Assembly: GCF_900102875.1 (NCBI RefSeq)
Contig: NZ_FNGH01000003.1
Location: 248,001 to 312,000 of the forward strand
Origin: Franzmannia pantelleriensis
GTDB lineage: Bacteria; Pseudomonadota; Gammaproteobacteria; Pseudomonadales; Halomonadaceae
DNA length: 64,000 nucleotides
Reading direction: 5' to 3'
Below the pieces are notes generated by a model, which saw only the letters and a list, made by a program, of their open reading frames with translations, was not told where the DNA came from and searched no databases. How positions within the stretch are numbered: position 1 is the stretch's first letter; every line of letters starts with the position of its first letter. Below, piece after piece: positions 1 through 64,000 of this stretch. The position numbers and the translations under genes are program-made.

Positions 1-1
1 G

Positions 2-1225
2 TATGTGCCGGAGGCCGAGCGGGCCACCTTCCAGGGCATCGTGCGCCCGGATGGCCGGGTCGGCACGCGCAACTTCATCGGCATTCTCTCCTCGGTGAAC
101 TGCTCGGCCACGGTGATCAAGCATATCGCCGACCATTTCACCGCGGAGCGGCTGGCCGATTACCCCAACATCGATGGCGTGGTGGCTTTCGCCCAGACCA
201 GCGGTTGCGGGATGTCTTCGCCCAGCTACCACTTCGACCTGCTGCGGCGCACCCTGGCCGGTTATGCGCGGCACCCCAACTTTGCTGGGGTACTGATCGT
301 GGGGTTGGGCTGCGAACGCAACCAGGTTTCGGGCCTGGTCGAGTCCCAGGGACTGGAGGTGGGGGCGAACGTGCGCACCCTGGTGATGCAGGAGAGTGGC
401 GGTACCCGTGAATCCATCGCCGCCGGCATCGCCGCCATCGAGGCGATGCTGCCCGAGGCCAACCGGATCGAGCGCCAGCCGGTGAGTGCCAGCCACCTCA
501 GCATCGGTCTGCAGTGTGGCGGCTCGGATGGTTTCTCGGGGATCTCGGCCAACCCGGCGCTGGGGGCGGCCATGGATATCCTGGTGCGCCAGGGCGGTAC
601 CGCGATTCTGTCCGAGACACCCGAGATACATGGCGTCGAGTTCATGCTCACGCGGCGCGCCGTGTCGCCCGAGGTGGGCCAGAAGCTGCTCGACCGCCTG
701 GCGTGGTGGAAGGCGTACACCCGCGGCCACAGCGGCCAGTTCAACGGTGTAGTGGGACCGGGCAACCAGGCTGGCGGGTTGGCCAACATCGTCGAGAAAT
801 CCCTGGGGTCGGCGATGAAGGGCGGCACCACGCCACTGCAGGCGGTATACGAATACGCCGAGCCGATCGATGCCAAGGGCTTCGTGTTCATGGACTCGCC
901 GGGCTACGACCCGGTGTCGGCGACCGGACAGATCGCCAGCGGCGCCAATCTGATCTGCTTTACCACCGGCCGCGGCTCGATGTTCGGCTCCAAACCGGCC
1001 CCCACCATCAAGTTGGCTTCCAATACCGCCATGTTCGAGCGCCTGCGCGAGGACATGGATATCAACTGCGGCCAGGTCATCGACGGCAGCGCCACCATCG
1101 AGGCGATGGGCGAGCAGATCTTCGCGCATATCCTGCGTGTCGCTTCGGGGGAGCGCAGCTGCAGCGAGCGGCTCGGGCTTGGGGATCACGAATTCGTGCC
1201 GTGGCACGTCGGCATCGTCAGCTGA
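2..1225 (+). CDS. UxaA-family sugar-acid dehydratase, catalytic domain (5' end outside window)
   Basis: This is the large catalytic domain of an altronate/galactarate-type dehydratase, which removes water from a sugar acid to give a 2-keto-3-deoxy acid in the cytoplasm. The family signature GIVRPDGRVGTRN lies near the visible start. The conserved cysteine motifs TSGCGM, GLGCERNQ and QCGGSDGFSG follow, and they are expected to hold the metal centre. The reading frame is open to the window edge. The residues before the signature resemble the linker that follows the small SAF domain in fused family members, so the gene probably begins upstream; a GTG at position 5 is only a default start. It heads an operon with an aldehyde dehydrogenase, an aldolase and a TTT transporter. 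The family is clear, but altronate, galactarate and arabinarate cannot be told apart here. Confidence 0.85.
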   Translation, partial: YVPEAERATFQGIVRPDGRVGTRNFIGILSSVNCSATVIKHIADHFTAERLADYPNIDGVVAFAQTSGCGMSSPSYHFDLLRRTLAGYARHPNFAGVLIVGLGCERNQVSGLVESQGLEVGANVRTLVMQESGGTRESIAAGIAAIEAMLPEANRIERQPVSASHLSIGLQCGGSDGFSGISANPALGAAMDILVRQGGTAILSETPEIHGVEFMLTRRAVSPEVGQKLLDRLAWWKAYTRGHSGQFNGVVGPGNQAGGLANIVEKSLGSAMKGGTTPLQAVYEYAEPIDAKGFVFMDSPGYDPVSATGQIASGANLICFTTGRGSMFGSKPAPTIKLASNTAMFERLREDMDINCGQVIDGSATIEAMGEQIFAHILRVASGERSCSERLGLGDHEFVPWHVGIVS

Positions 1226-1274
1226 TGGCAACGTCGGCTCACAGAGCGTTAGCCCACAGAGAGGAAGCGTGACA

Positions 1275-2750
1275 ATGACCCTGACGCTGGAACGTGGTGA
1301 CCTGATTCAGTCCCGCAACTATATCGCCGGGCACTGGAGTGCAGCCGCCGATGGAGCGCGCCTGGCGATCTCGAATCCGGCCGATATGCAGCCCATCGCC
1401 GAGGTGCCAGACAGCGGCGCCAATGAGGCACGAGCGGCGGCCGATGCCGCCCACCACGCCTTTGCCGGCTGGCGCGCGACGCCGGCCAAGCGACGCGGCG
1501 AGCTGCTCAAGCGCTGGCACGCCCTGGTAATGGCAAACCAGCAGGATCTGGGGCGCCTGATATCGCTGGAGCAGGGCAAGCCCCTCGCCGAAGGTCAGGG
1601 AGAGGTGGGCTACGCGGCTAGCTATATCGAGTGGTTCGCCGAAGAGGCGCCGCGTATTGCCGGGGAGGTGATTGCGCCGCCGGTCGCCGGGCGACGCATG
1701 CTGGCCGTCAAGGAGCCGGTGGGCGTGGTGGCAGTGGTGACGCCCTGGAACTTTCCGGCGGCGATGATAGCGCGCAAGATCGCGCCGGCTTTGGCGGCAG
1801 GCTGCACGGTGGTGGCCAAGCCCGCCGAGGATACCCCGCTGACCTCGCTGGCGCTGGTGCGTCTGGCCGAAGAGGCCGGTATTCCGCCTGGGGTGATCAA
1901 TATCGTTTGCGCCTCGCGTGGGCGCACACCCGAGGTGGTCGATGCCTGGCTTGAGGATGCCCGGGTGCGCAAGATCAGCTTCACCGGCTCCACCCCGGTG
2001 GGCAAGCACCTGGCGCGGGCCTCGGCCGATACCCTCAAGAAACTCTCGCTGGAGTTGGGCGGCAATGCCCCTTTTATCGTCTTCGAGGATGCCGATCTCG
2101 ACGCCGCCGTGGAGGGCCTGATGGCCGCCAAGTTCCGTAATGGCGGCCAGACCTGCGTTTGCCCCAATCGCGTCTATGTGCAGGAGGCGGTGTTCGACGC
2201 CTTCGCCGACAAGCTGGTCGCGCGGGTTGCCGCCTTGCGGGTGGGGCCGGCAAGTGACCTCGACAGTCAGATCGGACCGATGATCAACGCCCGTGCCGTG
2301 GACAAGATCCTGGCACATATCGACGATGCCGTGACCCGGGGCGCAAAAGTGCTGGAGGGGGGCGAGCGGGTGCGCACCGACCTGGGCCCGAATTACGTGG
2401 CACCGACACTGCTTGGCGACGTCACGTCCGACGCGCAGCTGTGCCATGAGGAGACCTTCGGGCCACTGGTGCCGCTACTGCGCTTCGCCACGGAAGAAGA
2501 CGCGGTGGCGGCCGCCAATGCCACGCCGTTTGGGCTCGCCAGTTACTTCTACTCGCAGAACGTTAGTCGCATCCATCGCGTCGCCGATGCGCTGGAGGCC
2601 GGCATCGTCGGCATCAATGAAGGTGCCGTGGCGTCCGAGGCGGCGCCCTTCGGCGGTATCAAGGAGTCGGGCTACGGCCGTGAAGGCTCGGTCCATGGCC
2701 TCGACGACTACCAGCACATCAAGTACCTCTGCCAGGGCAATTTGCGCTGA
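1275..2750 (+). CDS. NAD(P)-dependent aldehyde dehydrogenase, succinate-semialdehyde dehydrogenase type
   Basis: It oxidises an aldehyde to a carboxylate with NAD(P). The protein has 491 residues, the usual length for this family. Visible catalytic parts are the oxyanion Asn159 in TPWNF, Lys182 in VAKPAE, the general base Glu260 in LELGG and the nucleophile Cys294 in GGQTCVC. The second cysteine two residues later is typical of GabD-like enzymes. I chose the ATG at 1275 because AGAGGAAG lies just upstream at a good distance and the protein then begins like its relatives. It sits between a sugar-acid dehydratase and an aldolase, so I infer that it oxidises the aldehyde released by aldol cleavage or a dioxovalerate-type product. 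The substrate is not proven by sequence. Confidence 0.88.
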
Positions 2751-2782
2751 AAAGAGGCACGACAACAACAACCGGAGCAGCC

Positions 2783-3604
2783 ATGAACGTATCCAGTAAC
2801 CGCGGTCCGACAGCGGGCAACCCGTTCAAGCAGGCCCTGGCCGAGGGCAGGGCTCAGGTCGGGCTATGGCTATCGATGGGTGATGCCTACAGTGCCGAGC
2901 TGTGCGCTACGGCGGGCTTCGACTGGCTACTGATCGACAACGAACACGCGCCCAACGATGTGCGCAGTACGCTCGCCCAGCTGCAGGTGGTAGCCGCCTA
3001 TGGCGGTCACCCCGTGGTGCGCGCGTTGCAGGGCGAGGCCGCGTCGATCAAGCAACTGCTCGATATCGGCGCCCAGACCCTACTGATCCCCATGGTCGAT
3101 ACCCCGGAGCAGGCAGCCGCCATGGTTGCCGCGACGCGCTATCCCCCCGAGGGCATTCGCGGCGTCGGTGCAGGAGTCGCTAGGGTGTCGCGCTGGAACG
3201 GCCGCCCTGACTACGTGCAGCACGCCAACGATGAAGCCTGCCTGCTGGTGCAGGCCGAAACGACCATCGCACTCGACAATCTCGAGGCGATCTGTGCGGT
3301 GGAGGGCGTGGATGGCGTCTTCATCGGCCCGGCCGACCTGGCGGCCTCGATGGGGCACCTCGGCAACCCTGGTCATCCCGAGGTTCAGGCGGTCATCGAG
3401 GCGGCGATTCACACCATTGTGGCGTGCGGCAAGGCTGCCGGCACCTTGACCGGCGACGTTGGCCTGGCCAGGCGTTTCCTCGAATTGGGCGCGACCTTCG
3501 TGGCGGTCGGACTGGACGTCACGCTGCTGGCTCAGGCGGTTCGTCAGCGCGCCGCGGACGTCGACCTGCACATTGGCGCGCAATCGACAGGAGGGCCTTA
3601 CTGA
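2783..3604 (+). CDS. HpcH/HpaI-family 2-keto-3-deoxy acid aldolase
   Basis: This is a class II (metal-dependent) pyruvate aldolase that splits a 4-hydroxy-2-oxo acid into pyruvate and an aldehyde. The 273-residue sequence follows HpaI closely. His55 (DNEHAPN), Arg80, Glu159 (VQAET) and Asp185 (GPADL) match the HpaI catalytic and metal ligands with a constant offset of ten. The N-terminus is about ten residues longer than in HpaI. The gene follows the aldehyde dehydrogenase by 32 bases and precedes the TTT genes. With the upstream dehydratase, this suggests cleavage of a 2-keto-3-deoxy sugar acid. A role in 4-hydroxyphenylacetate breakdown is unlikely, because no hpa genes are present. Confidence 0.85.
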
Positions 3605-3690
3605 CCCGACGGGAATAGCAGAAACCTGACCGCTGACAGGGCGGCTATGGCTTAATTAGATGATTAGAATAACGCAAAGGAGCAAACGCC

Positions 3691-4638
3691 ATGACTCACA
3701 ATATCACTAAACTCTCGGTTCTCCTCGCCGGTGTGATGGCCGCAGGCATCGCTGCCGCGGATTATCCCACCAAGACCATCACCATGGTGATCCCCTATGG
3801 TGCCGGCGGCGGTACCGACGTGCTGGCAAGAACGCTGCAACCGGCACTCGAAGAGGCGCTGGGGCAAACCATCGTGGTCTCCAACGTGCCGGGGGGCGGC
3901 GGTATTCTCGGTTTCACCCAGGTGGCCAACGCCAAGCCCGACGGCTATACGGTAACCATTCCCAACAACGTGATTTTCGCCACCGAGGGGATGGGCAATG
4001 CCACCTATACCTACTCGGACTTCGATTACCTCGGCAACGTCATGAGCGAGGACTACGTCGTGGCGGTGCGTGCCGATGGTCCCTGGGATAGCTGGGAGGC
4101 GCTGGTCGACGACATGCAGGCCAATCCTGGCACGGTGAGCTTTGGCTTCTCCGGGGCCGGGGGTTCGACCCACGTCGCCAGCGAGATCCTGGCCGACATG
4201 GTGGGCTATCGGGCTCGCCAGATTCCCCATGATGGCTCCTCGGATGCGGTGGCAGCGGCCATGGGCGGCCACATCGATGCGTTGATGCTCAACCTCGCCG
4301 ACCTCGCTTCCGGCCTGCGCTCTGGCCGGCTGATACCGCTGGTTAGCCTCGGCGATGATCGGCTGGAAGACTACCCGGACGTTCCCACCCTTAGCGAACT
4401 CGGACACGAGCTGAGCCTGACCAACTGGCGCGGTATCGCGGCACCGGCTGGCGTCGACGCAGAGGTCAAGGCCGCCTGGGCAGCGGCCCTGGAAGCCGCC
4501 ACCAGCGATGCCAAGGTGCAGGAGGCGATTGCTAACCAGGGTGCCGAGGTGGATTACATGGCCCCGGGCGAGACGTTGGACGCACGCATGGCGGAACTCG
4601 CCGAGTCCTTCATTCGCACCGCCCAGCGACTCAAGTAG
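3691..4638 (+). CDS. tctC: TTT transporter periplasmic binding protein TctC
   Basis: This is the extracytoplasmic receptor of a tripartite tricarboxylate transporter. It has a cleavable signal peptide (about residues 1-22, ending AGIAAA) followed by YPTKTITMVIPYGAGGGTD, the family start with the glycine-rich ligand loop. Its 315 residues are normal for the Bug/TctC family. An AAGGAG ribosome site lies nine bases before the ATG. tctB and tctA follow, after a hairpin at 4652-4673. The ligand is probably the sugar acid broken down by the three enzymes upstream, but Bug proteins bind many carboxylates. Confidence 0.9.
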   Translation: MTHNITKLSVLLAGVMAAGIAAADYPTKTITMVIPYGAGGGTDVLARTLQPALEEALGQTIVVSNVPGGGGILGFTQVANAKPDGYTVTIPNNVIFATEGMGNATYTYSDFDYLGNVMSEDYVVAVRADGPWDSWEALVDDMQANPGTVSFGFSGAGGSTHVASEILADMVGYRARQIPHDGSSDAVAAAMGGHIDALMLNLADLASGLRSGRLIPLVSLGDDRLEDYPDVPTLSELGHELSLTNWRGIAAPAGVDAEVKAAWAAALEAATSDAKVQEAIANQGAEVDYMAPGETLDARMAELAESFIRTAQRLK

Positions 4639-4651
4639 TGATGACTGCGGG

Positions 4652-4673
4652 CAGGCCCCCGGCGAGGGGCCTG
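4652..4673 (+). terminator. Hairpin between tctC and tctB
   Basis: A perfect 8-bp inverted repeat (CAGGCCCC and GGGGCCTG) encloses a 6-base loop, 14 bases after the tctC stop. No T-tract follows, so it is more likely a 3'-end stabiliser or partial attenuator than a full terminator. It may keep the binding protein in excess over the membrane subunits. Confidence 0.6.
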
Positions 4674-4700
4674 ACCCGTTGCTGACAATGGGAGTCCGCC

Positions 4701-5177
4701 ATGACGCGAGTGACCGAGAAACAGCTCTTTTATCTCCTGCTGATCCTGGGGGCCGGCTACTTCCTCCACCTGGCAAGTTCGATCCCGACGATGATGCGGG
4801 TGGTCGGCGACCCGGGGCCGGGATTCCTGCCATTTTGGGTCAGCGCCATCATCATGCTGCTGGTGGGCTACCTGCTGGTAGTGGAAACCCTGATTGGGCG
4901 GGAACCCGATGGCGGTGTGCGGCTGGCGCGCCGTGAAGCCGTCACGCTGCTGATGACACTGGCAGCGATCGTGCTCTACCTGATCATGCTGACGCTCATC
5001 GGCTTCTTCGTCAGCACCTTGGTGTTTCTGGGCATCTTTCGCCTGCTCGTCGATAAGTTCCTCAACGATGCTTGGCCCACACGTCGCTCGTTGCTGGCCT
5101 CAGGGCTGTTCGCAGTGATCGCGACCAGTGCCATCTATGTGGTGTTTTCCGTGCTTTTTGGACTATCCATGCCCTGA
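4701..5177 (+). CDS. tctB: TTT transporter small membrane subunit TctB
   Basis: This is the small, four-helix integral membrane subunit of the tripartite tricarboxylate transporter, 158 residues long. Hydrophobic segments lie near residues 8-28, 38-58, 78-102 and 125-150. The PGPGFLPFW motif after the first helix is characteristic of TctB. It lies between tctC and tctA, with only 15 bases before tctA. Sequence conservation in this subunit is low, so the call rests on size, motif and position. Confidence 0.88.
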   Translation: MTRVTEKQLFYLLLILGAGYFLHLASSIPTMMRVVGDPGPGFLPFWVSAIIMLLVGYLLVVETLIGREPDGGVRLARREAVTLLMTLAAIVLYLIMLTLIGFFVSTLVFLGIFRLLVDKFLNDAWPTRRSLLASGLFAVIATSAIYVVFSVLFGLSMP

Positions 5178-5192
5178 GGGGAGGAGTCGGTC

Positions 5193-6698
5193 ATGTTTGC
5201 TCATTTCGCCGAGGCGGCGACACTGTTCGCCAACGGCTATATCTTCCTGGCGATTGCGGCCGGCACGGTGCTTGGTCTGATCTTCGGCTCACTACCTGGG
5301 CTGACTGCCACCATGGGGATCGCCCTGCTGCTGCCGCTGACCTTTGGCATGGAGCCGGTGACCGGCATGGGCATGTTGCTGGGGGTATACTGCGGCGCCA
5401 TCTCCGGTGGTTCGATTCCCGCCGCGCTACTCAATATCCCGGGTACGCCCTCGTCGGTGGCGACCACCCTGGATGCTTTTCCCATGGCGCGCAACGGCGA
5501 ACCGGGTCGTGCACTTGGGCTGTGTATCGTGGCCTCCATGATCGGTGGCATGATCAGCGTGCTGATCTTCGCCTTCATGTCGCCGTTGATCGCCGAGGCG
5601 GCGCTGCGCTTCAGCGCCATCGAGTACGCCACGTTGGGCTTGTTCGGCTTGACGATCATTGCCTCGGTGTCCGACAAGTCGCTGATCAAGGGGATCGTGG
5701 CAGGCCTGATCGGTGTGCTGATTTCACTGATCGGCATCGACTCGCTGACCGGCGTGGTACGCCTTACCGCTGGCATTCCCGCCTTGGTAGGCGGCGTCGA
5801 TTTCATGGCGGCGCTGATCGGGCTGTTTGCGCTGTCGCAGATCATCACTGACACCACCACGTCACGCGCCGATCAGGCGAGCGAGGGGCGGGTGCGTGTC
5901 AACAACGCCTATCCCCGCTTTCGCGAGACGTTCAGGCGTTGGAAGATCTGGTCGAGCAGTTCGCTGATCGGTTCGCTGGTCGGGGCGATTCCCGGAGCCG
6001 GTGGCAGCATCGCCTCCTTCCTGGCCTACGATCAGGCCAAACGCATCTCACGCACGCCGGAGCAGTTCGGCAAGGGGCACGATGAAGGCGTCATCGCTTG
6101 CGAATCGGCCAACAACGGCATGACCGGTGGCGCGCTGATTCCGATGATGACGCTGGGGATCCCAGGGGATGCCTCGGCGGCAATATTGATGGGCGGGCTG
6201 TTGATCCATGGGCTGCAGCCGGGACCTATGTTGTTCGACGAACAGGCCAATATCGCCTACGGCATCATCATCGCCTTTCTGGTCGCCAACGTCTTCATGT
6301 TCAGCTTCCAGTCGGTGGGCATCAAGCTTTTCGTCCGGGTTTTGCAGATACCACGCACCTACCTGCTGCCGTTCATCATGGTGATGTGCATCCTTGGCGC
6401 CTATGGCATCACCGGCAGCCTGACCTCGGCCTGGGTGCTGCTGATTTTCGGCATCTTCGGCTACTTCCTTAACCGCCATGGCTTCAGTGCTGCTCCGGTA
6501 GTACTGGGGATGATCCTGGGTTACATGGTCGAATCCAACTTCCGGCGTGGCATGACCATGCACGATGGCGATTGGAGCATCTTCTTCACCCGCCCGATCA
6601 GCCTGACCTTCGTTCTGCTCTCTGTGCTAGCCATTGCGTTGCCGCTATATCGTCAATGGCGTAACCGGAGAAAGCAGGATGAGTATGCTAATCAGTGA
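5193..6698 (+). CDS. tctA: TTT transporter large membrane subunit TctA
   Basis: This is the large permease subunit of the TTT system, with about 12 membrane segments in 501 residues. Early in the protein, FGSLPGLTATMGIALLLPLT is the conserved TctA signature, and a second, related motif GAIPGAGGSIASFLAYDQAK starts near residue 265. The ATG follows GGGGAGG with normal spacing. It is the last gene of the operon and converges on chaC across a 39-base gap in which I see no obvious terminator. Confidence 0.93.
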   Translation: MFAHFAEAATLFANGYIFLAIAAGTVLGLIFGSLPGLTATMGIALLLPLTFGMEPVTGMGMLLGVYCGAISGGSIPAALLNIPGTPSSVATTLDAFPMARNGEPGRALGLCIVASMIGGMISVLIFAFMSPLIAEAALRFSAIEYATLGLFGLTIIASVSDKSLIKGIVAGLIGVLISLIGIDSLTGVVRLTAGIPALVGGVDFMAALIGLFALSQIITDTTTSRADQASEGRVRVNNAYPRFRETFRRWKIWSSSSLIGSLVGAIPGAGGSIASFLAYDQAKRISRTPEQFGKGHDEGVIACESANNGMTGGALIPMMTLGIPGDASAAILMGGLLIHGLQPGPMLFDEQANIAYGIIIAFLVANVFMFSFQSVGIKLFVRVLQIPRTYLLPFIMVMCILGAYGITGSLTSAWVLLIFGIFGYFLNRHGFSAAPVVLGMILGYMVESNFRRGMTMHDGDWSIFFTRPISLTFVLLSVLAIALPLYRQWRNRRKQDEYANQ

Positions 6699-6737
6699 CG
6701 CGGTTGAGGCGGAGTGGGACAGGCGAAATGGGGGCGC

Positions 6738-7304
6738 TTATGTCTTGATGTCTCGCACTCGCTCCGCCAGCGCGAACACGTGTGCATCCTCGGCGCCCAG
6801 GTCTTCCAGTGCGGCGGCGAGGTTGAGCAGATAGTCGCGGTTGGCGCCGCTGGGGCCGTGGGCGGTGGCGATCTGTCGGGCAATGGTGTCGAGCGGGGCG
6901 TCGCCGAGAAAGGCGGCGTTGTCCTCGGTGGCGAGGTAGAGCAGGCCTTCAGCGTGACTACCGTCGGCGAAGTGCATCAGGGTCGTTTCACGCAGGTAAC
7001 CGTTCTTCTCGCGGATATCCAGGCCACCCAAGACCTCGCCACTGATGCGATAGGCCATGCCGTGGCAGAGTGCACCGGGCTGGTGGATCAGGGTGGCCAC
7101 ACGGCCGGGGGCTCGAGGCGTGCCGCGATGGTCGTGGGAAGCCTGCCAGAAACGCCGCGCCCAGCCCTCGATATACGCAGGGCGGCGTTCGAGATAGGGG
7201 AATCCCGCCTTCCAGATCAGCGAACCGTAGCCGAACAGCCACAGCTCGGCGTCGTCGGCGATGGGCATGCGCTGGTGGTTGATGTGGGTCGTGTCGAGGC
7301 TCAT
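6738..7304 (-). CDS. chaC: ChaC-type gamma-glutamylcyclotransferase
   Basis: It degrades glutathione to 5-oxoproline and Cys-Gly in the cytoplasm. The 188-residue protein has the substrate-loop motif FGYGSLIWK near residue 25 and the LDIREKNGY segment carrying the conserved catalytic glutamate. I chose the ATG at 7304 because it overlaps the stop of the upstream exporter gene as ATGA and the protein then has normal ChaC length; a longer frame upstream runs through the exporter gene. The overlap implies translational coupling with the DMT exporter, an unusual partner. Confidence 0.88.
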   Translation of the reverse strand: MSLDTTHINHQRMPIADDAELWLFGYGSLIWKAGFPYLERRPAYIEGWARRFWQASHDHRGTPRAPGRVATLIHQPGALCHGMAYRISGEVLGGLDIREKNGYLRETTLMHFADGSHAEGLLYLATEDNAAFLGDAPLDTIARQIATAHGPSGANRDYLLNLAAALEDLGAEDAHVFALAERVRDIKT

Positions 7305-8212
7305 GGCTGGCTCTGGTGTTCGCGCTGGTGACGGTGTGTCAGCGGCTGGGTCAGGGTCTGCGCCATGATCACACCAGCGAGGATCAGTCCGCCGCCTATC
7401 AGGTGCCAGCCGGCCAGGCGCTCGCCGAGGAACAGCATGGCGATGATGGCGCTGAACAGCGGCATCAGGTTGAGGAAAATGCTGGCCTTGCTGGCGCCGA
7501 TCTGGCGTACCGCGCGCATCCACAGGAAGGTGGTGATGATCGAGGCGGGAATGCCGGCGTAGGCGATCAGCCAGACATTGTCGCCGTCCACCGGGGTCAT
7601 CGGCCCCAGCAGGTAACCCGGCAGCAGCAGTAGCGTGGCGAACAGCGCCTGGACATAGAGCATCACCCAGGGCGGCAGCTCCATCTGCCAGCGCTTGAGC
7701 ATCACCCCGTAGGTGGCATAGCAGGTTGCGGCGACCACCATCAGCGCATCGCCCAATGACACGTCAAGCGCCAGCAGCGACAGCGGGTCGCCACGGCCGA
7801 GCAGCACGGCCACACCGAACAGCGCCACCAGGCCTCCCGCTACGCCGCCGAGGCTTGGCGGCTCACGTAGGATCAAGGCACTGAGCAGCACCGTCAGCAG
7901 AGGGACAGAGGCAGCGAGAATCCCCATGTTGGTGGCCGAAGTGGTCTCGGCGGCCACATAGGCCAGCCCCTGCCACATTGCCATGCCCAGCAGGCCGAGA
8001 AAGGCCAGCTTGGGCCACTGCTGTCGAATCGCCTGGCGATGGCGCCATACGGCGGGTAGCACGAAGGGAGTGAGCACCACCAGCGCCAGCACCCAGCGTA
8101 GAAAGGCGATACTGCTTGGTGCGATGGCGCCCACGGTGAGCTGGTTGATGGTCATGTTGCCCGACCAGATCAGCACGGCACCCAGCGGGGCGAGAAAATA
8201 CAGCAGCGGCAT
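7301..8212 (-). CDS. EamA/DMT-superfamily exporter
   Basis: This is a ten-helix drug/metabolite transporter built from two EamA repeats (about residues 5-140 and 150-290) in a 303-residue inner-membrane protein. The first repeat starts PLGAVLIWSGNMTINQL, typical of the family, and the second ends in FLGERLAGWHLIGGGLIL. Proteins of this kind export amino acids or metabolites; the substrate cannot be read from sequence. Its stop overlaps the chaC start by four bases, so the two are probably translated together. Confidence 0.88.
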   Translation of the reverse strand: MPLLYFLAPLGAVLIWSGNMTINQLTVGAIAPSSIAFLRWVLALVVLTPFVLPAVWRHRQAIRQQWPKLAFLGLLGMAMWQGLAYVAAETTSATNMGILAASVPLLTVLLSALILREPPSLGGVAGGLVALFGVAVLLGRGDPLSLLALDVSLGDALMVVAATCYATYGVMLKRWQMELPPWVMLYVQALFATLLLLPGYLLGPMTPVDGDNVWLIAYAGIPASIITTFLWMRAVRQIGASKASIFLNLMPLFSAIIAMLFLGERLAGWHLIGGGLILAGVIMAQTLTQPLTHRHQREHQSQP

Positions 8213-8235
8213 GGTGACCTCTTGGACAAAGCAGA

Positions 8236-8254
8236 GCCCCGCTATGAACGGGGC
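8236..8254 (-). terminator. Hairpin between the DksA-like gene and the EamA gene
   Basis: The GCCCCG and CGGGGC arms form a 6-bp stem with a 7-base loop, downstream of the DksA-like gene on the minus strand. There is no T-tract, so termination would be weak. Confidence 0.35.
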
Positions 8255-8347
8255 CCTGAAGTGCTGTCATCATATCGTGCTGAGAGGTGGCTGCAAGCCA
8301 TGGCAGGGCCGTCGATAGCCACTGCGTAACGGATACCGTCGCCAGCG

Positions 8348-8614
8348 TCAGCGCAGCTGGCTGTCCTTGCTGCCGCGACGGTTGTAGCCGCTGTAGGCGG
8401 TCTGCTGCTTGTCACGCTCGCTCTGGCAGGCGATGCACAGGCGCACCCCCTTGATCGCCTCACGGCGCGCCTGGGGGATTTCGTCGCCGCACTCTTCGCA
8501 GTGGCGCAGGCTCTCGCCGGTGGGCAGCTGGCTGCGTACCCGCTGCAGTGCGTCTTCCACCGTACTCTCGATCTGCTCCTGCTCGGCGCCGTCGCGTGAC
8601 CAGCCGCCTGCCAT
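8348..8614 (-). CDS. DksA/TraR-family C4 zinc-finger protein
   Basis: This small 88-residue protein has a C-terminal DksA/TraR zinc finger. CEECGDEIP and CIACQ supply the four cysteines (C-x2-C, 17 residues, C-x2-C). It lacks the long coiled coil of true DksA and resembles the YbiI/TraR-size members, some of which bind RNA polymerase. AAGGAGG sits eight bases before the ATG. It lies between the BCCT and EamA genes, all on the minus strand, with no clear functional link. Confidence 0.85.
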   Translation of the reverse strand: MAGGWSRDGAEQEQIESTVEDALQRVRSQLPTGESLRHCEECGDEIPQARREAIKGVRLCIACQSERDKQQTAYSGYNRRGSKDSQLR

Positions 8615-8652
8615 ATCTCGCCTCCTTCCATGCCCGTTGGCTTATCTCGCCC

Positions 8653-10302
8653 TCAAGAGGGTTTTTGGCGCAGTTGCCGCAGCTCGCCATTCAGCGCCTT
8701 GATAATGGTATAGCACATCAGCAGCATCACCACGGAGAAGGGGATCGCCGTCGCGGTTACCCCGGCCTGCAGCGCCGATAGCCCGCCGCCGATCAGCAGC
8801 ACGATGGCGATGAAGCCTTCCACCGTGGCCCAGAACATCCGCTGTGGCCGCGGTGCATCGATCTTGCCGCCGGCGGTGATGGTATCGATGACCAGCGAGC
8901 CGGAGTCCGACGAGGTGATGAAGAAGATCAGCGCCAGCACGATGGCCAGTGTCGACATCAGGCCCGTCAGCGGCAGCTCGTTGAGCATCCCGAACAGCGA
9001 CAGCTCTGGGCTGTAATTGTCGATCACATAGTCCTTGACCAAGCTGGTATCGGGGCTGGCATAGAGCTGGTCGAGTGCCGTGGAGCCGAAGACGCCCATC
9101 CAGATGAAGATGAACAGGCTGGGAATCAACAGCACGCAGGTCACGAACTCGCGCACCGTACGCCCGCGGGACACCCGCGCGATGAACATGCCGACGAACG
9201 GCGCCCAGCTGACCCACCAGGCCCAGTAGAAGATGGTCCAGGCTTGGCGATAGGCGTCGTCATCGCGGCCAAAGGGGGCCGACAGGGGGACGAATTCGGT
9301 CACATAGGTCGTGAGCCCGGTGAAGAAGCCACTCACAGCCACCAGGGTCGGACCGGCAAACAGCACGAAGAAGAAGAATAGTACCGCCAACACCATGTTG
9401 ATTTCGGAAAGCTTCTTCACGCCGCCCTCGAGGCCGCGCCATACCGACACCAGTGCGGCAGCCGTCACCAGCAGGATGATGATGACCTGGGTGGTGGTAT
9501 TGACCGCCAGACCAAATACGAAATTCATCCCCGCGTTGGCTTGCTGAGCACCAAGTCCCAGCGAAGTGGCCAGGCCGAACAGGGTGGAAAACACTGCCAG
9601 GATATCGATGGCATGGCCCCACCAGCCCCAGACGCGATCGCCGAGGATCGGGAAGAACGCCGAGCGAATCGAGAATGGCAGGCCCTTGTTGTAGGTAAAA
9701 AGGGCTAGCGCCAGGGCCATCACGACGTAGACGGCCCAGCCGTGGATGCCCCAGTGGAGGTAGGTGCCGGCAAGGCCCATGGCGGTGGCGCCGGGAATCG
9801 CCTCGGGGTCGAGCTCACCGCCGTCGCCAAACGGCGAAGGGATGCCCAGCGGCAAGGAGACGTTGGCGTGGTAGACCGGTTCCAGCACTCCGAAGAACAG
9901 CAGCCCGATACCGATACCCGCGGCGAATAGCATCGAAAACCAGGAAAGATAGCCATAGTCCGGGCGGGCCTCGGGGCCGCCCAGCCGCACTGAGCCATAG
10001 GGCAGCACGACCAGCGCCACGCAGAACAGAATGAAGAAATCGACCACCATCATGAAATACCAGTCCAGGGTGCCGGTTGAGAAACCGACGATGGACTGAA
10101 AAATGCCTCCTGCACGCTCTGGAAAGATCAGGGTGAGCAGGATGAAGACGACCGAGGCGAGTGCCGATACAGCGAAGACCCGGTTATGGATATCGAAGCC
10201 GATGGGGCCAAGGTGTCCTTCGACGTTGTCCTGGCCAACGACGTAATCCGTTTGCATGTCGCTGGGTTCGGATGAAGAAGATGGATCGCTTGAGCGACTC
10301 AT
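8653..10302 (-). CDS. BCCT-family betaine/choline/carnitine transporter
   Basis: This secondary transporter takes up a quaternary ammonium compound such as glycine betaine, choline or carnitine, as osmolyte or nutrient. The 549-residue protein has a charged N-terminus and about 12 helices. Both family signatures are visible: HWGIHGWAVY, and the TM8 tryptophan cluster WAWWVSWAPFVGMFIARVSR followed by GRTVREF. I chose the ATG at 10302 because AAGGAG lies nine bases upstream; an in-frame ATG 33 bases earlier has no such site. The C-terminal tail is short, so there is no long osmosensor domain like that of BetP. A LysR gene is divergent. Confidence 0.93.
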   Translation of the reverse strand: MSRSSDPSSSSEPSDMQTDYVVGQDNVEGHLGPIGFDIHNRVFAVSALASVVFILLTLIFPERAGGIFQSIVGFSTGTLDWYFMMVVDFFILFCVALVVLPYGSVRLGGPEARPDYGYLSWFSMLFAAGIGIGLLFFGVLEPVYHANVSLPLGIPSPFGDGGELDPEAIPGATAMGLAGTYLHWGIHGWAVYVVMALALALFTYNKGLPFSIRSAFFPILGDRVWGWWGHAIDILAVFSTLFGLATSLGLGAQQANAGMNFVFGLAVNTTTQVIIILLVTAAALVSVWRGLEGGVKKLSEINMVLAVLFFFFVLFAGPTLVAVSGFFTGLTTYVTEFVPLSAPFGRDDDAYRQAWTIFYWAWWVSWAPFVGMFIARVSRGRTVREFVTCVLLIPSLFIFIWMGVFGSTALDQLYASPDTSLVKDYVIDNYSPELSLFGMLNELPLTGLMSTLAIVLALIFFITSSDSGSLVIDTITAGGKIDAPRPQRMFWATVEGFIAIVLLIGGGLSALQAGVTATAIPFSVVMLLMCYTIIKALNGELRQLRQKPS

Positions 10303-10672
10303 GAGGTTTTTCTCCTTAATGATTATTGGAATCAAGGCGGCGGGGATGTTTTCTCATGAGTCTATAACCCCGGGGGGAGCAGGCTAGTTGAGACCGGCAA
10401 TGTGGCAACAGCTGTGTCGTTCATGGGGAAACCTCGTATTGTTATGGGGTTGCCGAGCGCTTCAGCGATTGGTGTGCAGCGGTCGGCGAAGAGGAAGCAC
10501 CGCGATGAATCGGGTTGAGGGGTGATGAGGACGTTCGGTCGTGACGGTATCGAGCGGATAGCATCGCACCTGTGTGAGTGAGAAGTAAGAATACTAGTCG
10601 TCTGCTAGTCTCATGGCTAATCCCGTCCCCTGTAAACTGGCTGGTTTTTTATGCAAGGCAGTAGATGAGCTA
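10303..10672. other. Intergenic region between BCCT carrier and LysR gene
   Basis: About 370 bases separate the two divergent genes. It should hold both promoters. A near-direct repeat of CTAGTC at about 10595-10611 lies just upstream of the longer possible LysR start and could be a LysR site. I see no small gene with a convincing ribosome site and no RNA structure that I can name. Confidence 0.4.
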
Positions 10673-11581
10673 ATGTCATTGATTGGTAGAACGGTATCGC
10701 CTCACAGCCTGCGGGTGTTCGAGGCCGCTGCGCGACATCTCAGTTTTACTGCCGCGGCACGCGAGCTGCGCTCGACGCAATCGGCGGTCAGTCAGCAGGT
10801 GCGCGCCATGGAAGAGCAGTTGGGCATGGCGCTATTCGAGCGCATCTACCGCGGCGTACGCTTGACCGATGCCGGCCAGGCGCTGTTCGTTGCCGTTCAG
10901 GAAGGCTTCGGCACCATAGAGCGCACCCTGGATCGCCTGCAGCGCCAGCATCGACACCCGCGTCTCAATATTCTCACCGACTTCGCCCTGGCGGCCTATT
11001 GGCTAATGCCGCGACTGCCTCATTTCCGGCAGCGCCATCCCGCCATCGATGTGCGCATCATGACCAATCAGGGCGTATTCGATTGGCAGGATCAGGACGT
11101 CGACGTCGCCATCATGTTCAGTGATGAGCAAGGCTTGGCCGGGGTGCCGCGGCTCTTCGCAGAGTCGGTGCTGCCGGTATGCAGTCCTGCCTTTCTCGAG
11201 CGGCATGGACCTATCGATTCGCTATCGCGGTTGCGTGAGGTGCCGCTGCTAGCCTTGATGACCGACCAGGGCCAGCCATGGTTGGATTGGCCGACCTACT
11301 TCCGTCAGCGCGGCGGCATGGCGTGTGCTCAAACCTCTGAGCTCACCTTCAACAACTACACCTTGCTGGTGCAGGCCGCTCTGGTGGGGCAGGGAGTCGC
11401 GTTGGGGTGGCAGGGATTGATCGATGAACTGCTGGCGAGCGGGGCGCTGGTCGGGCTCGACGACCTGGCGCTGGCTACACCGCAGGGGTATGGCCTGATC
11501 GACACTCGGCCCCATGAGTCGAGTGCCGCCAAGCAAGCTTTCATGGACTGGGTGATGGCGGGTGCGACGACGCCTCTCTGA
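10673..11581 (+). CDS. LysR-family transcription regulator, GcvA-like
   Basis: This is a DNA-binding regulator. The N-terminal winged helix (about residues 8-65; SFTAAARELRSTQSAVSQQV) is followed by a periplasmic-binding-protein-like effector domain, which starts with LNILTDFALAAYWLMPRL. The tone of the sequence is closest to GcvA-type regulators. I prefer the ATG at 10673 (302 residues), which puts the helix-turn-helix at the usual distance. An in-frame ATG at 10613 would add 20 atypical residues; neither has a strong ribosome site. It is divergent from the BCCT gene and could control it. Confidence 0.85.
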   Translation: MSLIGRTVSPHSLRVFEAAARHLSFTAAARELRSTQSAVSQQVRAMEEQLGMALFERIYRGVRLTDAGQALFVAVQEGFGTIERTLDRLQRQHRHPRLNILTDFALAAYWLMPRLPHFRQRHPAIDVRIMTNQGVFDWQDQDVDVAIMFSDEQGLAGVPRLFAESVLPVCSPAFLERHGPIDSLSRLREVPLLALMTDQGQPWLDWPTYFRQRGGMACAQTSELTFNNYTLLVQAALVGQGVALGWQGLIDELLASGALVGLDDLALATPQGYGLIDTRPHESSAAKQAFMDWVMAGATTPL

Positions 11582-11604
11582 CCAATGTCTCGGTCAGAGA
11601 GGCG
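11571..11604. terminator. Bidirectional terminator between LysR gene and glcG
   Basis: A perfect 13-bp stem (CGCCTCTCTGACC paired with its complement) has an 8-base loop. It overlaps the LysR stop codon and lies just beyond the end of glcG on the other strand, so it can serve both convergent genes. There is no long T-tract. Confidence 0.65.
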
Positions 11605-11609
11605 GTCGT

Positions 11610-12011
11610 TCAGGAGACGGCGGCGACGCCGGCCTTGGCGATCTGGATATCCTGGTCGGGCTTGACCCCGGAAACGCCTACGGTGCCGGCGACCTGACCG
11701 TCGACCAGCACCGGTACGCCGCCGGATAGCAGGCCCTGCATCGGTGCCGAGAGGAAGGCATTGCGGCCGCCGTTGATCATGTCTTCGAAGGCCTGGGTCT
11801 CGCGGGCGCCGAGGGCCGAGCTGCGCGCCTTCTCGCTGGCAACGCCGGGAGTCATGGGGGCTGCACCGTCGAGGCGGCGCAGGCCGAGCAGGTGGCCGCC
11901 GTCGTCGGCTACGGCGATGGTTACCGGCCAGCCATTGGCCTCGGCTTCCTTCTGTGCGGCATCGAGGATGACGTTGACGTCTGCAAGGGTGAGAACGGAC
12001 TTGGTTTTCAT
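11610..12011 (-). CDS. glcG: GlcG/HbpS-family heme-binding-like protein
   Basis: This 133-residue GlcG protein is usually encoded with glycolate oxidase; the biochemical role is unclear, and some relatives (HbpS) bind heme. VAVADDGGHLLGLRRLDGA and the C-terminal VGVSGVKPDQD segment are the conserved parts. It lies 49 bases downstream of glcF at the end of the glcDEF operon, which matches the enterobacterial glcDEFG order. A second family member is at 17712-18173. Confidence 0.85.
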   Translation of the reverse strand: MKTKSVLTLADVNVILDAAQKEAEANGWPVTIAVADDGGHLLGLRRLDGAAPMTPGVASEKARSSALGARETQAFEDMINGGRNAFLSAPMQGLLSGGVPVLVDGQVAGTVGVSGVKPDQDIQIAKAGVAAVS

Positions 12012-12060
12012 GTTGGGCTCCTTGGTGAGCGGTTGATGCTGATATTAGCGTTGGCGGTGA

Positions 12061-13293
12061 TTATCTTAATGCCTCATCGACGATCTCGATCCAGTGGCGC
12101 ACCGGGGTACGTCCGGCGCCGGCGAGGTGCGCCTGGCAGCCAATGTTGGCCGTCACGATGGTCTCAGGCTTGCCGGCCTCCAGGGCGTCGAGCTTGTTGT
12201 CGCGCAGCTCGGTGGCAAGCTCGGGCTGGGTGATCGAGTAGGTGCCCGCCGAGCCGCAGCAGAGGTGGGCGTCGGCCACCGGGGTCAGCGCGAAGCCTAG
12301 CCGTCCGAGTACGCCCTCCACCGCACCGCCGAGTTTCTGGGCATGCTGCAGGGTGCAGGGGCAGTGAAAGGCGAGCTTGCGGGTGTCGCTGATCGCCAGG
12401 TCGTCGAGGTTTTCATCACGCAGTACCTCGACCAGGTCCTTGGCCAGGGCGCTGACCCGCTTGGCCTTGTCGGCGTAGGCGGGGTCGTCGGCAAGCATCT
12501 CGCCGTACTCCTTGACGAAGGCGCCGCAGCCGCTGGCGGTCTGGACGATGGCTTCGCAGCCGGCCTCGATCTGTGGCCACCAGGCATCGATATTGGCACG
12601 CATGCGTGCGCGGCCGTCGTCCTGGGCGTTGAGGTGAAAGTCGATGGCGCCGCAGCAGCCGGCCTCGCTGACCGGGGTCAGGCCGATGCCGAGGCGGTCG
12701 AGCACCCGCGCGGTGGCGGCGTTGGTATTGGGCGACAGCCCCGGCTGCACGCAGCCTTCGAGGATCAGCATCTGGCGGCTATGCGGGCGGTGGTCGGGGC
12801 GCTGGCCGGCATCCACCGGCGCCGGCGGCATCTTGCTCTTCAGCGCGCCGGGCACCAGTGGCTTGAAGGTCTGACCAAGCGTGAGCAGCGCCTGGAAGCG
12901 TTTGGGCTCCACCAGCGCCTTGCGCAGGCCAAAGCGCAGCGCGCGGTCCGACGCCTTGCGCGGCACACGGCGCTCGATCTCGGCACGGCCGATATCCAGT
13001 AGCTTGTGGTACTCGACCCCCGACGGACAGGTGGTCTCACAGTTGCGGCAGGTCAGGCAGCGGTCGAGGTGCAGGCGGGTCTCGGCGGTGACCTGATCGT
13101 CATCGTCACGACTCTCGAGGAGCTCCTTGATCAGGTAGATGCGCCCGCGCGGGCCGTCGCGCTCGTCGCCGAGCAGCTGGTAGGTGGGGCAGGTGGCGTT
13201 GCAGAAGCCGCAGTGCACGCAGCTGCGCAGCACGCGGTCGGCTTCCTGAATGTGCGGCTGCTCGAGGTCCTCGGGTGTAAAGTGCGTCTGCAT
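12061..13293 (-). CDS. glcF: Glycolate oxidase iron-sulfur subunit GlcF
   Basis: This is the electron-transfer subunit of the membrane-associated glycolate dehydrogenase complex, which passes electrons from GlcDE to the respiratory chain. The 410-residue protein has two ferredoxin motifs, Cys25-28-31-35 (CVHCGFCNATCP) and Cys79-82-85-89 (CLTCRNCETTCP). Two CCG-type domains follow with GCCGAIDFH and CCGSAGTYSI. Its ATG abuts the glcE stop with no gap, so expression is coupled. Confidence 0.95.
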   Translation of the reverse strand: MQTHFTPEDLEQPHIQEADRVLRSCVHCGFCNATCPTYQLLGDERDGPRGRIYLIKELLESRDDDDQVTAETRLHLDRCLTCRNCETTCPSGVEYHKLLDIGRAEIERRVPRKASDRALRFGLRKALVEPKRFQALLTLGQTFKPLVPGALKSKMPPAPVDAGQRPDHRPHSRQMLILEGCVQPGLSPNTNAATARVLDRLGIGLTPVSEAGCCGAIDFHLNAQDDGRARMRANIDAWWPQIEAGCEAIVQTASGCGAFVKEYGEMLADDPAYADKAKRVSALAKDLVEVLRDENLDDLAISDTRKLAFHCPCTLQHAQKLGGAVEGVLGRLGFALTPVADAHLCCGSAGTYSITQPELATELRDNKLDALEAGKPETIVTANIGCQAHLAGAGRTPVRHWIEIVDEALR

Positions 13294-14367
13294 TTAGACC
13301 TCCGCGTAGAGTCGGCCGGGGTTGAAGATCCCGTTGGGGTCGAGCTCGGCCTTGAGGTTGCGGTGATACTTGGCCACTGCCGGAGCCAACGGCGTGAACG
13401 GCTCGGCAATGCCTGGGGTGTAGCAGGTCGCATGGCCGCCAACACGAGCGCAGGCATCGCGAATAGTGGTGGCATCGGCATCACTCTTCAGCCAGCGCTG
13501 GGCGCCGGCCCAGTCGAAGAGCACCTCGCCGTCGAGGGCCAGCGGGGGGATATTGTTGGGCAGTGATAGTCGCCACAGCGGGCGCGGGTCGTGGCAGAAA
13601 AAGGCCAGACGTAGCTCGCGCAGTTCTTCCCAGTAGCTTGGGTCGAGGGTGTCGCCGCCGAGGCGCTCGCGGGTCGCCGCGACTGAGCTGTGACCGCCTT
13701 CAAGGCGCAGATGGAGAGCGCCATCGTGATAGCTGGCCGCAGACAGCGGCAGTGGCTGGCGGCCCCACTCGGCGAGCTTGGTCAGCGCCGCGTCGAGCGG
13801 CAGCTCGAGACGCAGGCTGTGGCTGGCGGCGGGCTTGGGCAATACCTTCAAGGAGACCTCGGTGAGCAGCCCCAGGGTACCCTGAGCGCCGACCATCAGC
13901 CGCGACAGGTCGTAGCCGGCGACGTTCTTCATTACCTCGCCGCCGAAGCGCAGATGCTTGCCGTCATGGGTGATCACGCGGGTGCCGAGCACCAGGTCGC
14001 GCACGCTGCCGACCCAGGGCCGGCGCGGTCCGGACAGCCCGCAGGCAATCGTGCCGCCGACCGTGGCGCCAGCGCCGAAGTGGGGCGGTTCGCAGGGCAG
14101 TCGTTGGCCCTCGGCATCGAGGGCCGCTTCCAGCTCTGCCAGCGGGGTGCCGGCACGCACCGAGACGATCAGTTCCACCGGGTCGTAGTGGCTGATACCG
14201 CGGTGCTCACGGGTCGACAGCTCCTGGCCGTCGATAGAGCGTCCGTAGAACGCCTTGGTATTGCCGCCGACGATACGCAGTGGCGTCTTGTCGCGGTCGG
14301 CCTGGCGCACCTGATCGCACAAGGCCTCGCTGTTGTCATGGTCTGTCAGGGAAACGCTATCCGCCAT
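13294..14367 (-). CDS. glcE: Glycolate oxidase subunit GlcE (FAD-binding)
   Basis: This is the second flavin subunit of glycolate oxidase, with a PCMH-type FAD domain. The start LRIVGGNTKAFYGR is characteristic of GlcE, and ACGLSGPRRPWVGSVRDLVL is the FAD-contact segment. Its 357 residues are normal. It lies nine bases after glcD and touches glcF. It acts with GlcD and GlcF to oxidise glycolate to glyoxylate. Confidence 0.95.
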   Translation of the reverse strand: MADSVSLTDHDNSEALCDQVRQADRDKTPLRIVGGNTKAFYGRSIDGQELSTREHRGISHYDPVELIVSVRAGTPLAELEAALDAEGQRLPCEPPHFGAGATVGGTIACGLSGPRRPWVGSVRDLVLGTRVITHDGKHLRFGGEVMKNVAGYDLSRLMVGAQGTLGLLTEVSLKVLPKPAASHSLRLELPLDAALTKLAEWGRQPLPLSAASYHDGALHLRLEGGHSSVAATRERLGGDTLDPSYWEELRELRLAFFCHDPRPLWRLSLPNNIPPLALDGEVLFDWAGAQRWLKSDADATTIRDACARVGGHATCYTPGIAEPFTPLAPAVAKYHRNLKAELDPNGIFNPGRLYAEV

Positions 14368-14376
14368 GGTGGCTCC

Positions 14377-15876
14377 TCAGAAACGCGGCAGCTCGGGGTG
14401 CGGCAATTCGTTGTTGTGCACGTGCATGGCGCCGAACTCGGCACAGCGCGCCAGCGTGGGAATGTTTTTGCCCGGATTGAGCAGACGGGTCGGATCGAAG
14501 GCCGCCTTTACCGCATGGAAGGCGGTGATCTCGTCGGGCTGGAACTGGGCACACATCTGGTTGATCTTTTCGCGGCCAACGCCGTGCTCGCCGGTGATCG
14601 AGCCGCCGGCGGCAACGCACAGCTCGAGGATCTTGCCGCCGACGTCCTCGGCCAGTTCCAGCTCGCCGGGCTGGTTGGCATCGAACAGGATCAGCGGGTG
14701 CATATTGCCATCGCCGGCGTGGAAGACATTGGCCACGCGCAGACCGGATTCTTCCGAGAGCGCGGCGATGCCCTTGAGCACCCGCGGTAGCTCGCGACGC
14801 GGGATGGTGCCGTCCATGCAGTAGTAGTCCGGCGACATGCGGCCCACGGCGGGGAAGGCGTTCTTGCGACCGGCCCAGAACTTGGCGCGTTCGGCGTCGT
14901 CTCGGGCCAGGCTGATATCGGTGGCGCCGGCGCGACGCAGTACCTCCTTGACCGTTTCGCAGTCATCGTCGACATCGGCTTCGACGCCGTCGAGCTCGCA
15001 CAGCAGGATCGCTTCCGCCTCCACCGGGTAGCCGGCCTTGACGAAGTCTTCGGCGGCCTGGATGGCGAGCTTGTCCATCATCTCCAGCCCACCCGGAATG
15101 ATGCCCGCAGCGATGATGTCGCCCACCGCCTGGCCGGCCTTCTCGACGTCATCGAAGCTTGCCATCAGCACCTTGGCGCTCTCCGGCTTGGGCAGCAGCT
15201 TGACGGTGACTTCGGTGACCACGCCGAGCATGCCCTCAGAGCCGGTGAACAGCGCCAGCAGGTCGAAACCCGGAGTGTCGAAGGCCTCGCTGCCCAGCGT
15301 CATGCGTTCGCCCTCGATGGTCATCACCTCAATCTTGAGCACGTTGTGTACCGTGAGGCCGTACTTCAGGCAGTGCACGCCGCCGGCATTCTCGGCGACG
15401 TTGCCGCCGATCGAGCAGGCGATCTGTGACGAGGGGTCAGGGGCGTAATAGAGGCCGTATGGCGAGGCGGCCTCGGAGATCGCCAGGTTGCGTACCCCGG
15501 GCTGTATGCGCGCGACGCGCGCATCCGGGTCGATCTCGAGGATCTGCTTAAACCGTGACATCACCAGCAGCACGCCCTGTTCCAGCGGCAGCGCACCGCC
15601 CGACAGGCCGGTACCGGCGCCGCGGGTGACCACCGGCACGCCCATGGCATGGCAGGTCTTCAGCAGTACTTCAACCTGCTCGAGGTTGTGCGGCAGGGCG
15701 ACCAGCATCGGCAGCACACGGTAGGCGGAAAGCCCGTCACACTCGAAGGGGCGCAGGTCCTCTTCGCGGTGCAGCAGGGTCATGTCAGGCACTGCCTCGG
15801 CGAGGCGTGTCAGCACCTCGCCCTTGTCGTTGTACGGCAGTTCGCCATCCAGCGCCGCATCGTAAAGTATATTCAT
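14377..15876 (-). CDS. glcD: Glycolate oxidase subunit GlcD (FAD-linked)
   Basis: This is the catalytic flavoprotein of glycolate oxidase and oxidises glycolate (often also D-lactate) to the 2-oxo acid. It has 499 residues. The FAD-binding PCMH domain includes VPVVTRGAGTGLSGGALP and CSIGGNVAENAGGVHCLKYG. The C-terminal FAD-oxidase domain ends with the SITGEHGVGREK motif carrying the conserved histidine. It is the first gene of glcDEF-glcG and is divergent from glcC. Confidence 0.95.
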   Translation of the reverse strand: MNILYDAALDGELPYNDKGEVLTRLAEAVPDMTLLHREEDLRPFECDGLSAYRVLPMLVALPHNLEQVEVLLKTCHAMGVPVVTRGAGTGLSGGALPLEQGVLLVMSRFKQILEIDPDARVARIQPGVRNLAISEAASPYGLYYAPDPSSQIACSIGGNVAENAGGVHCLKYGLTVHNVLKIEVMTIEGERMTLGSEAFDTPGFDLLALFTGSEGMLGVVTEVTVKLLPKPESAKVLMASFDDVEKAGQAVGDIIAAGIIPGGLEMMDKLAIQAAEDFVKAGYPVEAEAILLCELDGVEADVDDDCETVKEVLRRAGATDISLARDDAERAKFWAGRKNAFPAVGRMSPDYYCMDGTIPRRELPRVLKGIAALSEESGLRVANVFHAGDGNMHPLILFDANQPGELELAEDVGGKILELCVAAGGSITGEHGVGREKINQMCAQFQPDEITAFHAVKAAFDPTRLLNPGKNIPTLARCAEFGAMHVHNNELPHPELPRF

Positions 15877-15950
15877 GGTGACTCCCCAGCTTGCGCGTCA
15901 GGCAACCAATCTGTGCCTTTATCGTACTGCTTGTCCAGCCTGTGGTGTAC

Positions 15951-15961
15951 TGGTCAGACCA
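15951..15961. promoter_or_regulatory. Candidate GlcC operator
   Basis: TGGTCAGACCA fits the FadR-subfamily consensus TNGTNNNACNA exactly and is a perfect inverted repeat. It lies between the divergent glcD and glcC genes, 75 bases from the glcD start. A partial second copy (TTGGTC) begins at 15966. Binding by GlcC is inferred. Confidence 0.65.
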
Positions 15962-16053
15962 GACATTGGTCTATATTGTGGAAATACTTTCCAATCTACA
16001 TCCTGGCAGCCTATCAGGCTAGTTTGCCCATCCGCAGATGCGAGGAGCCCGCC

Positions 16054-16824
16054 ATGCCTTTGACGTCTGATCACGGCCTGCGCACCCCTGACGGGGTGGC
16101 GGCGACCCTGGAACAGCTGATTCTCGATGGGGTGTTTCGCCCCGGCCAACTGCTGCCTTCCGAGCGGCGGCTATGTGACAAGCTGGGGGTGTCGCGCTCC
16201 TCGCTGCGCGAAGGGCTACGCATACTGCGCAGCAAGGGGGTAATCGACACCCGTCACGGACGAGGTTCCAGCGTGGCGCAGCTGGTGCCGCCGCGGGACG
16301 ATAACCCGCTGATGCATCTGTTCAAGAGCCAGCCCCGCACGCTCTATGACCTGTTGGAAGTGCGTGCATTGTTGGAGGGTGAGTCGGCGTTTCTTGCCGC
16401 CAGCCGTGGCACGCCTGCCGACCGGGTGTTGATCACTCGTCACTATCTGGAGATGGCGGATTATGTGGCAGAGGCTGGCATCATCGACGTCGAGCGTCTG
16501 GCGAGGCTCGACCATGCCTTCCATCTGGCGATCTGCCAGGCCTCGCACAACCCGGTGTTGGTGCATACGCTGCAGAGCCTTACCGATCTGTTGCTCAGCT
16601 CGGTATTCGCCTCGGTCAAGAATCTCTACCACCGCGCCGAGCCGCGCGAGATGATCAACCGTCAGCATGCCGACCTTCACGAAGCAGTGGTGCAGGGCAA
16701 GCCGGCGCTGGCCAAGCGGGTGGCGCTGGAGCATCTGACCAGCATCGGCGAGCGGCTGCGTGACATCGAGGTCGAGACGCAGCGTCTGGAGCGCTCTGCG
16801 ATGCGTTTGGAGGGGTGGGAGTAG
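16054..16824 (+). CDS. glcC: FadR/GntR-family regulator of glycolate genes (GlcC-like)
   Basis: This transcription regulator is probably activated by glycolate and controls glcDEFG. The 256-residue protein matches E. coli GlcC in length. A winged helix occupies residues 10-75 (LLPSERRLCDKLGVSRSSLR), followed by an FCD ligand domain with LLEVRALLEGESAFLAA and the metal-site histidines of LDHAFHLAI. I chose the ATG at 16054 because GAGGAG lies six bases upstream. It is divergent from glcD, with a matching operator in between. Confidence 0.88.
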   Translation: MPLTSDHGLRTPDGVAATLEQLILDGVFRPGQLLPSERRLCDKLGVSRSSLREGLRILRSKGVIDTRHGRGSSVAQLVPPRDDNPLMHLFKSQPRTLYDLLEVRALLEGESAFLAASRGTPADRVLITRHYLEMADYVAEAGIIDVERLARLDHAFHLAICQASHNPVLVHTLQSLTDLLLSSVFASVKNLYHRAEPREMINRQHADLHEAVVQGKPALAKRVALEHLTSIGERLRDIEVETQRLERSAMRLEGWE

Positions 16825-16827
16825 GGC

Positions 16828-17511
16828 TCAGCCGTTGGCGGCGTTGATCAACTCGTCGTCTTCAATGACACCGGCCAGAGTAACTACCTCCAGCTTGTGG
16901 CACAGGTGGTCGCGCAGGATCTGCCCCAGTCGTTTTCCATCACGCGCTTTAAGCGCCACTATCATCATCTCGTGGTCATTGACCGCTTGCCGCCAGAAGG
17001 CATCGGTCATTTTCTTCGAGTAGCGTACCCGCTTCACACGGTAGCTGAGGTTATTGTACATCTCCTCCAGCACCTCATTGTTGGCCGCTGCCAGGATGCT
17101 TTCGTGGATCTGTCGATTGACCGCGAAGTAGGGCTGCATCTCGCGGTTACGGTAGTGCTCCAGCATCTGCTCATGCAGCTGGCAGATGGCGACGATACCC
17201 TCATCGCTAATCTGTTGACAGGCCAGTTCGCCAGATAAGCCCTCCAATGCCCCCATCAGGTCGTAGGTGTCCTTGACCATTTTGACGGTTAGCTGCATGA
17301 CCCGTGCGCCGCGATTGGGTAGCAGTTCGACCAACCCTTCCGAGGCCAGCACCTTTAGGGCTTCGCGCAGCGGCGTGCGCGAAACGCCGAAGGTTTCGCA
17401 CAGTTGTTTTTCCGAGATGCGCTCACCGGGGGGCAACTCGCCATGTTCGATCAGTTCTCGGATACGATCGGCGACTTCTCGGTAAAGGTTGCGATGCTGA
17501 ATTTTGCTCAT
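16828..17511 (-). CDS. GntR/FCD-family regulator
   Basis: This repressor-type regulator has a winged helix (residues 10-70, ISEKQLCETFGVSRTPLREA) and an FCD effector domain (about 80-215). It has 227 residues from the ATG at 17511, which has AAGGA eight bases upstream. It converges on glcC with a three-base gap and is divergent from the GlcG-like gene that begins the next catabolic unit. A perfect 16-bp palindrome lies in that divergent gap. It most likely controls the TRAP-CoA-transferase unit to its right; the inducer is unknown. Confidence 0.85.
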   Translation of the reverse strand: MSKIQHRNLYREVADRIRELIEHGELPPGERISEKQLCETFGVSRTPLREALKVLASEGLVELLPNRGARVMQLTVKMVKDTYDLMGALEGLSGELACQQISDEGIVAICQLHEQMLEHYRNREMQPYFAVNRQIHESILAAANNEVLEEMYNNLSYRVKRVRYSKKMTDAFWRQAVNDHEMMIVALKARDGKRLGQILRDHLCHKLEVVTLAGVIEDDELINAANG

Positions 17512-17619
17512 GCGTGAGTTCCTTGTTCGCGGCCGGCCCGCAGGACGTCCTTGCCAGGGTGTCGCTACCCGCCTCCTCACTTTCTATGGTGGCGATGTTG
17601 ACGGCATAGTGCAAAAGGT

Positions 17620-17635
17620 ATTATGAATTCATAAT
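17620..17635. promoter_or_regulatory. Candidate operator for the GntR regulator
   Basis: ATTATGAATTCATAAT is a perfect 16-bp palindrome in the divergent gap between the GntR gene and the GlcG-like gene. A looser site with the same GAATTC centre in an AT-rich flank lies at 18251-18266, upstream of the TRAP binding-protein gene. Confidence 0.6.
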
Positions 17636-17711
17636 TCCGGCAAGGGCCTTCATTGTGCCTACGTCGCGGATCCAGGCCCATAACGATAATGACAATGAGA
17701 GGAGTTGCATC

Positions 17712-18173
17712 ATGGCTGGAAACGTATATCGCTGCCGAGTCGATCTTACCCGCGCTCAGGCGCGAAGTATCCTCGATGGTGCGTTCGCCAACGCTCGTGA
17801 AGCGCACATGGAGCCGCTCAGCGTGGTCGTTCTCGACGGCGGTGGCCATGTGGTGGCTGTTGAACGCGAGGATGGCTGTGCTCCGCTGCGCTTTCCGGTT
17901 GCCCGGGGCAAGGCGTATGCCGCGCTGGGCAACGGCGCGTCCAGCGGCGTGGTGGGAGAGCGCAATGCCGAGCGCCCGGCGTTTCTCGCTAGTGTCGCCG
18001 TTGCTTCCGGTGGTCAATTCGTGCCTGTTGCGGGTGGCGTGTTGATACTCGACGAACAGCAGTTGGTCATTGGTGCCGTTGGCGTCAGTGGCGCCTCTTC
18101 CGCCGAGGACCAGCGTGCGGCTCAGGCGGGCATTGAAGCTGCTGGTCTGACCTGGGGGTTGGTGCCGGAGTGA
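17712..18173 (+). CDS. GlcG/HbpS-family protein, second copy
   Basis: This 153-residue member of the GlcG/HbpS family has VVVLDGGGHVVAVEREDG in the first half and IGAVGVSGASSAEDQ near the end. AGAGGAG lies upstream of the ATG at 17712. Unlike the copy at 11610, it is not beside glycolate oxidase genes but opens the unit controlled by the divergent GntR gene, ahead of a TRAP transporter. Family members are often found in hydroxyacid operons, and function is unsettled. It differs markedly from the first copy, so recent duplication is unlikely. Confidence 0.8.
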   Translation: MAGNVYRCRVDLTRAQARSILDGAFANAREAHMEPLSVVVLDGGGHVVAVEREDGCAPLRFPVARGKAYAALGNGASSGVVGERNAERPAFLASVAVASGGQFVPVAGGVLILDEQQLVIGAVGVSGASSAEDQRAAQAGIEAAGLTWGLVPE

Positions 18174-18387
18174 TCGCGCGGAGCGTTCTATGTCCAATGG
18201 CGCCTTGACACCCATCGCCATCGCCGACTAGCTTGATCGTCAGGCTTTGAATAAAGAATTCAATTTATCAATGCCGGCATTGTTCACCAACCGACTAGCG
18301 GTTTCGCAACACTGCATAACCACAAAAAAGCGCAACGCGCATCCAACCAGGCATCGTGCCAACACTAGAACAAAGAGGTAACACGCC

Positions 18388-19365
18388 ATGCTTTTTCCAC
18401 GTGTCGCTGTCGCCACGCTCGCCATCGCGGTAGCGTCGGTATCGCTGCAGGCTCAGGCTCGCGAGATCACCTTTGGCCACGTCGGTGGGCCTGACTCGCT
18501 ATTTACCGATTCCGCCAACTACTTCGCCGGACTGGTAAACGAGCGTCTACCGGAACCCTACGAAGTTGTCCCGTTCGGCTCTAGCCAGCTGGGTACCGAT
18601 TCCGAACTGCTGCAGCGCTTGCGCCTGGGTACGGTCGACCTGGCGCTACCCTCCACCATTATGTCGTCGGTGGCCGACGAGTTTGGCTTGTTCGAGCTGC
18701 CTTATCTGATTCAGGACCGCGAGCACATGCAGCGGGTCGAGGAGGAGGTCTTCTGGCCCCACCTGGCGCCACTAGCCGAAGGGAATGGTTATCGTATTCT
18801 GGCCGTATGGGAAAATGGTTTCCGCCATATCACCAACAACCGCCGCGCCATCAACACCCCCGAGGACCTGCGCGGCGTCAAGCTGCGTGTGCCTCAGGGC
18901 GTGTGGCGGGTACGTATGTTCGAGGAGTATGGCGCCGAGCCTTCGCCGATGTCTCTCTCCGAGGTGTTCATGGCCCTGCAGACCGGCGTCATGGATGGCC
19001 AGGAGAACCCCTTGGCCCAGATCGCCGGCCAGCGCTTCCAGGAGGTCCAGGACTATCTATCGTTGACGGGCCATGTCTATACCCCGGCCTATCTCACCTC
19101 TGGTCGACGCTTCAACAACCTGCCCGAAGAGATACAGGAGATTATCATCGAGGCGGCCCGGGAGACCCAGGCATATGTCTATGAGCACGCCGCCCAGCTC
19201 GACCAGGACCTGATCGCGGTCATTGAAGAAGCGGGAACAGAAGTGAATGAGGTCGATACCTCGACCTTCATCGAGGCGTCTTCGCCCATTTATGAGGCGT
19301 TCGCGGCCGAGGTGCCCGGCTCCCAGGAGCTGATCGACCAAGTCCTGGCGCTCGGTAACGACTAA
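18388..19365 (+). CDS. dctP: TRAP transporter periplasmic binding protein DctP
   Basis: This is the solute receptor of a DctPQM TRAP system. The signal peptide covers about residues 1-24 (ending LQAQA). The DctP fold has the ligand-arginine segment GVKLRVPQ and the family motif MDGQENPLAQI. Its length of 325 residues is typical. AAAGAGG precedes the ATG. A hairpin follows, then dctQ and dctM. The ligand is probably the carboxylate handled by the downstream CoA-transferase or 2-hydroxyacid dehydrogenase. Confidence 0.92.
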   Translation: MLFPRVAVATLAIAVASVSLQAQAREITFGHVGGPDSLFTDSANYFAGLVNERLPEPYEVVPFGSSQLGTDSELLQRLRLGTVDLALPSTIMSSVADEFGLFELPYLIQDREHMQRVEEEVFWPHLAPLAEGNGYRILAVWENGFRHITNNRRAINTPEDLRGVKLRVPQGVWRVRMFEEYGAEPSPMSLSEVFMALQTGVMDGQENPLAQIAGQRFQEVQDYLSLTGHVYTPAYLTSGRRFNNLPEEIQEIIIEAARETQAYVYEHAAQLDQDLIAVIEEAGTEVNEVDTSTFIEASSPIYEAFAAEVPGSQELIDQVLALGND

Positions 19366-19388
19366 GTCAACGCCCGTGCTAGACCTCT

Positions 19389-19416
19389 CCCCCGCGCCGC
19401 TTGGGTGGCGCGGGGG
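19389..19416 (+). terminator. Hairpin between dctP and dctQ
   Basis: A perfect 10-bp stem (CCCCCGCGCC and its complement) with an 8-base loop lies in the dctP-dctQ gap. It has only a weak pyrimidine tail. It is a likely partial terminator or mRNA stabiliser. Confidence 0.65.
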
Positions 19417-19448
19417 CTTCTGTCCCCTACCTCAATGAGTCGAGATCC

Positions 19449-20036
19449 ATGGGTACTGTGAACCAACTCTCCCGCATCATGGAGCGTTTGCTCGAGATCA
19501 TCACGGTGGTGCTGATGGTGTCGCTGACGCTGGTGGTGCTCTATGCGGTGGTGACCCGCTACGCCTGGCGGACCCCCTCCTGGTATGACGAAGTCGCCGC
19601 CATCATGCTGGTGTGGTTGACCTACTATGCTGGGGCCTTAGCGGCACTCAAGCGCGGCCATATCGGTGTCGACGGCGTGGTGGCCGCCTTGCCGGTGCAC
19701 ATCCGCATGCCTGTCACCTATGTGTCAGAGGCGCTGTTTATCGGCTTCTTCCTTACCCTCGGCTGGGCCGGGCTGGTGGTCCTCGATGTCATGCAAGGCA
19801 TGGCGCTGATCACTCTGCGCTGGGTTCCGCTCACCTTCACTCAGTCGGTCATCCCCATCGGCGCCGGTCTCTTTATCATTGCCCAACTGCTGAGCATGCC
19901 AGGTCATTTGGCCAAGGTGCGCGCCGGCCTGACCCAGGAAGAGGAGGAGATCCGCCACGCCATTGCCGAGGCTGAGCGTGACAACGCGCGAGCCGGCTTC
20001 ACCGCGGAATCACTGACGAAGAGGGATCAGCCATGA
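19449..20036 (+). CDS. dctQ: TRAP transporter small membrane subunit DctQ
   Basis: This is the four-helix DctQ subunit, 195 residues from the ATG at 19449. Helices lie roughly at residues 14-36, 50-68, 88-112 and 130-150. TRYAWRTPSWYDEVAAIMLV is the family region after helix 1. The C-terminal tail is longer than usual and strongly acidic (EEEEIRHAIAEAE). Its end overlaps the dctM start by four bases (ATGA). An in-frame upstream start would run into the hairpin and is less likely. Confidence 0.85.
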   Translation: MGTVNQLSRIMERLLEIITVVLMVSLTLVVLYAVVTRYAWRTPSWYDEVAAIMLVWLTYYAGALAALKRGHIGVDGVVAALPVHIRMPVTYVSEALFIGFFLTLGWAGLVVLDVMQGMALITLRWVPLTFTQSVIPIGAGLFIIAQLLSMPGHLAKVRAGLTQEEEEIRHAIAEAERDNARAGFTAESLTKRDQP

Positions 20037-21316
20037 CACTACCGTTCATGATAATTGGCTTGATCGGGCTGATCCTGATGGGGCTGCCCATCGCCGTGGC
20101 GCTGGCGATCGTGGCGACGGTAGCCATCGTCGCCTTTCAGGGCCTCGAGATGCTGCCCAACATCGGGCTGACTATGTTCGAGGGGGCGAGTAGCTTTCCG
20201 CTGCTGGCGATTCCGATGTTCGTGCTGGCCGGTGCCATCATGAACACCGGTGGGATATCCAAGCGCCTGATCGCCTTTGCTTCAGCGCTGTTCGGTTTTA
20301 TTCGCGGCGGGCTGGCGATGATCAATGTCGGTGTCTCGCTGTTCTTTGCCGAAATTTCCGGCTCGGCGGTGGCCGATGTGGCGGCCACCGGCTCTGTGCT
20401 GATCCCGGCGATGAAGAAGCGCGGCTATCCCAGCTCGTTCGCGGCTGCGGTAACGTCGTCGTCGGCGTCGCTGGCGATCATTATCCCACCGTCGATCCCG
20501 ATGATCCTCTACGGGGTGATGTCCGGGGCCTCCATCGTCCAGTTGTTCGTGGCCGGTATCGTGCCGGGCCTGCTCGGCGCCGGTGGCCTGGCGGCGCTGT
20601 GTTACTACTACGCGCGCAAGTACAACTGGCCGGTGGAGGAGGTGTTCCAGTGGAAGCGGGTCAAGCAGACCGCCAAGGAGGCCAGCTGGGCGCTGACCCT
20701 GCCGATCATCATCCTTGGTTCGATCTTCGGTGGCTTCGTGACGGCTACCGAGGGCGCGGGGTTGGCGGTAGCGGCGGCGATCTTCATTAGCGCCGTGATC
20801 TATCGTGAACTGGATATGCGTACCCTCTACAAGGCGATCATTGATGGTGGCCAGCAGACCGCGGTGGTGATGCTGCTGGTGGCGGCCTCGGCGCTGATCG
20901 GGGTCTTCCTGACCGAAATGCGTATGCCGCAGCAGCTGGCCCAGGCGGTGCTTGGCCTGACGGATAACAAGTACGCCATCCTGATGATGCTGAACGTCTT
21001 CTTCCTGCTGATCGGGCTGTTCCTGCACTCGGCGGCGGCGATCATTCTGGTGGTGCCCATCGTCATGCCGCTGGTCGGTGCGGCCGGGATCGATCCCGTG
21101 CACTTCGGCCTGGTGGTCTGTCTCAACCTGGCCATTGGCCAGCAGACGCCGCCGGTGGCGAGCGTGCTGATCACCGCCTGCTCGATCGCCAAGAGTGATG
21201 TCTGGTCGGTGACCCGCTCCAACCTGGGCTTTATCAGCGTCCTGCTGGTGGTGCTGTTGATGGTCACCTATATCCCGGCAATTCCCATGGCGCTGGTCGA
21301 GTTCTTCTATCGCTAA
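20033..21316 (+). CDS. dctM: TRAP transporter large membrane subunit DctM
   Basis: This is the large permease subunit, 427 residues with about 12 helices. Typical DctM stretches are AIPMFVLAGAIMNTGG, FFAEISGSAVADVAATG and IIIPPSIPMILYGVMSG. It is translationally coupled to dctQ. With DctP and DctQ it imports a carboxylate using the sodium gradient. Confidence 0.93.
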   Translation: MTLPFMIIGLIGLILMGLPIAVALAIVATVAIVAFQGLEMLPNIGLTMFEGASSFPLLAIPMFVLAGAIMNTGGISKRLIAFASALFGFIRGGLAMINVGVSLFFAEISGSAVADVAATGSVLIPAMKKRGYPSSFAAAVTSSSASLAIIIPPSIPMILYGVMSGASIVQLFVAGIVPGLLGAGGLAALCYYYARKYNWPVEEVFQWKRVKQTAKEASWALTLPIIILGSIFGGFVTATEGAGLAVAAAIFISAVIYRELDMRTLYKAIIDGGQQTAVVMLLVAASALIGVFLTEMRMPQQLAQAVLGLTDNKYAILMMLNVFFLLIGLFLHSAAAIILVVPIVMPLVGAAGIDPVHFGLVVCLNLAIGQQTPPVASVLITACSIAKSDVWSVTRSNLGFISVLLVVLLMVTYIPAIPMALVEFFYR

Positions 21317-21338
21317 GCCCGCTATCGTTAGCCAAGGC

Positions 21339-21370
21339 ACCCCTCCCGGCCGAGTCGCGCCAGGAGGGGT
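21339..21370 (+). terminator. Hairpin between dctM and crotonase-fold gene
   Basis: ACCCCTCC and GGAGGGGT form an 8-bp stem around a 16-base loop, just ahead of the next gene's ribosome site. There is no T-tract. It may separate transporter and enzyme expression levels. Confidence 0.45.
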
Positions 21371-21382
21371 ATGGAGAGGCAT

Positions 21383-22168
21383 ATGAACGAAGAGAGCCTG
21401 CTGTTCGAGGTGCGTGACGGGGTGGCCTGGCTGGGTTTCAATCGCCCACAGAGCCGCAATGCCATGACCTGGGAGATGTACGACGCCCTGGAGGCCTGCT
21501 GCGATCAACTGGCAAAGGATGAGCATGTCCACGCCGTGGTACTGCATGGGGTCGGCGGGGAGGCCTTCGTGGCCGGCACCGATATCACCCAGTTCAGCCA
21601 CTTTTCCAAGCCCGAGGACGCGATCGGCTACGAGCGCCGTATCGATCGCGTGGTCGGCAAGCTGGAAACGCTGAACAAGCCGACCATTGCACTCGTCGAG
21701 GGTGCCTGCGTAGGTGGCGGAGCGGCACTCGCCATGGTCTGCGATTTTCGCTACTGCACACCGAGTCTCAAGTTTGGGGTGCCCATCGCCAAGACCCTGG
21801 GCAACTGCCTGTCGATCACCAATGTGTCGCGGCTGATCGACATGGTGGGTATCGCACGCACCAAGGAAGCGCTGATGCTTGGCAAGCTGTTCAGCGCTGA
21901 CGAGGCCAGCATGGCCGGCCTGGTGAATGCAGTGATCGAGCCCGACGAGATCCATGCCCGGGTGGCCGATGTGGCTTCCCAGTTCACTCGGCGCGCACCG
22001 CTCACGGTGCAGGCCAGCAAGGCCCTGATTGGGCGGGTGCAGGAGCAGCGGCGTGCCGCACGTGATGCCGGCGATGACTGGGTTATCACTTGCTACATGA
22101 GCGACGATTTCAAGGCGGCGGTCAACAAGTTCGTCAACAAGACACCGTTCGAGTGGACGGGTCACTAA
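21383..22168 (+). CDS. Crotonase-superfamily protein (enoyl-CoA hydratase-like) lacking both catalytic glutamates
   Basis: This 261-residue crotonase-fold protein is expected to act on an acyl-CoA. The oxyanion-hole segments AFVAGTDITQF (about residue 61) and ACVGGGAALAMVCDF (about 108) are present. The two glutamates of true enoyl-CoA hydratases are not: by hand alignment the GGGCELA glutamate is Ala115 and the QPEI glutamate is Ile135. Hence plain hydration of an enoyl-CoA is doubtful, and lyase, hydrolase, isomerase or decarboxylase chemistry is possible. The ATG at 21383 follows GGAGAGG. The gene precedes a CoA-transferase and follows a TRAP transporter. Confidence 0.85.
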   Translation: MNEESLLFEVRDGVAWLGFNRPQSRNAMTWEMYDALEACCDQLAKDEHVHAVVLHGVGGEAFVAGTDITQFSHFSKPEDAIGYERRIDRVVGKLETLNKPTIALVEGACVGGGAALAMVCDFRYCTPSLKFGVPIAKTLGNCLSITNVSRLIDMVGIARTKEALMLGKLFSADEASMAGLVNAVIEPDEIHARVADVASQFTRRAPLTVQASKALIGRVQEQRRAARDAGDDWVITCYMSDDFKAAVNKFVNKTPFEWTGH

Positions 22169-22188
22169 TGACAAGCGAGGTGGAGCCG

Positions 22189-23379
22189 ATGCTTCCCTTA
22201 GACAACCTGAAAATATTGGATATCTCTCAGATCATGGCCGGCCCCTACTGCACCATGGTGCTGGCCGACATGGGGGCCGAGGTGATCAAGGTCGAGAAGA
22301 CCAACGGCGGCGACGATAGCCGCCAGATGGGGCCCTACGTCAACGATGAATCGACCTGCTTCTCGCAGATCAACCGCAACAAGAAGAGCATCTCCTTGAA
22401 CCTCAAGGATGAGCGGGCCCGGCAGATCTTCTATCGCCTGGCCGAGGATGCCGACGTGATCGTCGAGAACTACCGTACCGGGGTCACCAAGTCGCTCAAG
22501 ATAGACTACGACACCATCAAGGCCATCAACCCGGGCATCGTATACTGCTCGATCTCCGGCTACGGCCAGACCGGTCCTTACAGCCACCGCGGCGGCTTCG
22601 ACCTGGTGGCCCAGGGCATGAGTGGCCTGATGTCGATGACCGGCGAACCCGGGCGTCGGCCATTGAAGACCGGCATCGCGGTCTACGACATCGGCGCCGG
22701 AATCACCGCGGTCTACTCGATCCTCGCCGCACATATCCACAAGATGACCACCGGCGAAGGGCAGCATATCGATATTGCGATCACCGAGTGCGGCCTGCCG
22801 TGGTTCGCCTGGGAGGCGGCAGCCTATTTCGCCGAGGGCAGGGTGCCGGAGCCGACCGGTTGGCGTCATAGGGTGTCGGCGCCTTATCAGGCGCTCAAGA
22901 CGCGGGATGGCTATCTGATGCTGGGCTGTGCCAATCAGCGTACCTGGGAGCGCCTGTGCGGCGATGTGCTGGAGCGCGACGATCTTATGGCCGATCCCCG
23001 TTTTGTCACCAATCACGAGCGCGGCCAGCACGTCGAAGAACTTGAGGCGCTGCTCGAGGAGCTCATGGCCGAGCAGGACACCGACTATTGGCTGACGCTG
23101 TGCGATAAGGCAGGGGTGCCGGCGGGGCCGATCAACGATTTCGGCCAGGCGATGCAAGACGAGCACTATCTGGCCCGTAGCATGGTCGAGGAGATGGAGC
23201 ACCCGGTTATCGGCAAGATGAAGACCATCGGCTTTCCTAGCAAGTTCTCGCGCACGCCGTCGCAGATCCGCTCACCGGCACCGCTGTTCGGCCAGCATAC
23301 CGACGAGGTGCTGACCGCGACCCTGGGACTCTCCCCGCAGGATATCGCCACGCTGCGCGCCGAGGGATGCGTCAAGTAA
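22189..23379 (+). CDS. CaiB/Frc-family (family III) CoA-transferase
   Basis: It transfers CoA between carboxylic acids and so activates an imported acid, probably using an acyl-CoA donor such as succinyl-CoA. The 396-residue protein starts with the family motif LDISQIMAGPYCTMVLADMG. Asp138 in GGFDLVAQGMSGLM is the expected acyl-carrying aspartate. I chose the ATG at 22189 because GAGGTGGAG precedes it. An ATG at 22168 overlapping the previous stop (TAATG) is also possible and would add seven residues. The gene is co-oriented with and 20 bases from the crotonase-like gene. Confidence 0.9.
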   Translation: MLPLDNLKILDISQIMAGPYCTMVLADMGAEVIKVEKTNGGDDSRQMGPYVNDESTCFSQINRNKKSISLNLKDERARQIFYRLAEDADVIVENYRTGVTKSLKIDYDTIKAINPGIVYCSISGYGQTGPYSHRGGFDLVAQGMSGLMSMTGEPGRRPLKTGIAVYDIGAGITAVYSILAAHIHKMTTGEGQHIDIAITECGLPWFAWEAAAYFAEGRVPEPTGWRHRVSAPYQALKTRDGYLMLGCANQRTWERLCGDVLERDDLMADPRFVTNHERGQHVEELEALLEELMAEQDTDYWLTLCDKAGVPAGPINDFGQAMQDEHYLARSMVEEMEHPVIGKMKTIGFPSKFSRTPSQIRSPAPLFGQHTDEVLTATLGLSPQDIATLRAEGCVK

Positions 23380-23444
23380 CGCTGTTTTGATGACATCAAT
23401 TGCATTCATTATCAAAAGTACAACCTGTTCCTGGAGACACCACC

Positions 23445-24653
23445 ATGTTGAAGCTCGATTTCCATCCCTCCGGCCGCCACTTCCTGCAGATTCCCGGCCC
23501 GTCGCCGGTGCCGGACCGTATCCTGCGCGCCATGAGCCTGCCGACCATCGACCACCGCGGCCCCGAGTTCGGCGCCCTGGGCCTTGAGCTGCTGGCCAAG
23601 ATCCAGAAGATCTTCAAGACCAAGCATCCGGTCATCATCTATCCGGCCTCAGGCACCGGGGCCTGGGAGGCGGCATTGGCCAATACCATGTCGCCGGGGG
23701 ATCGGGTGCTGATGTTCGAGACCGGCCACTTCGCCACCCTGTGGCAGAAAATGGCGGTGCGCCTGGGCCTTGAGCCAGAGTTCATCGGACTGCCGGGCTA
23801 CGAGGGCTGGCGGCATGGTGTTCAGGCCGACATGATCGAGGCGCGGCTCAAGGAAGATAGCGGCCACGACATCAAGGCGGTGTGCGTGGTGCATAACGAG
23901 ACCTCCACTGGCGTCACCAGCAACATCGCCGCGGTACGCCGTGCCATCGATGCTGCCGGTCATCCGGCGCTGCTGATCGTGGATACCATCTCGGGGCTGG
24001 CCAGTGCCGATTTCCGCCACGACGAGTGGGGGGTGGACGTGACAGTGTCGGGTTCCCAGAAGGGCCTGATGCTGCCGCCCGGCATCAGCTTCAATGCGCT
24101 CTCTCCCAAGGCCATCGAGGTCAGTAAGGCGGCCAAGCTGCCCAAGAGTTTCTGGGCCTGGGACGAGATTCTCGAGGCCAACCAGAACGGCTACTGGCCC
24201 TACACACCGAGCACCAACCTGCTCTACGGCCTTAACGAGGCACTGGACATGCTCCTCGACGAGGGCTTGGAGAATGTGTTGGCTCGTCATCAACGTTGGG
24301 CAGCAGGGGTACGTACCGCCGTCGAGGCCTGGGGGCTCGAGATCCAGTGCCAGGAACCCGAGGTCTATTCGCCGGTACTTACCGGCGTCGTGGTGCCGGA
24401 AGAGATCGACGCCGATGAGGTGCGCAAGATTATCTACGAGCGCTTCGATCTCTCGCTGGGCACGGGGCTTGGCAAGGCCAAGGGCAAGATGTTTCGTATC
24501 GGTCACCTGGGCGACTGCAATGACCTGACGCTGATCGCGACGCTGGGCGGCTGTGAGGCTGGCATGAAACTGGCCGGCATCTCGCTCAAAGGCAGTGGCG
24601 TTGCGGCGGCGCTTGACTACTTCGCAGCCAACCCGCTGAACCGCGCTGTTTGA
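23445..24653 (+). CDS. Serine-glyoxylate/alanine-glyoxylate-type aminotransferase
   Basis: This PLP-dependent class V aminotransferase transfers an amino group to glyoxylate (or from serine or aspartate). The 402-residue protein has IPGPSPVPDRILRAM at the start, IVDTISGLAS around Asp180 and the Schiff-base lysine Lys206 in VSGSQKGLMLPPG. GGAG precedes the ATG at 23445. A 7-bp inverted repeat (TTTTGAT/ATCAAAA, 23385-23417) sits in the short gap upstream. Its place beside a CoA-transferase and a hydroxyacid dehydrogenase suggests that the pathway yields glyoxylate or hydroxypyruvate. Relatives include BhcA, but no other beta-hydroxyaspartate-cycle genes are nearby. Confidence 0.88.
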   Translation: MLKLDFHPSGRHFLQIPGPSPVPDRILRAMSLPTIDHRGPEFGALGLELLAKIQKIFKTKHPVIIYPASGTGAWEAALANTMSPGDRVLMFETGHFATLWQKMAVRLGLEPEFIGLPGYEGWRHGVQADMIEARLKEDSGHDIKAVCVVHNETSTGVTSNIAAVRRAIDAAGHPALLIVDTISGLASADFRHDEWGVDVTVSGSQKGLMLPPGISFNALSPKAIEVSKAAKLPKSFWAWDEILEANQNGYWPYTPSTNLLYGLNEALDMLLDEGLENVLARHQRWAAGVRTAVEAWGLEIQCQEPEVYSPVLTGVVVPEEIDADEVRKIIYERFDLSLGTGLGKAKGKMFRIGHLGDCNDLTLIATLGGCEAGMKLAGISLKGSGVAAALDYFAANPLNRAV

Positions 24654-24688
24654 CCGCTTGGCCCAGGTGAACGACTGAGGAGGGCGGC

Positions 24689-27600
24689 ATGACGTCCCTG
24701 ACCGACAAGACCCAATCCCGCGATGCCAAGGTTAAGCCGGTGACCGAGCTGGCAACACGGCTATCCCGTGAACTTGCAGGCGAGGTGCTGTTTGATCAGG
24801 CCTCGCGGGGGCGCTACTCGACTGATGCATCGATATATCAGGTAACACCGGTGGGAGTGGTTATTCCGCGTCACCAGGCGGACTTGGGGCTGGCGCTGGA
24901 TATTGCCCGCGACGCCAAGGTGCCGGTGCTGGCCCGGGGAGCAGGGACCAGCCAGTGTGGCCAGACGGTGGGCGAGGCGCTGGTGATCGATACCACGCGC
25001 TATTTGAAGGAAGTGATCGAGTTCGATGCTGATGCGCGCACGGTGACGGTGGAGCCCGGCATCGTACTCGACCACCTCAATGCCTGGCTGAAGCCACATG
25101 GCCTTTGGTACCCGGTGGATGTCTCGACCAGCGCCCAATGCACCATCGGCGGGATGGCTGGAAACAATTCCTGTGGGTCGCGCTCGATTCGCTACGGCAA
25201 CATGGTTCACAACGTGCTCGGCGTCGAGGCACGAATGGCAGATGGCAGCGAGGTGGCATTCGGTTTTGTCGACCGCCTGGCCGAGGGCTCGCCTGAACAG
25301 CGACTCGCTGCGCAGGTCAAGGCGATTGCCGAGCGGGTCGGCCCGGAGATTCGCGAGCACTTTCCCAAGGTGCTGCGACGCGTTGGGGGTTACAACCTCG
25401 ATCTGTTCGATTGTCAGAACCCCAAGCCTTATGATCCCGATGGGCGGGTTAACCTGGCGCACCTGCTGGTTGGTTCAGAGGGCACCCTCGGGGTCAGCCG
25501 GCGTATTACCCTGCGACTCTCGCCGTTGCCCACGCACAAGGTGCTGGGGGTGGTGAATTTCCCCACCTTCTATCAGGCGATGGATTTCACCCAGCATATC
25601 GTTGAACTCGATCCCACCGCGGTGGAGTTGGTCGATCGCACCATGATCGATCTGTCGCTGGAGAATCCCGCCTTCCGACCGGTGATCGAGAAGGCGTTGA
25701 TCGGCAAGCCGGAGGCGATTCTGCTGGTGGAGTTTGCCGGCCAGGACGAGGCCGCACAGCGCCAGGCGTTAGCGTCTCTCAACCAATTGATGGGCGACCT
25801 GGGACTGCCGGGCAGCGTGGTCGATATGCCCGAGGCCGCCGAGCAGAAAGCGCTGTGGAACGTGCGCAAGGCGGGGCTCAACATCATGATGAGCATGAAG
25901 GGTGACGGTAAGCCGGTATCCTTTATCGAGGATTGTGCGGTGCCGCTGGAGCACCTTGCTGAGTACACCGACAAACTCACCCAAGTATTCCACCGCTACG
26001 GTACTGAAGGCACTTGGTACGCTCACGCTAGCGTTGGCACTCTGCACGTGCGTCCGATCCTCGATATGCGCCGTGATGGCGCCGAAAAGATGCGCGAGAT
26101 CGCCGAGCAGGCATCGGCGTTGGTGCGCGAATACAAAGGCGCCTACTCCGGTGAGCACGGCGATGGGCTGTGTCGCGGCGAGTGGGTGGCCTGGCAATTC
26201 GGTCCCACCGTCAACGACGCCTTCCGCGACATCAAGCAGCTGTTCGACCCCGAGAACCTGCTCAATCCGGGCAAGATCGTCGATACGCCGAAGATGGATG
26301 ACTCGCGCTACTTTCGCTTCGCCAAGGATTATCAGGCGATTCCGCTGACCCCGGTATTCGACTGGTCGGCCTGGAATGTCAAACGCGATCCGCTAACTGG
26401 TGATCAGACGCCTCCCGGCTCAGGAGGGGATGCCACCCATGGCCTGGCCATGGCGGTAGAGATGTGCAACAACAATGGGCACTGCCGCAAGTTCGATGCT
26501 GGCACCATGTGCCCAAGCTACCGCATCACCCAAGATGAGCAGCACCTGACCCGAGGGCGCGCCAATACCCTGCGACTGGTGTTGTCCGGCCAACTCGGTG
26601 ACGAAGGGCTAGCCAGCGACGATGTCAAGGAGGCGCTGGATCTGTGCGTATCGTGCAAGGGCTGCAAGCGCGACTGCCCGACCGGGGTCGACATGGCCAA
26701 GTTTAAGATCGAGGCTCGCACTGCCAGGGCTCGCGCCATGGGGCTGAGCTTGCGCGACCGCATGGTCGGTGAAATGCCGCGCTATGCGCCCTGGGCGAGC
26801 CGCTTTTCCGGACTGCTTAACGGCGTCGAACGAGTGCCGTTCCTTGCCCGACGCGTAAAACAAGTGCTCAAGCTGGCACCGCAGCGTGCCCTGCCGGTCT
26901 TCGACGGAAACTTCCTGGCCGCCGCCGAGGCGCCCAACGGCATTGCTGCCGGGGCTCGCGAAGTGCTGCTGTTCGTCGATACCTTCAACAACTACATGGA
27001 GGGTGCTAATGCCGAGGCCGCCAAGCGTGTATTGGAGGCGGCCGGCTATCGGGTGCATCTCAACGTCAAGCAGGGGCAGCGGCCACTCTGCTGCGGTCGC
27101 ACCTATCTGTCGTCGGGCCAGTTCGACAAGGCCAAGGCCGAAGCGCGACGCACCCTCGAGCATCTGATGCCGTTTGTGCAGCGTGGCGTATCGATCGTCG
27201 GCCTCGAGCCGTCGTGTCTGCTCACCATGCGAGATGAGTTCTTGCAGTATGGATTCGGCGACGAGGCGCGAGCGCTGGCCGACGCGGCCTACCTGTTCGA
27301 AGAGTTCCTAGTCGAGGCCATGGCCGCCGAGCAGTTGCCTCTGACGCTCAAACCATTGCCCCACAAACGGGTGATGCTCCATGGCCATTGTCACCAGAAG
27401 GCCTTCGATGCCTTGCGACCGGTGGAGCAGGTGCTGGGTTGGATTCCTGAACTCCAGGTCGAGACCATCACCTCATCCTGCTGCGGCATGGCGGGGAGCT
27501 TCGGCTACGAGGTGGAACACTACGATGCCTCGCTAAAGATGGCTGAGCTGTCGCTGCTGCCGGCGATCCGTGAGGCGGATAGTGACGCCGTGGTTGTTGC

Positions 27601-27697
27601 TGACGGGACCAGCTGCCGTCACCAGATCAAGGACGGCAGCGGGCGAGAGGCGGTGCATGTGGCGCGCCTGCTGGAGCAGGCGCTGGACGTCAGCTGA
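24689..27697 (+). CDS. Fused FAD/Fe-S D-2-hydroxyacid dehydrogenase (YdiJ-like)
   Basis: This 1002-residue flavoprotein joins a GlcD-like half and a GlcF-like half in one chain. The FAD-binding PCMH domain is about residues 40-260, with VLARGAGTSQCGQTVG and TIGGMAGNNSCGSRSIRYG. An FAD-oxidase C domain follows, with AYSGEHGDGLCRGEW near residue 490. Two cysteine clusters then follow (CNNNGHCRKFDAGTMCPSY and CVSCKGCKRDCPTG), and CCG-type domains with CCGRTY and CCGMAGSFG complete the chain. Family members oxidise D-2-hydroxy acids (D-2-hydroxyglutarate, D-lactate) into the respiratory chain. GAGGAGG precedes the ATG. It ends the unit started at 17.7 kb. Confidence 0.88.
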   Translation: MTSLTDKTQSRDAKVKPVTELATRLSRELAGEVLFDQASRGRYSTDASIYQVTPVGVVIPRHQADLGLALDIARDAKVPVLARGAGTSQCGQTVGEALVIDTTRYLKEVIEFDADARTVTVEPGIVLDHLNAWLKPHGLWYPVDVSTSAQCTIGGMAGNNSCGSRSIRYGNMVHNVLGVEARMADGSEVAFGFVDRLAEGSPEQRLAAQVKAIAERVGPEIREHFPKVLRRVGGYNLDLFDCQNPKPYDPDGRVNLAHLLVGSEGTLGVSRRITLRLSPLPTHKVLGVVNFPTFYQAMDFTQHIVELDPTAVELVDRTMIDLSLENPAFRPVIEKALIGKPEAILLVEFAGQDEAAQRQALASLNQLMGDLGLPGSVVDMPEAAEQKALWNVRKAGLNIMMSMKGDGKPVSFIEDCAVPLEHLAEYTDKLTQVFHRYGTEGTWYAHASVGTLHVRPILDMRRDGAEKMREIAEQASALVREYKGAYSGEHGDGLCRGEWVAWQFGPTVNDAFRDIKQLFDPENLLNPGKIVDTPKMDDSRYFRFAKDYQAIPLTPVFDWSAWNVKRDPLTGDQTPPGSGGDATHGLAMAVEMCNNNGHCRKFDAGTMCPSYRITQDEQHLTRGRANTLRLVLSGQLGDEGLASDDVKEALDLCVSCKGCKRDCPTGVDMAKFKIEARTARARAMGLSLRDRMVGEMPRYAPWASRFSGLLNGVERVPFLARRVKQVLKLAPQRALPVFDGNFLAAAEAPNGIAAGAREVLLFVDTFNNYMEGANAEAAKRVLEAAGYRVHLNVKQGQRPLCCGRTYLSSGQFDKAKAEARRTLEHLMPFVQRGVSIVGLEPSCLLTMRDEFLQYGFGDEARALADAAYLFEEFLVEAMAAEQLPLTLKPLPHKRVMLHGHCHQKAFDALRPVEQVLGWIPELQVETITSSCCGMAGSFGYEVEHYDASLKMAELSLLPAIREADSDAVVVADGTSCRHQIKDGSGREAVHVARLLEQALDVS

Positions 27698-27714
27698 GCT
27701 AGGACGCATTGACA

Positions 27715-29013
27715 TCAGTGCGTTTGCCAGGCGGGGCCGTTCGGATAGGTGTGCTCTGCCAGTGAGTCGGCCTTTAGGGTGATGCTGTAACCCGGAGCGG
27801 TAGGTACCTGGTAGTGACCTTTGCGGATCACTACCGGGTGTTCAAAGTGCTCGTGAAGGTGGTCGACGTATTCGAGAATGCGTCCTTCCAGGGAGCCGGA
27901 CACGGCAATGTAGTCGAACATCGAGACGTGCTGTACGTACTCACACAGCCCGACGCCGCCGGCGTGGGGGCATACCGGCACGCCATACTTGGCAGCCATC
28001 AGTAGTACCACGATCACCTCGTTGAGTCCGCCGAGTCGCGCCGCATCAAGCTGGCAGTAGTCGATGGCCTCGGCCTGCAGTAGCTGCTTGAACATCACCC
28101 GGTTGTGGCAGTGCTCGCCAGTGGCTACGCCGATCGAGCCCAAGCGGTGGCGAATTTCGGCGTGGCCGAGGATATCGTCGGGGCTGGTCGGCTCCTCGAT
28201 CCATAGTGGGTCGAACTCGGCCAGCTGGCGCATGTTGGCAATGGCTTCGTCGACGTCCCACATTTGGTTGGCATCCATCATCAGCGCGCGGTCCCAGCCG
28301 ATCTCCTCTCGCAGAATCTGCGCACGGCGTCGATCTTCCTCAAGATCCCCGCCGACTTTCTGCTTGAAATGGGTCCAGCCCTCGGCCAGAGCCTCGCGGG
28401 CCAGGCGGCGTACCTTGTCATCCGGGTAGCCGAGCCACCCTGCCGAGGTTGTATAGCCGGGATAGCCGTGCTCGCGCAGCTCGGCTTCGCGAGCATCGCG
28501 ACCGGCGGCTTGGCGTTTGAGCAGGCCCAGTGCCTCCTGCGGGGTGAGAACGTCGCTGACGAAACGGAAGTCGAGGCTTTTAACCAGTTGCTCAGGCGAC
28601 ATGTCGACTAGCAACTTCCATACCGGTTTACCTTCTGACTTGGCCCACAGATCCCAGAGCGCATTAACGATGGCGGCGGTGGCTAGATGGATGACCCCCT
28701 TCTCGGGGCCGGTCCAGCGCAGTTGGCTGTCGCTAGTCGTGATCCGGCGCCAGAAGCTGCCCATATCAGCTGTGATCGTCTCGAGTGTTTCCCCTTCAAC
28801 CAGGTAGGCCAGGGATTCCACTGCCTTGACGCAGAGTTCGTTGCCGCGGCCAATGGTGAACGTCAAGCCATTTCCCTTGAGGCCAGCATCGGTATGCAGG
28901 GTGACGTAGGTGGCCGAGTAGTCGGGTGCCGCGTTCATGGCATCGGAGCCGTCCAGCGAGCGCGAAGTAGGGAAGCGAATATCCTCAACCGTGAGGTGGG
29001 TAATCGACGTCAT
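27715..29013 (-). CDS. L-fuconate dehydratase (enolase superfamily)
   Basis: It dehydrates L-fuconate to 2-keto-3-deoxy-L-fuconate. The 432-residue protein carries the complete mandelate-racemase-type active site: Lys217 and Lys219 in FKQKVGG, metal ligands Asp248 (MDANQ), Glu274 (IEEP) and Glu300 (ATGEHCHN), and His350 (CPHAGG). Spacing is almost identical to that known for the Xanthomonas enzyme. AAGGAG precedes the ATG at 29013 by six bases; an ATG 21 bases upstream is less likely. Later steps of L-fuconate breakdown are not in the window. The neighbouring lactate permease is notable because that pathway can end in lactate. Confidence 0.9.
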   Translation of the reverse strand: MTSITHLTVEDIRFPTSRSLDGSDAMNAAPDYSATYVTLHTDAGLKGNGLTFTIGRGNELCVKAVESLAYLVEGETLETITADMGSFWRRITTSDSQLRWTGPEKGVIHLATAAIVNALWDLWAKSEGKPVWKLLVDMSPEQLVKSLDFRFVSDVLTPQEALGLLKRQAAGRDAREAELREHGYPGYTTSAGWLGYPDDKVRRLAREALAEGWTHFKQKVGGDLEEDRRRAQILREEIGWDRALMMDANQMWDVDEAIANMRQLAEFDPLWIEEPTSPDDILGHAEIRHRLGSIGVATGEHCHNRVMFKQLLQAEAIDYCQLDAARLGGLNEVIVVLLMAAKYGVPVCPHAGGVGLCEYVQHVSMFDYIAVSGSLEGRILEYVDHLHEHFEHPVVIRKGHYQVPTAPGYSITLKADSLAEHTYPNGPAWQTH

Positions 29014-29074
29014 GGGGGTCTCCTTAGGTGTCATACTGTAATACTAGCTTAGCGGTTTCGCTGGCAGCAAACGA

Positions 29075-29103
29075 CTGCGCCCCACCTATAAGGTGGGGCG
29101 CAG
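29075..29103 (-). terminator. Terminator downstream of lactate permease gene
   Basis: A perfect 12-bp stem (CTGCGCCCCACC and its complement) with a 5-base loop follows the lldP stop on the minus strand. It separates lldP from the L-fuconate dehydratase gene, so the two probably have different promoters. Confidence 0.7.
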
Positions 29104-29131
29104 CTGGTACAGACGTTGCGTCAGGGCGTGG

Positions 29132-30829
29132 TCAATTGCCCATCAGCGGATCCGTGACGCCGATCACGTAGAAGGCGATCAGCGCGATGATGCCGGTGAA
29201 GGTCAGGTAGTAGATCGTCGGCAGAATGGTCTTGCGGATGGTCGTACCCTCGCGGCCGAGCAGACCGACGGTGGCAGATGCCGCAACCACGTTATGGATG
29301 GCGATCATGTTACCTGCTGCTGCACCCACAGCCTGCAGGGCGACCATCATGGCCGTGGAGACGCCGAGCTGCTCGGCAACGTTGAACTGGAACTCGGCGA
29401 GCATCAGGTTGGCGGCGGTGTTGGAACCGGCGATGAAGGCGCCCAGGCCACCCACCGCAGGCGCAAACAGCGGATAGATGTCGCCTACGCTATTGGCCAC
29501 GAACTGTGCCATGGCCACCGGCATGGAAACCAGGTCCGAGCCGTTGACCCCTGAGTTGATCAGAATCCGTACCATCGGAATGGTGAAGATCAGCACGAAG
29601 CCTGCACCGATGATGGTCTTGGTAGACTCACCGAAGGCTTTCTGCAGGTCGGTGAACTTCATGCGATGGATCAGTGCCGTGAGCAGGACGACGAACACCA
29701 GGATACCACCCGGCAGGTAGAGGGGAGCGATCGCCCCTGATACACCGGCTTCCCCTAGGATGTTGTTCCAGCTGATCACCACTGAGTTGAGCGCCTCACG
29801 CACCGGATCGACGGTGCGCGAGATCACCAGCAGCACGGCCAGCAGCACATAGGGCACCCAGCCCATGAAGGTCGACAGCGGCTGCTTGCCGGCGATGTCG
29901 TCCATCTTGATCTCGAGCTTGCCGATCCACTCGTCGAGCCACTGCTCGCGGGGCGGGAAGTCCCAGGTGTCCTTGGGCATCAGGAAGCCGCGGCGGGCCG
30001 CCGGCACGACGATGGCGAGACCCACCATGGCACCGATCATCGACGGGAACTCCGGACCCAGCAGGACCCCGGCGAGCATGTAGGGCACCACGAAGGCCAC
30101 CCCGGCGAAGATCGCAAAGGGCGCAATCGACAGGCCTTCCTTCCACGAGCGGTTGGCGCCGAAGAAACGCACCATGATCACTACCATGATCAGCGGCATC
30201 AGCACGCCGACGATACCGTGGACGATCGCCACTTCTGCGGCGATCAAGCGGAAGTACTCCAGCCAGGTGGCGCCGTCGGCTTCGAGGCGTTCGGTGATGG
30301 CACTGCGGTTCACACCGCCGGTGACGCCGACCACGATGGGCGTACCCACCGCGCCGAAGGAGACCGGGGTCGACTGGATCATCATGCCGACGACGACGGC
30401 GGCCAGCGCCGGGAAGCCGAGAGCCACCATCAGCGGTGCGGCCACGGCGGCGGGGGTGCCGAACCCGGAAGCGCCCTCGATGAAACAGCCGAACAGCCAG
30501 GCCACGATGATCGCCTGGACACGGCGATCGGGACTGATACCCGAGAAACCGTTACGGATCGCCGCAATGCCGCCCGAATACTTCATGGCGTTGAGCAGCA
30601 GGATGGCGCCAAAGATGATCCACAGGATCGAAACGGTAAGAATGAGCCCCTGTAGCGAGGAGGCCACGACCCGAGTGAAGGTCATGTCCCAAGCCACCAG
30701 GGCGATCAGAGCGGAGACCACGAAGACGATCGGCATGGCCACCTTGGCGGCCATCCGGAAGCCTATCAGCAGTACACCGGCCAACAGCAATGGCGTGAAC
30801 GCCAATAGCGCGAGTACAGAGTCATTCAT
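29132..30829 (-). CDS. lldP: L-lactate permease family transporter
   Basis: This is an inner-membrane lactate/glycolate:proton symporter of the LctP family, 565 residues with about 14 helices. FIEGASGFGTPAAVAAPLMV and GMMIQSTPVSFGAVGTPIVV are the family signatures; GSNTAANLMLAEFQ lies near the C-terminal third. A FadR/LldR-type operator (31004-31014) lies about 175 bases upstream. Substrates may include lactate and glycolate, which would also supply GlcDEF. Confidence 0.92.
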   Translation of the reverse strand: MNDSVLALLAFTPLLLAGVLLIGFRMAAKVAMPIVFVVSALIALVAWDMTFTRVVASSLQGLILTVSILWIIFGAILLLNAMKYSGGIAAIRNGFSGISPDRRVQAIIVAWLFGCFIEGASGFGTPAAVAAPLMVALGFPALAAVVVGMMIQSTPVSFGAVGTPIVVGVTGGVNRSAITERLEADGATWLEYFRLIAAEVAIVHGIVGVLMPLIMVVIMVRFFGANRSWKEGLSIAPFAIFAGVAFVVPYMLAGVLLGPEFPSMIGAMVGLAIVVPAARRGFLMPKDTWDFPPREQWLDEWIGKLEIKMDDIAGKQPLSTFMGWVPYVLLAVLLVISRTVDPVREALNSVVISWNNILGEAGVSGAIAPLYLPGGILVFVVLLTALIHRMKFTDLQKAFGESTKTIIGAGFVLIFTIPMVRILINSGVNGSDLVSMPVAMAQFVANSVGDIYPLFAPAVGGLGAFIAGSNTAANLMLAEFQFNVAEQLGVSTAMMVALQAVGAAAGNMIAIHNVVAASATVGLLGREGTTIRKTILPTIYYLTFTGIIALIAFYVIGVTDPLMGN

Positions 30830-31241
30830 GAGGCAAGATTCCTCTTGTTTTACTCAAGCATCGCCAGCGATGCCAGCAACGGGAGCGAGACGCTTGCGTG
30901 TCCATGGGACGTCAGCACTGGCCGACCTCCCCGCGAACCGTCGCCATGGACGGGTCGTGGCAAGATAATCGCATTAGGGCCTTTGAATCCACTCGTGGAT
31001 AATTGGTATGACCAGTGGGCGTTTGGCTCTAGTGTAATCAGTTAACATATTGAGAAGTAAGGGGAAGTAATGAGTTTTTGGAGTGGATTGCTTAGCTTTT
31101 TCGCATCCTGATGACGACTTGGTTCGACTAATGGACAATGGGTTATGTCGATTGAACCGATGAAGCATGGGGTGGTGATAGATGTCGACTAATGCTTTGA
31201 TTCATAGAAATGATAAGTCAGCCGGCGAGGAGAAAACCGAC
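30830..31241. other. Divergent intergenic region upstream of lldP and GST gene
   Basis: This gap of about 410 bases should hold promoters for both genes. Its left half is GC-rich. The right half (about 30990-31200) is AT-rich and contains the TGGTATGACCA operator candidate. An in-frame ATG at 31182 could extend the GST gene but lacks a ribosome site. I see no other gene. Confidence 0.45.
31004..31014. promoter_or_regulatory. Candidate FadR/LldR-type operator upstream of lldP
   Basis: TGGTATGACCA is an exact match to the TNGTNNNACNA consensus of FadR-subfamily regulators and sits in an AATTGG context like known LldR sites. No lldR gene is in the window, so the regulator must be GlcC or a protein encoded elsewhere. 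Confidence 0.55.
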
Positions 31242-31949
31242 ATGTTACCTGTGCTATACGACCTTAGTGGAAAGGATGATGGGCTGCGCTTTTCGCCCTA
31301 TTGTTGGCGAGTGAAGTTGGCCCTGGCGCATAAAGGACTCGATGTCGAGACGCGCCCCTGGCACTTCGCCGACAAGGAGGCGCTGGCGTTCTCGGGCCAG
31401 GGGGCGGTGCCGGTACTGGTCGATGGCGAGGAGGTCGTGTGCGATAGCTATGCGATCATGCGTTATCTCGATCGCACCTATCCTGGTGCGCCGCTGTTCG
31501 GTGACGAGCACGCCGAGGCCAGGGCGCGCTTCTTCAAGTTCTATGCCGAACGTTCGTTGGCACCGGCGATCATGCGCACCATCATCATGGATCTGCTCAA
31601 TGCGCTGCATCCTGGCGACCGGGCGTACTTCCGTGAAACCCGCGAGAAGCGCTTCGGGCGCAGCCTTGAGGACTTCCACTCGCCGAGTCGAGGACTGAGT
31701 CAACTGGATGCCGCCTTGGAACCTTTGCGTGGACGTCTCGAAGAGGCGGATTTCCTGGATGGCGAGGCGCCGGCGGCGGCTGACTATCTGGTGTTCGCTC
31801 CTTTCATGTGGGCGCGGGTAGTATCGGCTGCGGATCTGGTCTCCAACGCTGATCCCGTCTATGCCTGGATGGAACGCATGCTCGATCTTAACGACGGCCT
31901 GTGCCGAGCGGCTCCGCGCATCGTGGATATTCGCGACGGTTACCGCTAA
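31242..31949 (+). CDS. Glutathione S-transferase family protein, beta-etherase-like
   Basis: This cytosolic 235-residue GST has an N-terminal thioredoxin-like domain (residues 1-80, with RFSPYCWRVKLALAHKGL and the cis-proline GAVPVLVDG) and an all-helical C-terminal domain. The N-terminus resembles the LigE/LigF-like subgroup, which cleaves aryl ethers, but that activity cannot be inferred. GAGGAG lies nine bases before the ATG at 31242. It stands alone and is followed by a terminator. Confidence 0.82.
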   Translation: MLPVLYDLSGKDDGLRFSPYCWRVKLALAHKGLDVETRPWHFADKEALAFSGQGAVPVLVDGEEVVCDSYAIMRYLDRTYPGAPLFGDEHAEARARFFKFYAERSLAPAIMRTIIMDLLNALHPGDRAYFRETREKRFGRSLEDFHSPSRGLSQLDAALEPLRGRLEEADFLDGEAPAAADYLVFAPFMWARVVSAADLVSNADPVYAWMERMLDLNDGLCRAAPRIVDIRDGYR

Positions 31950-31988
31950 TCGACTGTCGAGCCTGATGCTCGTTTCACGCTTTCCTTC

Positions 31989-32011
31989 GATGGCCCGCTA
32001 GTCGGGCCATC
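31989..32011 (+). terminator. Terminator after GST gene
   Basis: GATGGCCCG and CGGGCCATC form a perfect 9-bp stem around a 5-base loop, followed by GTCGTTTATT, a modest T-rich tail. Confidence 0.7.
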
Positions 32012-32052
32012 GTCGTTTATTGCGGCTACAGCCTTGAGGAATGACAGGTGGC

Positions 32053-32068
32053 TTAGACCAATGTCTAA
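32053..32068. promoter_or_regulatory. Candidate operator upstream of the GntR-manD operon
   Basis: TTAGAC and GTCTAA form a perfect inverted repeat across a 4-base spacer, 81 bases before the GntR start. It is probably the binding site of that autoregulated GntR protein. It does not match known UxuR or ExuR sites. Confidence 0.5.
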
Positions 32069-32148
32069 CCGCGCTAGGCTGTACACGCAACTACCATACT
32101 AGTCATATCAGTTGCCGGGATAAACGCCGGCGAAGATGAGAGAGGCTT

Positions 32149-32886
32149 ATGAACACAACCCTCAAGACACTCTGGCGTGAGACCAACGACGCCGAGTCAG
32201 TACGCCAACGGCTTTACCAGGTACTGCGGCAGTCGATCATTCATATGGTGCTGGCGCCGGGTCAGGCGCTGTCGGAGAAAGAGATCGCCGAAACCTTTGC
32301 CGTCAGCCGTCAGCCGGTGCGCGAGGCGTTCATCCGACTCTCCGAAGCCGGCTTGGTCGAGGTGCGCCCGCAGCGCGGCACCTATGTGGTGAAAATTTCC
32401 CAGCGCGCGGTGCTGGAGGCGCGCTTCGTGCGTGAAGCGATTGAGGTGGCGGTGGTGCGCAGTGCCGCCGCCAAGGGGCTGAAGGCGTTGGAACTGGCAG
32501 AGTTGCATGAGTTGCTCGATCGTCAGCGACGCTGTATCGACCCCCACGACTTCGATCGCTTCTACCGCCTCGACGAAGATTTCCACCGCACCCTGGCGCT
32601 GGCCATCGGCCAGCAGGCGGCGTGGAAGGTGACCCAGGAGGTCAAAGCGCAGTTCGACCGGGTGCGTTATCTCAGCGTCCCCGACAGCACGCCGATACCG
32701 CGCCTGATCGACCAGCATGCGGCGATCGTCGCGGCCATCGAGGCCCGCGACGTGGAAGGCGCCGAGCAGGCCATGCGTCTTCACCAGCGCGAGATACTGC
32801 AGTCATTGCCGGATCTGGTGCGGCGTTTCCCGGAGATGTTCGAGGCGCAGCAGGTCGATTCCCTGATCATGGAGGCGAGCCAATGA
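32149..32886 (+). CDS. GntR/FCD-family regulator of the gulonate/mannonate operon
   Basis: This 245-residue regulator has a winged helix (residues 18-80, [20 protein letters not shown]) and an FCD sensor domain with [13 protein letters not shown] carrying ligand histidines. It is the first gene of the operon, and its stop overlaps the manD start (ATGA), which predicts autoregulation. The effector is probably a pathway sugar acid. Confidence 0.88.
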
Positions 32887-34094
32887 GAATCGAGCGTGCC
32901 TATACCGTCGTCACCTCGCCGGGGCGCAACTTCGTCACCCTCAAGATCGTCACCGAGTCGGGTACCTACGGCATCGGCGATGCCACCCTCAACGGCCGCG
33001 AGATGGCGGTGGTGGCCTATCTCGAGGAACATGTGATTCCCGCTTTGATCGGCCGCGATGCCAACCGCATCGAGGATATCTGGCACTACCTCTACCGCGG
33101 TGCCTACTGGCGGCGCGGGCCGGTGACCATGACCGCGATTGCCGCCGTCGACCTGGCGCTGTGGGACATCAAGGCCAAGGCGGCGGACATGCCGCTCTAT
33201 CAGCTGCTCGGTGGCAAGAGCCGTGAGCGGGTGATGACCTATGCCCACTGCACCGGCAGGGATATCGAGAGCTGCCTGGCAGAGGTCGAGACGCATATCA
33301 AGCTCGGCTATCGCGCAGTGCGCGTGCAGGCCGGGGTGCCAGGTATCCCGACCATCTATGGTGTGGCCAAGCGCCAGGGCGAGCGCTACGAGCCGGCGGA
33401 TGCCGAGCTGCCCGCCGAGCACGTCTGGAGCACCGAGAAGTACCTCAATCATGTACCCAAGCTGTTCGCCGCGGTGCGCGAGCGCTTCGGCGACGATATC
33501 CACCTATTGCACGATGTCCACCACCGCTTGACGCCCATCGAGGCGGCACGGCTGGGCAAGGCGGTGGAGCCCTACCACCTGTTCTGGCTGGAGGACTGCG
33601 TGCCGGCCGAGAATCAGGAGAGCTTCCGGCTGATTCGCCAGCACACCACCACGCCGCTGGCGGTAGGCGAGGTATTCAACTCGATCCACGACTATCGCGA
33701 GCTGCTCGAGAACCAGTGGATCGACTATATCCGTACGCCGCTCTCGCACGGCGGCGGTATTACCCATGTGCGGCGCATTGCCGACCTGGCCGGGCTCTAC
33801 CATGTGCGTACCGGCTTCCATGGCCCCACCGATCTGTCGCCGGTGTGTCTGGGTGCGGCGGTTCACTTCGATACCTGGGTGCCCAATTTTGGTATCCAGG
33901 AGCATATGCCGCATAGCGCGGAAACCGATCAGGTCTTTCCCCACGACTACCGTTTCGAGGACGGCCACTTCCTGGTCGGCGAGGCGCCAGGCCACGGCGT
34001 CGATATCGACGAAGCGCTGGCCGCCCAATACCCCTACAAGCGTGCCAGCCTGCCGGTCAATCGGCTCGAGGACGGCACCCTCTGGCACTGGTGA
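32883..34094 (+). CDS. manD: D-mannonate dehydratase, enolase superfamily (ManD type)
   Basis: It dehydrates D-mannonate (and, in some members, D-gluconate) to 2-keto-3-deoxygluconate. The 403-residue protein keeps the catalytic set known from ManD: Arg147, Tyr159, Asp211 and His213 in LLHDVHHR, Glu237 in WLEDC and Glu263 in VGEVFNS. It is translationally coupled to the GntR gene and followed by a dehydrogenase and a TRAP system. Some ManD proteins in such contexts have low efficiency. The same operon also carries UxuA for the same reaction, so the role of this copy is open. Confidence 0.92.
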
Positions 34095-34104
34095 GGAGAC
34101 GAGC

Positions 34105-35127
34105 ATGAAAGCATTTCAGGTCAAGGCGCCGTTGGACTACCGGATCGCCGACGTTGAGGCACCCCAGGCGGCGCCGGGCGAGGTGCTGGTAAAGGTGGCG
34201 TTCGCCGGTATCTGCGGGTCGGACATGCATATCATCCATGGCGACAACGCCTTCGTGCGCTTCCCGCGCATTACCGGGCACGAGTTCGCCGGGGTGGTCG
34301 AAGCAGTGGGCGAGGGTGTCGAGAACGTCGACATCGGCGAGCGGGTCTGCGTCGATCCGGTGGTTAGCTGTGGGCGCTGCTATCCGTGCCGTATCGGCCG
34401 GCCGAATGTGTGCACCGCCATGCAGGTGATCGGTGTGCATCGCGACGGTGGCTTCGAAGAGCACGTCAGCGTACCGGCGGCCAACCTGCATCGCCTGCCG
34501 GCGCATCTATCCCTGGATATCGCGGCACTGGTCGAGCCCTACAGTATCGCTGCCAATGTCCTCGACCGCATGCAGCCCGAGCCGGGCGACCGGCTGCTGG
34601 TCTATGGCGCTGGAGTGATCGGCCTGACCGTGCTGCAGATGGCACGTGCGCGGGGCATCGAAGAGGTGATCGTCAGCGACGTCATCGATGAACGCCTGGC
34701 CACGGCCCGCGAACTCGGCGCGTCGCATACCCTGCATGGCAGCCGTGACGACGTCGAGGCCGAGATCATGCGCCTCACCGAGGGTGAGGGCGTGCCGCTG
34801 ATCGCCGATGCCGCCTGCGTGCCTGCGCTGTTGCCGCAGATGCTGCGCCTGGCCTCGGCGGCAGGGCGTATCGGGCTGCTGGGTTTCAACCCTACCCCCA
34901 GCGACCTGGTACAGCTGGAGGTGATCAAGAAGGAGCTGACCCTGGTCGGCTCACGACTTAACAATCGCAAGTTTCCGGAGGTGCTCGAGCTACTGGCATC
35001 CGGTGCACTCGACGGGGCGGCGTTGGTCAGCCACCGACTGCCGTTCGACGAGATGCCATCAGCCATCGAGATGCTCGACCACCATCCTGAAAGAGCCCGT
35101 AAGGTGCTGATCGAGATCGGTGCCTGA
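34105..35127 (+). CDS. Zinc-dependent alcohol dehydrogenase, L-gulonate 5-dehydrogenase/RspB-like
   Basis: This 340-residue medium-chain dehydrogenase has catalytic zinc ligands Cys37 (GICGSD), His59 and Glu60 (TGHEFAG) and structural zinc cysteines 89, 92, 95 and 103 (CGRCYPCRIGRPNVC). The NAD-binding GAGVIG is at residues 168-173. In Chromohalobacter, a similar gene beside manD encodes L-gulonate 5-dehydrogenase, which makes D-fructuronate. That function fits here because UxuB and UxuA follow in the same operon. GAGGAG precedes the ATG at 34105. Confidence 0.85.
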   Translation: MKAFQVKAPLDYRIADVEAPQAAPGEVLVKVAFAGICGSDMHIIHGDNAFVRFPRITGHEFAGVVEAVGEGVENVDIGERVCVDPVVSCGRCYPCRIGRPNVCTAMQVIGVHRDGGFEEHVSVPAANLHRLPAHLSLDIAALVEPYSIAANVLDRMQPEPGDRLLVYGAGVIGLTVLQMARARGIEEVIVSDVIDERLATARELGASHTLHGSRDDVEAEIMRLTEGEGVPLIADAACVPALLPQMLRLASAAGRIGLLGFNPTPSDLVQLEVIKKELTLVGSRLNNRKFPEVLELLASGALDGAALVSHRLPFDEMPSAIEMLDHHPERARKVLIEIGA

Positions 35128-35213
35128 CGGCCGGTCGGCATGAGGCATGCCGTATCCACACCCTGATGCACAGCAATCACAATTCACAATCCGTTCGTGC
35201 AGGAGTCAACGCC

Positions 35214-36182
35214 ATGATCAAGCAAGTCGTTACCGGTGCCATGCTAGGCGCCGCCCTGATCGCTAGCCAGGCAACCCTGGCCGCCGACTTCACGCTGCGC
35301 TTCGGCCATCTGGCCAATGAGCAGAATATCTGGCACCAGGCCGCCGAGAAGTTCAAGGAGGAGGTCGAGGCCAACTCCGACGGCCGCATCGAAGTGCGCC
35401 TATACCCCAATGAGCAGCTCGGCAGTGAGATGGATGTGATCAACAGCATCCAGCTGGGTACCGCCGAGATGACCATTACCGGTGAGAGTCTGCAGAACTG
35501 GGCGCCCAAGGCGGCCATGATGGCGGTACCCTACGCCTTCCGCGACTCGGAGCATCTGCACGCCGCGGTGAGCGGTGAGATCGGTGAGGAGATCGAGGCG
35601 CAGATCACCGAGCAGGCCAATCTGGTACCGCTGGCGTGGTTCGAACGTGGCCCCCGCGAGCTGACCGCCAACCGCCGCGTTGAACACCCTGACGACCTGG
35701 ATGGCATGCGCCTGCGGGTGCCCAACGTGCCGTTGTTCGTCGATACCTGGGAGGCGCTCGGGGCACGGCCCACGCCAATGGCGTTCAGCGAGGTATTCAC
35801 CGCCTTGCAGCAGAACACCATCCAGGCCCAGGAGAATCCGCTTAGCCTGATCGAGAGCGCCAGCTTCTATGAGGTGCAGGACTACGTGAACCTGACCGGC
35901 CATGTGCGCAGCTGGATCTATGTGGTGATCGGTCAGGATGCCCTGAACCAGATGCCCGATGATCTCCAGCAGGTGGTGCGGGACGCTGCCGCCAGCATGC
36001 AGGACTACCAGGCGGAGCTGTTCGTCGAGGATCAGGAGCGACTCGAGGAGGCCCTGCGCGAGCGCGGCATGGAGTTCGTCGAGGTCGATATCGAGGCCTT
36101 CGCCGAGCGCGCCCGTCCAGCGGTCGAAGAGGCCCTCGACGACGAGCAGCGCGCGCTGTTCGAGGCGATCCAGAACCTGTAA
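35214..36182 (+). CDS. dctP: TRAP transporter periplasmic binding protein DctP
   Basis: This is the receptor for uptake of an aldonate or uronate. The 322-residue protein has a signal peptide (residues 1-24, ending ATLAA), the ligand-arginine segment GMRLRVPNVP and IQAQENPLSL. AGGAG lies eight bases before the ATG at 35214. It lies inside the gulonate/mannonate operon, so L-gulonate, D-mannonate or a hexuronate is the likely ligand. A hairpin follows. Confidence 0.9.
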   Translation: MIKQVVTGAMLGAALIASQATLAADFTLRFGHLANEQNIWHQAAEKFKEEVEANSDGRIEVRLYPNEQLGSEMDVINSIQLGTAEMTITGESLQNWAPKAAMMAVPYAFRDSEHLHAAVSGEIGEEIEAQITEQANLVPLAWFERGPRELTANRRVEHPDDLDGMRLRVPNVPLFVDTWEALGARPTPMAFSEVFTALQQNTIQAQENPLSLIESASFYEVQDYVNLTGHVRSWIYVVIGQDALNQMPDDLQQVVRDAAASMQDYQAELFVEDQERLEEALRERGMEFVEVDIEAFAERARPAVEEALDDEQRALFEAIQNL

Positions 36183-36193
36183 CTCAGCAGGTG

Positions 36194-36214
36194 GGCGGGC
36201 ACCGGGTGTCCGCC
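36194..36214 (+). terminator. Hairpin between dctP and dctQ
   Basis: GGCGGGCAC and GTGTCCGCC pair over 9 bp (one G-U in RNA) with a 3-base loop, 11 bases after the dctP stop. No T-tract follows, which fits differential expression rather than termination. Confidence 0.6.
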
Positions 36215-36236
36215 TTATCCTGCGGGAGACGCACAC

Positions 36237-36809
36237 ATGACGACACCGGAACCTAGGTCGCTTGAGAAGGAAGCACTCGAGAGCCTCGATACGCTCTCCT
36301 CGGTGCCCTCATTACAGGGGCCACTAGGGCGCGTGATCGGCTGGATAGACACGCTGTTTCTGAGCCTGGCGGTGGCGGCGCTGGTGGCCATCGCCGGAAC
36401 CGTACTGCTGCAGATTTCCGGTCGGCTGTTCCTGCCATTTTCGCTGGCCTGGACCGAGGAGCTATCGCGCTACCTGTTCATTTACATGGTGGCGCTTTCG
36501 GCGGGGGTGGTGCTGCGCCGCAACCGCAACGTCAGCGTCGAACTCTATCATCAGCACCTGGGGCCGCGCGCGCGGGCAGGCTACCAGGCGCTGGTGTGTC
36601 TGCTGATCGGCGGCTTCGCCTGGATCGTGTTGCCCTATGCCTGGCAGTACGCCCAGAACGGCGCCTGGCAGACCTCGCCGACCCTTCGGGTCCCCATGCT
36701 CTACATCTTCTTCTCCACCGTGGTGATGTTCGCCCTGCTGTTGGGCTATAGCGCACTCGGTTTTATTGAGGGGCTCATCGCCATGCTACGTTCCAGGGAG
36801 CGCCGCTAA
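36237..36809 (+). CDS. dctQ: TRAP transporter small membrane subunit DctQ
   Basis: This is the four-helix subunit, 190 residues, with a hydrophilic 35-residue N-terminus before the first helix. ISGRLFLPFSLAWTEELSRY is the family region. Its stop overlaps the dctM start (TAATG). Confidence 0.9.
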   Translation: MTTPEPRSLEKEALESLDTLSSVPSLQGPLGRVIGWIDTLFLSLAVAALVAIAGTVLLQISGRLFLPFSLAWTEELSRYLFIYMVALSAGVVLRRNRNVSVELYHQHLGPRARAGYQALVCLLIGGFAWIVLPYAWQYAQNGAWQTSPTLRVPMLYIFFSTVVMFALLLGYSALGFIEGLIAMLRSRERR

Positions 36810-38089
36810 TGGAAGTGCTGGTTCTGTTTGGGGTTTTCCTGCTGCTGTTGGTGATCGGCCTGCCGATCGCCTTCTCCCTGGGACTTGCCTCGTTGACCTA
36901 TCTGCTGCTCGAGGGCATCTCGCTGACCATCGTGCCGCAGCGCATGTACGCCGGCATCGATACCTTCGTGCTGCTGTGTATTCCCGGCTTCGTGCTGGCC
37001 GGCAATCTGATGAATGTCGGCAACATCACCGAGCATATCGTGCGCTTCGCCAATGCCCTGCTGGGGCACATCCGCGGCGGACTGGGGCTTGCCAACGTCG
37101 GTGGCTCGATGATCTTCGGCGGTATCTCGGGGACCGCTGTGGCCGATTCGGCTAGCATCGGCTCGGTGATGATCCCCGGCATGGCACGCTCCGGTTACGA
37201 CAAGCCTTTTGCCGCGGCGGTGACCGCCGCCTCCTCCACGGTGGGGCCGATCATCCCCCCCAGCGTGCCGATGATCATCGCTGGGTCGCTCTCAGGAGTG
37301 TCGGTGGGGCGGATGTTCCTGGCCGGCGCTATCCCCGGGTTACTGCTGGGGCTGGCGATGATGATCACGGTCTATGTGCTGGCGGTACGGCGCGGCTATC
37401 CCAAGGGCGAGCGGGCCACTCTGCTGGAGCTGCTGCGTGAGGGGCGGACCGCCTTCTGGGCGCTGCTGATGACGGTGATCATCCTCTACGGCATCATCGG
37501 CGGCTTCTTCACGCCCACCGAGGCGTCCATCGTCGCCAGCCTGTATGCGCTGGTGGTGGGGATGTTCGTCTACAAGGGACTCTCCTGGCGCAAGCTGCCG
37601 GGCATCCTCAGCGATACCGTACTGACCTCCTCGGCGCTGCTGCTGCTGGTGGGGGTGGCCAATCTATTCGGCTGGATCCTGACCAGCGAGCAGGTGCCGC
37701 AGATGATCGCCGCCCTGATCCTGTCGATTAGCGAGAACCCGATCATCGTGATCCTGATTCTCAACCTGATCCTGCTGTTCGTCGGCGCCTTCATGGAGAC
37801 CATCGCCGCGTTGATCATTCTATTCCCGGCGCTGCTTGGTGTGGCCACCGGGGTCGGCGTCGACCCGGTGCATTTCGCGGTCATCGCGGTGCTCAACCTG
37901 ATGATCGGCCTGACCACACCGCCGGTGGGTGTCTGTCTGTTCGTGGTCGCGGGCATCGGCAAGCTGCCAATGCTCAAGGTGGCGCGGGCCATCGTCCCGT
38001 TTCTTATCTGCAATATCGGCGTGCTGCTGCTGGTCTCCTTTGTGCCAGCGGTATCGCTGTGGCTGCCGACCCTGATCATGGGCGAGTAG
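36809..38089 (+). CDS. dctM: TRAP transporter large membrane subunit DctM
   Basis: This large permease subunit has 426 residues and about 12 helices. FGGISGTAVADSASIGSVMI and IPPSVPMIIAGSLSG are typical DctM segments. It is coupled to dctQ, and uxuB follows within 25 bases, so transport and catabolism share a transcript. Confidence 0.94.
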   Translation: MEVLVLFGVFLLLLVIGLPIAFSLGLASLTYLLLEGISLTIVPQRMYAGIDTFVLLCIPGFVLAGNLMNVGNITEHIVRFANALLGHIRGGLGLANVGGSMIFGGISGTAVADSASIGSVMIPGMARSGYDKPFAAAVTAASSTVGPIIPPSVPMIIAGSLSGVSVGRMFLAGAIPGLLLGLAMMITVYVLAVRRGYPKGERATLLELLREGRTAFWALLMTVIILYGIIGGFFTPTEASIVASLYALVVGMFVYKGLSWRKLPGILSDTVLTSSALLLLVGVANLFGWILTSEQVPQMIAALILSISENPIIVILILNLILLFVGAFMETIAALIILFPALLGVATGVGVDPVHFAVIAVLNLMIGLTTPPVGVCLFVVAGIGKLPMLKVARAIVPFLICNIGVLLLVSFVPAVSLWLPTLIMGE

Positions 38090-38110
38090 CGCATGACGCG
38101 AGGAGCAAAG

Positions 38111-39580
38111 ATGTCTATTACCCGCTACCCGGCGGCACCGCGGCATGGTGCCGTCAGCATCGTCCATCTCGGCCTGGGGGCCTTCCACCGCGCCCACCAG
38201 GCGGTCTATCTGGAGCGCTACCGTCAGCGCAGCGGCGATGATGCCTGGGGGATCTGCAGCGCTAACCTGCGCGGCAATGTAGGCCTGGTGGATGGCCTGG
38301 CCGCGGCCGGGCATCGCTACCATGTTGCCGAGTACACCGACAGCGAGAACGTCGCCCTGCGCGAGATCGGTACTATCGAGGAGACCCTGTTCACCGGTAG
38401 AGACGCCGACGGGCAGTGGGGGCGTGATCTGGCGGCACTACTGGAACGCATGGCATCGACCGAGACGCGTATCGTCACACTCACCGTTACCGAGAAGGGC
38501 TATTTCCTCAATCCGGCCAGCGGCGAGCTGCTCATCGACGACCCGATGATCGCCGCCGACATTGCCTCGCCAACGACGCCGCGTACTGCGCCAGGACTAT
38601 TAGTGGAGGCACTGGCCCGGCGCCGGGCCCAGGGCAGCGAACCCTTTACGGTGCTGTGCTGCGACAACATGCCGGACAACGGCAAGCGCACACGTAACGC
38701 CGTGGTTCAGCTTGCCGCGCGACGTGACGCCGAGCTGGCGGCGTGGGTCGAGGCCCAGGTGGCGTTCCCCTGCAGCATGGTCGATCGTATCGTGCCGGCA
38801 ATGACCGAGCACGACGTTGCCCGGCTGGCCGAGCTTGGGCTAGCCGATGCGCAGGCGGTGGCCTGCGAGGCGTTCAGTCAATGGGTGATCGAGGAGCATT
38901 TTCCTCAAGGACGCCCCGACTGGGAGGCCGACGGGGTGGAGATGGTCGACGACGTCGCACCCTTCGAGACCATGAAGCTGCGTCTGCTCAACGGCAGCCA
39001 CTCGTTGCTCGCCTACCTGGGAGCGCTGGATGGCATCGCCACGGTCAGCGAGGCGGTGGCCTGCGATGACCTGCGCGCGCTGCTGAACCACTATATGCAC
39101 CGCGAGGCAGCGCCGACCCTGAGCCTGCCGGCGGGCACCGACCTGAGCGGCTACGCCGCATCGCTGCTGGCCCGTTTTGACAACGACAGTCTGCAGCATC
39201 GACTGCAGCAGATCGCCATGGACGGCAGTCAGAAGTTGCCCCAGCGCTGGCTGCAAGGCGCCGTGCTACGACGCCAGGCGGGGGCGGCGCTGCCGGCGAC
39301 GGCGCTGGGGCTGGCGGCCTGGATTCGCTATGTCGCCGGCCACGACCTGTATGGTAATCGCGTCGAGGTTAACGACCCGCTGGCTGCGCGTTGCGCAGAC
39401 TGCCATGCCCGCCATGGCGATGATCCCGCAGCGCTGGTTGACGCCTTCCTGGCCATGGACGATGTGGTGCCACCGGCCCTGGCCGCCGACGCTGACTTCT
39501 CTGCCGCCGTGCTCAGCGCCTATCGCCGCCTGAACGACGAGGGCCTCGCCGCAGCCCTGGCCGGCGTGATACACGACTGA
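38111..39580 (+). CDS. uxuB: Mannitol dehydrogenase family, fructuronate reductase (UxuB)
   Basis: It interconverts D-fructuronate and D-mannonate with NAD(H). The 489-residue protein begins with the nucleotide-binding [15 protein letters not shown] and has the active-site segment [17 protein letters not shown] with the catalytic lysine and conserved Asn and His. I prefer the ATG at 38111, which has AGGAG five bases upstream; an in-frame ATG at 38093 is possible. Context with manD, uxuA and a gulonate-type dehydrogenase supports fructuronate rather than mannitol. Confidence 0.88.
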
Positions 39581-39596
39581 CAGCAAGGAGACTCCC

Positions 39597-40775
39597 ATGC
39601 AGCATACCTGGCGCTGGTTTGGCCCCCAGGACCCGATTCGCCTCGACGAGATTCGCCAGACCGGGGCCACCGGTATCGTCACCGCGTTGCACCAGATACC
39701 CAACGGCGAGGTCTGGCCCCTGGCCTCGATCGAGGCGCGCAAGGCGCTGATCGAGGCTGCCGGCCTCTCCTGGTCGGTGGTCGAGAGCGTGCCGGTGCAC
39801 GAGGCAATCAAGCAGGGCTTACCCGAGCGTGAACGATATATTGCGGCATACCAGGAGACACTGCGCCACCTGGCCGCCTGCGGTATCGATACCGTCTGCT
39901 ATAACTTCATGCCGGTGCTGGACTGGACGCGCACCGATCTCACCTATCGCCTGGCAGACGGCGCCCGGGCGCTGCGCTTCGATCAGGTTGCGTTTGCCGC
40001 CTTCGACCTCTATCTGCTCGAGCGTCCCGGGGCCGAGGCAGACTACAGCGATGCCGAGAAACGCCAGGCGCGTGACTATCTCGACGGCCTCGATCAGGCC
40101 GGACGCGACAGCCTGGTCGATACGTTGATCGCCGGCCTGCCCGGCGCCGAGGAGGGCTATACCCTGGCCCAGTTCCGCGAGGTGCTGACGGCCTATGCCG
40201 ATGTCGACGCCGAGCGGCTGCGTGAGAATCTGAAGGTCTTCTTGGACGCGGTGGTACCGGTAGCCGAGGAGGTCGGCATTCGCTTGGCGATCCATCCCGA
40301 CGATCCGCCGCGCCCCATGCTGGGGTTACCGCGGGTGGTGTCGACTGCCGCCGATGCCCAGTGGGTGCTTGATGCCGTCCCCAGCCCGGCCAATGGGCTG
40401 ACGCTATGTACTGGCTCCTATGGGGTGCGCGACGATAACGATCTGGCCGAGATGGCGCGGCGCTTCGGGCCGCAGATCCATTTCGTCCATCTCCGTTCGA
40501 CGCGGCGGGAGGCGCCGGATCCGCGCTCCTTCCACGAAGCGCCGCACCTCGACGGCGACGTGGATATGGTCGCGGTAATCCAGGCCCTGGTGGCAGAGGA
40601 GCGCCGTCGCGAACGGGAAGGCGGGGCGCGCCTCCCCATGCGCCCGGACCACGGCCACCATATCCTCGACGACCAGCAACGCGCCACGGCCCCCGGCTAC
40701 CCACTCTACGGCCGACTGCGCGGCCTGGCCGAGCTGCGCGGGGTGGAGTTGGCGGTACGTCGGCTTACGGCCTGA
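39597..40775 (+). CDS. uxuA: Mannonate dehydratase UxuA
   Basis: It dehydrates D-mannonate to 2-keto-3-deoxygluconate by a TIM-barrel mechanism unrelated to ManD. The 392-residue protein starts [14 protein letters not shown] and has the UxuA motif [27 protein letters not shown] near the C-terminus is the metal-binding region. AAGGAG precedes the ATG. It ends the operon before a strong terminator. Its product would be phosphorylated by the KdgK encoded at 47-48 kb. Confidence 0.94.
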
Positions 40776-40787
40776 GTCTCTACCTCA

Positions 40788-40835
40788 TAACGCAACGGGC
40801 CCCGCCGAGTGAGATCGACGGGGCCCGTTGCGTTA
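40788..40835. terminator. Strong bidirectional hairpin terminator after uxuA
   Basis: A perfect 17-bp stem (40788-40804 with 40819-40835, arms starting TAACGCAACG) with a 14-base loop lies between the convergent uxuA and SSS symporter genes. It is the longest perfect stem I found in the window. Confidence 0.8.
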
Positions 40836-40884
40836 CTGGTTCGAGAGTGAAGAAATATCGGGTACAGCAATGCCCCGTATTTTC

Positions 40885-42384
40885 TTAGTGGCCAGCGGTG
40901 GTGATCTGGGACTCGCTCAGGGCTGCATCGGGAACCTGCTCCATGCGCCGCCGCTCCTCATCGAGAATGGCCAGGGCCTGCTCTGGAGTAGTGCGTGGCG
41001 CCGGGGTCAGCAGGCTGACCACTACGCCGACCGCAAGGGCCGTCAGCACCGCGGGAATGCTGGGGTTGCCCCAGTAGGCGTTCCAGTCGGCGTTGGCAAT
41101 GATCGAGAGTGAGGTGGCCGACGCGCTGACCAGGGTGGCCACGGCGCCCTGCCAGTTATAGCGCGGCCAGAAACGCCCCAGCAGGGCGCAGGCCAGCAGA
41201 CCGGCCATGATGGTGGAGATCATGCGGGTGATATAATCGATCACATTGTCCGAGGTCAGCGCGAAGAGCAGCGCCAGGCCAATGGTGGCTACCAGGGCAA
41301 TGCGGGAGAAGCGCACCACGTTGCGGGCCGAAGGCGCATGACCGGTGGCCAGCACGTAGAGATCGCGCATTAGCGTCGAAACCCCAGCGATAGCGTCCGA
41401 GCTGGCGCTGGACATGGTCGCTGACAGCCCTGCCACCAGCAGCAGCAGGCCGAGGCCCAGCGGCAGGATCTCGGTGGCCAGGAACGGAAAGGCGAAGTTG
41501 CTGTTCTCCAGGCTTGGATTAAGGGCGTGAGTGGCCATACCGATGATCGCCGGGATGATCGAGAAGCCAAGATAGAGTACCCCGGTAATCACGAAGGAGC
41601 GGCGCACCGAAGAGACCGATTCGCCAGAGTAGATGCGCTGACGGAAGGAGGGCGTTGCCAGTACGCCCACGGCGATCACCGCGGCCAGCGATAGCGCTGG
41701 CAGGCCGCCTATGGCGCCGATCCCGAGGAAGCTCGCCGCGCCAGCGTCCATGCTCGCCGTGAGCCCGCTGAATCCACCCACTTCCACCAGCGCCAGTACT
41801 GCCATCAGCAGGAAACCGGCGAAAAGTATCACTGCCTGAATGGTATCGGTCCACACCACGGCGAAATAGCCACCGATCACGCAGTAGATGCCGAAGCCCA
41901 GTGCCACCAGGATCCGTGCGGTGGTCAGGTCGATGTCTGCCATCCATGACAGATAGAGGCCACCGCCAAGGATATGCGCGCCTAGCCAACCGATGCAGGC
42001 GATGTAGATGAGGGCGGCCACGAGATAACGCACCAAGCGGTTGGCTCCCACGTAATAGGAAAGCTCCTCGCTCATGGTCATGAAGCGCAACTTACGCACT
42101 GGGGCGAAGAGCAATGCCAGTAGCAGCACGCCGACTGCGCCACCGATGCCGTATAGTGCACCGGCCCAGCCGTTGGCATAGCCAAAGCCCACCGCGCCCA
42201 TGCTCGAGCCGGTGCCGACCATGGTGGCCACGGTGGTACCGATGGTGAGAAAGATAGGCACGCTGCGCCCGCCGAGGAGGAAGTCGTCGCCGGTACCGCG
42301 CTTGTGGCGGGAGATCCACCAGCCGAAACCGATCATGGCGACGATGTAAGCCACGAAAGTGGCGAGGAATATCTGACTGTTCAT
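40885..42384 (-). CDS. Sodium:solute symporter (SSS family)
   Basis: This sodium-coupled importer has 499 residues and about 13 helices. The LeuT-like core includes DDFLLGGRSVPIFLTIGTTV and the sodium-site region LLVAGLSATMSSASSDAIAG. GAGG precedes the ATG by five bases. It lies downstream of ridA and the D-aminoacylase gene on the same strand, so it probably imports N-acyl-D-amino acids or D-amino acids; this is inferred from position only. Confidence 0.88.
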   Translation of the reverse strand: MNSQIFLATFVAYIVAMIGFGWWISRHKRGTGDDFLLGGRSVPIFLTIGTTVATMVGTGSSMGAVGFGYANGWAGALYGIGGAVGVLLLALLFAPVRKLRFMTMSEELSYYVGANRLVRYLVAALIYIACIGWLGAHILGGGLYLSWMADIDLTTARILVALGFGIYCVIGGYFAVVWTDTIQAVILFAGFLLMAVLALVEVGGFSGLTASMDAGAASFLGIGAIGGLPALSLAAVIAVGVLATPSFRQRIYSGESVSSVRRSFVITGVLYLGFSIIPAIIGMATHALNPSLENSNFAFPFLATEILPLGLGLLLLVAGLSATMSSASSDAIAGVSTLMRDLYVLATGHAPSARNVVRFSRIALVATIGLALLFALTSDNVIDYITRMISTIMAGLLACALLGRFWPRYNWQGAVATLVSASATSLSIIANADWNAYWGNPSIPAVLTALAVGVVVSLLTPAPRTTPEQALAILDEERRRMEQVPDAALSESQITTAGH

Positions 42385-42491
42385 GGTAGCCTCTTATCGT
42401 TGTTTGCCCGGCCGTTGCCGCGGCCGAGGGTAAGCAATGCCTCGATCATCGCTGGGCGTCGTAGTCAGGATGTACCCAGCGCTGATCCGGT

Positions 42492-42517
42492 GCCGTGCTC
42501 CTTGCCGGGAGCACGGC
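42492..42517 (-). terminator. Hairpin between ridA and the SSS symporter gene
   Basis: GCCGTGCTCC and GGAGCACGGC form a perfect 10-bp stem with a 6-base loop in the 142-base gap after ridA on the minus strand. It may reduce read-through into the symporter gene. Confidence 0.5.
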
Positions 42518-42526
42518 CCACTCCTG

Positions 42527-42919
42527 TTACGCCCTGTCTGCCCGGAAGCACTTCACGTCCACCTCCACCTTGCAGTCCACCACCAGGTCCTGGACACTGC
42601 AGATACGCGCCGGCGGGTGGTCGCCGAAGATCTCGCGGAACACCTTGTTGAAGGACGGGAAATAGCGGGCATCGGTAAGCACCGCGGTGACGTGCACCAC
42701 GTCCTCAACGCCGTAGTCGGCCTCCTTCATGATCGCCAGGCAGTTGTCGAAGGCCAGCCGGGTCTGTTCGATGATGCTGCCCTCGACGACTTCGCCGTCG
42801 GTCATCGGCGTTTGGCCTGAGACATAGAGCCAGCCGCCGGCTTCCACGGCTCGGGCGAAGGGCAGTTTCTGGCCGCCGGTACCGACGCCGCCTTCGACGC
42901 CGTAACGGGTGAGAGTCAT
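42527..42919 (-). CDS. ridA: RidA-family enamine/imine deaminase
   Basis: RidA proteins hydrolyse reactive enamine/imine intermediates released by PLP enzymes. The 130-residue protein has LYVSGQTPMTDGEVVEG and HPPARICSVQDLVVDC, where the arginine matches the catalytic Arg of RidA. I chose the ATG at 42919 because GGAGGAA precedes it and it overlaps the D-aminoacylase stop as ATGA. Its partner is probably the PLP deaminase at 45376. Confidence 0.88.
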   Translation of the reverse strand: MTLTRYGVEGGVGTGGQKLPFARAVEAGGWLYVSGQTPMTDGEVVEGSIIEQTRLAFDNCLAIMKEADYGVEDVVHVTAVLTDARYFPSFNKVFREIFGDHPPARICSVQDLVVDCKVEVDVKCFRADRA

Positions 42920-44397
42920 GGGGATTCCTCCATGCAGTTCTGGGTGAGGGTATTGGGGATGCGCCGGGTGCGGCGCAGCATGCGACCGGCGTGTGCGCCG
43001 GTCGCTTCGCCCCGGCGGTAGGCGATCACGCCGTTGACCACCACCAGTTCGATGCCTCGGGCCGGGGCGATGGGGGTGGCGTAGTCGGCAGTGTCCTCCA
43101 GGGTGTCGAGATCGAAGAGCGTCAGGTCGGCGAAGGCCTCTTCGCGGATCACGCCGCGGTCGACGAGCCCGAAGTTGGCTGCCGAGAGACTGGTCATCTT
43201 GCGCACCGCCTCGGCCAGCGGCATCAGCGCCAGGTCGCGGCTGTAGTGGGCCAGTACCCGGGGAAAGGCGCCCCACAGCCGCGGGTGCGGATGGGGATCG
43301 TTGGGCAGCCCGTCGGAGCCGACCATCGACAGCGGGTGAGCCAGCACACGGCGCATGTCGTCCTCGCTCATGTTGTGGTAGACGGCCCCTGCCGGCTGCA
43401 GGCGTTCGGCGGCCTCCCGCAGCGATATCCCCCAGTCGGCGGCGATCGCCGTGAGCGGGCGGCGTGCCTGCTCGGGGTGTGGCTCGGACCAGGTGATGCT
43501 GATCTCGATCTCGTCGGTGACCTGGCTCAGGTCGAGGGTCGAGGAGCCGGCGGTATAGGGGTAGCAGTCGCAGTGGGCGCACTGGTGGCGGGCCGCTGCT
43601 TCGAGCTTCTCCAGGGCGCGGGGGGCGCCGCCCCAGTTGCCGGCGCCGGCGCACTTGAGGTGCGAGATCACCAGCGGCACCTGGCCGTGATGGGCGGTAG
43701 CGAAGGCCTCGTCCATGGCGCCGAGCAGGCCGGCGAACTCGTCGCGTAGGTGGGTGGTGTAGACGCCGCCGGCCTCGCCCACGGCGGCCACCAGCGGCTC
43801 CATCTCCGCGGTGGGGGCCTGGAAGGCGTTGCGGTAGGCGAGCCCCGAGCTGAGCCCCAAGGCGCCCTCGGCCAGGGCCTGGCGCAGCAGGGATTCCATG
43901 GTGGCGATCTCGGCCTGGCTGGCCGGGCGGGCGAAGTCATCCATTACCTGGCTGCGCAGACTGGTGTGCCCCACCAGGGCGGCGACGTTGACGCTGGGCG
44001 CCGCCGCGTCCACGGCATCGGCGTAGGCGGCGAAGCTGGGGTAGCGGAAGTCCTCGACCCGTCCCAGCAGGTTCATGGGATCGGGGACCTCGCCTGCGAG
44101 GGTCACGGGGCTGGCGCTGATGCCGCAGTTGCCCACCACCACCGTAGTCACCCCCTGGGAGAGCTTGGGCAGCATCGCCGGGGTGCGGATCACGTTGGTG
44201 TCGTCGTGGGTGTGCACATCGATAAAACCCGGAGCCAGGTAGCGGCCCTGGCCGTCGATTACGGTCTCGGCCGTGGCACCGTCCAGCGTGCCGATGGCCG
44301 CGATACGGTCGCCATGTATCGCGACGTCGCTCTTGAAGGGGGGGGCGCCGGTGCCGTCCAGCACCCGGACGTCCAGGATCAGCAGATCGTAGGTCAT
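42916..44397 (-). CDS. N-acyl-D-amino-acid deacylase (D-aminoacylase)
   Basis: This amidohydrolase releases D-amino acids from N-acyl-D-amino acids. The 493-residue protein has the metal site APGFIDVHTHDDTNV, GNCGISASP with the conserved metal cysteine, SHLKCAG and MVGSDGLP near the C-terminal third. I chose the ATG at 44397, which has GGGAG upstream. It starts one base after the RpiR stop and overlaps ridA. The neighbouring deaminase would process the liberated D-amino acid. Confidence 0.9.
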   Translation of the reverse strand: MTYDLLILDVRVLDGTGAPPFKSDVAIHGDRIAAIGTLDGATAETVIDGQGRYLAPGFIDVHTHDDTNVIRTPAMLPKLSQGVTTVVVGNCGISASPVTLAGEVPDPMNLLGRVEDFRYPSFAAYADAVDAAAPSVNVAALVGHTSLRSQVMDDFARPASQAEIATMESLLRQALAEGALGLSSGLAYRNAFQAPTAEMEPLVAAVGEAGGVYTTHLRDEFAGLLGAMDEAFATAHHGQVPLVISHLKCAGAGNWGGAPRALEKLEAAARHQCAHCDCYPYTAGSSTLDLSQVTDEIEISITWSEPHPEQARRPLTAIAADWGISLREAAERLQPAGAVYHNMSEDDMRRVLAHPLSMVGSDGLPNDPHPHPRLWGAFPRVLAHYSRDLALMPLAEAVRKMTSLSAANFGLVDRGVIREEAFADLTLFDLDTLEDTADYATPIAPARGIELVVVNGVIAYRRGEATGAHAGRMLRRTRRIPNTLTQNCMEESP

Positions 44398-44398
44398 C

Positions 44399-45262
44399 TC
44401 AGTCTCCCAGTGGCTGGCGGTTGTCGCCGCCGCGATGGGCATCGAGGGTGAGTTTCAGGCGGCGCAGCTTGTCGCGCGAGCGCTCGCGGTGGCGCAGGGC
44501 CAGTTCTAGGGCCAGGACATCGATGGCGGCGAGCATGGCGTAGCGGGACGCAGAGGGGTGGTAGATGAAGTCGGTTTCCCGAGCGGCTACCGGCAACACC
44601 ACATCGGCATTTTCCGCCAGGGGAGAGCCTTGGGCGGTGATCGCCACCACCTGGGCACCGTACTGGTGGGCGATGCGCGCCGACTCCACCATCTCCGGCG
44701 TATGGCCAGTCACGGAGAGCACCACGACCACGTCCTCGGGTTCGAGGGTCGATGCCACCATGCGTGGCAGCAGCGTCTGGGGGTAAGCGCTTACCGCGTA
44801 GCCGAGTCGTACCAGGCGGAACTGCAGTTCCTGGGAGAGCATGCTCGAGCCGCCGCCGGCACCGAACACCAGAATCTGGCGGGCGCTGTCCAAGCGCTCC
44901 ACGGCGCCCGACACGTCGGCTTGGGCGATAAGTTCACGGTTCAGCGCCAGGGTCTGGGTGGCAATGTCGTAGACCGCGGCCGAACCGTCCTCGGCGGCGG
45001 CTTCCTGGATGAAGCGCCGGCCCACGGCCAGGGCGCGGGTCAGGCGAGTCTTGAGGTCGCGGACGTTAGCGCAGCCCACGGCGCGGGCGAAACGGGTCAC
45101 GCTGGCGTCGCTGACCCCGGCCCGGGCGGCGATTTCGCTGATGCTGGCCTCGGTGACGAAATCGATGTCGGCGTAGATGAGTTCGCCAACTTTCTTCTCG
45201 GCATCTCGTAGCAGAGAGAAATTGGCTGTGATGCGTGAAAGGATGTCGATCTCTTGGCTCAC
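44399..45262 (-). CDS. RpiR-family regulator with SIS domain
   Basis: This 287-residue regulator has an N-terminal RpiR helix-turn-helix (about residues 5-75, ISEIAARAGVSDASVTRFAR) and a C-terminal SIS sugar-phosphate-fold domain with VFGAGGGSSMLSQEL. The start is a GTG at 45262 with AGGAG seven bases upstream; a TTG ten codons earlier is unlikely. It is the first gene of the D-aminoacylase-ridA unit and divergent from the PLP deaminase, with a 17-bp inverted repeat between them. Confidence 0.86.
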   Translation of the reverse strand: MSQEIDILSRITANFSLLRDAEKKVGELIYADIDFVTEASISEIAARAGVSDASVTRFARAVGCANVRDLKTRLTRALAVGRRFIQEAAAEDGSAAVYDIATQTLALNRELIAQADVSGAVERLDSARQILVFGAGGGSSMLSQELQFRLVRLGYAVSAYPQTLLPRMVASTLEPEDVVVVLSVTGHTPEMVESARIAHQYGAQVVAITAQGSPLAENADVVLPVAARETDFIYHPSASRYAMLAAIDVLALELALRHRERSRDKLRRLKLTLDAHRGGDNRQPLGD

Positions 45263-45297
45263 CGGAGGGCTCCTGTGTCTTGCCTTTCGCAAAAGGT

Positions 45298-45314
45298 ATG
45301 TTAGTTTCTAACAT
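45298..45314. promoter_or_regulatory. Candidate RpiR operator
   Basis: ATGTTAG and CTAACAT form a perfect inverted repeat around TTT, in the divergent gap between the RpiR gene and the D-amino acid deaminase gene. It could control both transcripts. Confidence 0.6.
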
Positions 45315-45375
45315 GTAGTCAAGTGCGTGTGATATTAACTATCAGTGTGTCATCTCTGGCCAGAGGAGAGCGATC

Positions 45376-46593
45376 ATGAGCGAAGCCGCAATGGCTTGCG
45401 ATAAAGGGGGCGTCGAGACCGGCCCAGGGCTTTTGACCGGGATCAGCCTGCCGGCAGCAGTGATCCATGAGGCACCGCTGGCACATAACCTGGCCTGGAT
45501 GCAGCGCTTCGCCGAGGCTCATGGCGCACGGCTGGCGCCCCACGGCAAGACCACCATGGCGCCGGCGCTGTTCCGGCGCCAGCTCGAGGCGGGCGCCTGG
45601 GGCATCACCCTGGCTACGGCGCCCCAGTGCCGCGCTGCCTTCGTCCATGGGGTGCGTCGACTGCTGATGGCCAATCAACTGGTGGGCGAGGCCAACATGG
45701 GTATCGTCGCCGAGCTGATCGAGGGCGGCGCCGATTACTACTGCGTCGTGGACAGTGCCGAGAACGTACGCCAGTTGGGGCGTTTCTTCGCCGCCAGAGG
45801 GCTCGAGTTGCAGGTGCTGATCGAGCTGGGTGTGTCAGGTGGGCGCTGCGGCTGCCGCGACGCCAGCCAGGTCGAGGCCCTGGTGGCGGCGATCGCCGAG
45901 CAGCCTTCCTTGAGGTTGGCGGGCATCGAAGGTTACGAGGGGATGATCGCCGGAGGCGACGAGGTTGCCGCGGTACGTGCCTACGGCGCACGCCTGGTGG
46001 ATACCGTTCGCTTGCTGCACGCCAGCGGTGTGCTCGAGAGCGAGGCGCCGATCGTGACCGCGTCCGGCTCCAAGTGGTTCGACCTGATCGCCGAGGCCTT
46101 CGATAGAGCGGAGTTGCGAGAGCACTACACGCCGGTGCTGCGGCCGGGCTGCTATGTGGTGCACGATCACCGGCTCTATGCTAGCGCCATGACCGACGTG
46201 AAGGCGCGCCATCCGCACCTCGAGGGCGAATTGCAGCCGGCGCTGGAGGTCTTCGCCCATGTGCAGTCGCTGCCTGAGCCGGGGCTGGCCATCATCGCCC
46301 TGGGCAAGCGCGATATCGGCCATGAACCGGACCTGCCAATGCCACTGCGGCTCTATCCGCTATGCTCCCACCCCTCGGCGGCCACTACGCCGCTCGATAT
46401 CGCCGGCTGGCATGCCACCCATATCATGGATCAGCACGTCTTCCTGGCGATTCCCGGCGATGCCAGGATCGCCGTCGGCGACGTGATCGCCTTCGGCACC
46501 TCCCACCCCTGCCTGACCTTCGACAAGTGGCGCCAATTGCTGCTGGTGGATGAGGCGCTGAAGGCCAAAGAGAGCCTGGAGACCTGTTTCTAA
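45376..46593 (+). CDS. PLP-dependent D-amino acid deaminase/D-threonine aldolase-like (DSD1 family)
   Basis: This 405-residue alanine-racemase-fold enzyme has the PLP lysine Lys58 in APHGKTTMAP and the zinc site SHPCLTFDKW at the C-terminus, as in D-serine dehydratase and D-threonine aldolase. AGAGGAG lies before the ATG. With D-aminoacylase and RidA beside it, deamination of a D-hydroxy amino acid (D-serine or D-threonine) through an enamine is the most likely reaction; aldol cleavage remains possible. Confidence 0.85.
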   Translation: MSEAAMACDKGGVETGPGLLTGISLPAAVIHEAPLAHNLAWMQRFAEAHGARLAPHGKTTMAPALFRRQLEAGAWGITLATAPQCRAAFVHGVRRLLMANQLVGEANMGIVAELIEGGADYYCVVDSAENVRQLGRFFAARGLELQVLIELGVSGGRCGCRDASQVEALVAAIAEQPSLRLAGIEGYEGMIAGGDEVAAVRAYGARLVDTVRLLHASGVLESEAPIVTASGSKWFDLIAEAFDRAELREHYTPVLRPGCYVVHDHRLYASAMTDVKARHPHLEGELQPALEVFAHVQSLPEPGLAIIALGKRDIGHEPDLPMPLRLYPLCSHPSAATTPLDIAGWHATHIMDQHVFLAIPGDARIAVGDVIAFGTSHPCLTFDKWRQLLLVDEALKAKESLETCF

Positions 46594-46602
46594 GCGGCAG
46601 GG

Positions 46603-47274
46603 CTAGGCGGTTGCGCTGGCTTCCAACCGGGCCACTGCTGCCGGCAGCTCGCGGGTGTGGTAGATGGCGATGGCCCCCTCCGGGGTGGCTTCCGTGTCGG
46701 GGAAGTGGTTGAGATGAATCACCTGCATGCCGGCCGCCAGGCCGGCGGCGACGCCCACGGCGGCGTCGTCGATAACCACGCAGCGCGCCGGCGGGTGGCC
46801 CATGGCGGCGGCTGCCTGGAGGAACAGGCCGGGATCCGGTTTCCACACCTCGAGGGAGTAGGCGCTGAACAGTCGCTCACCGAAGTGGTGGGCGAAGCCG
46901 ACGCTTTCCATGGCGCAGCGAATCTTGGCCTCGGGGCCGTTGGAGACCACCGCTTTGGGGTGTGCCGCGAGGGCGTCCAGGGCCTCGGCCATACCGCCAA
47001 CCGGTGTGAGCTCGGCGCGCATGCGGCGCTCCATCAAGGCGCGCATCTCCTGCTCCAGGCGCTGGCGGCGACCATCGTCGAGGCCACCGAAGCGCTTTTC
47101 GAGTTCGAGCACGATGGTCAAGAAGCGGACGCCGCGAAACTCCTCCATGTATTGGTGTGCCGAGAAGGGTAGCCCGAAACTCGGCAGCACCTCGGCCATC
47201 ACCTCGGCGAGCAGGATCTCGCTGTCGACCAAGGTGCCATCGGAGTCGAACAGCAGGCATAGCGGGATGGTCAT
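46603..47274 (-). CDS. HAD-family phosphatase, YieH-like (6-phosphogluconate phosphatase-like)
   Basis: This 223-residue phosphatase has HAD motif I LLFDSDGTLVDSE, motif II VVSNGPE, the motif III lysine in WKPDPGLF and motif IV CVVIDDAAVG, with a small helical cap. The CVVSNGP-like and WKPDP regions resemble E. coli YieH, which dephosphorylates 6-phosphogluconate. Its ATG overlaps the kdgK stop (ATGA). A housekeeping role on phosphorylated sugar acids in the KDG branch is inferred. Confidence 0.82.
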   Translation of the reverse strand: MTIPLCLLFDSDGTLVDSEILLAEVMAEVLPSFGLPFSAHQYMEEFRGVRFLTIVLELEKRFGGLDDGRRQRLEQEMRALMERRMRAELTPVGGMAEALDALAAHPKAVVSNGPEAKIRCAMESVGFAHHFGERLFSAYSLEVWKPDPGLFLQAAAAMGHPPARCVVIDDAAVGVAAGLAAGMQVIHLNHFPDTEATPEGAIAIYHTRELPAAVARLEASATA

Positions 47275-48254
47275 GCAAATATCTCCGGATACGTAGCGGT
47301 GAGTGCCTTGAGACGCTGGCGGTCGGGTAGGCCTTCCATGTCGCCGATGACCTTGACGGCTTCGGCGCCGAGCAGGTTGCCGCGCAGTACTGCCTGGCGC
47401 GGGTCGAGCCCGTCGAGCAGGGCGCTGACCGTGCCGACGGCGAAGGCGTCGCCGGCCCCCACGGTATCGACCACCTCGGCCACCGCAAAGCCGGGCACGT
47501 TGAACGTCTCCTCGCGCCCGCCCAAGGTGCCTCGATAGTACCCCCCGTCTGGTCCCAGTTTTATGACAACCGCTGAAGCCCCTCGCTCGAGATAAAAGTC
47601 GGAGATGCCCTCTGGGGTGTCCTGTCCGGTCAGCAGCCGCCCCTCGGCCAGCCCGGGCAGAACCCAGTCGGCCTGGGCGGCGAGGTGGTTGAGGGTGTCT
47701 CGCATTTCCCCTTCGCTGCGCCACAGGCTGGGGCGCAGGTTGGGGTCGAAGGAGATACTCGCCCCGGCTGCCCGCGCCTCTTGCAGCAGATGGTGGGAGA
47801 GGTCTCGGGCGCTGTCGGATAGCGCTGGCGGGATGCCGGTGGCATGCAGATGCTTGAGAGCGCTGAGGTCGAGATTGTCGGCGTCGGAGCGCGACAGCTG
47901 GCTGGCGGCGCTGCCATTGCGGAAGTAGCTGACCCTGGGATCCTCGCCGCCCGCCGCGCGCTCCTTGAACAGCAGCCCGGTAGGGTGGGTCGGGTCAGTT
48001 GTCAGGTAGCGGCAGTCGAGTCCTTCCTGTTCCAGGGTTTGGCGAATGAACTCCCCGAACCCATCGGCGCCGACGCGGCTCAGCCAGGCGACATGAAAGC
48101 CGAGCCTGGCTAGGCCAATGGCGACATTGGTATCGGCGCCGGCGATCCTGCGCCGGAAGTGTTCGACCTCGGCCAGCGAGCCTGATGACTCGGCGACGAA
48201 CATGGTCATGGCCTCACCGAAGGTGAGAATGTTGGGGGCGTGCTTGCTAGGCAT
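47271..48254 (-). CDS. kdgK: 2-keto-3-deoxygluconate kinase
   Basis: This PfkB-family kinase phosphorylates 2-keto-3-deoxygluconate to KDPG for Entner-Doudoroff cleavage. The 327-residue protein has the PfkB N-terminal GADTNVAIGLARLGF and the C-terminal DTVGAGDAFAVG with the catalytic aspartate. It is preceded by a LacI-type regulator and coupled to a HAD phosphatase. It would use the product of UxuA and ManD from the operon ending at 40.8 kb. Confidence 0.9.
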   Translation of the reverse strand: MPSKHAPNILTFGEAMTMFVAESSGSLAEVEHFRRRIAGADTNVAIGLARLGFHVAWLSRVGADGFGEFIRQTLEQEGLDCRYLTTDPTHPTGLLFKERAAGGEDPRVSYFRNGSAASQLSRSDADNLDLSALKHLHATGIPPALSDSARDLSHHLLQEARAAGASISFDPNLRPSLWRSEGEMRDTLNHLAAQADWVLPGLAEGRLLTGQDTPEGISDFYLERGASAVVIKLGPDGGYYRGTLGGREETFNVPGFAVAEVVDTVGAGDAFAVGTVSALLDGLDPRQAVLRGNLLGAEAVKVIGDMEGLPDRQRLKALTATYPEIFA

Positions 48255-48276
48255 ATGAGAATCGTCTCCGCATGGT

Positions 48277-49338
48277 TCAGTGGCCCAGCGAGGCCGATGA
48301 GAATGGCCGAGATGGACTAGGCGGCTGGGTTGACCCCCGTGGCAGTAGCGTCGGGGGGTGTTGGATGTCGGTGGTGGCAGAGGTGGGGTTGGTCAGGCGC
48401 TTCACCAAGCAATCAACCGCTGTATGGCCGATGGCTTTGGTAGGTTGGGCAAGGGTGGTAATGCCGGGATCGACCAGCGCACACCAGTCGAGCTCATCGA
48501 TACCCATCAGGCCGGTGTCGCCGGGTCGAATCGCCAGCGCTTGAAAGGCCCGCAAGGCGGCCAGGGTCATATTGCCGTTGGCGCAGAGGACGGCCTTGGG
48601 GGCAGGGCCTGCACGCTGCATGAAGGCATCGAGTGCGGCATGCAGAGGGGCTTCGGCGTTATCTGGCGAATGGTGATACACCTCCTCTTTAAGGCATCTC
48701 TGCCGCGAGCCGTCGTGGAACCTTGCCAGCCGCTGTTCACGGGAGCTGACCTGCGCGACGGGTTCGCTGAGATAGAACACCTGCGCGTAGCCCTGCGCTT
48801 CGAGATGGTCGAGTGCCATGTCGATGGCCAAGGCATTGTCGAGTCCCACGACATCGGCGAGCGCGTGGTCGAGGCGGCGATCGAGTAGCACCGTGGGAAT
48901 GCGCTGGGCGGCGAGCGCGTCGAGTGCCGGCTGACTGCTGCCTGCCGGGTTGATCACCAGGCCTTCGACGCGGTAGGCGCTGAGCAGGTCGAGGTGCGCC
49001 CGCTCCTGAGCGGGATCGTTGTCGGTGTTGCACAGCATCAGCGAATAGCCATGGCGTCGACAGGCTTGCTCCACGCTGTGCATTACGGCCACGGAGAAGG
49101 GATTGCGGATATCGGCCACCAGCATGCCGATCAGCTTCGAGTGGCCGCCCTTGAGGCCGCGAGCCATCAGGTTGGGTGAAAAGCCCAGCTGTGAAGCGGC
49201 GGCGGCGATGCGTGCCTGGAGCGCCGGCGAGAGCCGTGCTCGCTCGCCGCCGAAGTAGCGCGACACGCTGGTCTTGGAGGCGCCTGCCACGTCAGCCACT
49301 TCGTTCAAGGTAGGGGGGCGGGTGGCGCGTTCAGACAT
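48277..49338 (-). CDS. LacI-family regulator, KdgR-like
   Basis: This repressor has a LacI helix-turn-helix (residues 9-30, LNEVADVAGASKTSVSRYF) and a periplasmic-binding-protein-like sensor domain. It has 353 residues from the ATG at 49338; an ATG at 49356 is possible, and both have weak ribosome sites. It is the first gene before kdgK with a 22-base gap, and a LacI-type palindrome lies just upstream. 2-Keto-3-deoxygluconate is the likely inducer, from context. Confidence 0.86.
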   Translation of the reverse strand: MSERATRPPTLNEVADVAGASKTSVSRYFGGERARLSPALQARIAAAASQLGFSPNLMARGLKGGHSKLIGMLVADIRNPFSVAVMHSVEQACRRHGYSLMLCNTDNDPAQERAHLDLLSAYRVEGLVINPAGSSQPALDALAAQRIPTVLLDRRLDHALADVVGLDNALAIDMALDHLEAQGYAQVFYLSEPVAQVSSREQRLARFHDGSRQRCLKEEVYHHSPDNAEAPLHAALDAFMQRAGPAPKAVLCANGNMTLAALRAFQALAIRPGDTGLMGIDELDWCALVDPGITTLAQPTKAIGHTAVDCLVKRLTNPTSATTDIQHPPTLLPRGSTQPPSPSRPFSSASLGH

Positions 49339-49359
49339 ACGTGTCGCATCCAGCATAAA

Positions 49360-49375
49360 ATGGGAACGTTACCAT
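49360..49375. promoter_or_regulatory. Candidate LacI-family operator
   Basis: ATGGGAACGTTACCAT is a 16-bp palindrome with 7 of 8 matching pairs and the central CG typical of LacI-family operators. It lies just upstream of the regulator gene, so autoregulation of lacI-kdgK-phosphatase is predicted. Confidence 0.65.
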
Positions 49376-49500
49376 CGTAGTCGTTCTCATGATCGCAAGC
49401 AAATTCGGCAAGGTACACCACCAAGGCGCTATGGCCGCAGGCCTGCGCGATGCGGTATCAATAGTGTGAGTATGTCCAGAACCGTGACAGGAGAGCAGTG

Positions 49501-50025
49501 ATGGCGATCTATCGCTACGATGGCAAGACCCCCGACGTACACGCCGAGAGCTATGTGGCTGACAGCGCCGATGTGATGGGACGGGTGGCGCTGCACAAGG
49601 GCAGCAGCGTGTGGTACCAGGCGGTGCTGCGCGGCGACAATGAGCTGATCGAGATCGGCGAGGGGAGCAACGTGCAGGAGGGGGCGGTACTGCATACTGA
49701 CCCTGGCTACCCGCTTACGGTGGGCAAGCGGGTCACCGTGGGCCATCAGGCGATGCTGCACGGGTGTAGCGTCGGCGACGGCGCGCTGATCGGAATTCAG
49801 GCGGTGGTGCTCAACGGCGCCAAGATCGGCAAGAACTGCCTGGTCGGCGCCGGTGCCCTGGTCACCGAGGGCAAGGAGTTTCCCGATAATTCGCTGATCC
49901 TTGGCTCTCCGGCCAAGGTGGTCAAGACGCTGACCGACGAGGCCATTGCCGCGATGCAGAAAGGTGCCGACAAGTACGTCGAGCGCAGCCGGGTGCACCG
50001 GGACACCCTGGAGCGAATCGATTGA
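49501..50025 (+). CDS. Gamma-carbonic-anhydrase-like hexapeptide-repeat protein (YrdA/PaaY type)
   Basis: This 174-residue left-handed beta-helix protein is expected to be a trimer. The three metal histidines of gamma carbonic anhydrases are visible (VLHTD and GHQAMLHGC), and hexapeptide turns cover residues 10-145. A short helical tail follows. AGGAG precedes the ATG; a GTG one codon earlier is possible. Activity is uncertain, as many YrdA-type proteins have weak or no anhydrase activity. Confidence 0.88.
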
Positions 50026-50043
50026 GAAAAACGCAGAATCGAT

Positions 50044-50083
50044 GTTGCACTGCACAAAAAGCTTTGCTATGTTGCACTGCAAC
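50044..50083. promoter_or_regulatory. Two candidate PhaR-type sites upstream of phasin gene
   Basis: ATGTTGCACTGCA occurs twice, at 50042-50054 and 50069-50081, centred 27 bases apart. The second extends to GTTGCACTGCAAC, a perfect inverted repeat (50071-50083). TGC/GCA repeats upstream of phasin genes are typical of the polyhydroxyalkanoate repressor PhaR. No phaR gene is in the window. Confidence 0.6.
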
Positions 50084-50127
50084 GAAGGACAAAAAGCCTT
50101 CGCCCCAGAAATCTTAGGAGGTGTCCC

Positions 50128-50496
50128 ATGAGCAACGCAACTATCGATCAAGCGACTCAGCAATTCGAATCCATGTTCTTTGGCCCGGCGCGTGCTTACG
50201 CTGCCCTGTCCATCGACTATGCCGAGAAGCTGCTGAACACGCAGTATGAAGCAGTCAAGGCCTACAGCGACGTCAGCATGAGCCAGGCACGTGCCATGCT
50301 CGACATCAAGGACGCGGAAGGTCTGCGTACTTACGTCGAAGGCCAGCAGAAGGTTGCTAAAGAGCTGTCTGAGCGCGTCAAGGGCGATGCAGAGAAAGTC
50401 GTCGCGCTGAATCAGGATTTCGTTCAAAAAGGCCAGAAGCTGGCTGAAGAGAACATCCAGACCGCGTCAAAGGCTGCCAGCAAAGCTGCCAAGTAA
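50128..50496 (+). CDS. phaP: Phasin (polyhydroxyalkanoate granule-associated protein)
   Basis: This small amphipathic 122-residue protein coats PHA granules. It is helical throughout, with FFGPARAYAALSIDYAEKLL matching the phasin-2 domain start and an Ala/Lys-rich tail ending in SKAASKAAK. TTAGGAGG precedes the ATG, an almost ideal ribosome site that fits a highly expressed protein. It is followed by a strong terminator and stands as a single-gene unit. PHA synthase genes are not in the window. Confidence 0.88.
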   Translation: MSNATIDQATQQFESMFFGPARAYAALSIDYAEKLLNTQYEAVKAYSDVSMSQARAMLDIKDAEGLRTYVEGQQKVAKELSERVKGDAEKVVALNQDFVQKGQKLAEENIQTASKAASKAAK

Positions 50497-50533
50497 CGCC
50501 TTACGCATGCCGCAAGGCACTGCGTCGAGAAAG

Positions 50534-50562
50534 CCGCCACCCACTGGGTGGTGGTTTTTTTT
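50534..50562 (+). terminator. Intrinsic terminator after phasin gene
   Basis: CCACCC-ACT-GGGTGG, extended by outer CC/GG pairs, is followed directly by eight T residues. It is the most classical rho-independent terminator in the window. Confidence 0.85.
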
Positions 50563-50653
50563 GTGTGGACACGCAGGGCAGCCGCTAATGCGGTCGTGCC
50601 AAGGTGATGACACATCGGGTGTGACGGTAGCAGACCGTGTCAGGGGGCGTGTT

Positions 50654-50723
50654 TTTGTATACAAATAATGTCTACCAAATAGCTTCTCTCATGAGTTAGA
50701 GTGATTTGGATCATTGTATACAT
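50654..50723. promoter_or_regulatory. Paired TTGTATAC sites upstream of NCS2 permease
   Basis: TTTGTATACAAA (50654-50665) is a perfect 12-bp palindrome. A second copy of its core, TTGTATACAT, is at 50714-50723, 21 bases before the permease start. They are probably operators for a GntR-type purine regulator encoded elsewhere. Confidence 0.55.
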
Positions 50724-50743
50724 AAAAACAGCAGAGTCCTGAG

Positions 50744-52144
50744 ATGAGCACACCACAACACAGCCAATCGGTTTTCGACTTTCATGGCAGGCCGCCGCTG
50801 GACAAGGCGCTGCCGCTCTCCCTGCAGCATATCCTGGCGATGATCATGGGCACGGTAACCGTGCCGATCATCGTCGTCGGCGCCGTCGGCGGTAGCCATG
50901 CCGAGCAGATGACATTGATCCAGATCTCGCTGATCGCCTCGGCGCTGTCGACCCTTATTCAGCTTTATGGCATCGGCAAACTGGGGGCGCGCCTGCCCAC
51001 GATCTTCGGGGTCGGCTTCGCCTATGTGCCGACGCTGGTCGCCGTTGGCGCCCAGTACGGCATCGGCGGCATCCTCGGTGCACAGATCATCGGTGGCGTG
51101 ACGATGATCGTGGTCGGGCTGTTCATCACCCGCATTCGCCACCTGTTCCCACCCGTGGTGGCGGGCACGGTGGTGCTAGTGATCGGGCTGTCGCTCTACG
51201 ATATCGCCGTCAACTATATGGCCGGCGGTGTCGGTCAGAACGATTACGGTGACCCGCTCAACTGGCTGATCGCCCTGGCGACGCTACTGGTGGTGCTGGT
51301 GGTCTCGCAGTTTGCACGGGGCTTTCTCAAGCTCGCGGCGATCATCTGCGGTATCGGGGTGGGATATCTGTTGGCCCTGGCGCTGGGGCGCGTCGACTTC
51401 AGCCCGGTGGCTGAGGCGACCTGGTTCACCGCGCCGAGGGTGATGCCCTTCGAGCTTGAGTTTCACGCCGCGGCGATTCTGTCGGTGGTGATCATCTGTG
51501 TGGTCAACTCGGTCCAGACCATCGGTGATCTGTCGGCGACCTCCGTAGGCGGCATGAACCGCGAGCCCACGACTCGCGAGCTGTTTGGCGGTCTGATGGG
51601 GAATGGTGCAACCACTGCGCTGGGCTCGCTGTTTGGCGCCATGCCGACCTCCTCCTACAGCCAGAATGTGGGGATCGTGGCCATGACCAAGGTAGTCAGC
51701 CGCTACGTATTGGCGCTGGCGGCACTGTTTATGCTGCTTGCCGGGCTGGTGCCCAAGTTCGGGGCGATCATGACCACCATCCCTTACCCGGTACTCGGCG
51801 GTGCGACCATCACGGTATTTGGCATGATCACCATGACCGGGATCCAACTGATCACCAAGGATGAGCTCTCGGCGCGTAACATGACCATTGTCAGCCTGGC
51901 GCTCGCCTTGAGCATGGGCATCTATGCGGTTCCCGAGGCCATCGAGTACTTCCCGTCTATGCTGCAGCTGGTGCTGGGCGGCTCGCCGATCGTGGTGGCA
52001 GCACTGGTGGCGTTCACGCTTAACCTGCTACTGCCCAAGCGCAGCCTGGCCGATGAGGCCGCCGAGCGCGAGGCCATGGCGGCCAAGATGAACGCCGAGC
52101 AGCAGGCAGGGCCGGATCAGACCCGCGCAGAGAGCCGTGCCTAG
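50744..52144 (+). CDS. NCS2-family xanthine/uracil (purine) permease
   Basis: This proton- or sodium-coupled nucleobase importer has 466 residues and about 14 helices. NSVQTIGDLSATSVGGMNRE and TALGSLFGAMPTSSYSQNVG are the family signatures in TM8 and TM10. The QTIGD form and overall sequence are closer to xanthine/urate permeases than to UraA, but specificity is not certain. It is a single gene, probably repressed through the two TTGTATAC sites. Confidence 0.9.
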   Translation: MSTPQHSQSVFDFHGRPPLDKALPLSLQHILAMIMGTVTVPIIVVGAVGGSHAEQMTLIQISLIASALSTLIQLYGIGKLGARLPTIFGVGFAYVPTLVAVGAQYGIGGILGAQIIGGVTMIVVGLFITRIRHLFPPVVAGTVVLVIGLSLYDIAVNYMAGGVGQNDYGDPLNWLIALATLLVVLVVSQFARGFLKLAAIICGIGVGYLLALALGRVDFSPVAEATWFTAPRVMPFELEFHAAAILSVVIICVVNSVQTIGDLSATSVGGMNREPTTRELFGGLMGNGATTALGSLFGAMPTSSYSQNVGIVAMTKVVSRYVLALAALFMLLAGLVPKFGAIMTTIPYPVLGGATITVFGMITMTGIQLITKDELSARNMTIVSLALALSMGIYAVPEAIEYFPSMLQLVLGGSPIVVAALVAFTLNLLLPKRSLADEAAEREAMAAKMNAEQQAGPDQTRAESRA

Positions 52145-52151
52145 CAGGGCG

Positions 52152-52263
52152 TTAGCGGTGATGCTGAGACAGCCGGTCGAGGCGTAGCCGCTCGCGTTCG
52201 TCGAACAGACGCCGGCTGCCGGCCGTGATGGACTCAAGCGTCAGAGGGGGGTGTTTCAGTCAT
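52152..52263 (-). pseudogene. Possible small ORF interrupted in a run of six G/C
   Basis: Reading the minus strand from the ATG at 52263, the frame stops after nine codons just past a run of six C. If the run had five C, the frame would continue to the TAA at 52152-52154 and encode a 36-residue basic peptide ending RERLRLDRLSQHHR. The 112-base length is one more than a multiple of three. This could be a decayed gene, a sequencing error or chance. A GGAGG lies upstream but rather far away. Confidence 0.2.
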
Positions 52264-52373
52264 GGCACAGGTCTCGGCCTCCATGCGCGGCAGTCCGGCC
52301 CAGTGATGAAAGGGCGCTTGTCGCTTTGCCTTGAGGACTTGCATCGTCGACAATTCATCCAGGCGATGCAATT

Positions 52374-52387
52374 TGACCAATCGGTCA
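52374..52387. promoter_or_regulatory. Inverted repeat upstream of modA
   Basis: TGACC-AATC-GGTCA is a perfect inverted repeat 39 bases before the modA start. It does not resemble the E. coli ModE site, which is longer and AT-rich. It may be a TetR-type or other operator. Confidence 0.4.
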
Positions 52388-52425
52388 GTTGAAATGGCGA
52401 CACGGCAGAAACATGAGGAGACGAC

Positions 52426-53226
52426 ATGCAGGGAATTCGGCGGGGGCTGTTGATGGTGTTGCTGGCCTGGCTACCGGGTCTGGTCCACGCCGGGGTGCCA
52501 ACGGTGGCTGCCGCCTCGGACCTGCAGTTCGCCCTCGACGAGATAGCGGAACGCTTCACCGCCGAGACTGGCCAGGCGCTGCGCCTGAACTTTGGATCGT
52601 CGGGTAACTTCCGGCGCCAGATCGCACAGGGCGCGCCCTTCGAGCTCTATCTCTCCGCCGATGAAGCCTATGTCGAGGCGCTGCACACGGAGGGGCACAC
52701 CGTCGATGCCGGCGTGCGCTATGCGGTGGGGCGCCTGGTCTGGCTGCAGCCTAGTGGTCGTGATGACATGCCCATGGGGGAGGCGCCCTTGGCCGCAGTG
52801 GAAAGCGCCATCGCCACCTTTCAGGCGGGGGAGGGGCGCCCGCGGATCGCCCTGGCCAACCCAGAGCACGCCCCGTATGGCGTGGCCGCCCAGCAGGCGC
52901 TGGAACATGCCGGCCTGTGGGCGGGTATGCAGCCGCTGAAGGTGCTCGGCGAGAATGTCTCACAGGCGGCACAGTTTGCCCTAAGCGGTGACGCCCGCGG
53001 CGGGCTGGTGGCCTACTCTTTGGCCCTGGCGCCAACGCTGGCGGCACGCTCCGAGCATGTGCTGATCCCCGAGGCCTGGCATGCACCCCTGAATCAGCGC
53101 ATGGTGCTGATCGACGGCGCCGGCGACACCGCGCGCGCCTTTTACGCCTATCTGCAGCAGGATGAGGCGCGGCAGATGCTGGCCGATTACGGCTTCAGCG
53201 TGCCGGCTGAGGATCAAGCACCTTGA
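52426..53226 (+). CDS. modA: Molybdate ABC transporter binding protein ModA
   Basis: This periplasmic molybdate (or tungstate) receptor has 266 residues and a signal peptide of about 22 residues (ending LVHA). VAAASDLQFALDEIA and FGSSGNFRRQIAQGAPFELY contain the serines that bind the oxyanion. Its stop overlaps the modB start (TGATG). Molybdate is needed for molybdopterin enzymes, none of which are in the window. Confidence 0.9.
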   Translation: MQGIRRGLLMVLLAWLPGLVHAGVPTVAAASDLQFALDEIAERFTAETGQALRLNFGSSGNFRRQIAQGAPFELYLSADEAYVEALHTEGHTVDAGVRYAVGRLVWLQPSGRDDMPMGEAPLAAVESAIATFQAGEGRPRIALANPEHAPYGVAAQQALEHAGLWAGMQPLKVLGENVSQAAQFALSGDARGGLVAYSLALAPTLAARSEHVLIPEAWHAPLNQRMVLIDGAGDTARAFYAYLQQDEARQMLADYGFSVPAEDQAP

Positions 53227-53894
53227 TGGACTGGCAGGCGCTGACGGTATCGCTGCAGCTGGCGGTCTTTACCTGCCTGCTGCTGATACCGCTCGGGCTA
53301 TGGGTGGGACGTATGCTGGCCACCCGCCAGTTTCGCGGCAAGGCGCTATGCGAAGCAGCGGTGGCGCTGCCGCTGGTGATGCCGCCCACCGTGCTGGGGT
53401 TCTACCTGATGCTGTCGTTCGGGGTCGATGCGCCGTTCGGCGCGCTGTGGCAGCGCCTGACCGGCAGTGGCCTCAATTTCACCTTCAGCGGCATCCTGCT
53501 GGCCTCGCTGGTGGTCAACCTGCCGTTTGCCGTGCAGCCGATCCAGCGTGCCTTCGAGGGGGTGCCGAACAACGTCCGCGAAGCGGCCTGGTGCTGCGGG
53601 CTGTCGCCGTGGCGTACCTTCACCCGCATCGAGCTGCCGCTGGTATGGCCGGGGCTGGTCTCGGCGCTGGCCTTGACCTTCGCCCATACCCTGGGGGAAT
53701 TCGGGGTGATCCTGATGGTAGGCGGCTCCATCGACGGTGAGACCCGCACCCTGGCAATCTCTATCTACGACCGCGTGCAGGCCTTCGATGAGGCGGGTGC
53801 AGGCATCATGTCGGCGATTCTGCTGGCGGTTTCTTTCGTGACCATCGGTGTGGTTTACGGGCTGGCTCGCCGCGGGAGGGGGCTGCGTGTCTGA
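53226..53894 (+). CDS. modB: Molybdate ABC transporter permease ModB
   Basis: This inner-membrane permease has 222 residues and five helices. The loop EAAWCCGLSPWRTFTRIELP, which contacts the ATPase, is present. It overlaps modA by one base and modC by eight bases. Confidence 0.92.
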   Translation: MDWQALTVSLQLAVFTCLLLIPLGLWVGRMLATRQFRGKALCEAAVALPLVMPPTVLGFYLMLSFGVDAPFGALWQRLTGSGLNFTFSGILLASLVVNLPFAVQPIQRAFEGVPNNVREAAWCCGLSPWRTFTRIELPLVWPGLVSALALTFAHTLGEFGVILMVGGSIDGETRTLAISIYDRVQAFDEAGAGIMSAILLAVSFVTIGVVYGLARRGRGLRV

Positions 53895-55008
53895 TCCAGG
53901 TCGTCAATCGAGTCCGCCAGGCCTCGACGTCCGGTTGCATCAGCCTGGCCCGATTCCGCTGGCCGCCGACTTCCGCTGCGCACCGGGGGAGCTGCTGGCG
54001 CTGGTGGGCCCCTCCGGTGGCGGCAAGACTACCCTGCTACGGGCGATTGCCGGGCTCTACCGGCCAAGCGGCGGGCACATTCGCTGTGCCGGGGAGACTT
54101 GGTTCGATGCCGAAGGCGGCGTTTGTCTGAATCCACAGCGGCGGCGCATTGGTCTGGTCTTCCAGGACTATGCGCTGTTTCCCCACCTTACTGCCCAGGC
54201 CAACGTGATGGCGGCGATGGGCCATGTGCCGCGGGCCGAGCGCGCCGTCCGCGCAGCGCGCTGGCTGGCACAGGTGCGCCTCGAAGGACTCGAATCACGC
54301 TACCCGGCGGCGCTGTCCGGCGGTCAGCGGCAGCGGGTGGCGGTGGCCCGGGCGCTGGCCCGTGAGCCGCGGGCACTGCTGCTCGATGAGCCGTTTTCGG
54401 CGGTGGACCAGGTCACTCGACGGCGCCTGCAGCGCGAGCTGGCCCAACTGCGTGAGGTGATCGATATGCCTATCCTGCTGGTCACCCACGACCTCGAAGA
54501 GGCGGCAGCGCTGGCCGACCGGCTGTGCGTGCTGCACGCTGGCGAGACCCTGCAGAGCGGCCCCGCCGAGGCGCTGTTCCGCCGGCCGGCGTCGCCCCAG
54601 GTGGCGCGCCTGCTCGACAAGCATAACGTCTTCCGTGGCCGTGCGCTGTGCGATGCCAAGGGGCAGGGCTACCTGCAGTGGGGGCCGTACCGGCTCGAAG
54701 CCGAGCTGCCGGCGAGCGTTGAGAGCGGCGCGGAGATTGACTGGTATATTCCTCCGTCGGACGTGGTGCTTCATCGTCGCGAGCGTCCCTCTCGCGGCGA
54801 GCGTGAGAATCCCGTGCACGGCCGGGTCAGCGAGTTGATCGTGCTGGGGGGCATCGCCCAGGTTACCCTGAGCTTCGACCACACCCGCGATAGTCTGCGC
54901 TTCGAGATCGCCACCCATGCCGCGCGCCGCAACGGCCTGGCGCGCGGCGAGCGGGTCAGCGTATCGCTGCTGGCCAGCGGCGTGCATATCATGCAAAGGC
55001 AAGACTGA
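53887..55008 (+). CDS. modC: Molybdate ABC transporter ATPase ModC
   Basis: This ATPase subunit has 373 residues. Walker A is GPSGGGKTT (residues 41-49), the signature is LSGGQRQR and Walker B is ALLLDEPFSAVD. A C-terminal mop/TOBE domain with NPVHGRVSELIVLGG probably senses oxyanion. The GTG start at 53887 has GGGAGGGG upstream and overlaps the modB end. Confidence 0.9.
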   Translation: MSDPGRQSSPPGLDVRLHQPGPIPLAADFRCAPGELLALVGPSGGGKTTLLRAIAGLYRPSGGHIRCAGETWFDAEGGVCLNPQRRRIGLVFQDYALFPHLTAQANVMAAMGHVPRAERAVRAARWLAQVRLEGLESRYPAALSGGQRQRVAVARALAREPRALLLDEPFSAVDQVTRRRLQRELAQLREVIDMPILLVTHDLEEAAALADRLCVLHAGETLQSGPAEALFRRPASPQVARLLDKHNVFRGRALCDAKGQGYLQWGPYRLEAELPASVESGAEIDWYIPPSDVVLHRRERPSRGERENPVHGRVSELIVLGGIAQVTLSFDHTRDSLRFEIATHAARRNGLARGERVSVSLLASGVHIMQRQD

Positions 55009-55024
55009 ACGAGGAACGATATCG

Positions 55025-55555
55025 ATGAACCTGTCCCGCCGCCAACTGCTGCTTGGCATGAGTGGCTTGCTGATGATGCCCAAGACGCTGTTGGCGCAGT
55101 CGAGCGCTGGCGAGCCGATGCACTTTGCCCGCGATATCCTGGCCATTCATAGCCAGCACGGGCCACACAAGCTCGAGGTCGAACTGGCCGAGAGCTTTAC
55201 CCAGCGAGCTCGGGGGCTGATGGACCGCGACGAGCTGGCCAGTGATGCCGGCATGCTGTTTCTCTATTCCGAGCCCCAGTCATCGCGTAACGGGTTCTGG
55301 ATGTACCGCACCCGGATTCCGCTGGACATCGCCTTTATCGACGAGCAGGGGCGTATCGTGACCATCGCCAGCATGGAACCGTGTACCTCCTCGGATCCGA
55401 GCCAGTGTCCGGTGACCCGACCCGATGCCCGCTATGTCGCTGCCCTTGAGGTCAATGCCGGCTACTTTGTCGAGCACGGCATCGAGGAGGGCGATTGCGT
55501 GGCCGTTCCCGGTGCCGCCCTGCAGTGCCTTGCGGAGCTGGACGAGGCCGAGTAG
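55025..55555 (+). CDS. DUF192-family protein with Tat-type signal peptide
   Basis: This exported 176-residue protein begins with a twin-arginine pattern (NLSRRQLLLG) and a hydrophobic stretch ending LLAQS. It continues into a DUF192 domain (about residues 50-165) with QRARGLMDRDELASDAGMLF, NGFWMYRTRIPLDIAFID and GDCVAVPG. The function of DUF192 is unknown. It follows modC by 16 bases and is probably in the mod operon. A twin-arginine signal suggests it folds, perhaps with a cofactor, before export. Confidence 0.82.
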   Translation: MNLSRRQLLLGMSGLLMMPKTLLAQSSAGEPMHFARDILAIHSQHGPHKLEVELAESFTQRARGLMDRDELASDAGMLFLYSEPQSSRNGFWMYRTRIPLDIAFIDEQGRIVTIASMEPCTSSDPSQCPVTRPDARYVAALEVNAGYFVEHGIEEGDCVAVPGAALQCLAELDEAE

Positions 55556-55819
55556 CCCGCCAGGTGTCTTGTACCTTGGTGTAAGTGACTTTCTTTCAAC
55601 GTCTCGCGCTCTACACTAGGCGAGTGAGTGATCGAACTGCGATGCACCGGTTCCGCCACCCCAGGGCCGGCAGCGTTGCCGACCATTTCCGCCACAAGCG
55701 GCCCGAACTCGCCTTGTTATCCCGGGGCGGCAGCATGTTAGACCCGCGCCTCGTGCGTATCCATACCAATAATCGGCGCGCTGCCCGAGAGGCGGTGCCC
55801 TCTGCTGCAAGGACATTTC

Positions 55820-56830
55820 ATGACCCTGTCACGCCGCTTGACCCATTTCACCGTTGCGCTGGCCGGTGCCGCGCTGCTTTCCACCTCGCTGTCGGCCCAG
55901 GCACGCGAGCTCTCTGTCTCCACCGTGCTGTCCGACGCCTTCCCCTGGGGACAGGCGGCGGAGCGCTGGGCCGAGTTGGTCGAGGAGCGCAGCGAGGGGC
56001 GTATCACGCTGCGCGTCTATCCCAACTCCCAGCTGGTGTCCGGCGACCAGACCCGTGAATTCTCGGCGATGCGCTCAGGTCTGATCGACCTGGCGGTGGG
56101 CTCGACCATCAACTGGTCGCCGCAGGTACCGGAACTCAATCTGTTTTCGCTGCCGTTCTTCATCCCCGATGAGTCGGCGGTGGATGCCGTCACCGGCGGC
56201 GAGGCCGGCAAGATGGTCTTCGACGCCATCGAGTCGCGCGGCGTGGTGCCGCTGGCCTGGGGCGAGAACGGCTTCCGCCAGCTCTCCAACTCGCGGGGGC
56301 CAATCAGCGCGCCGGAGGATCTCGACGGGCTGCGAATCCGCGTGGTCGGCTCGCCGCTGTTCCAGGATACCTTCAGCGCGTTGGGCGCCGATCCGACCCA
56401 GATGAGCTGGACCGATGCCCAGCCGGCCCTGACCACCGGCGCGGTGGATGGCCAGGAAAATCCGCTGTCGGTGTTCGACGTGGCGCGTATCGATCAAGTG
56501 GGTCAGGAGTACCTGACGCTGTGGAACTACATGAATGATCCGCTGATCTTCGCTGCCAATGAGCGCGTCTGGGCGTCACTCGACGAGGCCGACCGCGAGA
56601 TGCTGCGCGAGACTGCCATCGAGGCCGGCGAGTGGGAGATTGCCATGACCCGCGAGGAAGAGCCTGAGCGGCTCGCCGATATCGAAGCGCGTGGCGTCAA
56701 CGTCACCGAGCTTAGCGATGAGCAGCATCAGGCTTTCGTCGATGCCACCCAGGCGGTCCACGAGAAGTGGGTGCCGCGTATCGGCGAGGCGATTGTCGAA
56801 GCCGCCCAGGCGTCGATGGACGCGCGCTGA
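55820..56830 (+). CDS. dctP: TRAP transporter periplasmic binding protein DctP
   Basis: This solute receptor has 336 residues and a signal peptide of about 28 residues (ending SLSAQA). The family parts DLDGLRIRVVGSPLFQD (ligand arginine) and AVDGQENPLSVFDV are present. AAGGA precedes the ATG. No catabolic genes flank this TRAP set, so its ligand is unknown. About 260 bases upstream contain no evident gene. A hairpin with a T-tract follows. Confidence 0.9.
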   Translation: MTLSRRLTHFTVALAGAALLSTSLSAQARELSVSTVLSDAFPWGQAAERWAELVEERSEGRITLRVYPNSQLVSGDQTREFSAMRSGLIDLAVGSTINWSPQVPELNLFSLPFFIPDESAVDAVTGGEAGKMVFDAIESRGVVPLAWGENGFRQLSNSRGPISAPEDLDGLRIRVVGSPLFQDTFSALGADPTQMSWTDAQPALTTGAVDGQENPLSVFDVARIDQVGQEYLTLWNYMNDPLIFAANERVWASLDEADREMLRETAIEAGEWEIAMTREEEPERLADIEARGVNVTELSDEQHQAFVDATQAVHEKWVPRIGEAIVEAAQASMDAR

Positions 56831-56851
56831 GTCGTATCCCTGTCCTACCTG

Positions 56852-56886
56852 CCGCCCCTGCTGCGCGAGGGGCGGTTCATTTTTTT
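56852..56886 (+). terminator. Terminator-like hairpin between dctP and dctQ
   Basis: CCGCCCCT and AGGGGCGG form a perfect 8-bp stem with an 8-base loop, followed by TTCATTTTTTT. This is a classical intrinsic-terminator layout placed inside an operon, so only part of the transcripts should reach dctQM. Confidence 0.7.
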
Positions 56887-56897
56887 GTGAGGTCGTC

Positions 56898-57377
56898 ATG
56901 AAGGTGTCTCCCGATGCGCGCCCGGAACGCTGGCTGGCGTCGCTGGCGCTGATCATTATCTCTGTCATCAGCCTCGGCAACGTGGTGACGCGCTATGTGA
57001 CCGGCGGCTCGCTGGCGTTCACCGAGGAGTTCTCGGTGTTTCTGCTGGTGGTGGTGACCTTTGCCGGCGCCTCGGTGGCGCTGCGCCGCAACGGCCATAT
57101 CCGCATTGGCCTGCTGGAGCGTGCACTGCCCAACGGGCCGCGCAAGGCGCTGATCGTGCTGCAGTGGCTGTGCGGCGTGACGGTGCTGGGGTTGGTGACC
57201 TGGTTCGGCGCCAAGCTGACCTGGGAGGAGTATCATTGGCAGTCACTGTCGCCGGGGATCGGCCTGCCGCAGTGGTGGTACATCATCTGGCTGCCGCTGC
57301 TCTCGGGCGCAATGCTGATTCGCCAGACCCAGCAGACCTGGGACCGGCTGACCGGGAGGCTCACCGATGAGCCCTGA
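56898..57377 (+). CDS. dctQ: TRAP transporter small membrane subunit DctQ
   Basis: This four-helix subunit has 159 residues. VVTRYVTGGSLAFTEEFSVF is the family region. The ATG at 56898 lies 12 bases beyond the T-tract of the upstream hairpin. It overlaps dctM by 11 bases. Confidence 0.88.
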   Translation: MKVSPDARPERWLASLALIIISVISLGNVVTRYVTGGSLAFTEEFSVFLLVVVTFAGASVALRRNGHIRIGLLERALPNGPRKALIVLQWLCGVTVLGLVTWFGAKLTWEEYHWQSLSPGIGLPQWWYIIWLPLLSGAMLIRQTQQTWDRLTGRLTDEP

Positions 57378-58671
57378 TCTATGGATGCTGCTGGCCTTTG
57401 CCGGACTGCTGATCGCCGGCGTGCCGGTAGCCTTCTCGCTGGGCCTGGCCGGGGCGGTGGGCATCGTGATCGGTCTGTCGCCGGAGATGTTGGCGACCCT
57501 TGGCACTAACACCTACAACAGCATTGCCAAGTATCCGCTGATTGCCATTCCGCTGTTCATTCTCACTGGCCTGCTATTCGAACGCGCCGGGGTAGCGCTG
57601 CGACTGGTGCGCTTCGCCCAGGCGTTGATCGGCCCGCGCCACGGTGGCTTGGCGGTGGTGGCGGTGCTGGTGTGCATGATCATGGGGGGGATGAGCGGCT
57701 CGGGACCGGCGGATGCCGCAGCGGTGGCCATGGTAATGCTGCCGAGCATGACCAAGGCGGGCTATCCCAAGCCCTTTTCGGCCACGCTGATCGCCGCGTC
57801 GGCCTCTACCGCGATCCTGATCCCGCCTTCCGTGGCGCTGATTCTCTACTCCATCGTGGTGCCCGGCGTCGACCTTCGCGCGCTGTTCGCCGCCGGGCTG
57901 TTCCCCGGGATTCTCGCCGGCCTGGCGATGATGGTGCCGGCGCTGCTGTTGTCGCGTCGCTTCGGTTGGGAAGGCGGCACCCCGGTGGAGGGTGCCGAGC
58001 AGCTCAAGGTCGGTGAAACCTTCAAGCAGGCGCTACCGGCGCTGTTCGCCCCGGTGCTGATCCTCGGTGGCCTGCGCTCGGGGCTGTTCACGCCTACCGA
58101 AGCGGCGGTGGCGGCGGTGGCCTACGGCATCGTGGTGGGGCTGTTCTTCACCCGCGAGCTCAAGTGGCGCGACCTGTGGTCGCTGTTCGGCGAGGCGGCG
58201 GTGATCTCCGGTGTGGTGATGCTGATCATTGCGCTGGCCGGTATCTTCGCCTGGGCCGGCACCATGCTGGGTACCTTCCGCGACATGGCGGAGTGGATCA
58301 TCGCGCTATCCGACAACGGTGTGATGCTGCTGATCCTGATCATGCTGGCGGTGCTGATCGCCGGCATGCTGCTGGATGCCATCTCCATCTACCTGATCCT
58401 GATGCCGATTTTGATCCCGGTGATGCAGCACTTCGAGTGGAATCCGGTGTGGTTCGGTATCCTGCTGGCGATGAACATCGCCATCGGCCAGTTCACGCCA
58501 CCGGTGGCTGTCAATCTGATGGTGACCACCGAGGTCGCCAAGATTCGTCTCGAGCAGACTGTTGGCTGGGCGCTGATCTTCGTCGCCGCCATGGCCAGTG
58601 CGCTGGGGCTGGTAGCCGTCTTCCCCGAAATCGCCCTGTGGCTGCCGCGGGTGTTGGGCTACAACGTCTGA
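57367..58671 (+). CDS. dctM: TRAP transporter large membrane subunit DctM
   Basis: This large permease subunit has 434 residues and about 12 helices, with MGGMSGSGPADAAAVAMVML and LIPPSVALILYSIVVPG. It differs clearly from the other two DctM proteins in the window, so it is not a recent duplicate. Confidence 0.93.
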   Translation: MSPDLWMLLAFAGLLIAGVPVAFSLGLAGAVGIVIGLSPEMLATLGTNTYNSIAKYPLIAIPLFILTGLLFERAGVALRLVRFAQALIGPRHGGLAVVAVLVCMIMGGMSGSGPADAAAVAMVMLPSMTKAGYPKPFSATLIAASASTAILIPPSVALILYSIVVPGVDLRALFAAGLFPGILAGLAMMVPALLLSRRFGWEGGTPVEGAEQLKVGETFKQALPALFAPVLILGGLRSGLFTPTEAAVAAVAYGIVVGLFFTRELKWRDLWSLFGEAAVISGVVMLIIALAGIFAWAGTMLGTFRDMAEWIIALSDNGVMLLILIMLAVLIAGMLLDAISIYLILMPILIPVMQHFEWNPVWFGILLAMNIAIGQFTPPVAVNLMVTTEVAKIRLEQTVGWALIFVAAMASALGLVAVFPEIALWLPRVLGYNV

Positions 58672-58715
58672 GGCTGCTGCACTACGCTGAAGGTAAGCGA
58701 TAAGGGATAAAATGC

Positions 58716-59123
58716 ATGCGGCAAGGCATGGGTATGACCGCGGTTGCGCTGTTGGCAGTAACGTTGGTGGCGTCAGCCGATGCAGTGGCCGAGACAGCGC
58801 GCCACGGCTGGCAGATGCATGATGAGCGCCACCACCGGTGGGCAAGCGATCATTATCGTCATGCGCCGCGTCGTGGGGAACGAACCCGCGAGGTGCGCCC
58901 ACGAGTCGAGGTGGTGATTCCCCTTGAGCTGCTCACGCCTGCGCCGCATCCGGGAGTGCCGGCGAGCCCGGAGACGCCCGCTATCCCCGACGAGCCGCTG
59001 GTGCTCGACTGTCGGGGGCTTGCCGAGCGTATCGAGTCGCTACGTGATAGCCACACCGTCGGGACGCGCCAACTGCGCGAACGTAGGGAGCTGGAAGCCC
59101 GCTACCGCCGTGCCTGCCAATAA
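58716..59123 (+). CDS. Hypothetical secreted protein
   Basis: I do not recognise this 135-residue protein. It begins with a signal peptide (about residues 1-25, ending AVAE). A His/Arg-rich stretch follows (residues 28-60), then a Pro-rich segment (about 70-93). A C-terminal helix with a single cysteine pair (LDCRGLAERI and the last-but-one residue) completes it. The arrangement suggests a small periplasmic protein with one disulfide. It lies between a TRAP set and the KamA-like gene without clear linkage. Confidence 0.6.
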   Translation: MRQGMGMTAVALLAVTLVASADAVAETARHGWQMHDERHHRWASDHYRHAPRRGERTREVRPRVEVVIPLELLTPAPHPGVPASPETPAIPDEPLVLDCRGLAERIESLRDSHTVGTRQLRERRELEARYRRACQ

Positions 59124-59161
59124 AGCATTTGTGGCATTTGGTCGTCCTTTAGGCGACATTC

Positions 59162-59189
59162 GTTGCAAATGCGTGCACAAACTTGCAAC
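59162..59189. promoter_or_regulatory. Inverted repeat upstream of KamA-like gene
   Basis: GTTGCAA and TTGCAAC are perfect 7-bp arms around a 14-base spacer that itself contains TGCGTGCACA. It is a possible operator or promoter element about 120 bases before the start. Confidence 0.35.
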
Positions 59190-59303
59190 CCCTCATCCTA
59201 GCCTGTACCAATGGCCGTCCCCGATGAACATCACACGGCGCCGCTGCCTGTCGGCTCGGTAGCGAGTCTGCGTGCGCCGCTGCAGAATAAAACAGGAGAT
59301 GGC

Positions 59304-60680
59304 ATGAATCAGCGAGTGAATGTCGACCCCGCCAGCACGTTCGAGGCACGCCAGTTCAAGGTCTACACCCATCGTCAGCTCGACAAGATCGAGGCGATCC
59401 AGTCTCTGCCTGAGGACCTGCGCTTTGATATGCGGGTGGTCAGTCAGGTGCTGCCGTTCCGGGTCAACGAGTATGTGATAGAGGAACTGATCGACTGGGA
59501 CAATGTGCCCGAGGACCCGGTCTTCCAGCTTACCTTCCCCCAGCGTGGCATGCTGCGTCCCGAACACTTCGAAGAGGTCGCGGCGCTGGTGCGCCGAGAG
59601 GCGCCTGCTGCCGAGATGAAGCCGGTGATCGAGCGGGTGCGCAGCGAGCTCAACCCGCACCCGGCGGGGCAGATGGATCTCAACCTGCCGCTGCTCGATG
59701 GTGAGCCCCTGCCCGGCATGCAGCACAAATACCGCGAGACGGTGCTGTTTTTCCCCAGTCAGGGGCAGGTGTGTCACAGCTACTGCACCTTCTGCTTCCG
59801 CTGGGCGCAGTTCGTCGGCGACAAGGACCTCAAGTTCGCCTCCAGCGAAGCGGGTTCGCTGCACCGCTATCTGGGCGAGCACCCCGAGGTGCGTGATCTG
59901 CTGATGACCGGTGGCGACCCCATGGTCATGAAGGCCAAGCACCTGCGCCAGTACCTGGAAGGCCTGATGGCCCCCGAACTGGATCACGTCCAGGACATTC
60001 GCATCGGTACCAAGAGCCTGACTTTCTGGCCCTACCGCTTCGTCACCGACCCCGATGCCGAGGATATCCTCGAGCTGTTCCGTGAGCTGACGGCTGCCGG
60101 CAAGCACGTCGCCTTCATGGCGCACTTCAACCACTGGAAGGAGATGGATACACCGATCTGCCGCGAGGCGATTCGCCGTATTCGTGCTACCGGTGCCGAG
60201 ATTCGCACCCAGGCGCCGCTGCTCAAGCACATCAACGACGACGCCGAGCAGTGGGCGAAGATGTGGACCACCCAGGTACGCCTGGGGATGATCCCCTACT
60301 ACATGTTCGTCGAGCGTGACACCGGTGCTCGCCACTACTTTGAAGTGCCTCTGGTGCGCGCCTACGAGATCTACCGCGAGGCCATCAAAACGGTGCCGGG
60401 CCTGGCGCGCACTGCCCGTGGACCGTCGATGTCCGCCGACCCCGGTAAGGTGGAGATCCAGGGTGTCGCCGAGATCCACGGCGAGAAGATCTTCGTGCTG
60501 CGCTTTATCCAGGGCCGCGACAATGACTGGGTGCAGCGGCCCTTTTTCGCCAAGTATGACGAGAACGCCACCTGGCTCAATCACCTGCAGCCGGCGCTGG
60601 GGGAGAGCGAGTTCTTCTATGAAGCGGAATTTGACGCCATGAAGGACGAGAAGCAGGCATTGATCGTTAAGGCATCCTGA
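59304..60680 (+). CDS. KamA-family radical SAM protein (lysine 2,3-aminomutase-like)
   Basis: This radical SAM enzyme has 458 residues, longer than the usual 410-420. The Fe-S motif is Cys157-161-164 (CHSYCTFC), followed by GGDP (203-206), which binds SAM. The PLP-binding lysine region is unusual: instead of the glycine-rich GGGGK of lysine 2,3-aminomutase there is MSADPGKVEIQG, with Lys382 the candidate. AGGAG precedes the ATG at 59304. No ablB acetyltransferase or EF-P gene is nearby, so beta-lysine osmolyte synthesis or EpmB function is not supported. It may move an amino group in another amino acid. Confidence 0.8.
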   Translation: MNQRVNVDPASTFEARQFKVYTHRQLDKIEAIQSLPEDLRFDMRVVSQVLPFRVNEYVIEELIDWDNVPEDPVFQLTFPQRGMLRPEHFEEVAALVRREAPAAEMKPVIERVRSELNPHPAGQMDLNLPLLDGEPLPGMQHKYRETVLFFPSQGQVCHSYCTFCFRWAQFVGDKDLKFASSEAGSLHRYLGEHPEVRDLLMTGGDPMVMKAKHLRQYLEGLMAPELDHVQDIRIGTKSLTFWPYRFVTDPDAEDILELFRELTAAGKHVAFMAHFNHWKEMDTPICREAIRRIRATGAEIRTQAPLLKHINDDAEQWAKMWTTQVRLGMIPYYMFVERDTGARHYFEVPLVRAYEIYREAIKTVPGLARTARGPSMSADPGKVEIQGVAEIHGEKIFVLRFIQGRDNDWVQRPFFAKYDENATWLNHLQPALGESEFFYEAEFDAMKDEKQALIVKAS

Positions 60681-60983
60681 AATAAAGCGAAAATTAACGA
60701 TCCCTAAACGCTGATGGCACCTAGACTGCACAGGTATCGGGCGGGCAATAGGAGAAGCTCGCACTGGTACCTGTTTTTTTTAGGAAATTTCGCTAAAGTA
60801 GCGAACTGTTAATGGCGATATCCTTGGCTTGGTAGCCGCCCTGCACATAGCGCCAATTCGCTCTACGCTGCGCAGAGGGGCTATAACTATGTTGAGGTTA
60901 TCGTGACGCAGGGTCATTGCCCCTGGCAGAAAGCGCTCGGCAGGATCGCCGGTCGCGTCGTCAACAACATCAAGAGGTGTCTC
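60681..60983. other. Intergenic region between KamA-like and TAXI genes
   Basis: It holds the terminator at 60730-60781, a small inverted repeat TTCGCT/AGCGAA at 60789-60805 and presumably the TAXI promoter. I see no gene here. Confidence 0.4.
60730..60781 (+). terminator. Probable terminator after KamA-like gene
   Basis: ACAGGTA (60730-60736) pairs with TACCTGT (60768-60774), and a run of eight T follows at 60774-60781. The loop is long (31 bases), so the fold is less certain than the T-tract. Confidence 0.5.
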
Positions 60984-61967
60984 ATGAAACGCCATGCCTT
61001 CACTGCCGCTGCCTTCTCAGGCGCGCTCCTCGGCGCTGCGGCCTTTGCCGCACCCGCCGTAGCCAATGAGCAGTTCATCACCATCGGTACCGGTGGCCAG
61101 ACCGGCGTTTACTACGTCGTTGGCCAGTCGGTGTGCCGCATGGTCAACCGTGGCAGCGACGACCACAACATTCGCTGCAACGCGCCGTCCACCGGTGGCT
61201 CGGTAGCCAACGTCAACGGCATGAAGAGCGGTGAGCTGGACATGGGCGTGGTGCAGTCCGACGTCCAGTATCGTGCCTACCACGGTGAGGCCAACTTCGA
61301 GGATGACGGCGCCTGGGAAGACATGCGTGCCGTATTCACCATGCACGGCGAGCCGTTGACCGTAGTGGCTCGCGCCAATGCCGACATCGCAACCTTTGAC
61401 GACCTGCAGGGCAAGCGCGTCAATATTGGTAACCCGGGCTCTGGTCAGCGCAACACCATGGACGTGGTGATGAACGCCAAGGGCTGGACCACCGATGATT
61501 TTGCCCTGGCCTCCGAGCTTGATGCTGCCGAGCAGGCTTCAGCACTGGCCGATAATAACGTTGACGCCATGGTCTATGTGGTGGGGCATCCCAACGGTTC
61601 GATCCAGGAAGCGACAACCACCGTTGATGCGCGCATCGTGCCGGTGACCGGCGACGAGATCGATGCGCTGATCGATGAGTATCCGTACTACACCCGTGCC
61701 ACCATTCCCGGCGGCCTGTATCGCGGTAACGACGAGGACGTCGAGACCTTCGGCGTGGCGGCGACCTTTGTCACCACAGCCAACGTCGACGACGACGTGG
61801 TCTACGAGACCGTCAAGGCGGTATTCGAGAACTTCGATCGCTTCAAGCGCCTGCATCCGGCCTTCGAGAACCTCAACGAAGAGGACATGATCTCCGATGG
61901 TCTGACTGCACCGCTGCACGACGGTGCCAAGCGTTACTACGTGGAGCAGGGTTGGATCGAAGAGTGA
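60984..61967 (+). CDS. TAXI-family TRAP transporter binding protein
   Basis: This receptor of a TAXI-type TRAP system has 327 residues and a signal peptide of about 27 residues (ending PAVA). The family start ITIGTGGQTGVYYVVGQSVC is present, and the ligand region continues with NIGNPGSGQRNTMDVVM. AAGAGG precedes the ATG at 60984. The fused permease gene follows after a hairpin. Known TAXI ligands include glutamate and related acids; the ligand here is unknown. Confidence 0.9.
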   Translation: MKRHAFTAAAFSGALLGAAAFAAPAVANEQFITIGTGGQTGVYYVVGQSVCRMVNRGSDDHNIRCNAPSTGGSVANVNGMKSGELDMGVVQSDVQYRAYHGEANFEDDGAWEDMRAVFTMHGEPLTVVARANADIATFDDLQGKRVNIGNPGSGQRNTMDVVMNAKGWTTDDFALASELDAAEQASALADNNVDAMVYVVGHPNGSIQEATTTVDARIVPVTGDEIDALIDEYPYYTRATIPGGLYRGNDEDVETFGVAATFVTTANVDDDVVYETVKAVFENFDRFKRLHPAFENLNEEDMISDGLTAPLHDGAKRYYVEQGWIEE

Positions 61968-62002
61968 TCCTGGCACGCCAGGAGTGAACTGACTCCACCT
62001 GA

Positions 62003-62040
62003 CGATGCGCGGTCACCCTGGCGGGAGGCCGCGCATCGTG
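62003..62040 (+). terminator. Hairpin between TAXI gene and fused TRAP permease
   Basis: A perfect 11-bp stem (ACGATGCGCGG and its complement) with a 16-base loop is followed by GGTTTTGG. It sits in the gap after the binding-protein gene, as in the other transporter operons of the window. Confidence 0.65.
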
Positions 62041-62141
62041 GTTTTGGACATGATGATCCGAGATTGAACTGAGTATGACGTCAAGCAACTTCGAGTGGAT
62101 AGGATGCATCCGCGTCACTCGGCCAAGGGCAGGGCAAGCGT

Positions 62142-64000
62142 ATGAGTGCTGACAAGAAAGCGCCGGCAAACGATGTCGATCTGGAGGAGATGGTAGCGGC
62201 CAGCGACTCCGGAGCGCGCAAGCCGGCAGGTATGCCGGGTAAACTACTGGTCGGCATCGCCGCGACCTGGTCGTTGTTCCAGCTATGGTTCGCCTCGCCG
62301 CTGCCGTACATCCTGGGGTTCGGGGTCTTCAATGCCACCCAGGCACGCTCGATCCATCTGGCTTTTGCACTGTTTCTGGCTTTCATGGCCTATCCGGCCC
62401 TGAAGCGCTCACCGCGTGATCGGATTCCGATCCAGGATTGGGTATTTGCCGGCGTTGCGGCCTTTTGCGGCGCCTACATGTTTTTGTTCTATGCCGAGCT
62501 GGCCCAGCGCCCTGGGCGCCCCCAGCCTCAGGACGTCATCGTCGGCGTAATCGGTATCATCATGCTGCTCGAGGCGGCCAGGCGGGCGCTGGGTCCGCCG
62601 CTGATGATCGTCGCCTCGGTGTTTATCCTCTACTCGCTGCTCGGCCCCTACATGCCCGGCCTGCTTGCTCACCGCGGGGTCAGTGTGGCGGGGCTGATCA
62701 ACCACCAGTGGCTGACCACCCAGGGGGTGTTCGGTATTGCGCTGGGGGTCTCGACCAGCTTCGTGTTCCTGTTCGTGCTGTTCGGTGCCCTGCTCGACAA
62801 GGCCGGTGCCGGTAACTATTTCATCAAGGTCGCGTTCTCGATGCTGGGCCACTTTCGTGGCGGGCCGGCCAAGGCCGCGGTGGTGGCCTCGGGTATGACC
62901 GGCCTGATCTCCGGCTCGTCGATCGCCAATACTGTCACCACCGGCACCTTTACCATTCCGATGATGAAGCGGGTCGGGTTCTCGGCCGAGAAAGCCGGCG
63001 CCGTCGAGGTCTCCTCGTCGGTCAACGGCCAGATCATGCCGCCGGTAATGGGGGCGGCGGCCTTCCTGATGGTCGAGTACGTCGGCATCCCCTATGTGGA
63101 AGTGATCAAACATGCCTTCCTGCCGGCGCTGATCTCGTATATCGCACTGATCTATATCGTCCATCTCGAGGCGCTCAAGGCCAACATGTCTGGGCTGCCG
63201 TCGAGCAATCCGGCGCGCCCGCTGATCAATAAGGTGCTCGGTTTCCTGACCGGTCTGCTCCTGCTGATGGCACTGTCGTTTGCGGTCTACTACGGGCTTG
63301 GCTGGCTCAAGCCGGTGCTCGGCGATGCCACGCCCTGGGTGGTGGCAGTGGTGCTGGCGGTGGTCTATGTCGGCCTTCTCAAGGTCGGTTCCCGCTATCC
63401 TGAGTTGGAGATGGACGATCCGGGCTCCAAGGTGCTCAAGCTGCCCCAGACCAGGCCGACGGTGATGGTCGGGCTGCACTTCATCCTGCCGGTCATCGTG
63501 CTGGTTTGGTGCCTGATGGTAGAGCGCCTGTCGCCGGGGCTATCGGCGTTCTGGGCCACGGTGTTCATGATCTTCATCATGATCACCCAGCGCCCGATTA
63601 CCGCGTTTTTCCGCGGCCGCAGCCGGCTGGCGGCAGATATCAAAGAGGGCTTTCTCGACCTGTGGGACGGCCTGGTGAGCGGTGCCCGCAACATGATTGG
63701 TATCGGTATCGCCACCGCCGCGGCGGGGATCATCGTTGGGGCGGTGTCTCAGACCGGGGTTGGTCTGGTACTGGCCGACGTGGTCGAGATCCTGTCGATG
63801 GGCAACCTGATGCTGATCCTGCTGCTCACCGCGGTGCTCAGCTTGATCCTCGGCATGGGCCTGCCGACCACCGCCAACTACATCGTGGTCTCGGCGCTGC
63901 TGGCGCCGGTGATCGTGATGCTGGGGCAGCAGAACGGGCTGATCGTACCGCTGATCGCAGTGCACCTGTTCGTGTTCTACTTCGGCATCATGGCCGACGT
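62142..64000 (+). CDS. Fused TRAP transporter permease, 4TM/12TM (3' end outside window)
   Basis: This single-chain DctQM permease is used with TAXI receptors. The frame is open from the ATG at 62142 to the window end, giving 619 complete codons without a stop. The N-terminus is hydrophilic (about 33 residues), followed by a DctQ-like helical part with RPQPQDVIVGVIGIIMLLEA. The DctM part includes SGMTGLISGSSIANTVTTGT and MPPVMGAAAFLMVEYVGIP. Near the window end, ILGMGLPTTANYIVVSALLA is a highly conserved motif of the family. The start has only a weak ribosome site. Confidence 0.9.
   Translation, partial: MSADKKAPANDVDLEEMVAASDSGARKPAGMPGKLLVGIAATWSLFQLWFASPLPYILGFGVFNATQARSIHLAFALFLAFMAYPALKRSPRDRIPIQDWVFAGVAAFCGAYMFLFYAELAQRPGRPQPQDVIVGVIGIIMLLEAARRALGPPLMIVASVFILYSLLGPYMPGLLAHRGVSVAGLINHQWLTTQGVFGIALGVSTSFVFLFVLFGALLDKAGAGNYFIKVAFSMLGHFRGGPAKAAVVASGMTGLISGSSIANTVTTGTFTIPMMKRVGFSAEKAGAVEVSSSVNGQIMPPVMGAAAFLMVEYVGIPYVEVIKHAFLPALISYIALIYIVHLEALKANMSGLPSSNPARPLINKVLGFLTGLLLLMALSFAVYYGLGWLKPVLGDATPWVVAVVLAVVYVGLLKVGSRYPELEMDDPGSKVLKLPQTRPTVMVGLHFILPVIVLVWCLMVERLSPGLSAFWATVFMIFIMITQRPITAFFRGRSRLAADIKEGFLDLWDGLVSGARNMIGIGIATAAAGIIVGAVSQTGVGLVLADVVEILSMGNLMLILLLTAVLSLILGMGLPTTANYIVVSALLAPVIVMLGQQNGLIVPLIAVHLFVFYFGIMAD

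What the first reader, a model, noticed from the sequence alone, without database searches (positions are those of the whole stretch)
16828..27697. Unassigned pathway: TRAP, modified crotonase, CoA-transferase, glyoxylate aminotransferase and FAD/Fe-S hydroxyacid dehydrogenase under one GntR regulator
Seven co-oriented genes to the right of a divergent GntR gene combine uptake, CoA activation, a non-canonical crotonase-fold enzyme, glyoxylate transamination and respiratory 2-hydroxyacid oxidation. I know of no described pathway with this set. One inference: an imported (possibly unsaturated or hydroxy) dicarboxylate is loaded with CoA, cleaved or rearranged by the crotonase-like enzyme, and a glyoxylate product is aminated to glycine. 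No malyl-CoA-type lyase is present, which makes the crotonase-like protein the candidate for C-C cleavage.
Basis: partly seen in the sequence, partly recalled or inferred. Interest (0 to 1): 0.72.

Follow-up and report, generated by a model that had tools for sequence, protein, structure and literature searches.

The report
Hydroxy-acid operon with unusual crotonase
A bacterial gene cluster, repeated across several phyla, looks like an undescribed way of importing a small hydroxy acid (most likely tartrate), tagging it with coenzyme A and splitting it into two-carbon pieces with an enzyme whose usual catalytic residues are missing.

Summary
A divergent GntR gene (16828-17511) faces eight co-oriented genes: glcG-like, dctPQM, crotonase, class III CoA-transferase, class V aminotransferase, FAD/Fe-S 2-hydroxyacid dehydrogenase. 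The order recurs in Halomonas and Vreelandella. The core recurs, rearranged and with other transporters, in Rhodobacterales, a betaproteobacterium, Acidobacteria and Amycolatopsis. In 299 genomes of the phylum, crotonase and dehydrogenase coincide (23 in both, 5 + 5 in one only). A shared palindrome, ATTATGAATTCATAAT, lies before operon genes in 36 of 158 loci. This looks like one regulon. The crotonase subfamily lacks both catalytic glutamates, so its hydratase name is doubtful. Best reading: tartrate, or a close 2,3-dihydroxy acid, is loaded with CoA and cleaved by the crotonase to glyoxylate plus glycolyl-CoA; glycolate is oxidised to glyoxylate, and glyoxylate becomes glycine. For it: adjacent glycolate-oxidase genes; tartrate dehydrogenase near the crotonase in two phyla and present in 25 of 28 crotonase genomes against 33 of 271 others. 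Substrate and cleavage are inferred; tartronate decarboxylation and an oxidation-first route remain open. Ten searches of an open full-text library found no such pathway described.

The parts
16828..17511 (-). FCD-type GntR regulator (ATG 17511)
   Evidence: GntR and FCD domains over gathering scores; above no named NCBIfam cut-off, best is phosphonate-associated phnR_burk 110.6 of 271.5 bits
17620..17635 (.). perfect 16-bp palindrome ATTATGAATTCATAAT, proposed GntR operator
   Evidence: the only exact match of its 14-bp core in the genome; sites with 3 or fewer mismatches upstream of operon genes in 36 of 158 loci
17712..18173 (+). GlcG/HbpS-like (DUF336) protein, role unknown
   Evidence: PF03928 94.7 bits; recurrent member
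18251..18266 (.). weak second operator-like site (GAATTC core, 5 mismatches) before dctP
   Evidence: better copies at a like place in relatives
18388..19365 (+). TRAP solute-binding protein DctP
   Evidence: PF03480, TIGR00787 over cut-offs; nearest solved relatives 4nq8, 7bbr, 9bhf, 9bh3, 4p9k and sialic-acid SiaP
19449..20036 (+). TRAP small permease DctQ
   Evidence: PF04290
20033..21316 (+). TRAP large permease DctM
   Evidence: PF06808, TIGR00786 over cut-offs
21383..22168 (+). crotonase-fold protein, PRK06144 subfamily, without the two catalytic Glu (A115, I135)
   Evidence: NF004796 352 bits over cut-off 272; alignments; AlphaFold2 model mean pLDDT 93
22168..23379 (+). class III (CaiB/BaiF) CoA-transferase
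   Evidence: PF02515 440 bits; Asp174 in 84 of 84 aligned sequences
23445..24653 (+). class V aminotransferase, glyoxylate type
   Evidence: BhcA model 452 of 650 bits; 383 bits to serine-glyoxylate aminotransferase 6pk1
24689..27697 (+). fused FAD (GlcD-like) and Fe-S/CCG (GlcF/GlpC-like) protein, presumed D-2-hydroxyacid dehydrogenase
   Evidence: Pfam; YdiJ model 500 of 1350 bits
12061..15876 (-). glycolate oxidase genes glcD (14377-15876), glcE (13294-14367), glcF (12061-13293, by eye), neighbours of the operon
   Evidence: GlcE over cut-off, 524 bits
16054..16824 (+). GlcC-like regulator, divergent from glcD (named by eye)
   Evidence: sequence; conserved neighbour

Best explanation
A GntR-controlled regulon takes up and breaks down a small 2,3-dihydroxy acid, most likely tartrate. 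The TRAP system imports it. The class III CoA-transferase makes tartryl-CoA, using glycolyl-CoA as CoA donor. The crotonase-like enzyme holds the thioester in its oxyanion hole (backbone of T66 and G112) and, with a relocated acid/base (invariant E84, acidic residue 88), splits it by retro-aldol into glyoxylate and glycolyl-CoA. The transferase frees glycolate. GlcDEF and/or the FAD/Fe-S enzyme oxidise glycolate to glyoxylate, and the aminotransferase turns glyoxylate into glycine. Shown: gene set, conservation, shared palindrome, co-occurrence, loss of the catalytic glutamates. Inferred: substrate, every reaction, active-site roles, regulator binding.
For: Of 80 crotonase loci, the CoA-transferase lies within 300 bp in 58; within 8 kb the aminotransferase lies in 27 and FAD/Fe-S in 23. 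In 299 genomes of the phylum crotonase and FAD/Fe-S protein are each in 28, 23 shared; all 28 FAD/Fe-S genomes have the aminotransferase. In 11 of 12 crotonase genomes where FAD/Fe-S is not near the crotonase, it lies within 2.3 kb of the aminotransferase. Glycolate: glcD/glcE adjoin the operon in 10 of the 11 loci L012-L022, and glcDEF/glcC adjoin a tartrate-dehydrogenase/crotonase pair in Caballeronia grimmiae. Tartrate: a tartrate dehydrogenase lies within 2.1 kb of the crotonase in 8 fetched loci: 3 Acidobacteria-type, 4 Burkholderiaceae (two of one species), 1 unnamed; over the TIGR02089 cut-off in the 4 tested. It is over cut-off in 25 of 28 crotonase genomes against 33 of 271 others. 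Glycerate kinase near the Halotalea copy fits glyoxylate metabolism. Crotonase: no Glu at 115 or 135 in 70 of 70; T66, E84, N141 in 70 of 70, residue 88 D/E in 64 of 70.
Against: No call shows a substrate. Co-occurrence tests ignore relatedness: several sampled genomes share a genus or family. Among 29 loci with long flanks outside L012-L033 and L091, only 6 have the aminotransferase and 5 FAD/Fe-S nearby. Tartrate dehydrogenase near the crotonase is only 1 of 34 fetched places in the phylum sample and 5 of 80 in the scan; in those 8 loci neither aminotransferase nor this FAD/Fe-S protein is nearby, and in the window's own genome it is 38 kb away among unrelated-looking genes. A GlcE relative is found in 32 of 33 genomes with crotonase or FAD/Fe-S (18 over cut-off; background not measured), so FAD/Fe-S as glycolate dehydrogenase looks redundant. 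L005, L007, L075 and L128 show no CoA-transferase nearby. 7bbr, the second-best solved relative of DctP, was seen with 2-keto-3-deoxygluconate, not tartrate. Two operons carry a distant crotonase that keeps one Glu and has neither T66, E84 nor N141. The scan patterns cover residues 131-139 and about 25-33, so conservation there is partly built in.
Confidence: 0.38

Rival explanations
1. Tartronate (hydroxymalonate) route: the CoA-transferase makes tartronyl-CoA and the crotonase acts as a decarboxylase, like methylmalonyl-CoA decarboxylase, giving glycolyl-CoA; glycolate is oxidised to glyoxylate and aminated. It is a hydroxy analogue of the oxalate/formate CoA-transferase cycle.
For: Decarboxylating crotonases need no glutamate pair (recalled); explains glycolate oxidase, FAD/Fe-S enzyme and aminotransferase without a second product. 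The transferase has oxalate/formyl-CoA transferases among its solved relatives.
Against: Does not explain the tartrate dehydrogenase link. Methylmalonyl-CoA decarboxylase model 110 of 257 bits.
Confidence: 0.17
2. Oxidation-first tartrate route: the FAD/Fe-S enzyme oxidises a tartrate isomer to oxaloglycolate, the aminotransferase makes 3-hydroxyaspartate, a PLP aldolase or other lyase splits it to glycine and glyoxylate; crotonase and transferase serve another isomer or step.
For: FAD/Fe-S and aminotransferase are the tightest pair (28 of 28 genomes); a GlcE relative is already there in 32 of 33 genomes; three unnamed loci carry a GntG-type PLP aldolase in the same gene group (profile run on one).
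Against: No such aldolase is among the window's operon genes; the aminotransferase is closest to glyoxylate-using enzymes.
Confidence: 0.14
3. Tetronate route: D-erythronate or L-threonate is loaded with CoA and split to glycolaldehyde and glycolyl-CoA.
For: 7bbr, a near relative of DctP, binds a sugar acid, and structures related to another TRAP receptor bind pantoate or erythronate (passages); otnK and otnC relatives lie near three crotonase loci, with a threonate dehydrogenase over cut-off in one.
Against: No aldehyde dehydrogenase among the operon genes; does not explain tartrate dehydrogenase; in L025 the threonate genes lie behind their own LacI-type regulator (by eye).
Confidence: 0.08
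4. Malate-type route: D-malyl- or 3-methylmalyl-CoA is cleaved to acetyl- or propionyl-CoA and glyoxylate.
For: Same chemistry as malyl-CoA lyase; the KEGG label of tartrate dehydrogenase also names D-malate dehydrogenase (passage seen).
Against: Leaves glycolate oxidase and FAD/Fe-S enzyme unexplained.
Confidence: 0.08
5. The crotonase is an epimerase or isomerase of the CoA ester, not a lyase, feeding tartrate dehydrogenase or the FAD/Fe-S enzyme.
For: Tartrate dehydrogenase near the crotonase without the aminotransferase in L005, L007, L043, L047, L048, L072, L075, L128.
Against: No two-base arrangement was demonstrated; glyoxylate-type aminotransferase unexplained.
Confidence: 0.07

Closest known systems
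Malyl-CoA / citramalyl-CoA type routes (CoA-transferase + CoA-ester lyase giving glyoxylate or pyruvate)
   Same: A CoA-transferase loads a hydroxy-dicarboxylate and a lyase splits it (proposed here)
   Different: Their lyases are HpcH/HpaI-fold (recalled); the operon genes hold none, a crotonase takes the place
Hydroxycinnamoyl-CoA hydratase-lyase (crotonase-fold retro-aldol)
   Same: Fold and proposed retro-aldol of a beta-hydroxyacyl-CoA
   Different: NCBIfam score 108.5 of 276 bits; it first hydrates with a Glu that is missing here (recalled)
beta-Hydroxyaspartate cycle (BhcA)
   Same: Related glyoxylate aminotransferase (452 of 650 bits)
   Different: Below cut-off; no gene of BhcB, C or D type (families recalled) among the operon genes
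Tartrate dehydrogenase route (TtuC type)
   Same: Probably the same substrate class; genes near each other in two phyla
   Different: NAD-dependent, no CoA, no aldol cleavage (recalled)
Formyl-CoA:oxalate CoA-transferase + oxalyl-CoA decarboxylase
   Same: CoA recycling logic (proposed) and transferase superfamily
   Different: Oxalate transferase model 241.7 of 504.2 bits; no ThDP decarboxylase among the operon genes

Membership tests
Enoyl-CoA hydratase (crotonase proper) | two catalytic Glu (rat 144 and 164, numbering recalled) | tested here: not met
   A115 and I135 by alignment to 5z7r; no Glu at either place in 70 of 70 aligned sequences, 135 lying inside a scan pattern
Crotonase superfamily | fold and oxyanion-hole Gly motif | tested here: met
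   PF00378 141.8 bits; model mean pLDDT 93; best folds are enoyl-CoA hydratases, TM 0.87
NCBIfam PRK06144 subfamily | score over curated cut-off | tested here: met
   352 of 272 bits; no paper with this model name in the library
Methylmalonyl-CoA decarboxylase | NF008506 cut-off | tested here: not met
   110 of 257 bits
Hydroxycinnamoyl-CoA hydratase-lyase | NF006588 cut-off | tested here: not met
   108.5 of 276 bits
Class III CoA-transferase | catalytic Asp (Asp169 type, recalled) | tested here: met
   Asp174 in 84 of 84 aligned sequences; its match to the catalytic Asp is by recalled motif; substrate not testable
Glutarate, mesaconate, oxalate or formate CoA-transferase | curated cut-offs | tested here: not met
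   325 of 750, 276 of 700, 266 of 522, 242 of 504 bits
L-aspartate-glyoxylate aminotransferase BhcA | NF045640 cut-off | tested here: not met
   452 of 650 bits
D-2-hydroxyglutarate dehydrogenase YdiJ | NF049975 cut-off | tested here: not met
   500 of 1350 bits
TRAP transporter DctPQM | all three subunits | tested here: met
Tartrate catabolic system | binding, activation or growth on tartrate | not testable with these tools
   only genome context bears on it

The most novel reading that the evidence does not exclude
A crotonase-fold aldolase without the canonical glutamates splits tartryl-CoA into glyoxylate and glycolyl-CoA, and a class III CoA-transferase recycles the CoA from glycolyl-CoA to the next tartrate: a new pathway for tartrate that needs only catalytic CoA and is spread over several phyla.
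Probability: 0.3. Interest if true: 0.8.

Novelty: new variant of a known kind. Interest (0 to 1): 0.6.

Why it matters
It would give a function to a crotonase subfamily that NCBIfam calls enoyl-CoA hydratase although both catalytic glutamates are gone, and would add a CoA-dependent route from a small hydroxy acid to glyoxylate and glycine. The conserved gene set with swappable TRAP, TTT and MFS transporters makes the substrate question directly testable in laboratory strains. A glyoxylate/glycolyl-CoA lyase would also interest those who design carbon-fixing or glycolate-salvage routes.

Tried and rejected
Enoyl-CoA hydratase, methylmalonyl-CoA decarboxylase, hydroxycinnamoyl-CoA lyase, BhcA, YdiJ and named CoA-transferases as identities: rejected as memberships by residue or cut-off.

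FAD/Fe-S as the only glycolate dehydrogenase: weakened, because a GlcE relative is found in 32 of 33 genomes of the set at E up to 1e-30, 18 over cut-off, one of the 32 a fragment at a contig end.

Literature: ten searches. Searches listed no paper. [quoted passage not shown] One search listed seven, of which PMC11668362 was opened for passages. One search counted 22 papers and showed 15 in the listing; PMC8307300 was opened for passages and those describe no such pathway; the other 21 were not opened. One search listed PMC8307300 again and PMC7895386 (listing only). The library lacks most subscription papers, so absence is weak evidence.

RNA families: none at gathering score in 13000-31000. 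Promoter and terminator scan: not above shuffles. First palindrome search, perfect or near-perfect 18-mers only, found few sites; the mismatch scan followed. Control: of 60 shuffled palindromes 47 hit no locus and 57 hit five or fewer of 158; the three with 21-24 keep the GAATTC core. The 158 loci include some that cover the same place twice.

In the phylum searches only up to 8 (crotonase), 2 (FAD/Fe-S) or 6 (families) candidates per genome were scored, so misses are possible. The crotonase alignment holds 69 loci chosen from the 80 plus the window; 11 were left out.

Not done: no tree of the crotonase, no genus-level correction of the co-occurrence counts, no ligand modelling; the model's coordinates were not among the files scripts could read.


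Full report
What is there. The window lies in a 4.4 Mb genome (contig C21). Reading frames and profiles confirm a divergent GntR/FCD gene and, to its right, a GlcG/HbpS-like gene, dctP, dctQ, dctM, a crotonase-fold gene, a class III CoA-transferase, a class V aminotransferase and a 1002-residue FAD plus Fe-S/CCG protein. The crotonase stop overlaps the transferase start, dctQ overlaps dctM, and the gaps from dctM to the FAD gene are 66 bases or less. To the left are glcC- and glcDEF-type genes; to the right, convergent, an enolase-superfamily dehydratase and a lactate-permease-type gene (several named by eye).

Conservation. In the 11 Halomonas/Vreelandella loci L012-L022 the order GntR, dctPQM, crotonase, transferase, aminotransferase, FAD/Fe-S is the same; glcG was not detected in three (L012, L014, L015) and glcD/glcE adjoin in 10. 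A Pseudomonas locus has the same order; Stutzerimonas has GntR and glcG on the other side; Salinicola and Halotalea loci show no aminotransferase or FAD/Fe-S gene in the stretch. Ruegeria and a Granulosicoccaceae bin hold the same nine protein types rearranged, Limimaricola all but glcG. Amycolatopsis, Terriglobia and Lacisediminimonas hold transferase, crotonase, aminotransferase and an FAD/Fe-S protein (39, 39 and 63% identity). Across the 80 loci the transferase lies within 8 kb in 62, the aminotransferase in 27, FAD/Fe-S in 23, a GntR relative in 30; of the 52 with at least 5 kb on both sides: 44, 22, 20, 28. Of the 29 of these outside L012-L033 and L091 (Halomonadaceae plus two Pseudomonadaceae): 21, 6, 5, 8. 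So the transferase/crotonase pair is the constant part; full operons are frequent mainly in Halomonadaceae.

Independent sample. In 299 genomes drawn evenly from the phylum, the crotonase profile (E up to 1e-75) hits 28, the FAD/Fe-S protein (E up to 1e-250) 28, both 23 (Fisher p 6e-25, not corrected for relatedness; few candidates scored per genome). All 28 FAD/Fe-S genomes have the aminotransferase (E up to 1e-110; 51 of 299 have it). Of 34 fetched crotonase places other than the window's own, 10 have both aminotransferase and FAD/Fe-S nearby. In 12 crotonase genomes FAD/Fe-S is not near the crotonase, and in 11 of these it lies within 2.3 kb of the aminotransferase. Of the five FAD-only genomes two carry a more distant crotonase (32 and 36%) in the same gene group. 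In the family sample the crotonase is in 22 of 61 genomes, so it is an accessory trait.

Regulation. A perfect palindrome lies between GntR and glcG at 17620-17635. The 14-base core has one exact and two two-mismatch places in the genome; the control pattern has one. That GntR binds it is inferred.

Crotonase. Alignment to a canonical crotonase (5z7r) puts A115 and I135 at the two catalytic Glu. In 70 aligned sequences position 115 is A, G, S, V, N, M or I and 135 is I, V or M; T66, E84 and N141 are invariant, 88 is D or E in 64. Positions 131-139 and about 25-33 lie inside the scan patterns, so their conservation is partly built in. In the same alignment 5z7r has Gly and Asn where E84 and D88 stand. 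By recalled numbering, 88 matches the His of 4-chlorobenzoyl-CoA dehalogenase; it is His in the two distant operon crotonases, which however keep a Glu at 115 and lack T66, E84 and N141. The model is confident (mean pLDDT 93) and folds like enoyl-CoA hydratases. Water addition is therefore unlikely; enolate chemistry at a thioester (aldol cleavage, decarboxylation, epimerisation) is the sensible range.

Substrate. Glycolate: glc genes adjoin the operon and a tartrate-dehydrogenase/crotonase pair in Caballeronia grimmiae; a GlcE relative occurs in 32 of the 33 genomes with crotonase or FAD/Fe-S (18 over cut-off; background not measured). Glyoxylate: the aminotransferase is nearest to serine-glyoxylate aminotransferase and BhcA. 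A C4 compound that yields both at once is tartrate. A tartrate dehydrogenase stands within 2.1 kb of the crotonase in L043, L047, L048 (Acidobacteria-type), L005, L007, L072, L075 (Burkholderiaceae; L005 and L075 are one species) and L128 (unnamed), over cut-off in L005, L007, L043 and L128. It is over cut-off in 25 of 28 crotonase genomes against 33 of 271 others. Against: in those eight loci the aminotransferase and this FAD/Fe-S protein are not nearby, and L128's genome has neither at the thresholds used, so it may be a parallel route for other isomers. The transporter changes between TRAP, TTT, MFS and a bile-acid:sodium-type symporter, all of which can carry hydroxy acids (recalled). The nearest solved TRAP receptors are listed; a 2024 paper on another receptor reports 7BBR with 2-keto-3-deoxygluconate, two others with uronates and further ones with pantoate or erythronate, and warns that most ligands were co-purified (PMC11668362, passages only).

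Mechanism and its weak points. The proposed cycle needs only catalytic CoA. The steps are family-level inferences except the missing hydratase residues. The unexplained part is the FAD/Fe-S enzyme: with GlcDEF present it may be a second glycolate dehydrogenase or may act on another hydroxy acid, which is the oxidation-first rival. Three unnamed loci with a GntG-type PLP aldolase in the same gene group fit that rival.

Verdict. A real, widely conserved and, as far as ten searches of an open library show, undescribed catabolic gene set. Known enzyme families, new combination, and one subfamily whose chemistry is probably misnamed.

Noticed in passing
5-6698: By eye: galactarate/altronate dehydratase-like, aldehyde dehydrogenase, HpcH/HpaI aldolase-like and TctCBA genes in a row, which look like a hexarate degradation cluster; not run against profiles.
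   Followed up: no
27715-30829: Enolase-superfamily dehydratase, L-fuconate type by eye (no named cut-off met), and a lactate-permease-type gene, convergent with the operon; the permease is found in 10 of the 11 loci L012-L022 (all but L015).
   Followed up: partly
35166-48254: By eye: a second TRAP system, a mannitol-dehydrogenase-type gene, a mannonate-dehydratase-like gene and a sugar-kinase-like gene; the window looks like a sugar-acid island.
   Followed up: no
G000:C21:230714-231775 (outside the window, L159): Tartrate dehydrogenase over the TIGR02089 cut-off, 38 kb left of the crotonase, beside LysR- and hydrolase-type genes (by eye).
   Followed up: yes
L155:9078-10145, L157:5300-6421, L158:7319-8500: GntG-type PLP aldolase (profile run on L155 only, the others by eye) between GntR and FAD/Fe-S, between MFS and aminotransferase, and between MFS and FAD/Fe-S genes; hints at a hydroxyamino-acid branch.
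   Followed up: partly
L153:6806-7660: Isocitrate-lyase/PEP-mutase family gene just before the FAD/Fe-S gene; below all named cut-offs.
   Followed up: partly
L142:8519-9286: 255-residue gene, MhpD-like by eye, no NCBIfam match at 1e-12, between transporter and FAD/Fe-S gene in a genome where the crotonase profile found nothing at its threshold.
   Followed up: partly
L004:5987-6718; L091: dctP frame looks broken in the Halomonas sp. PA16-9 plasmid; several genes give two matches in the Halomonas sulfidaeris record, perhaps sequencing errors.
   Followed up: no
   Followed up: no
L109, L116, L117: Two tandem copies of the aminotransferase in these unnamed operons; the same genomes hold a second crotonase locus with CoA-transferase, TctA and a PdxA-like gene (L114, L113, L118).
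   Followed up: partly
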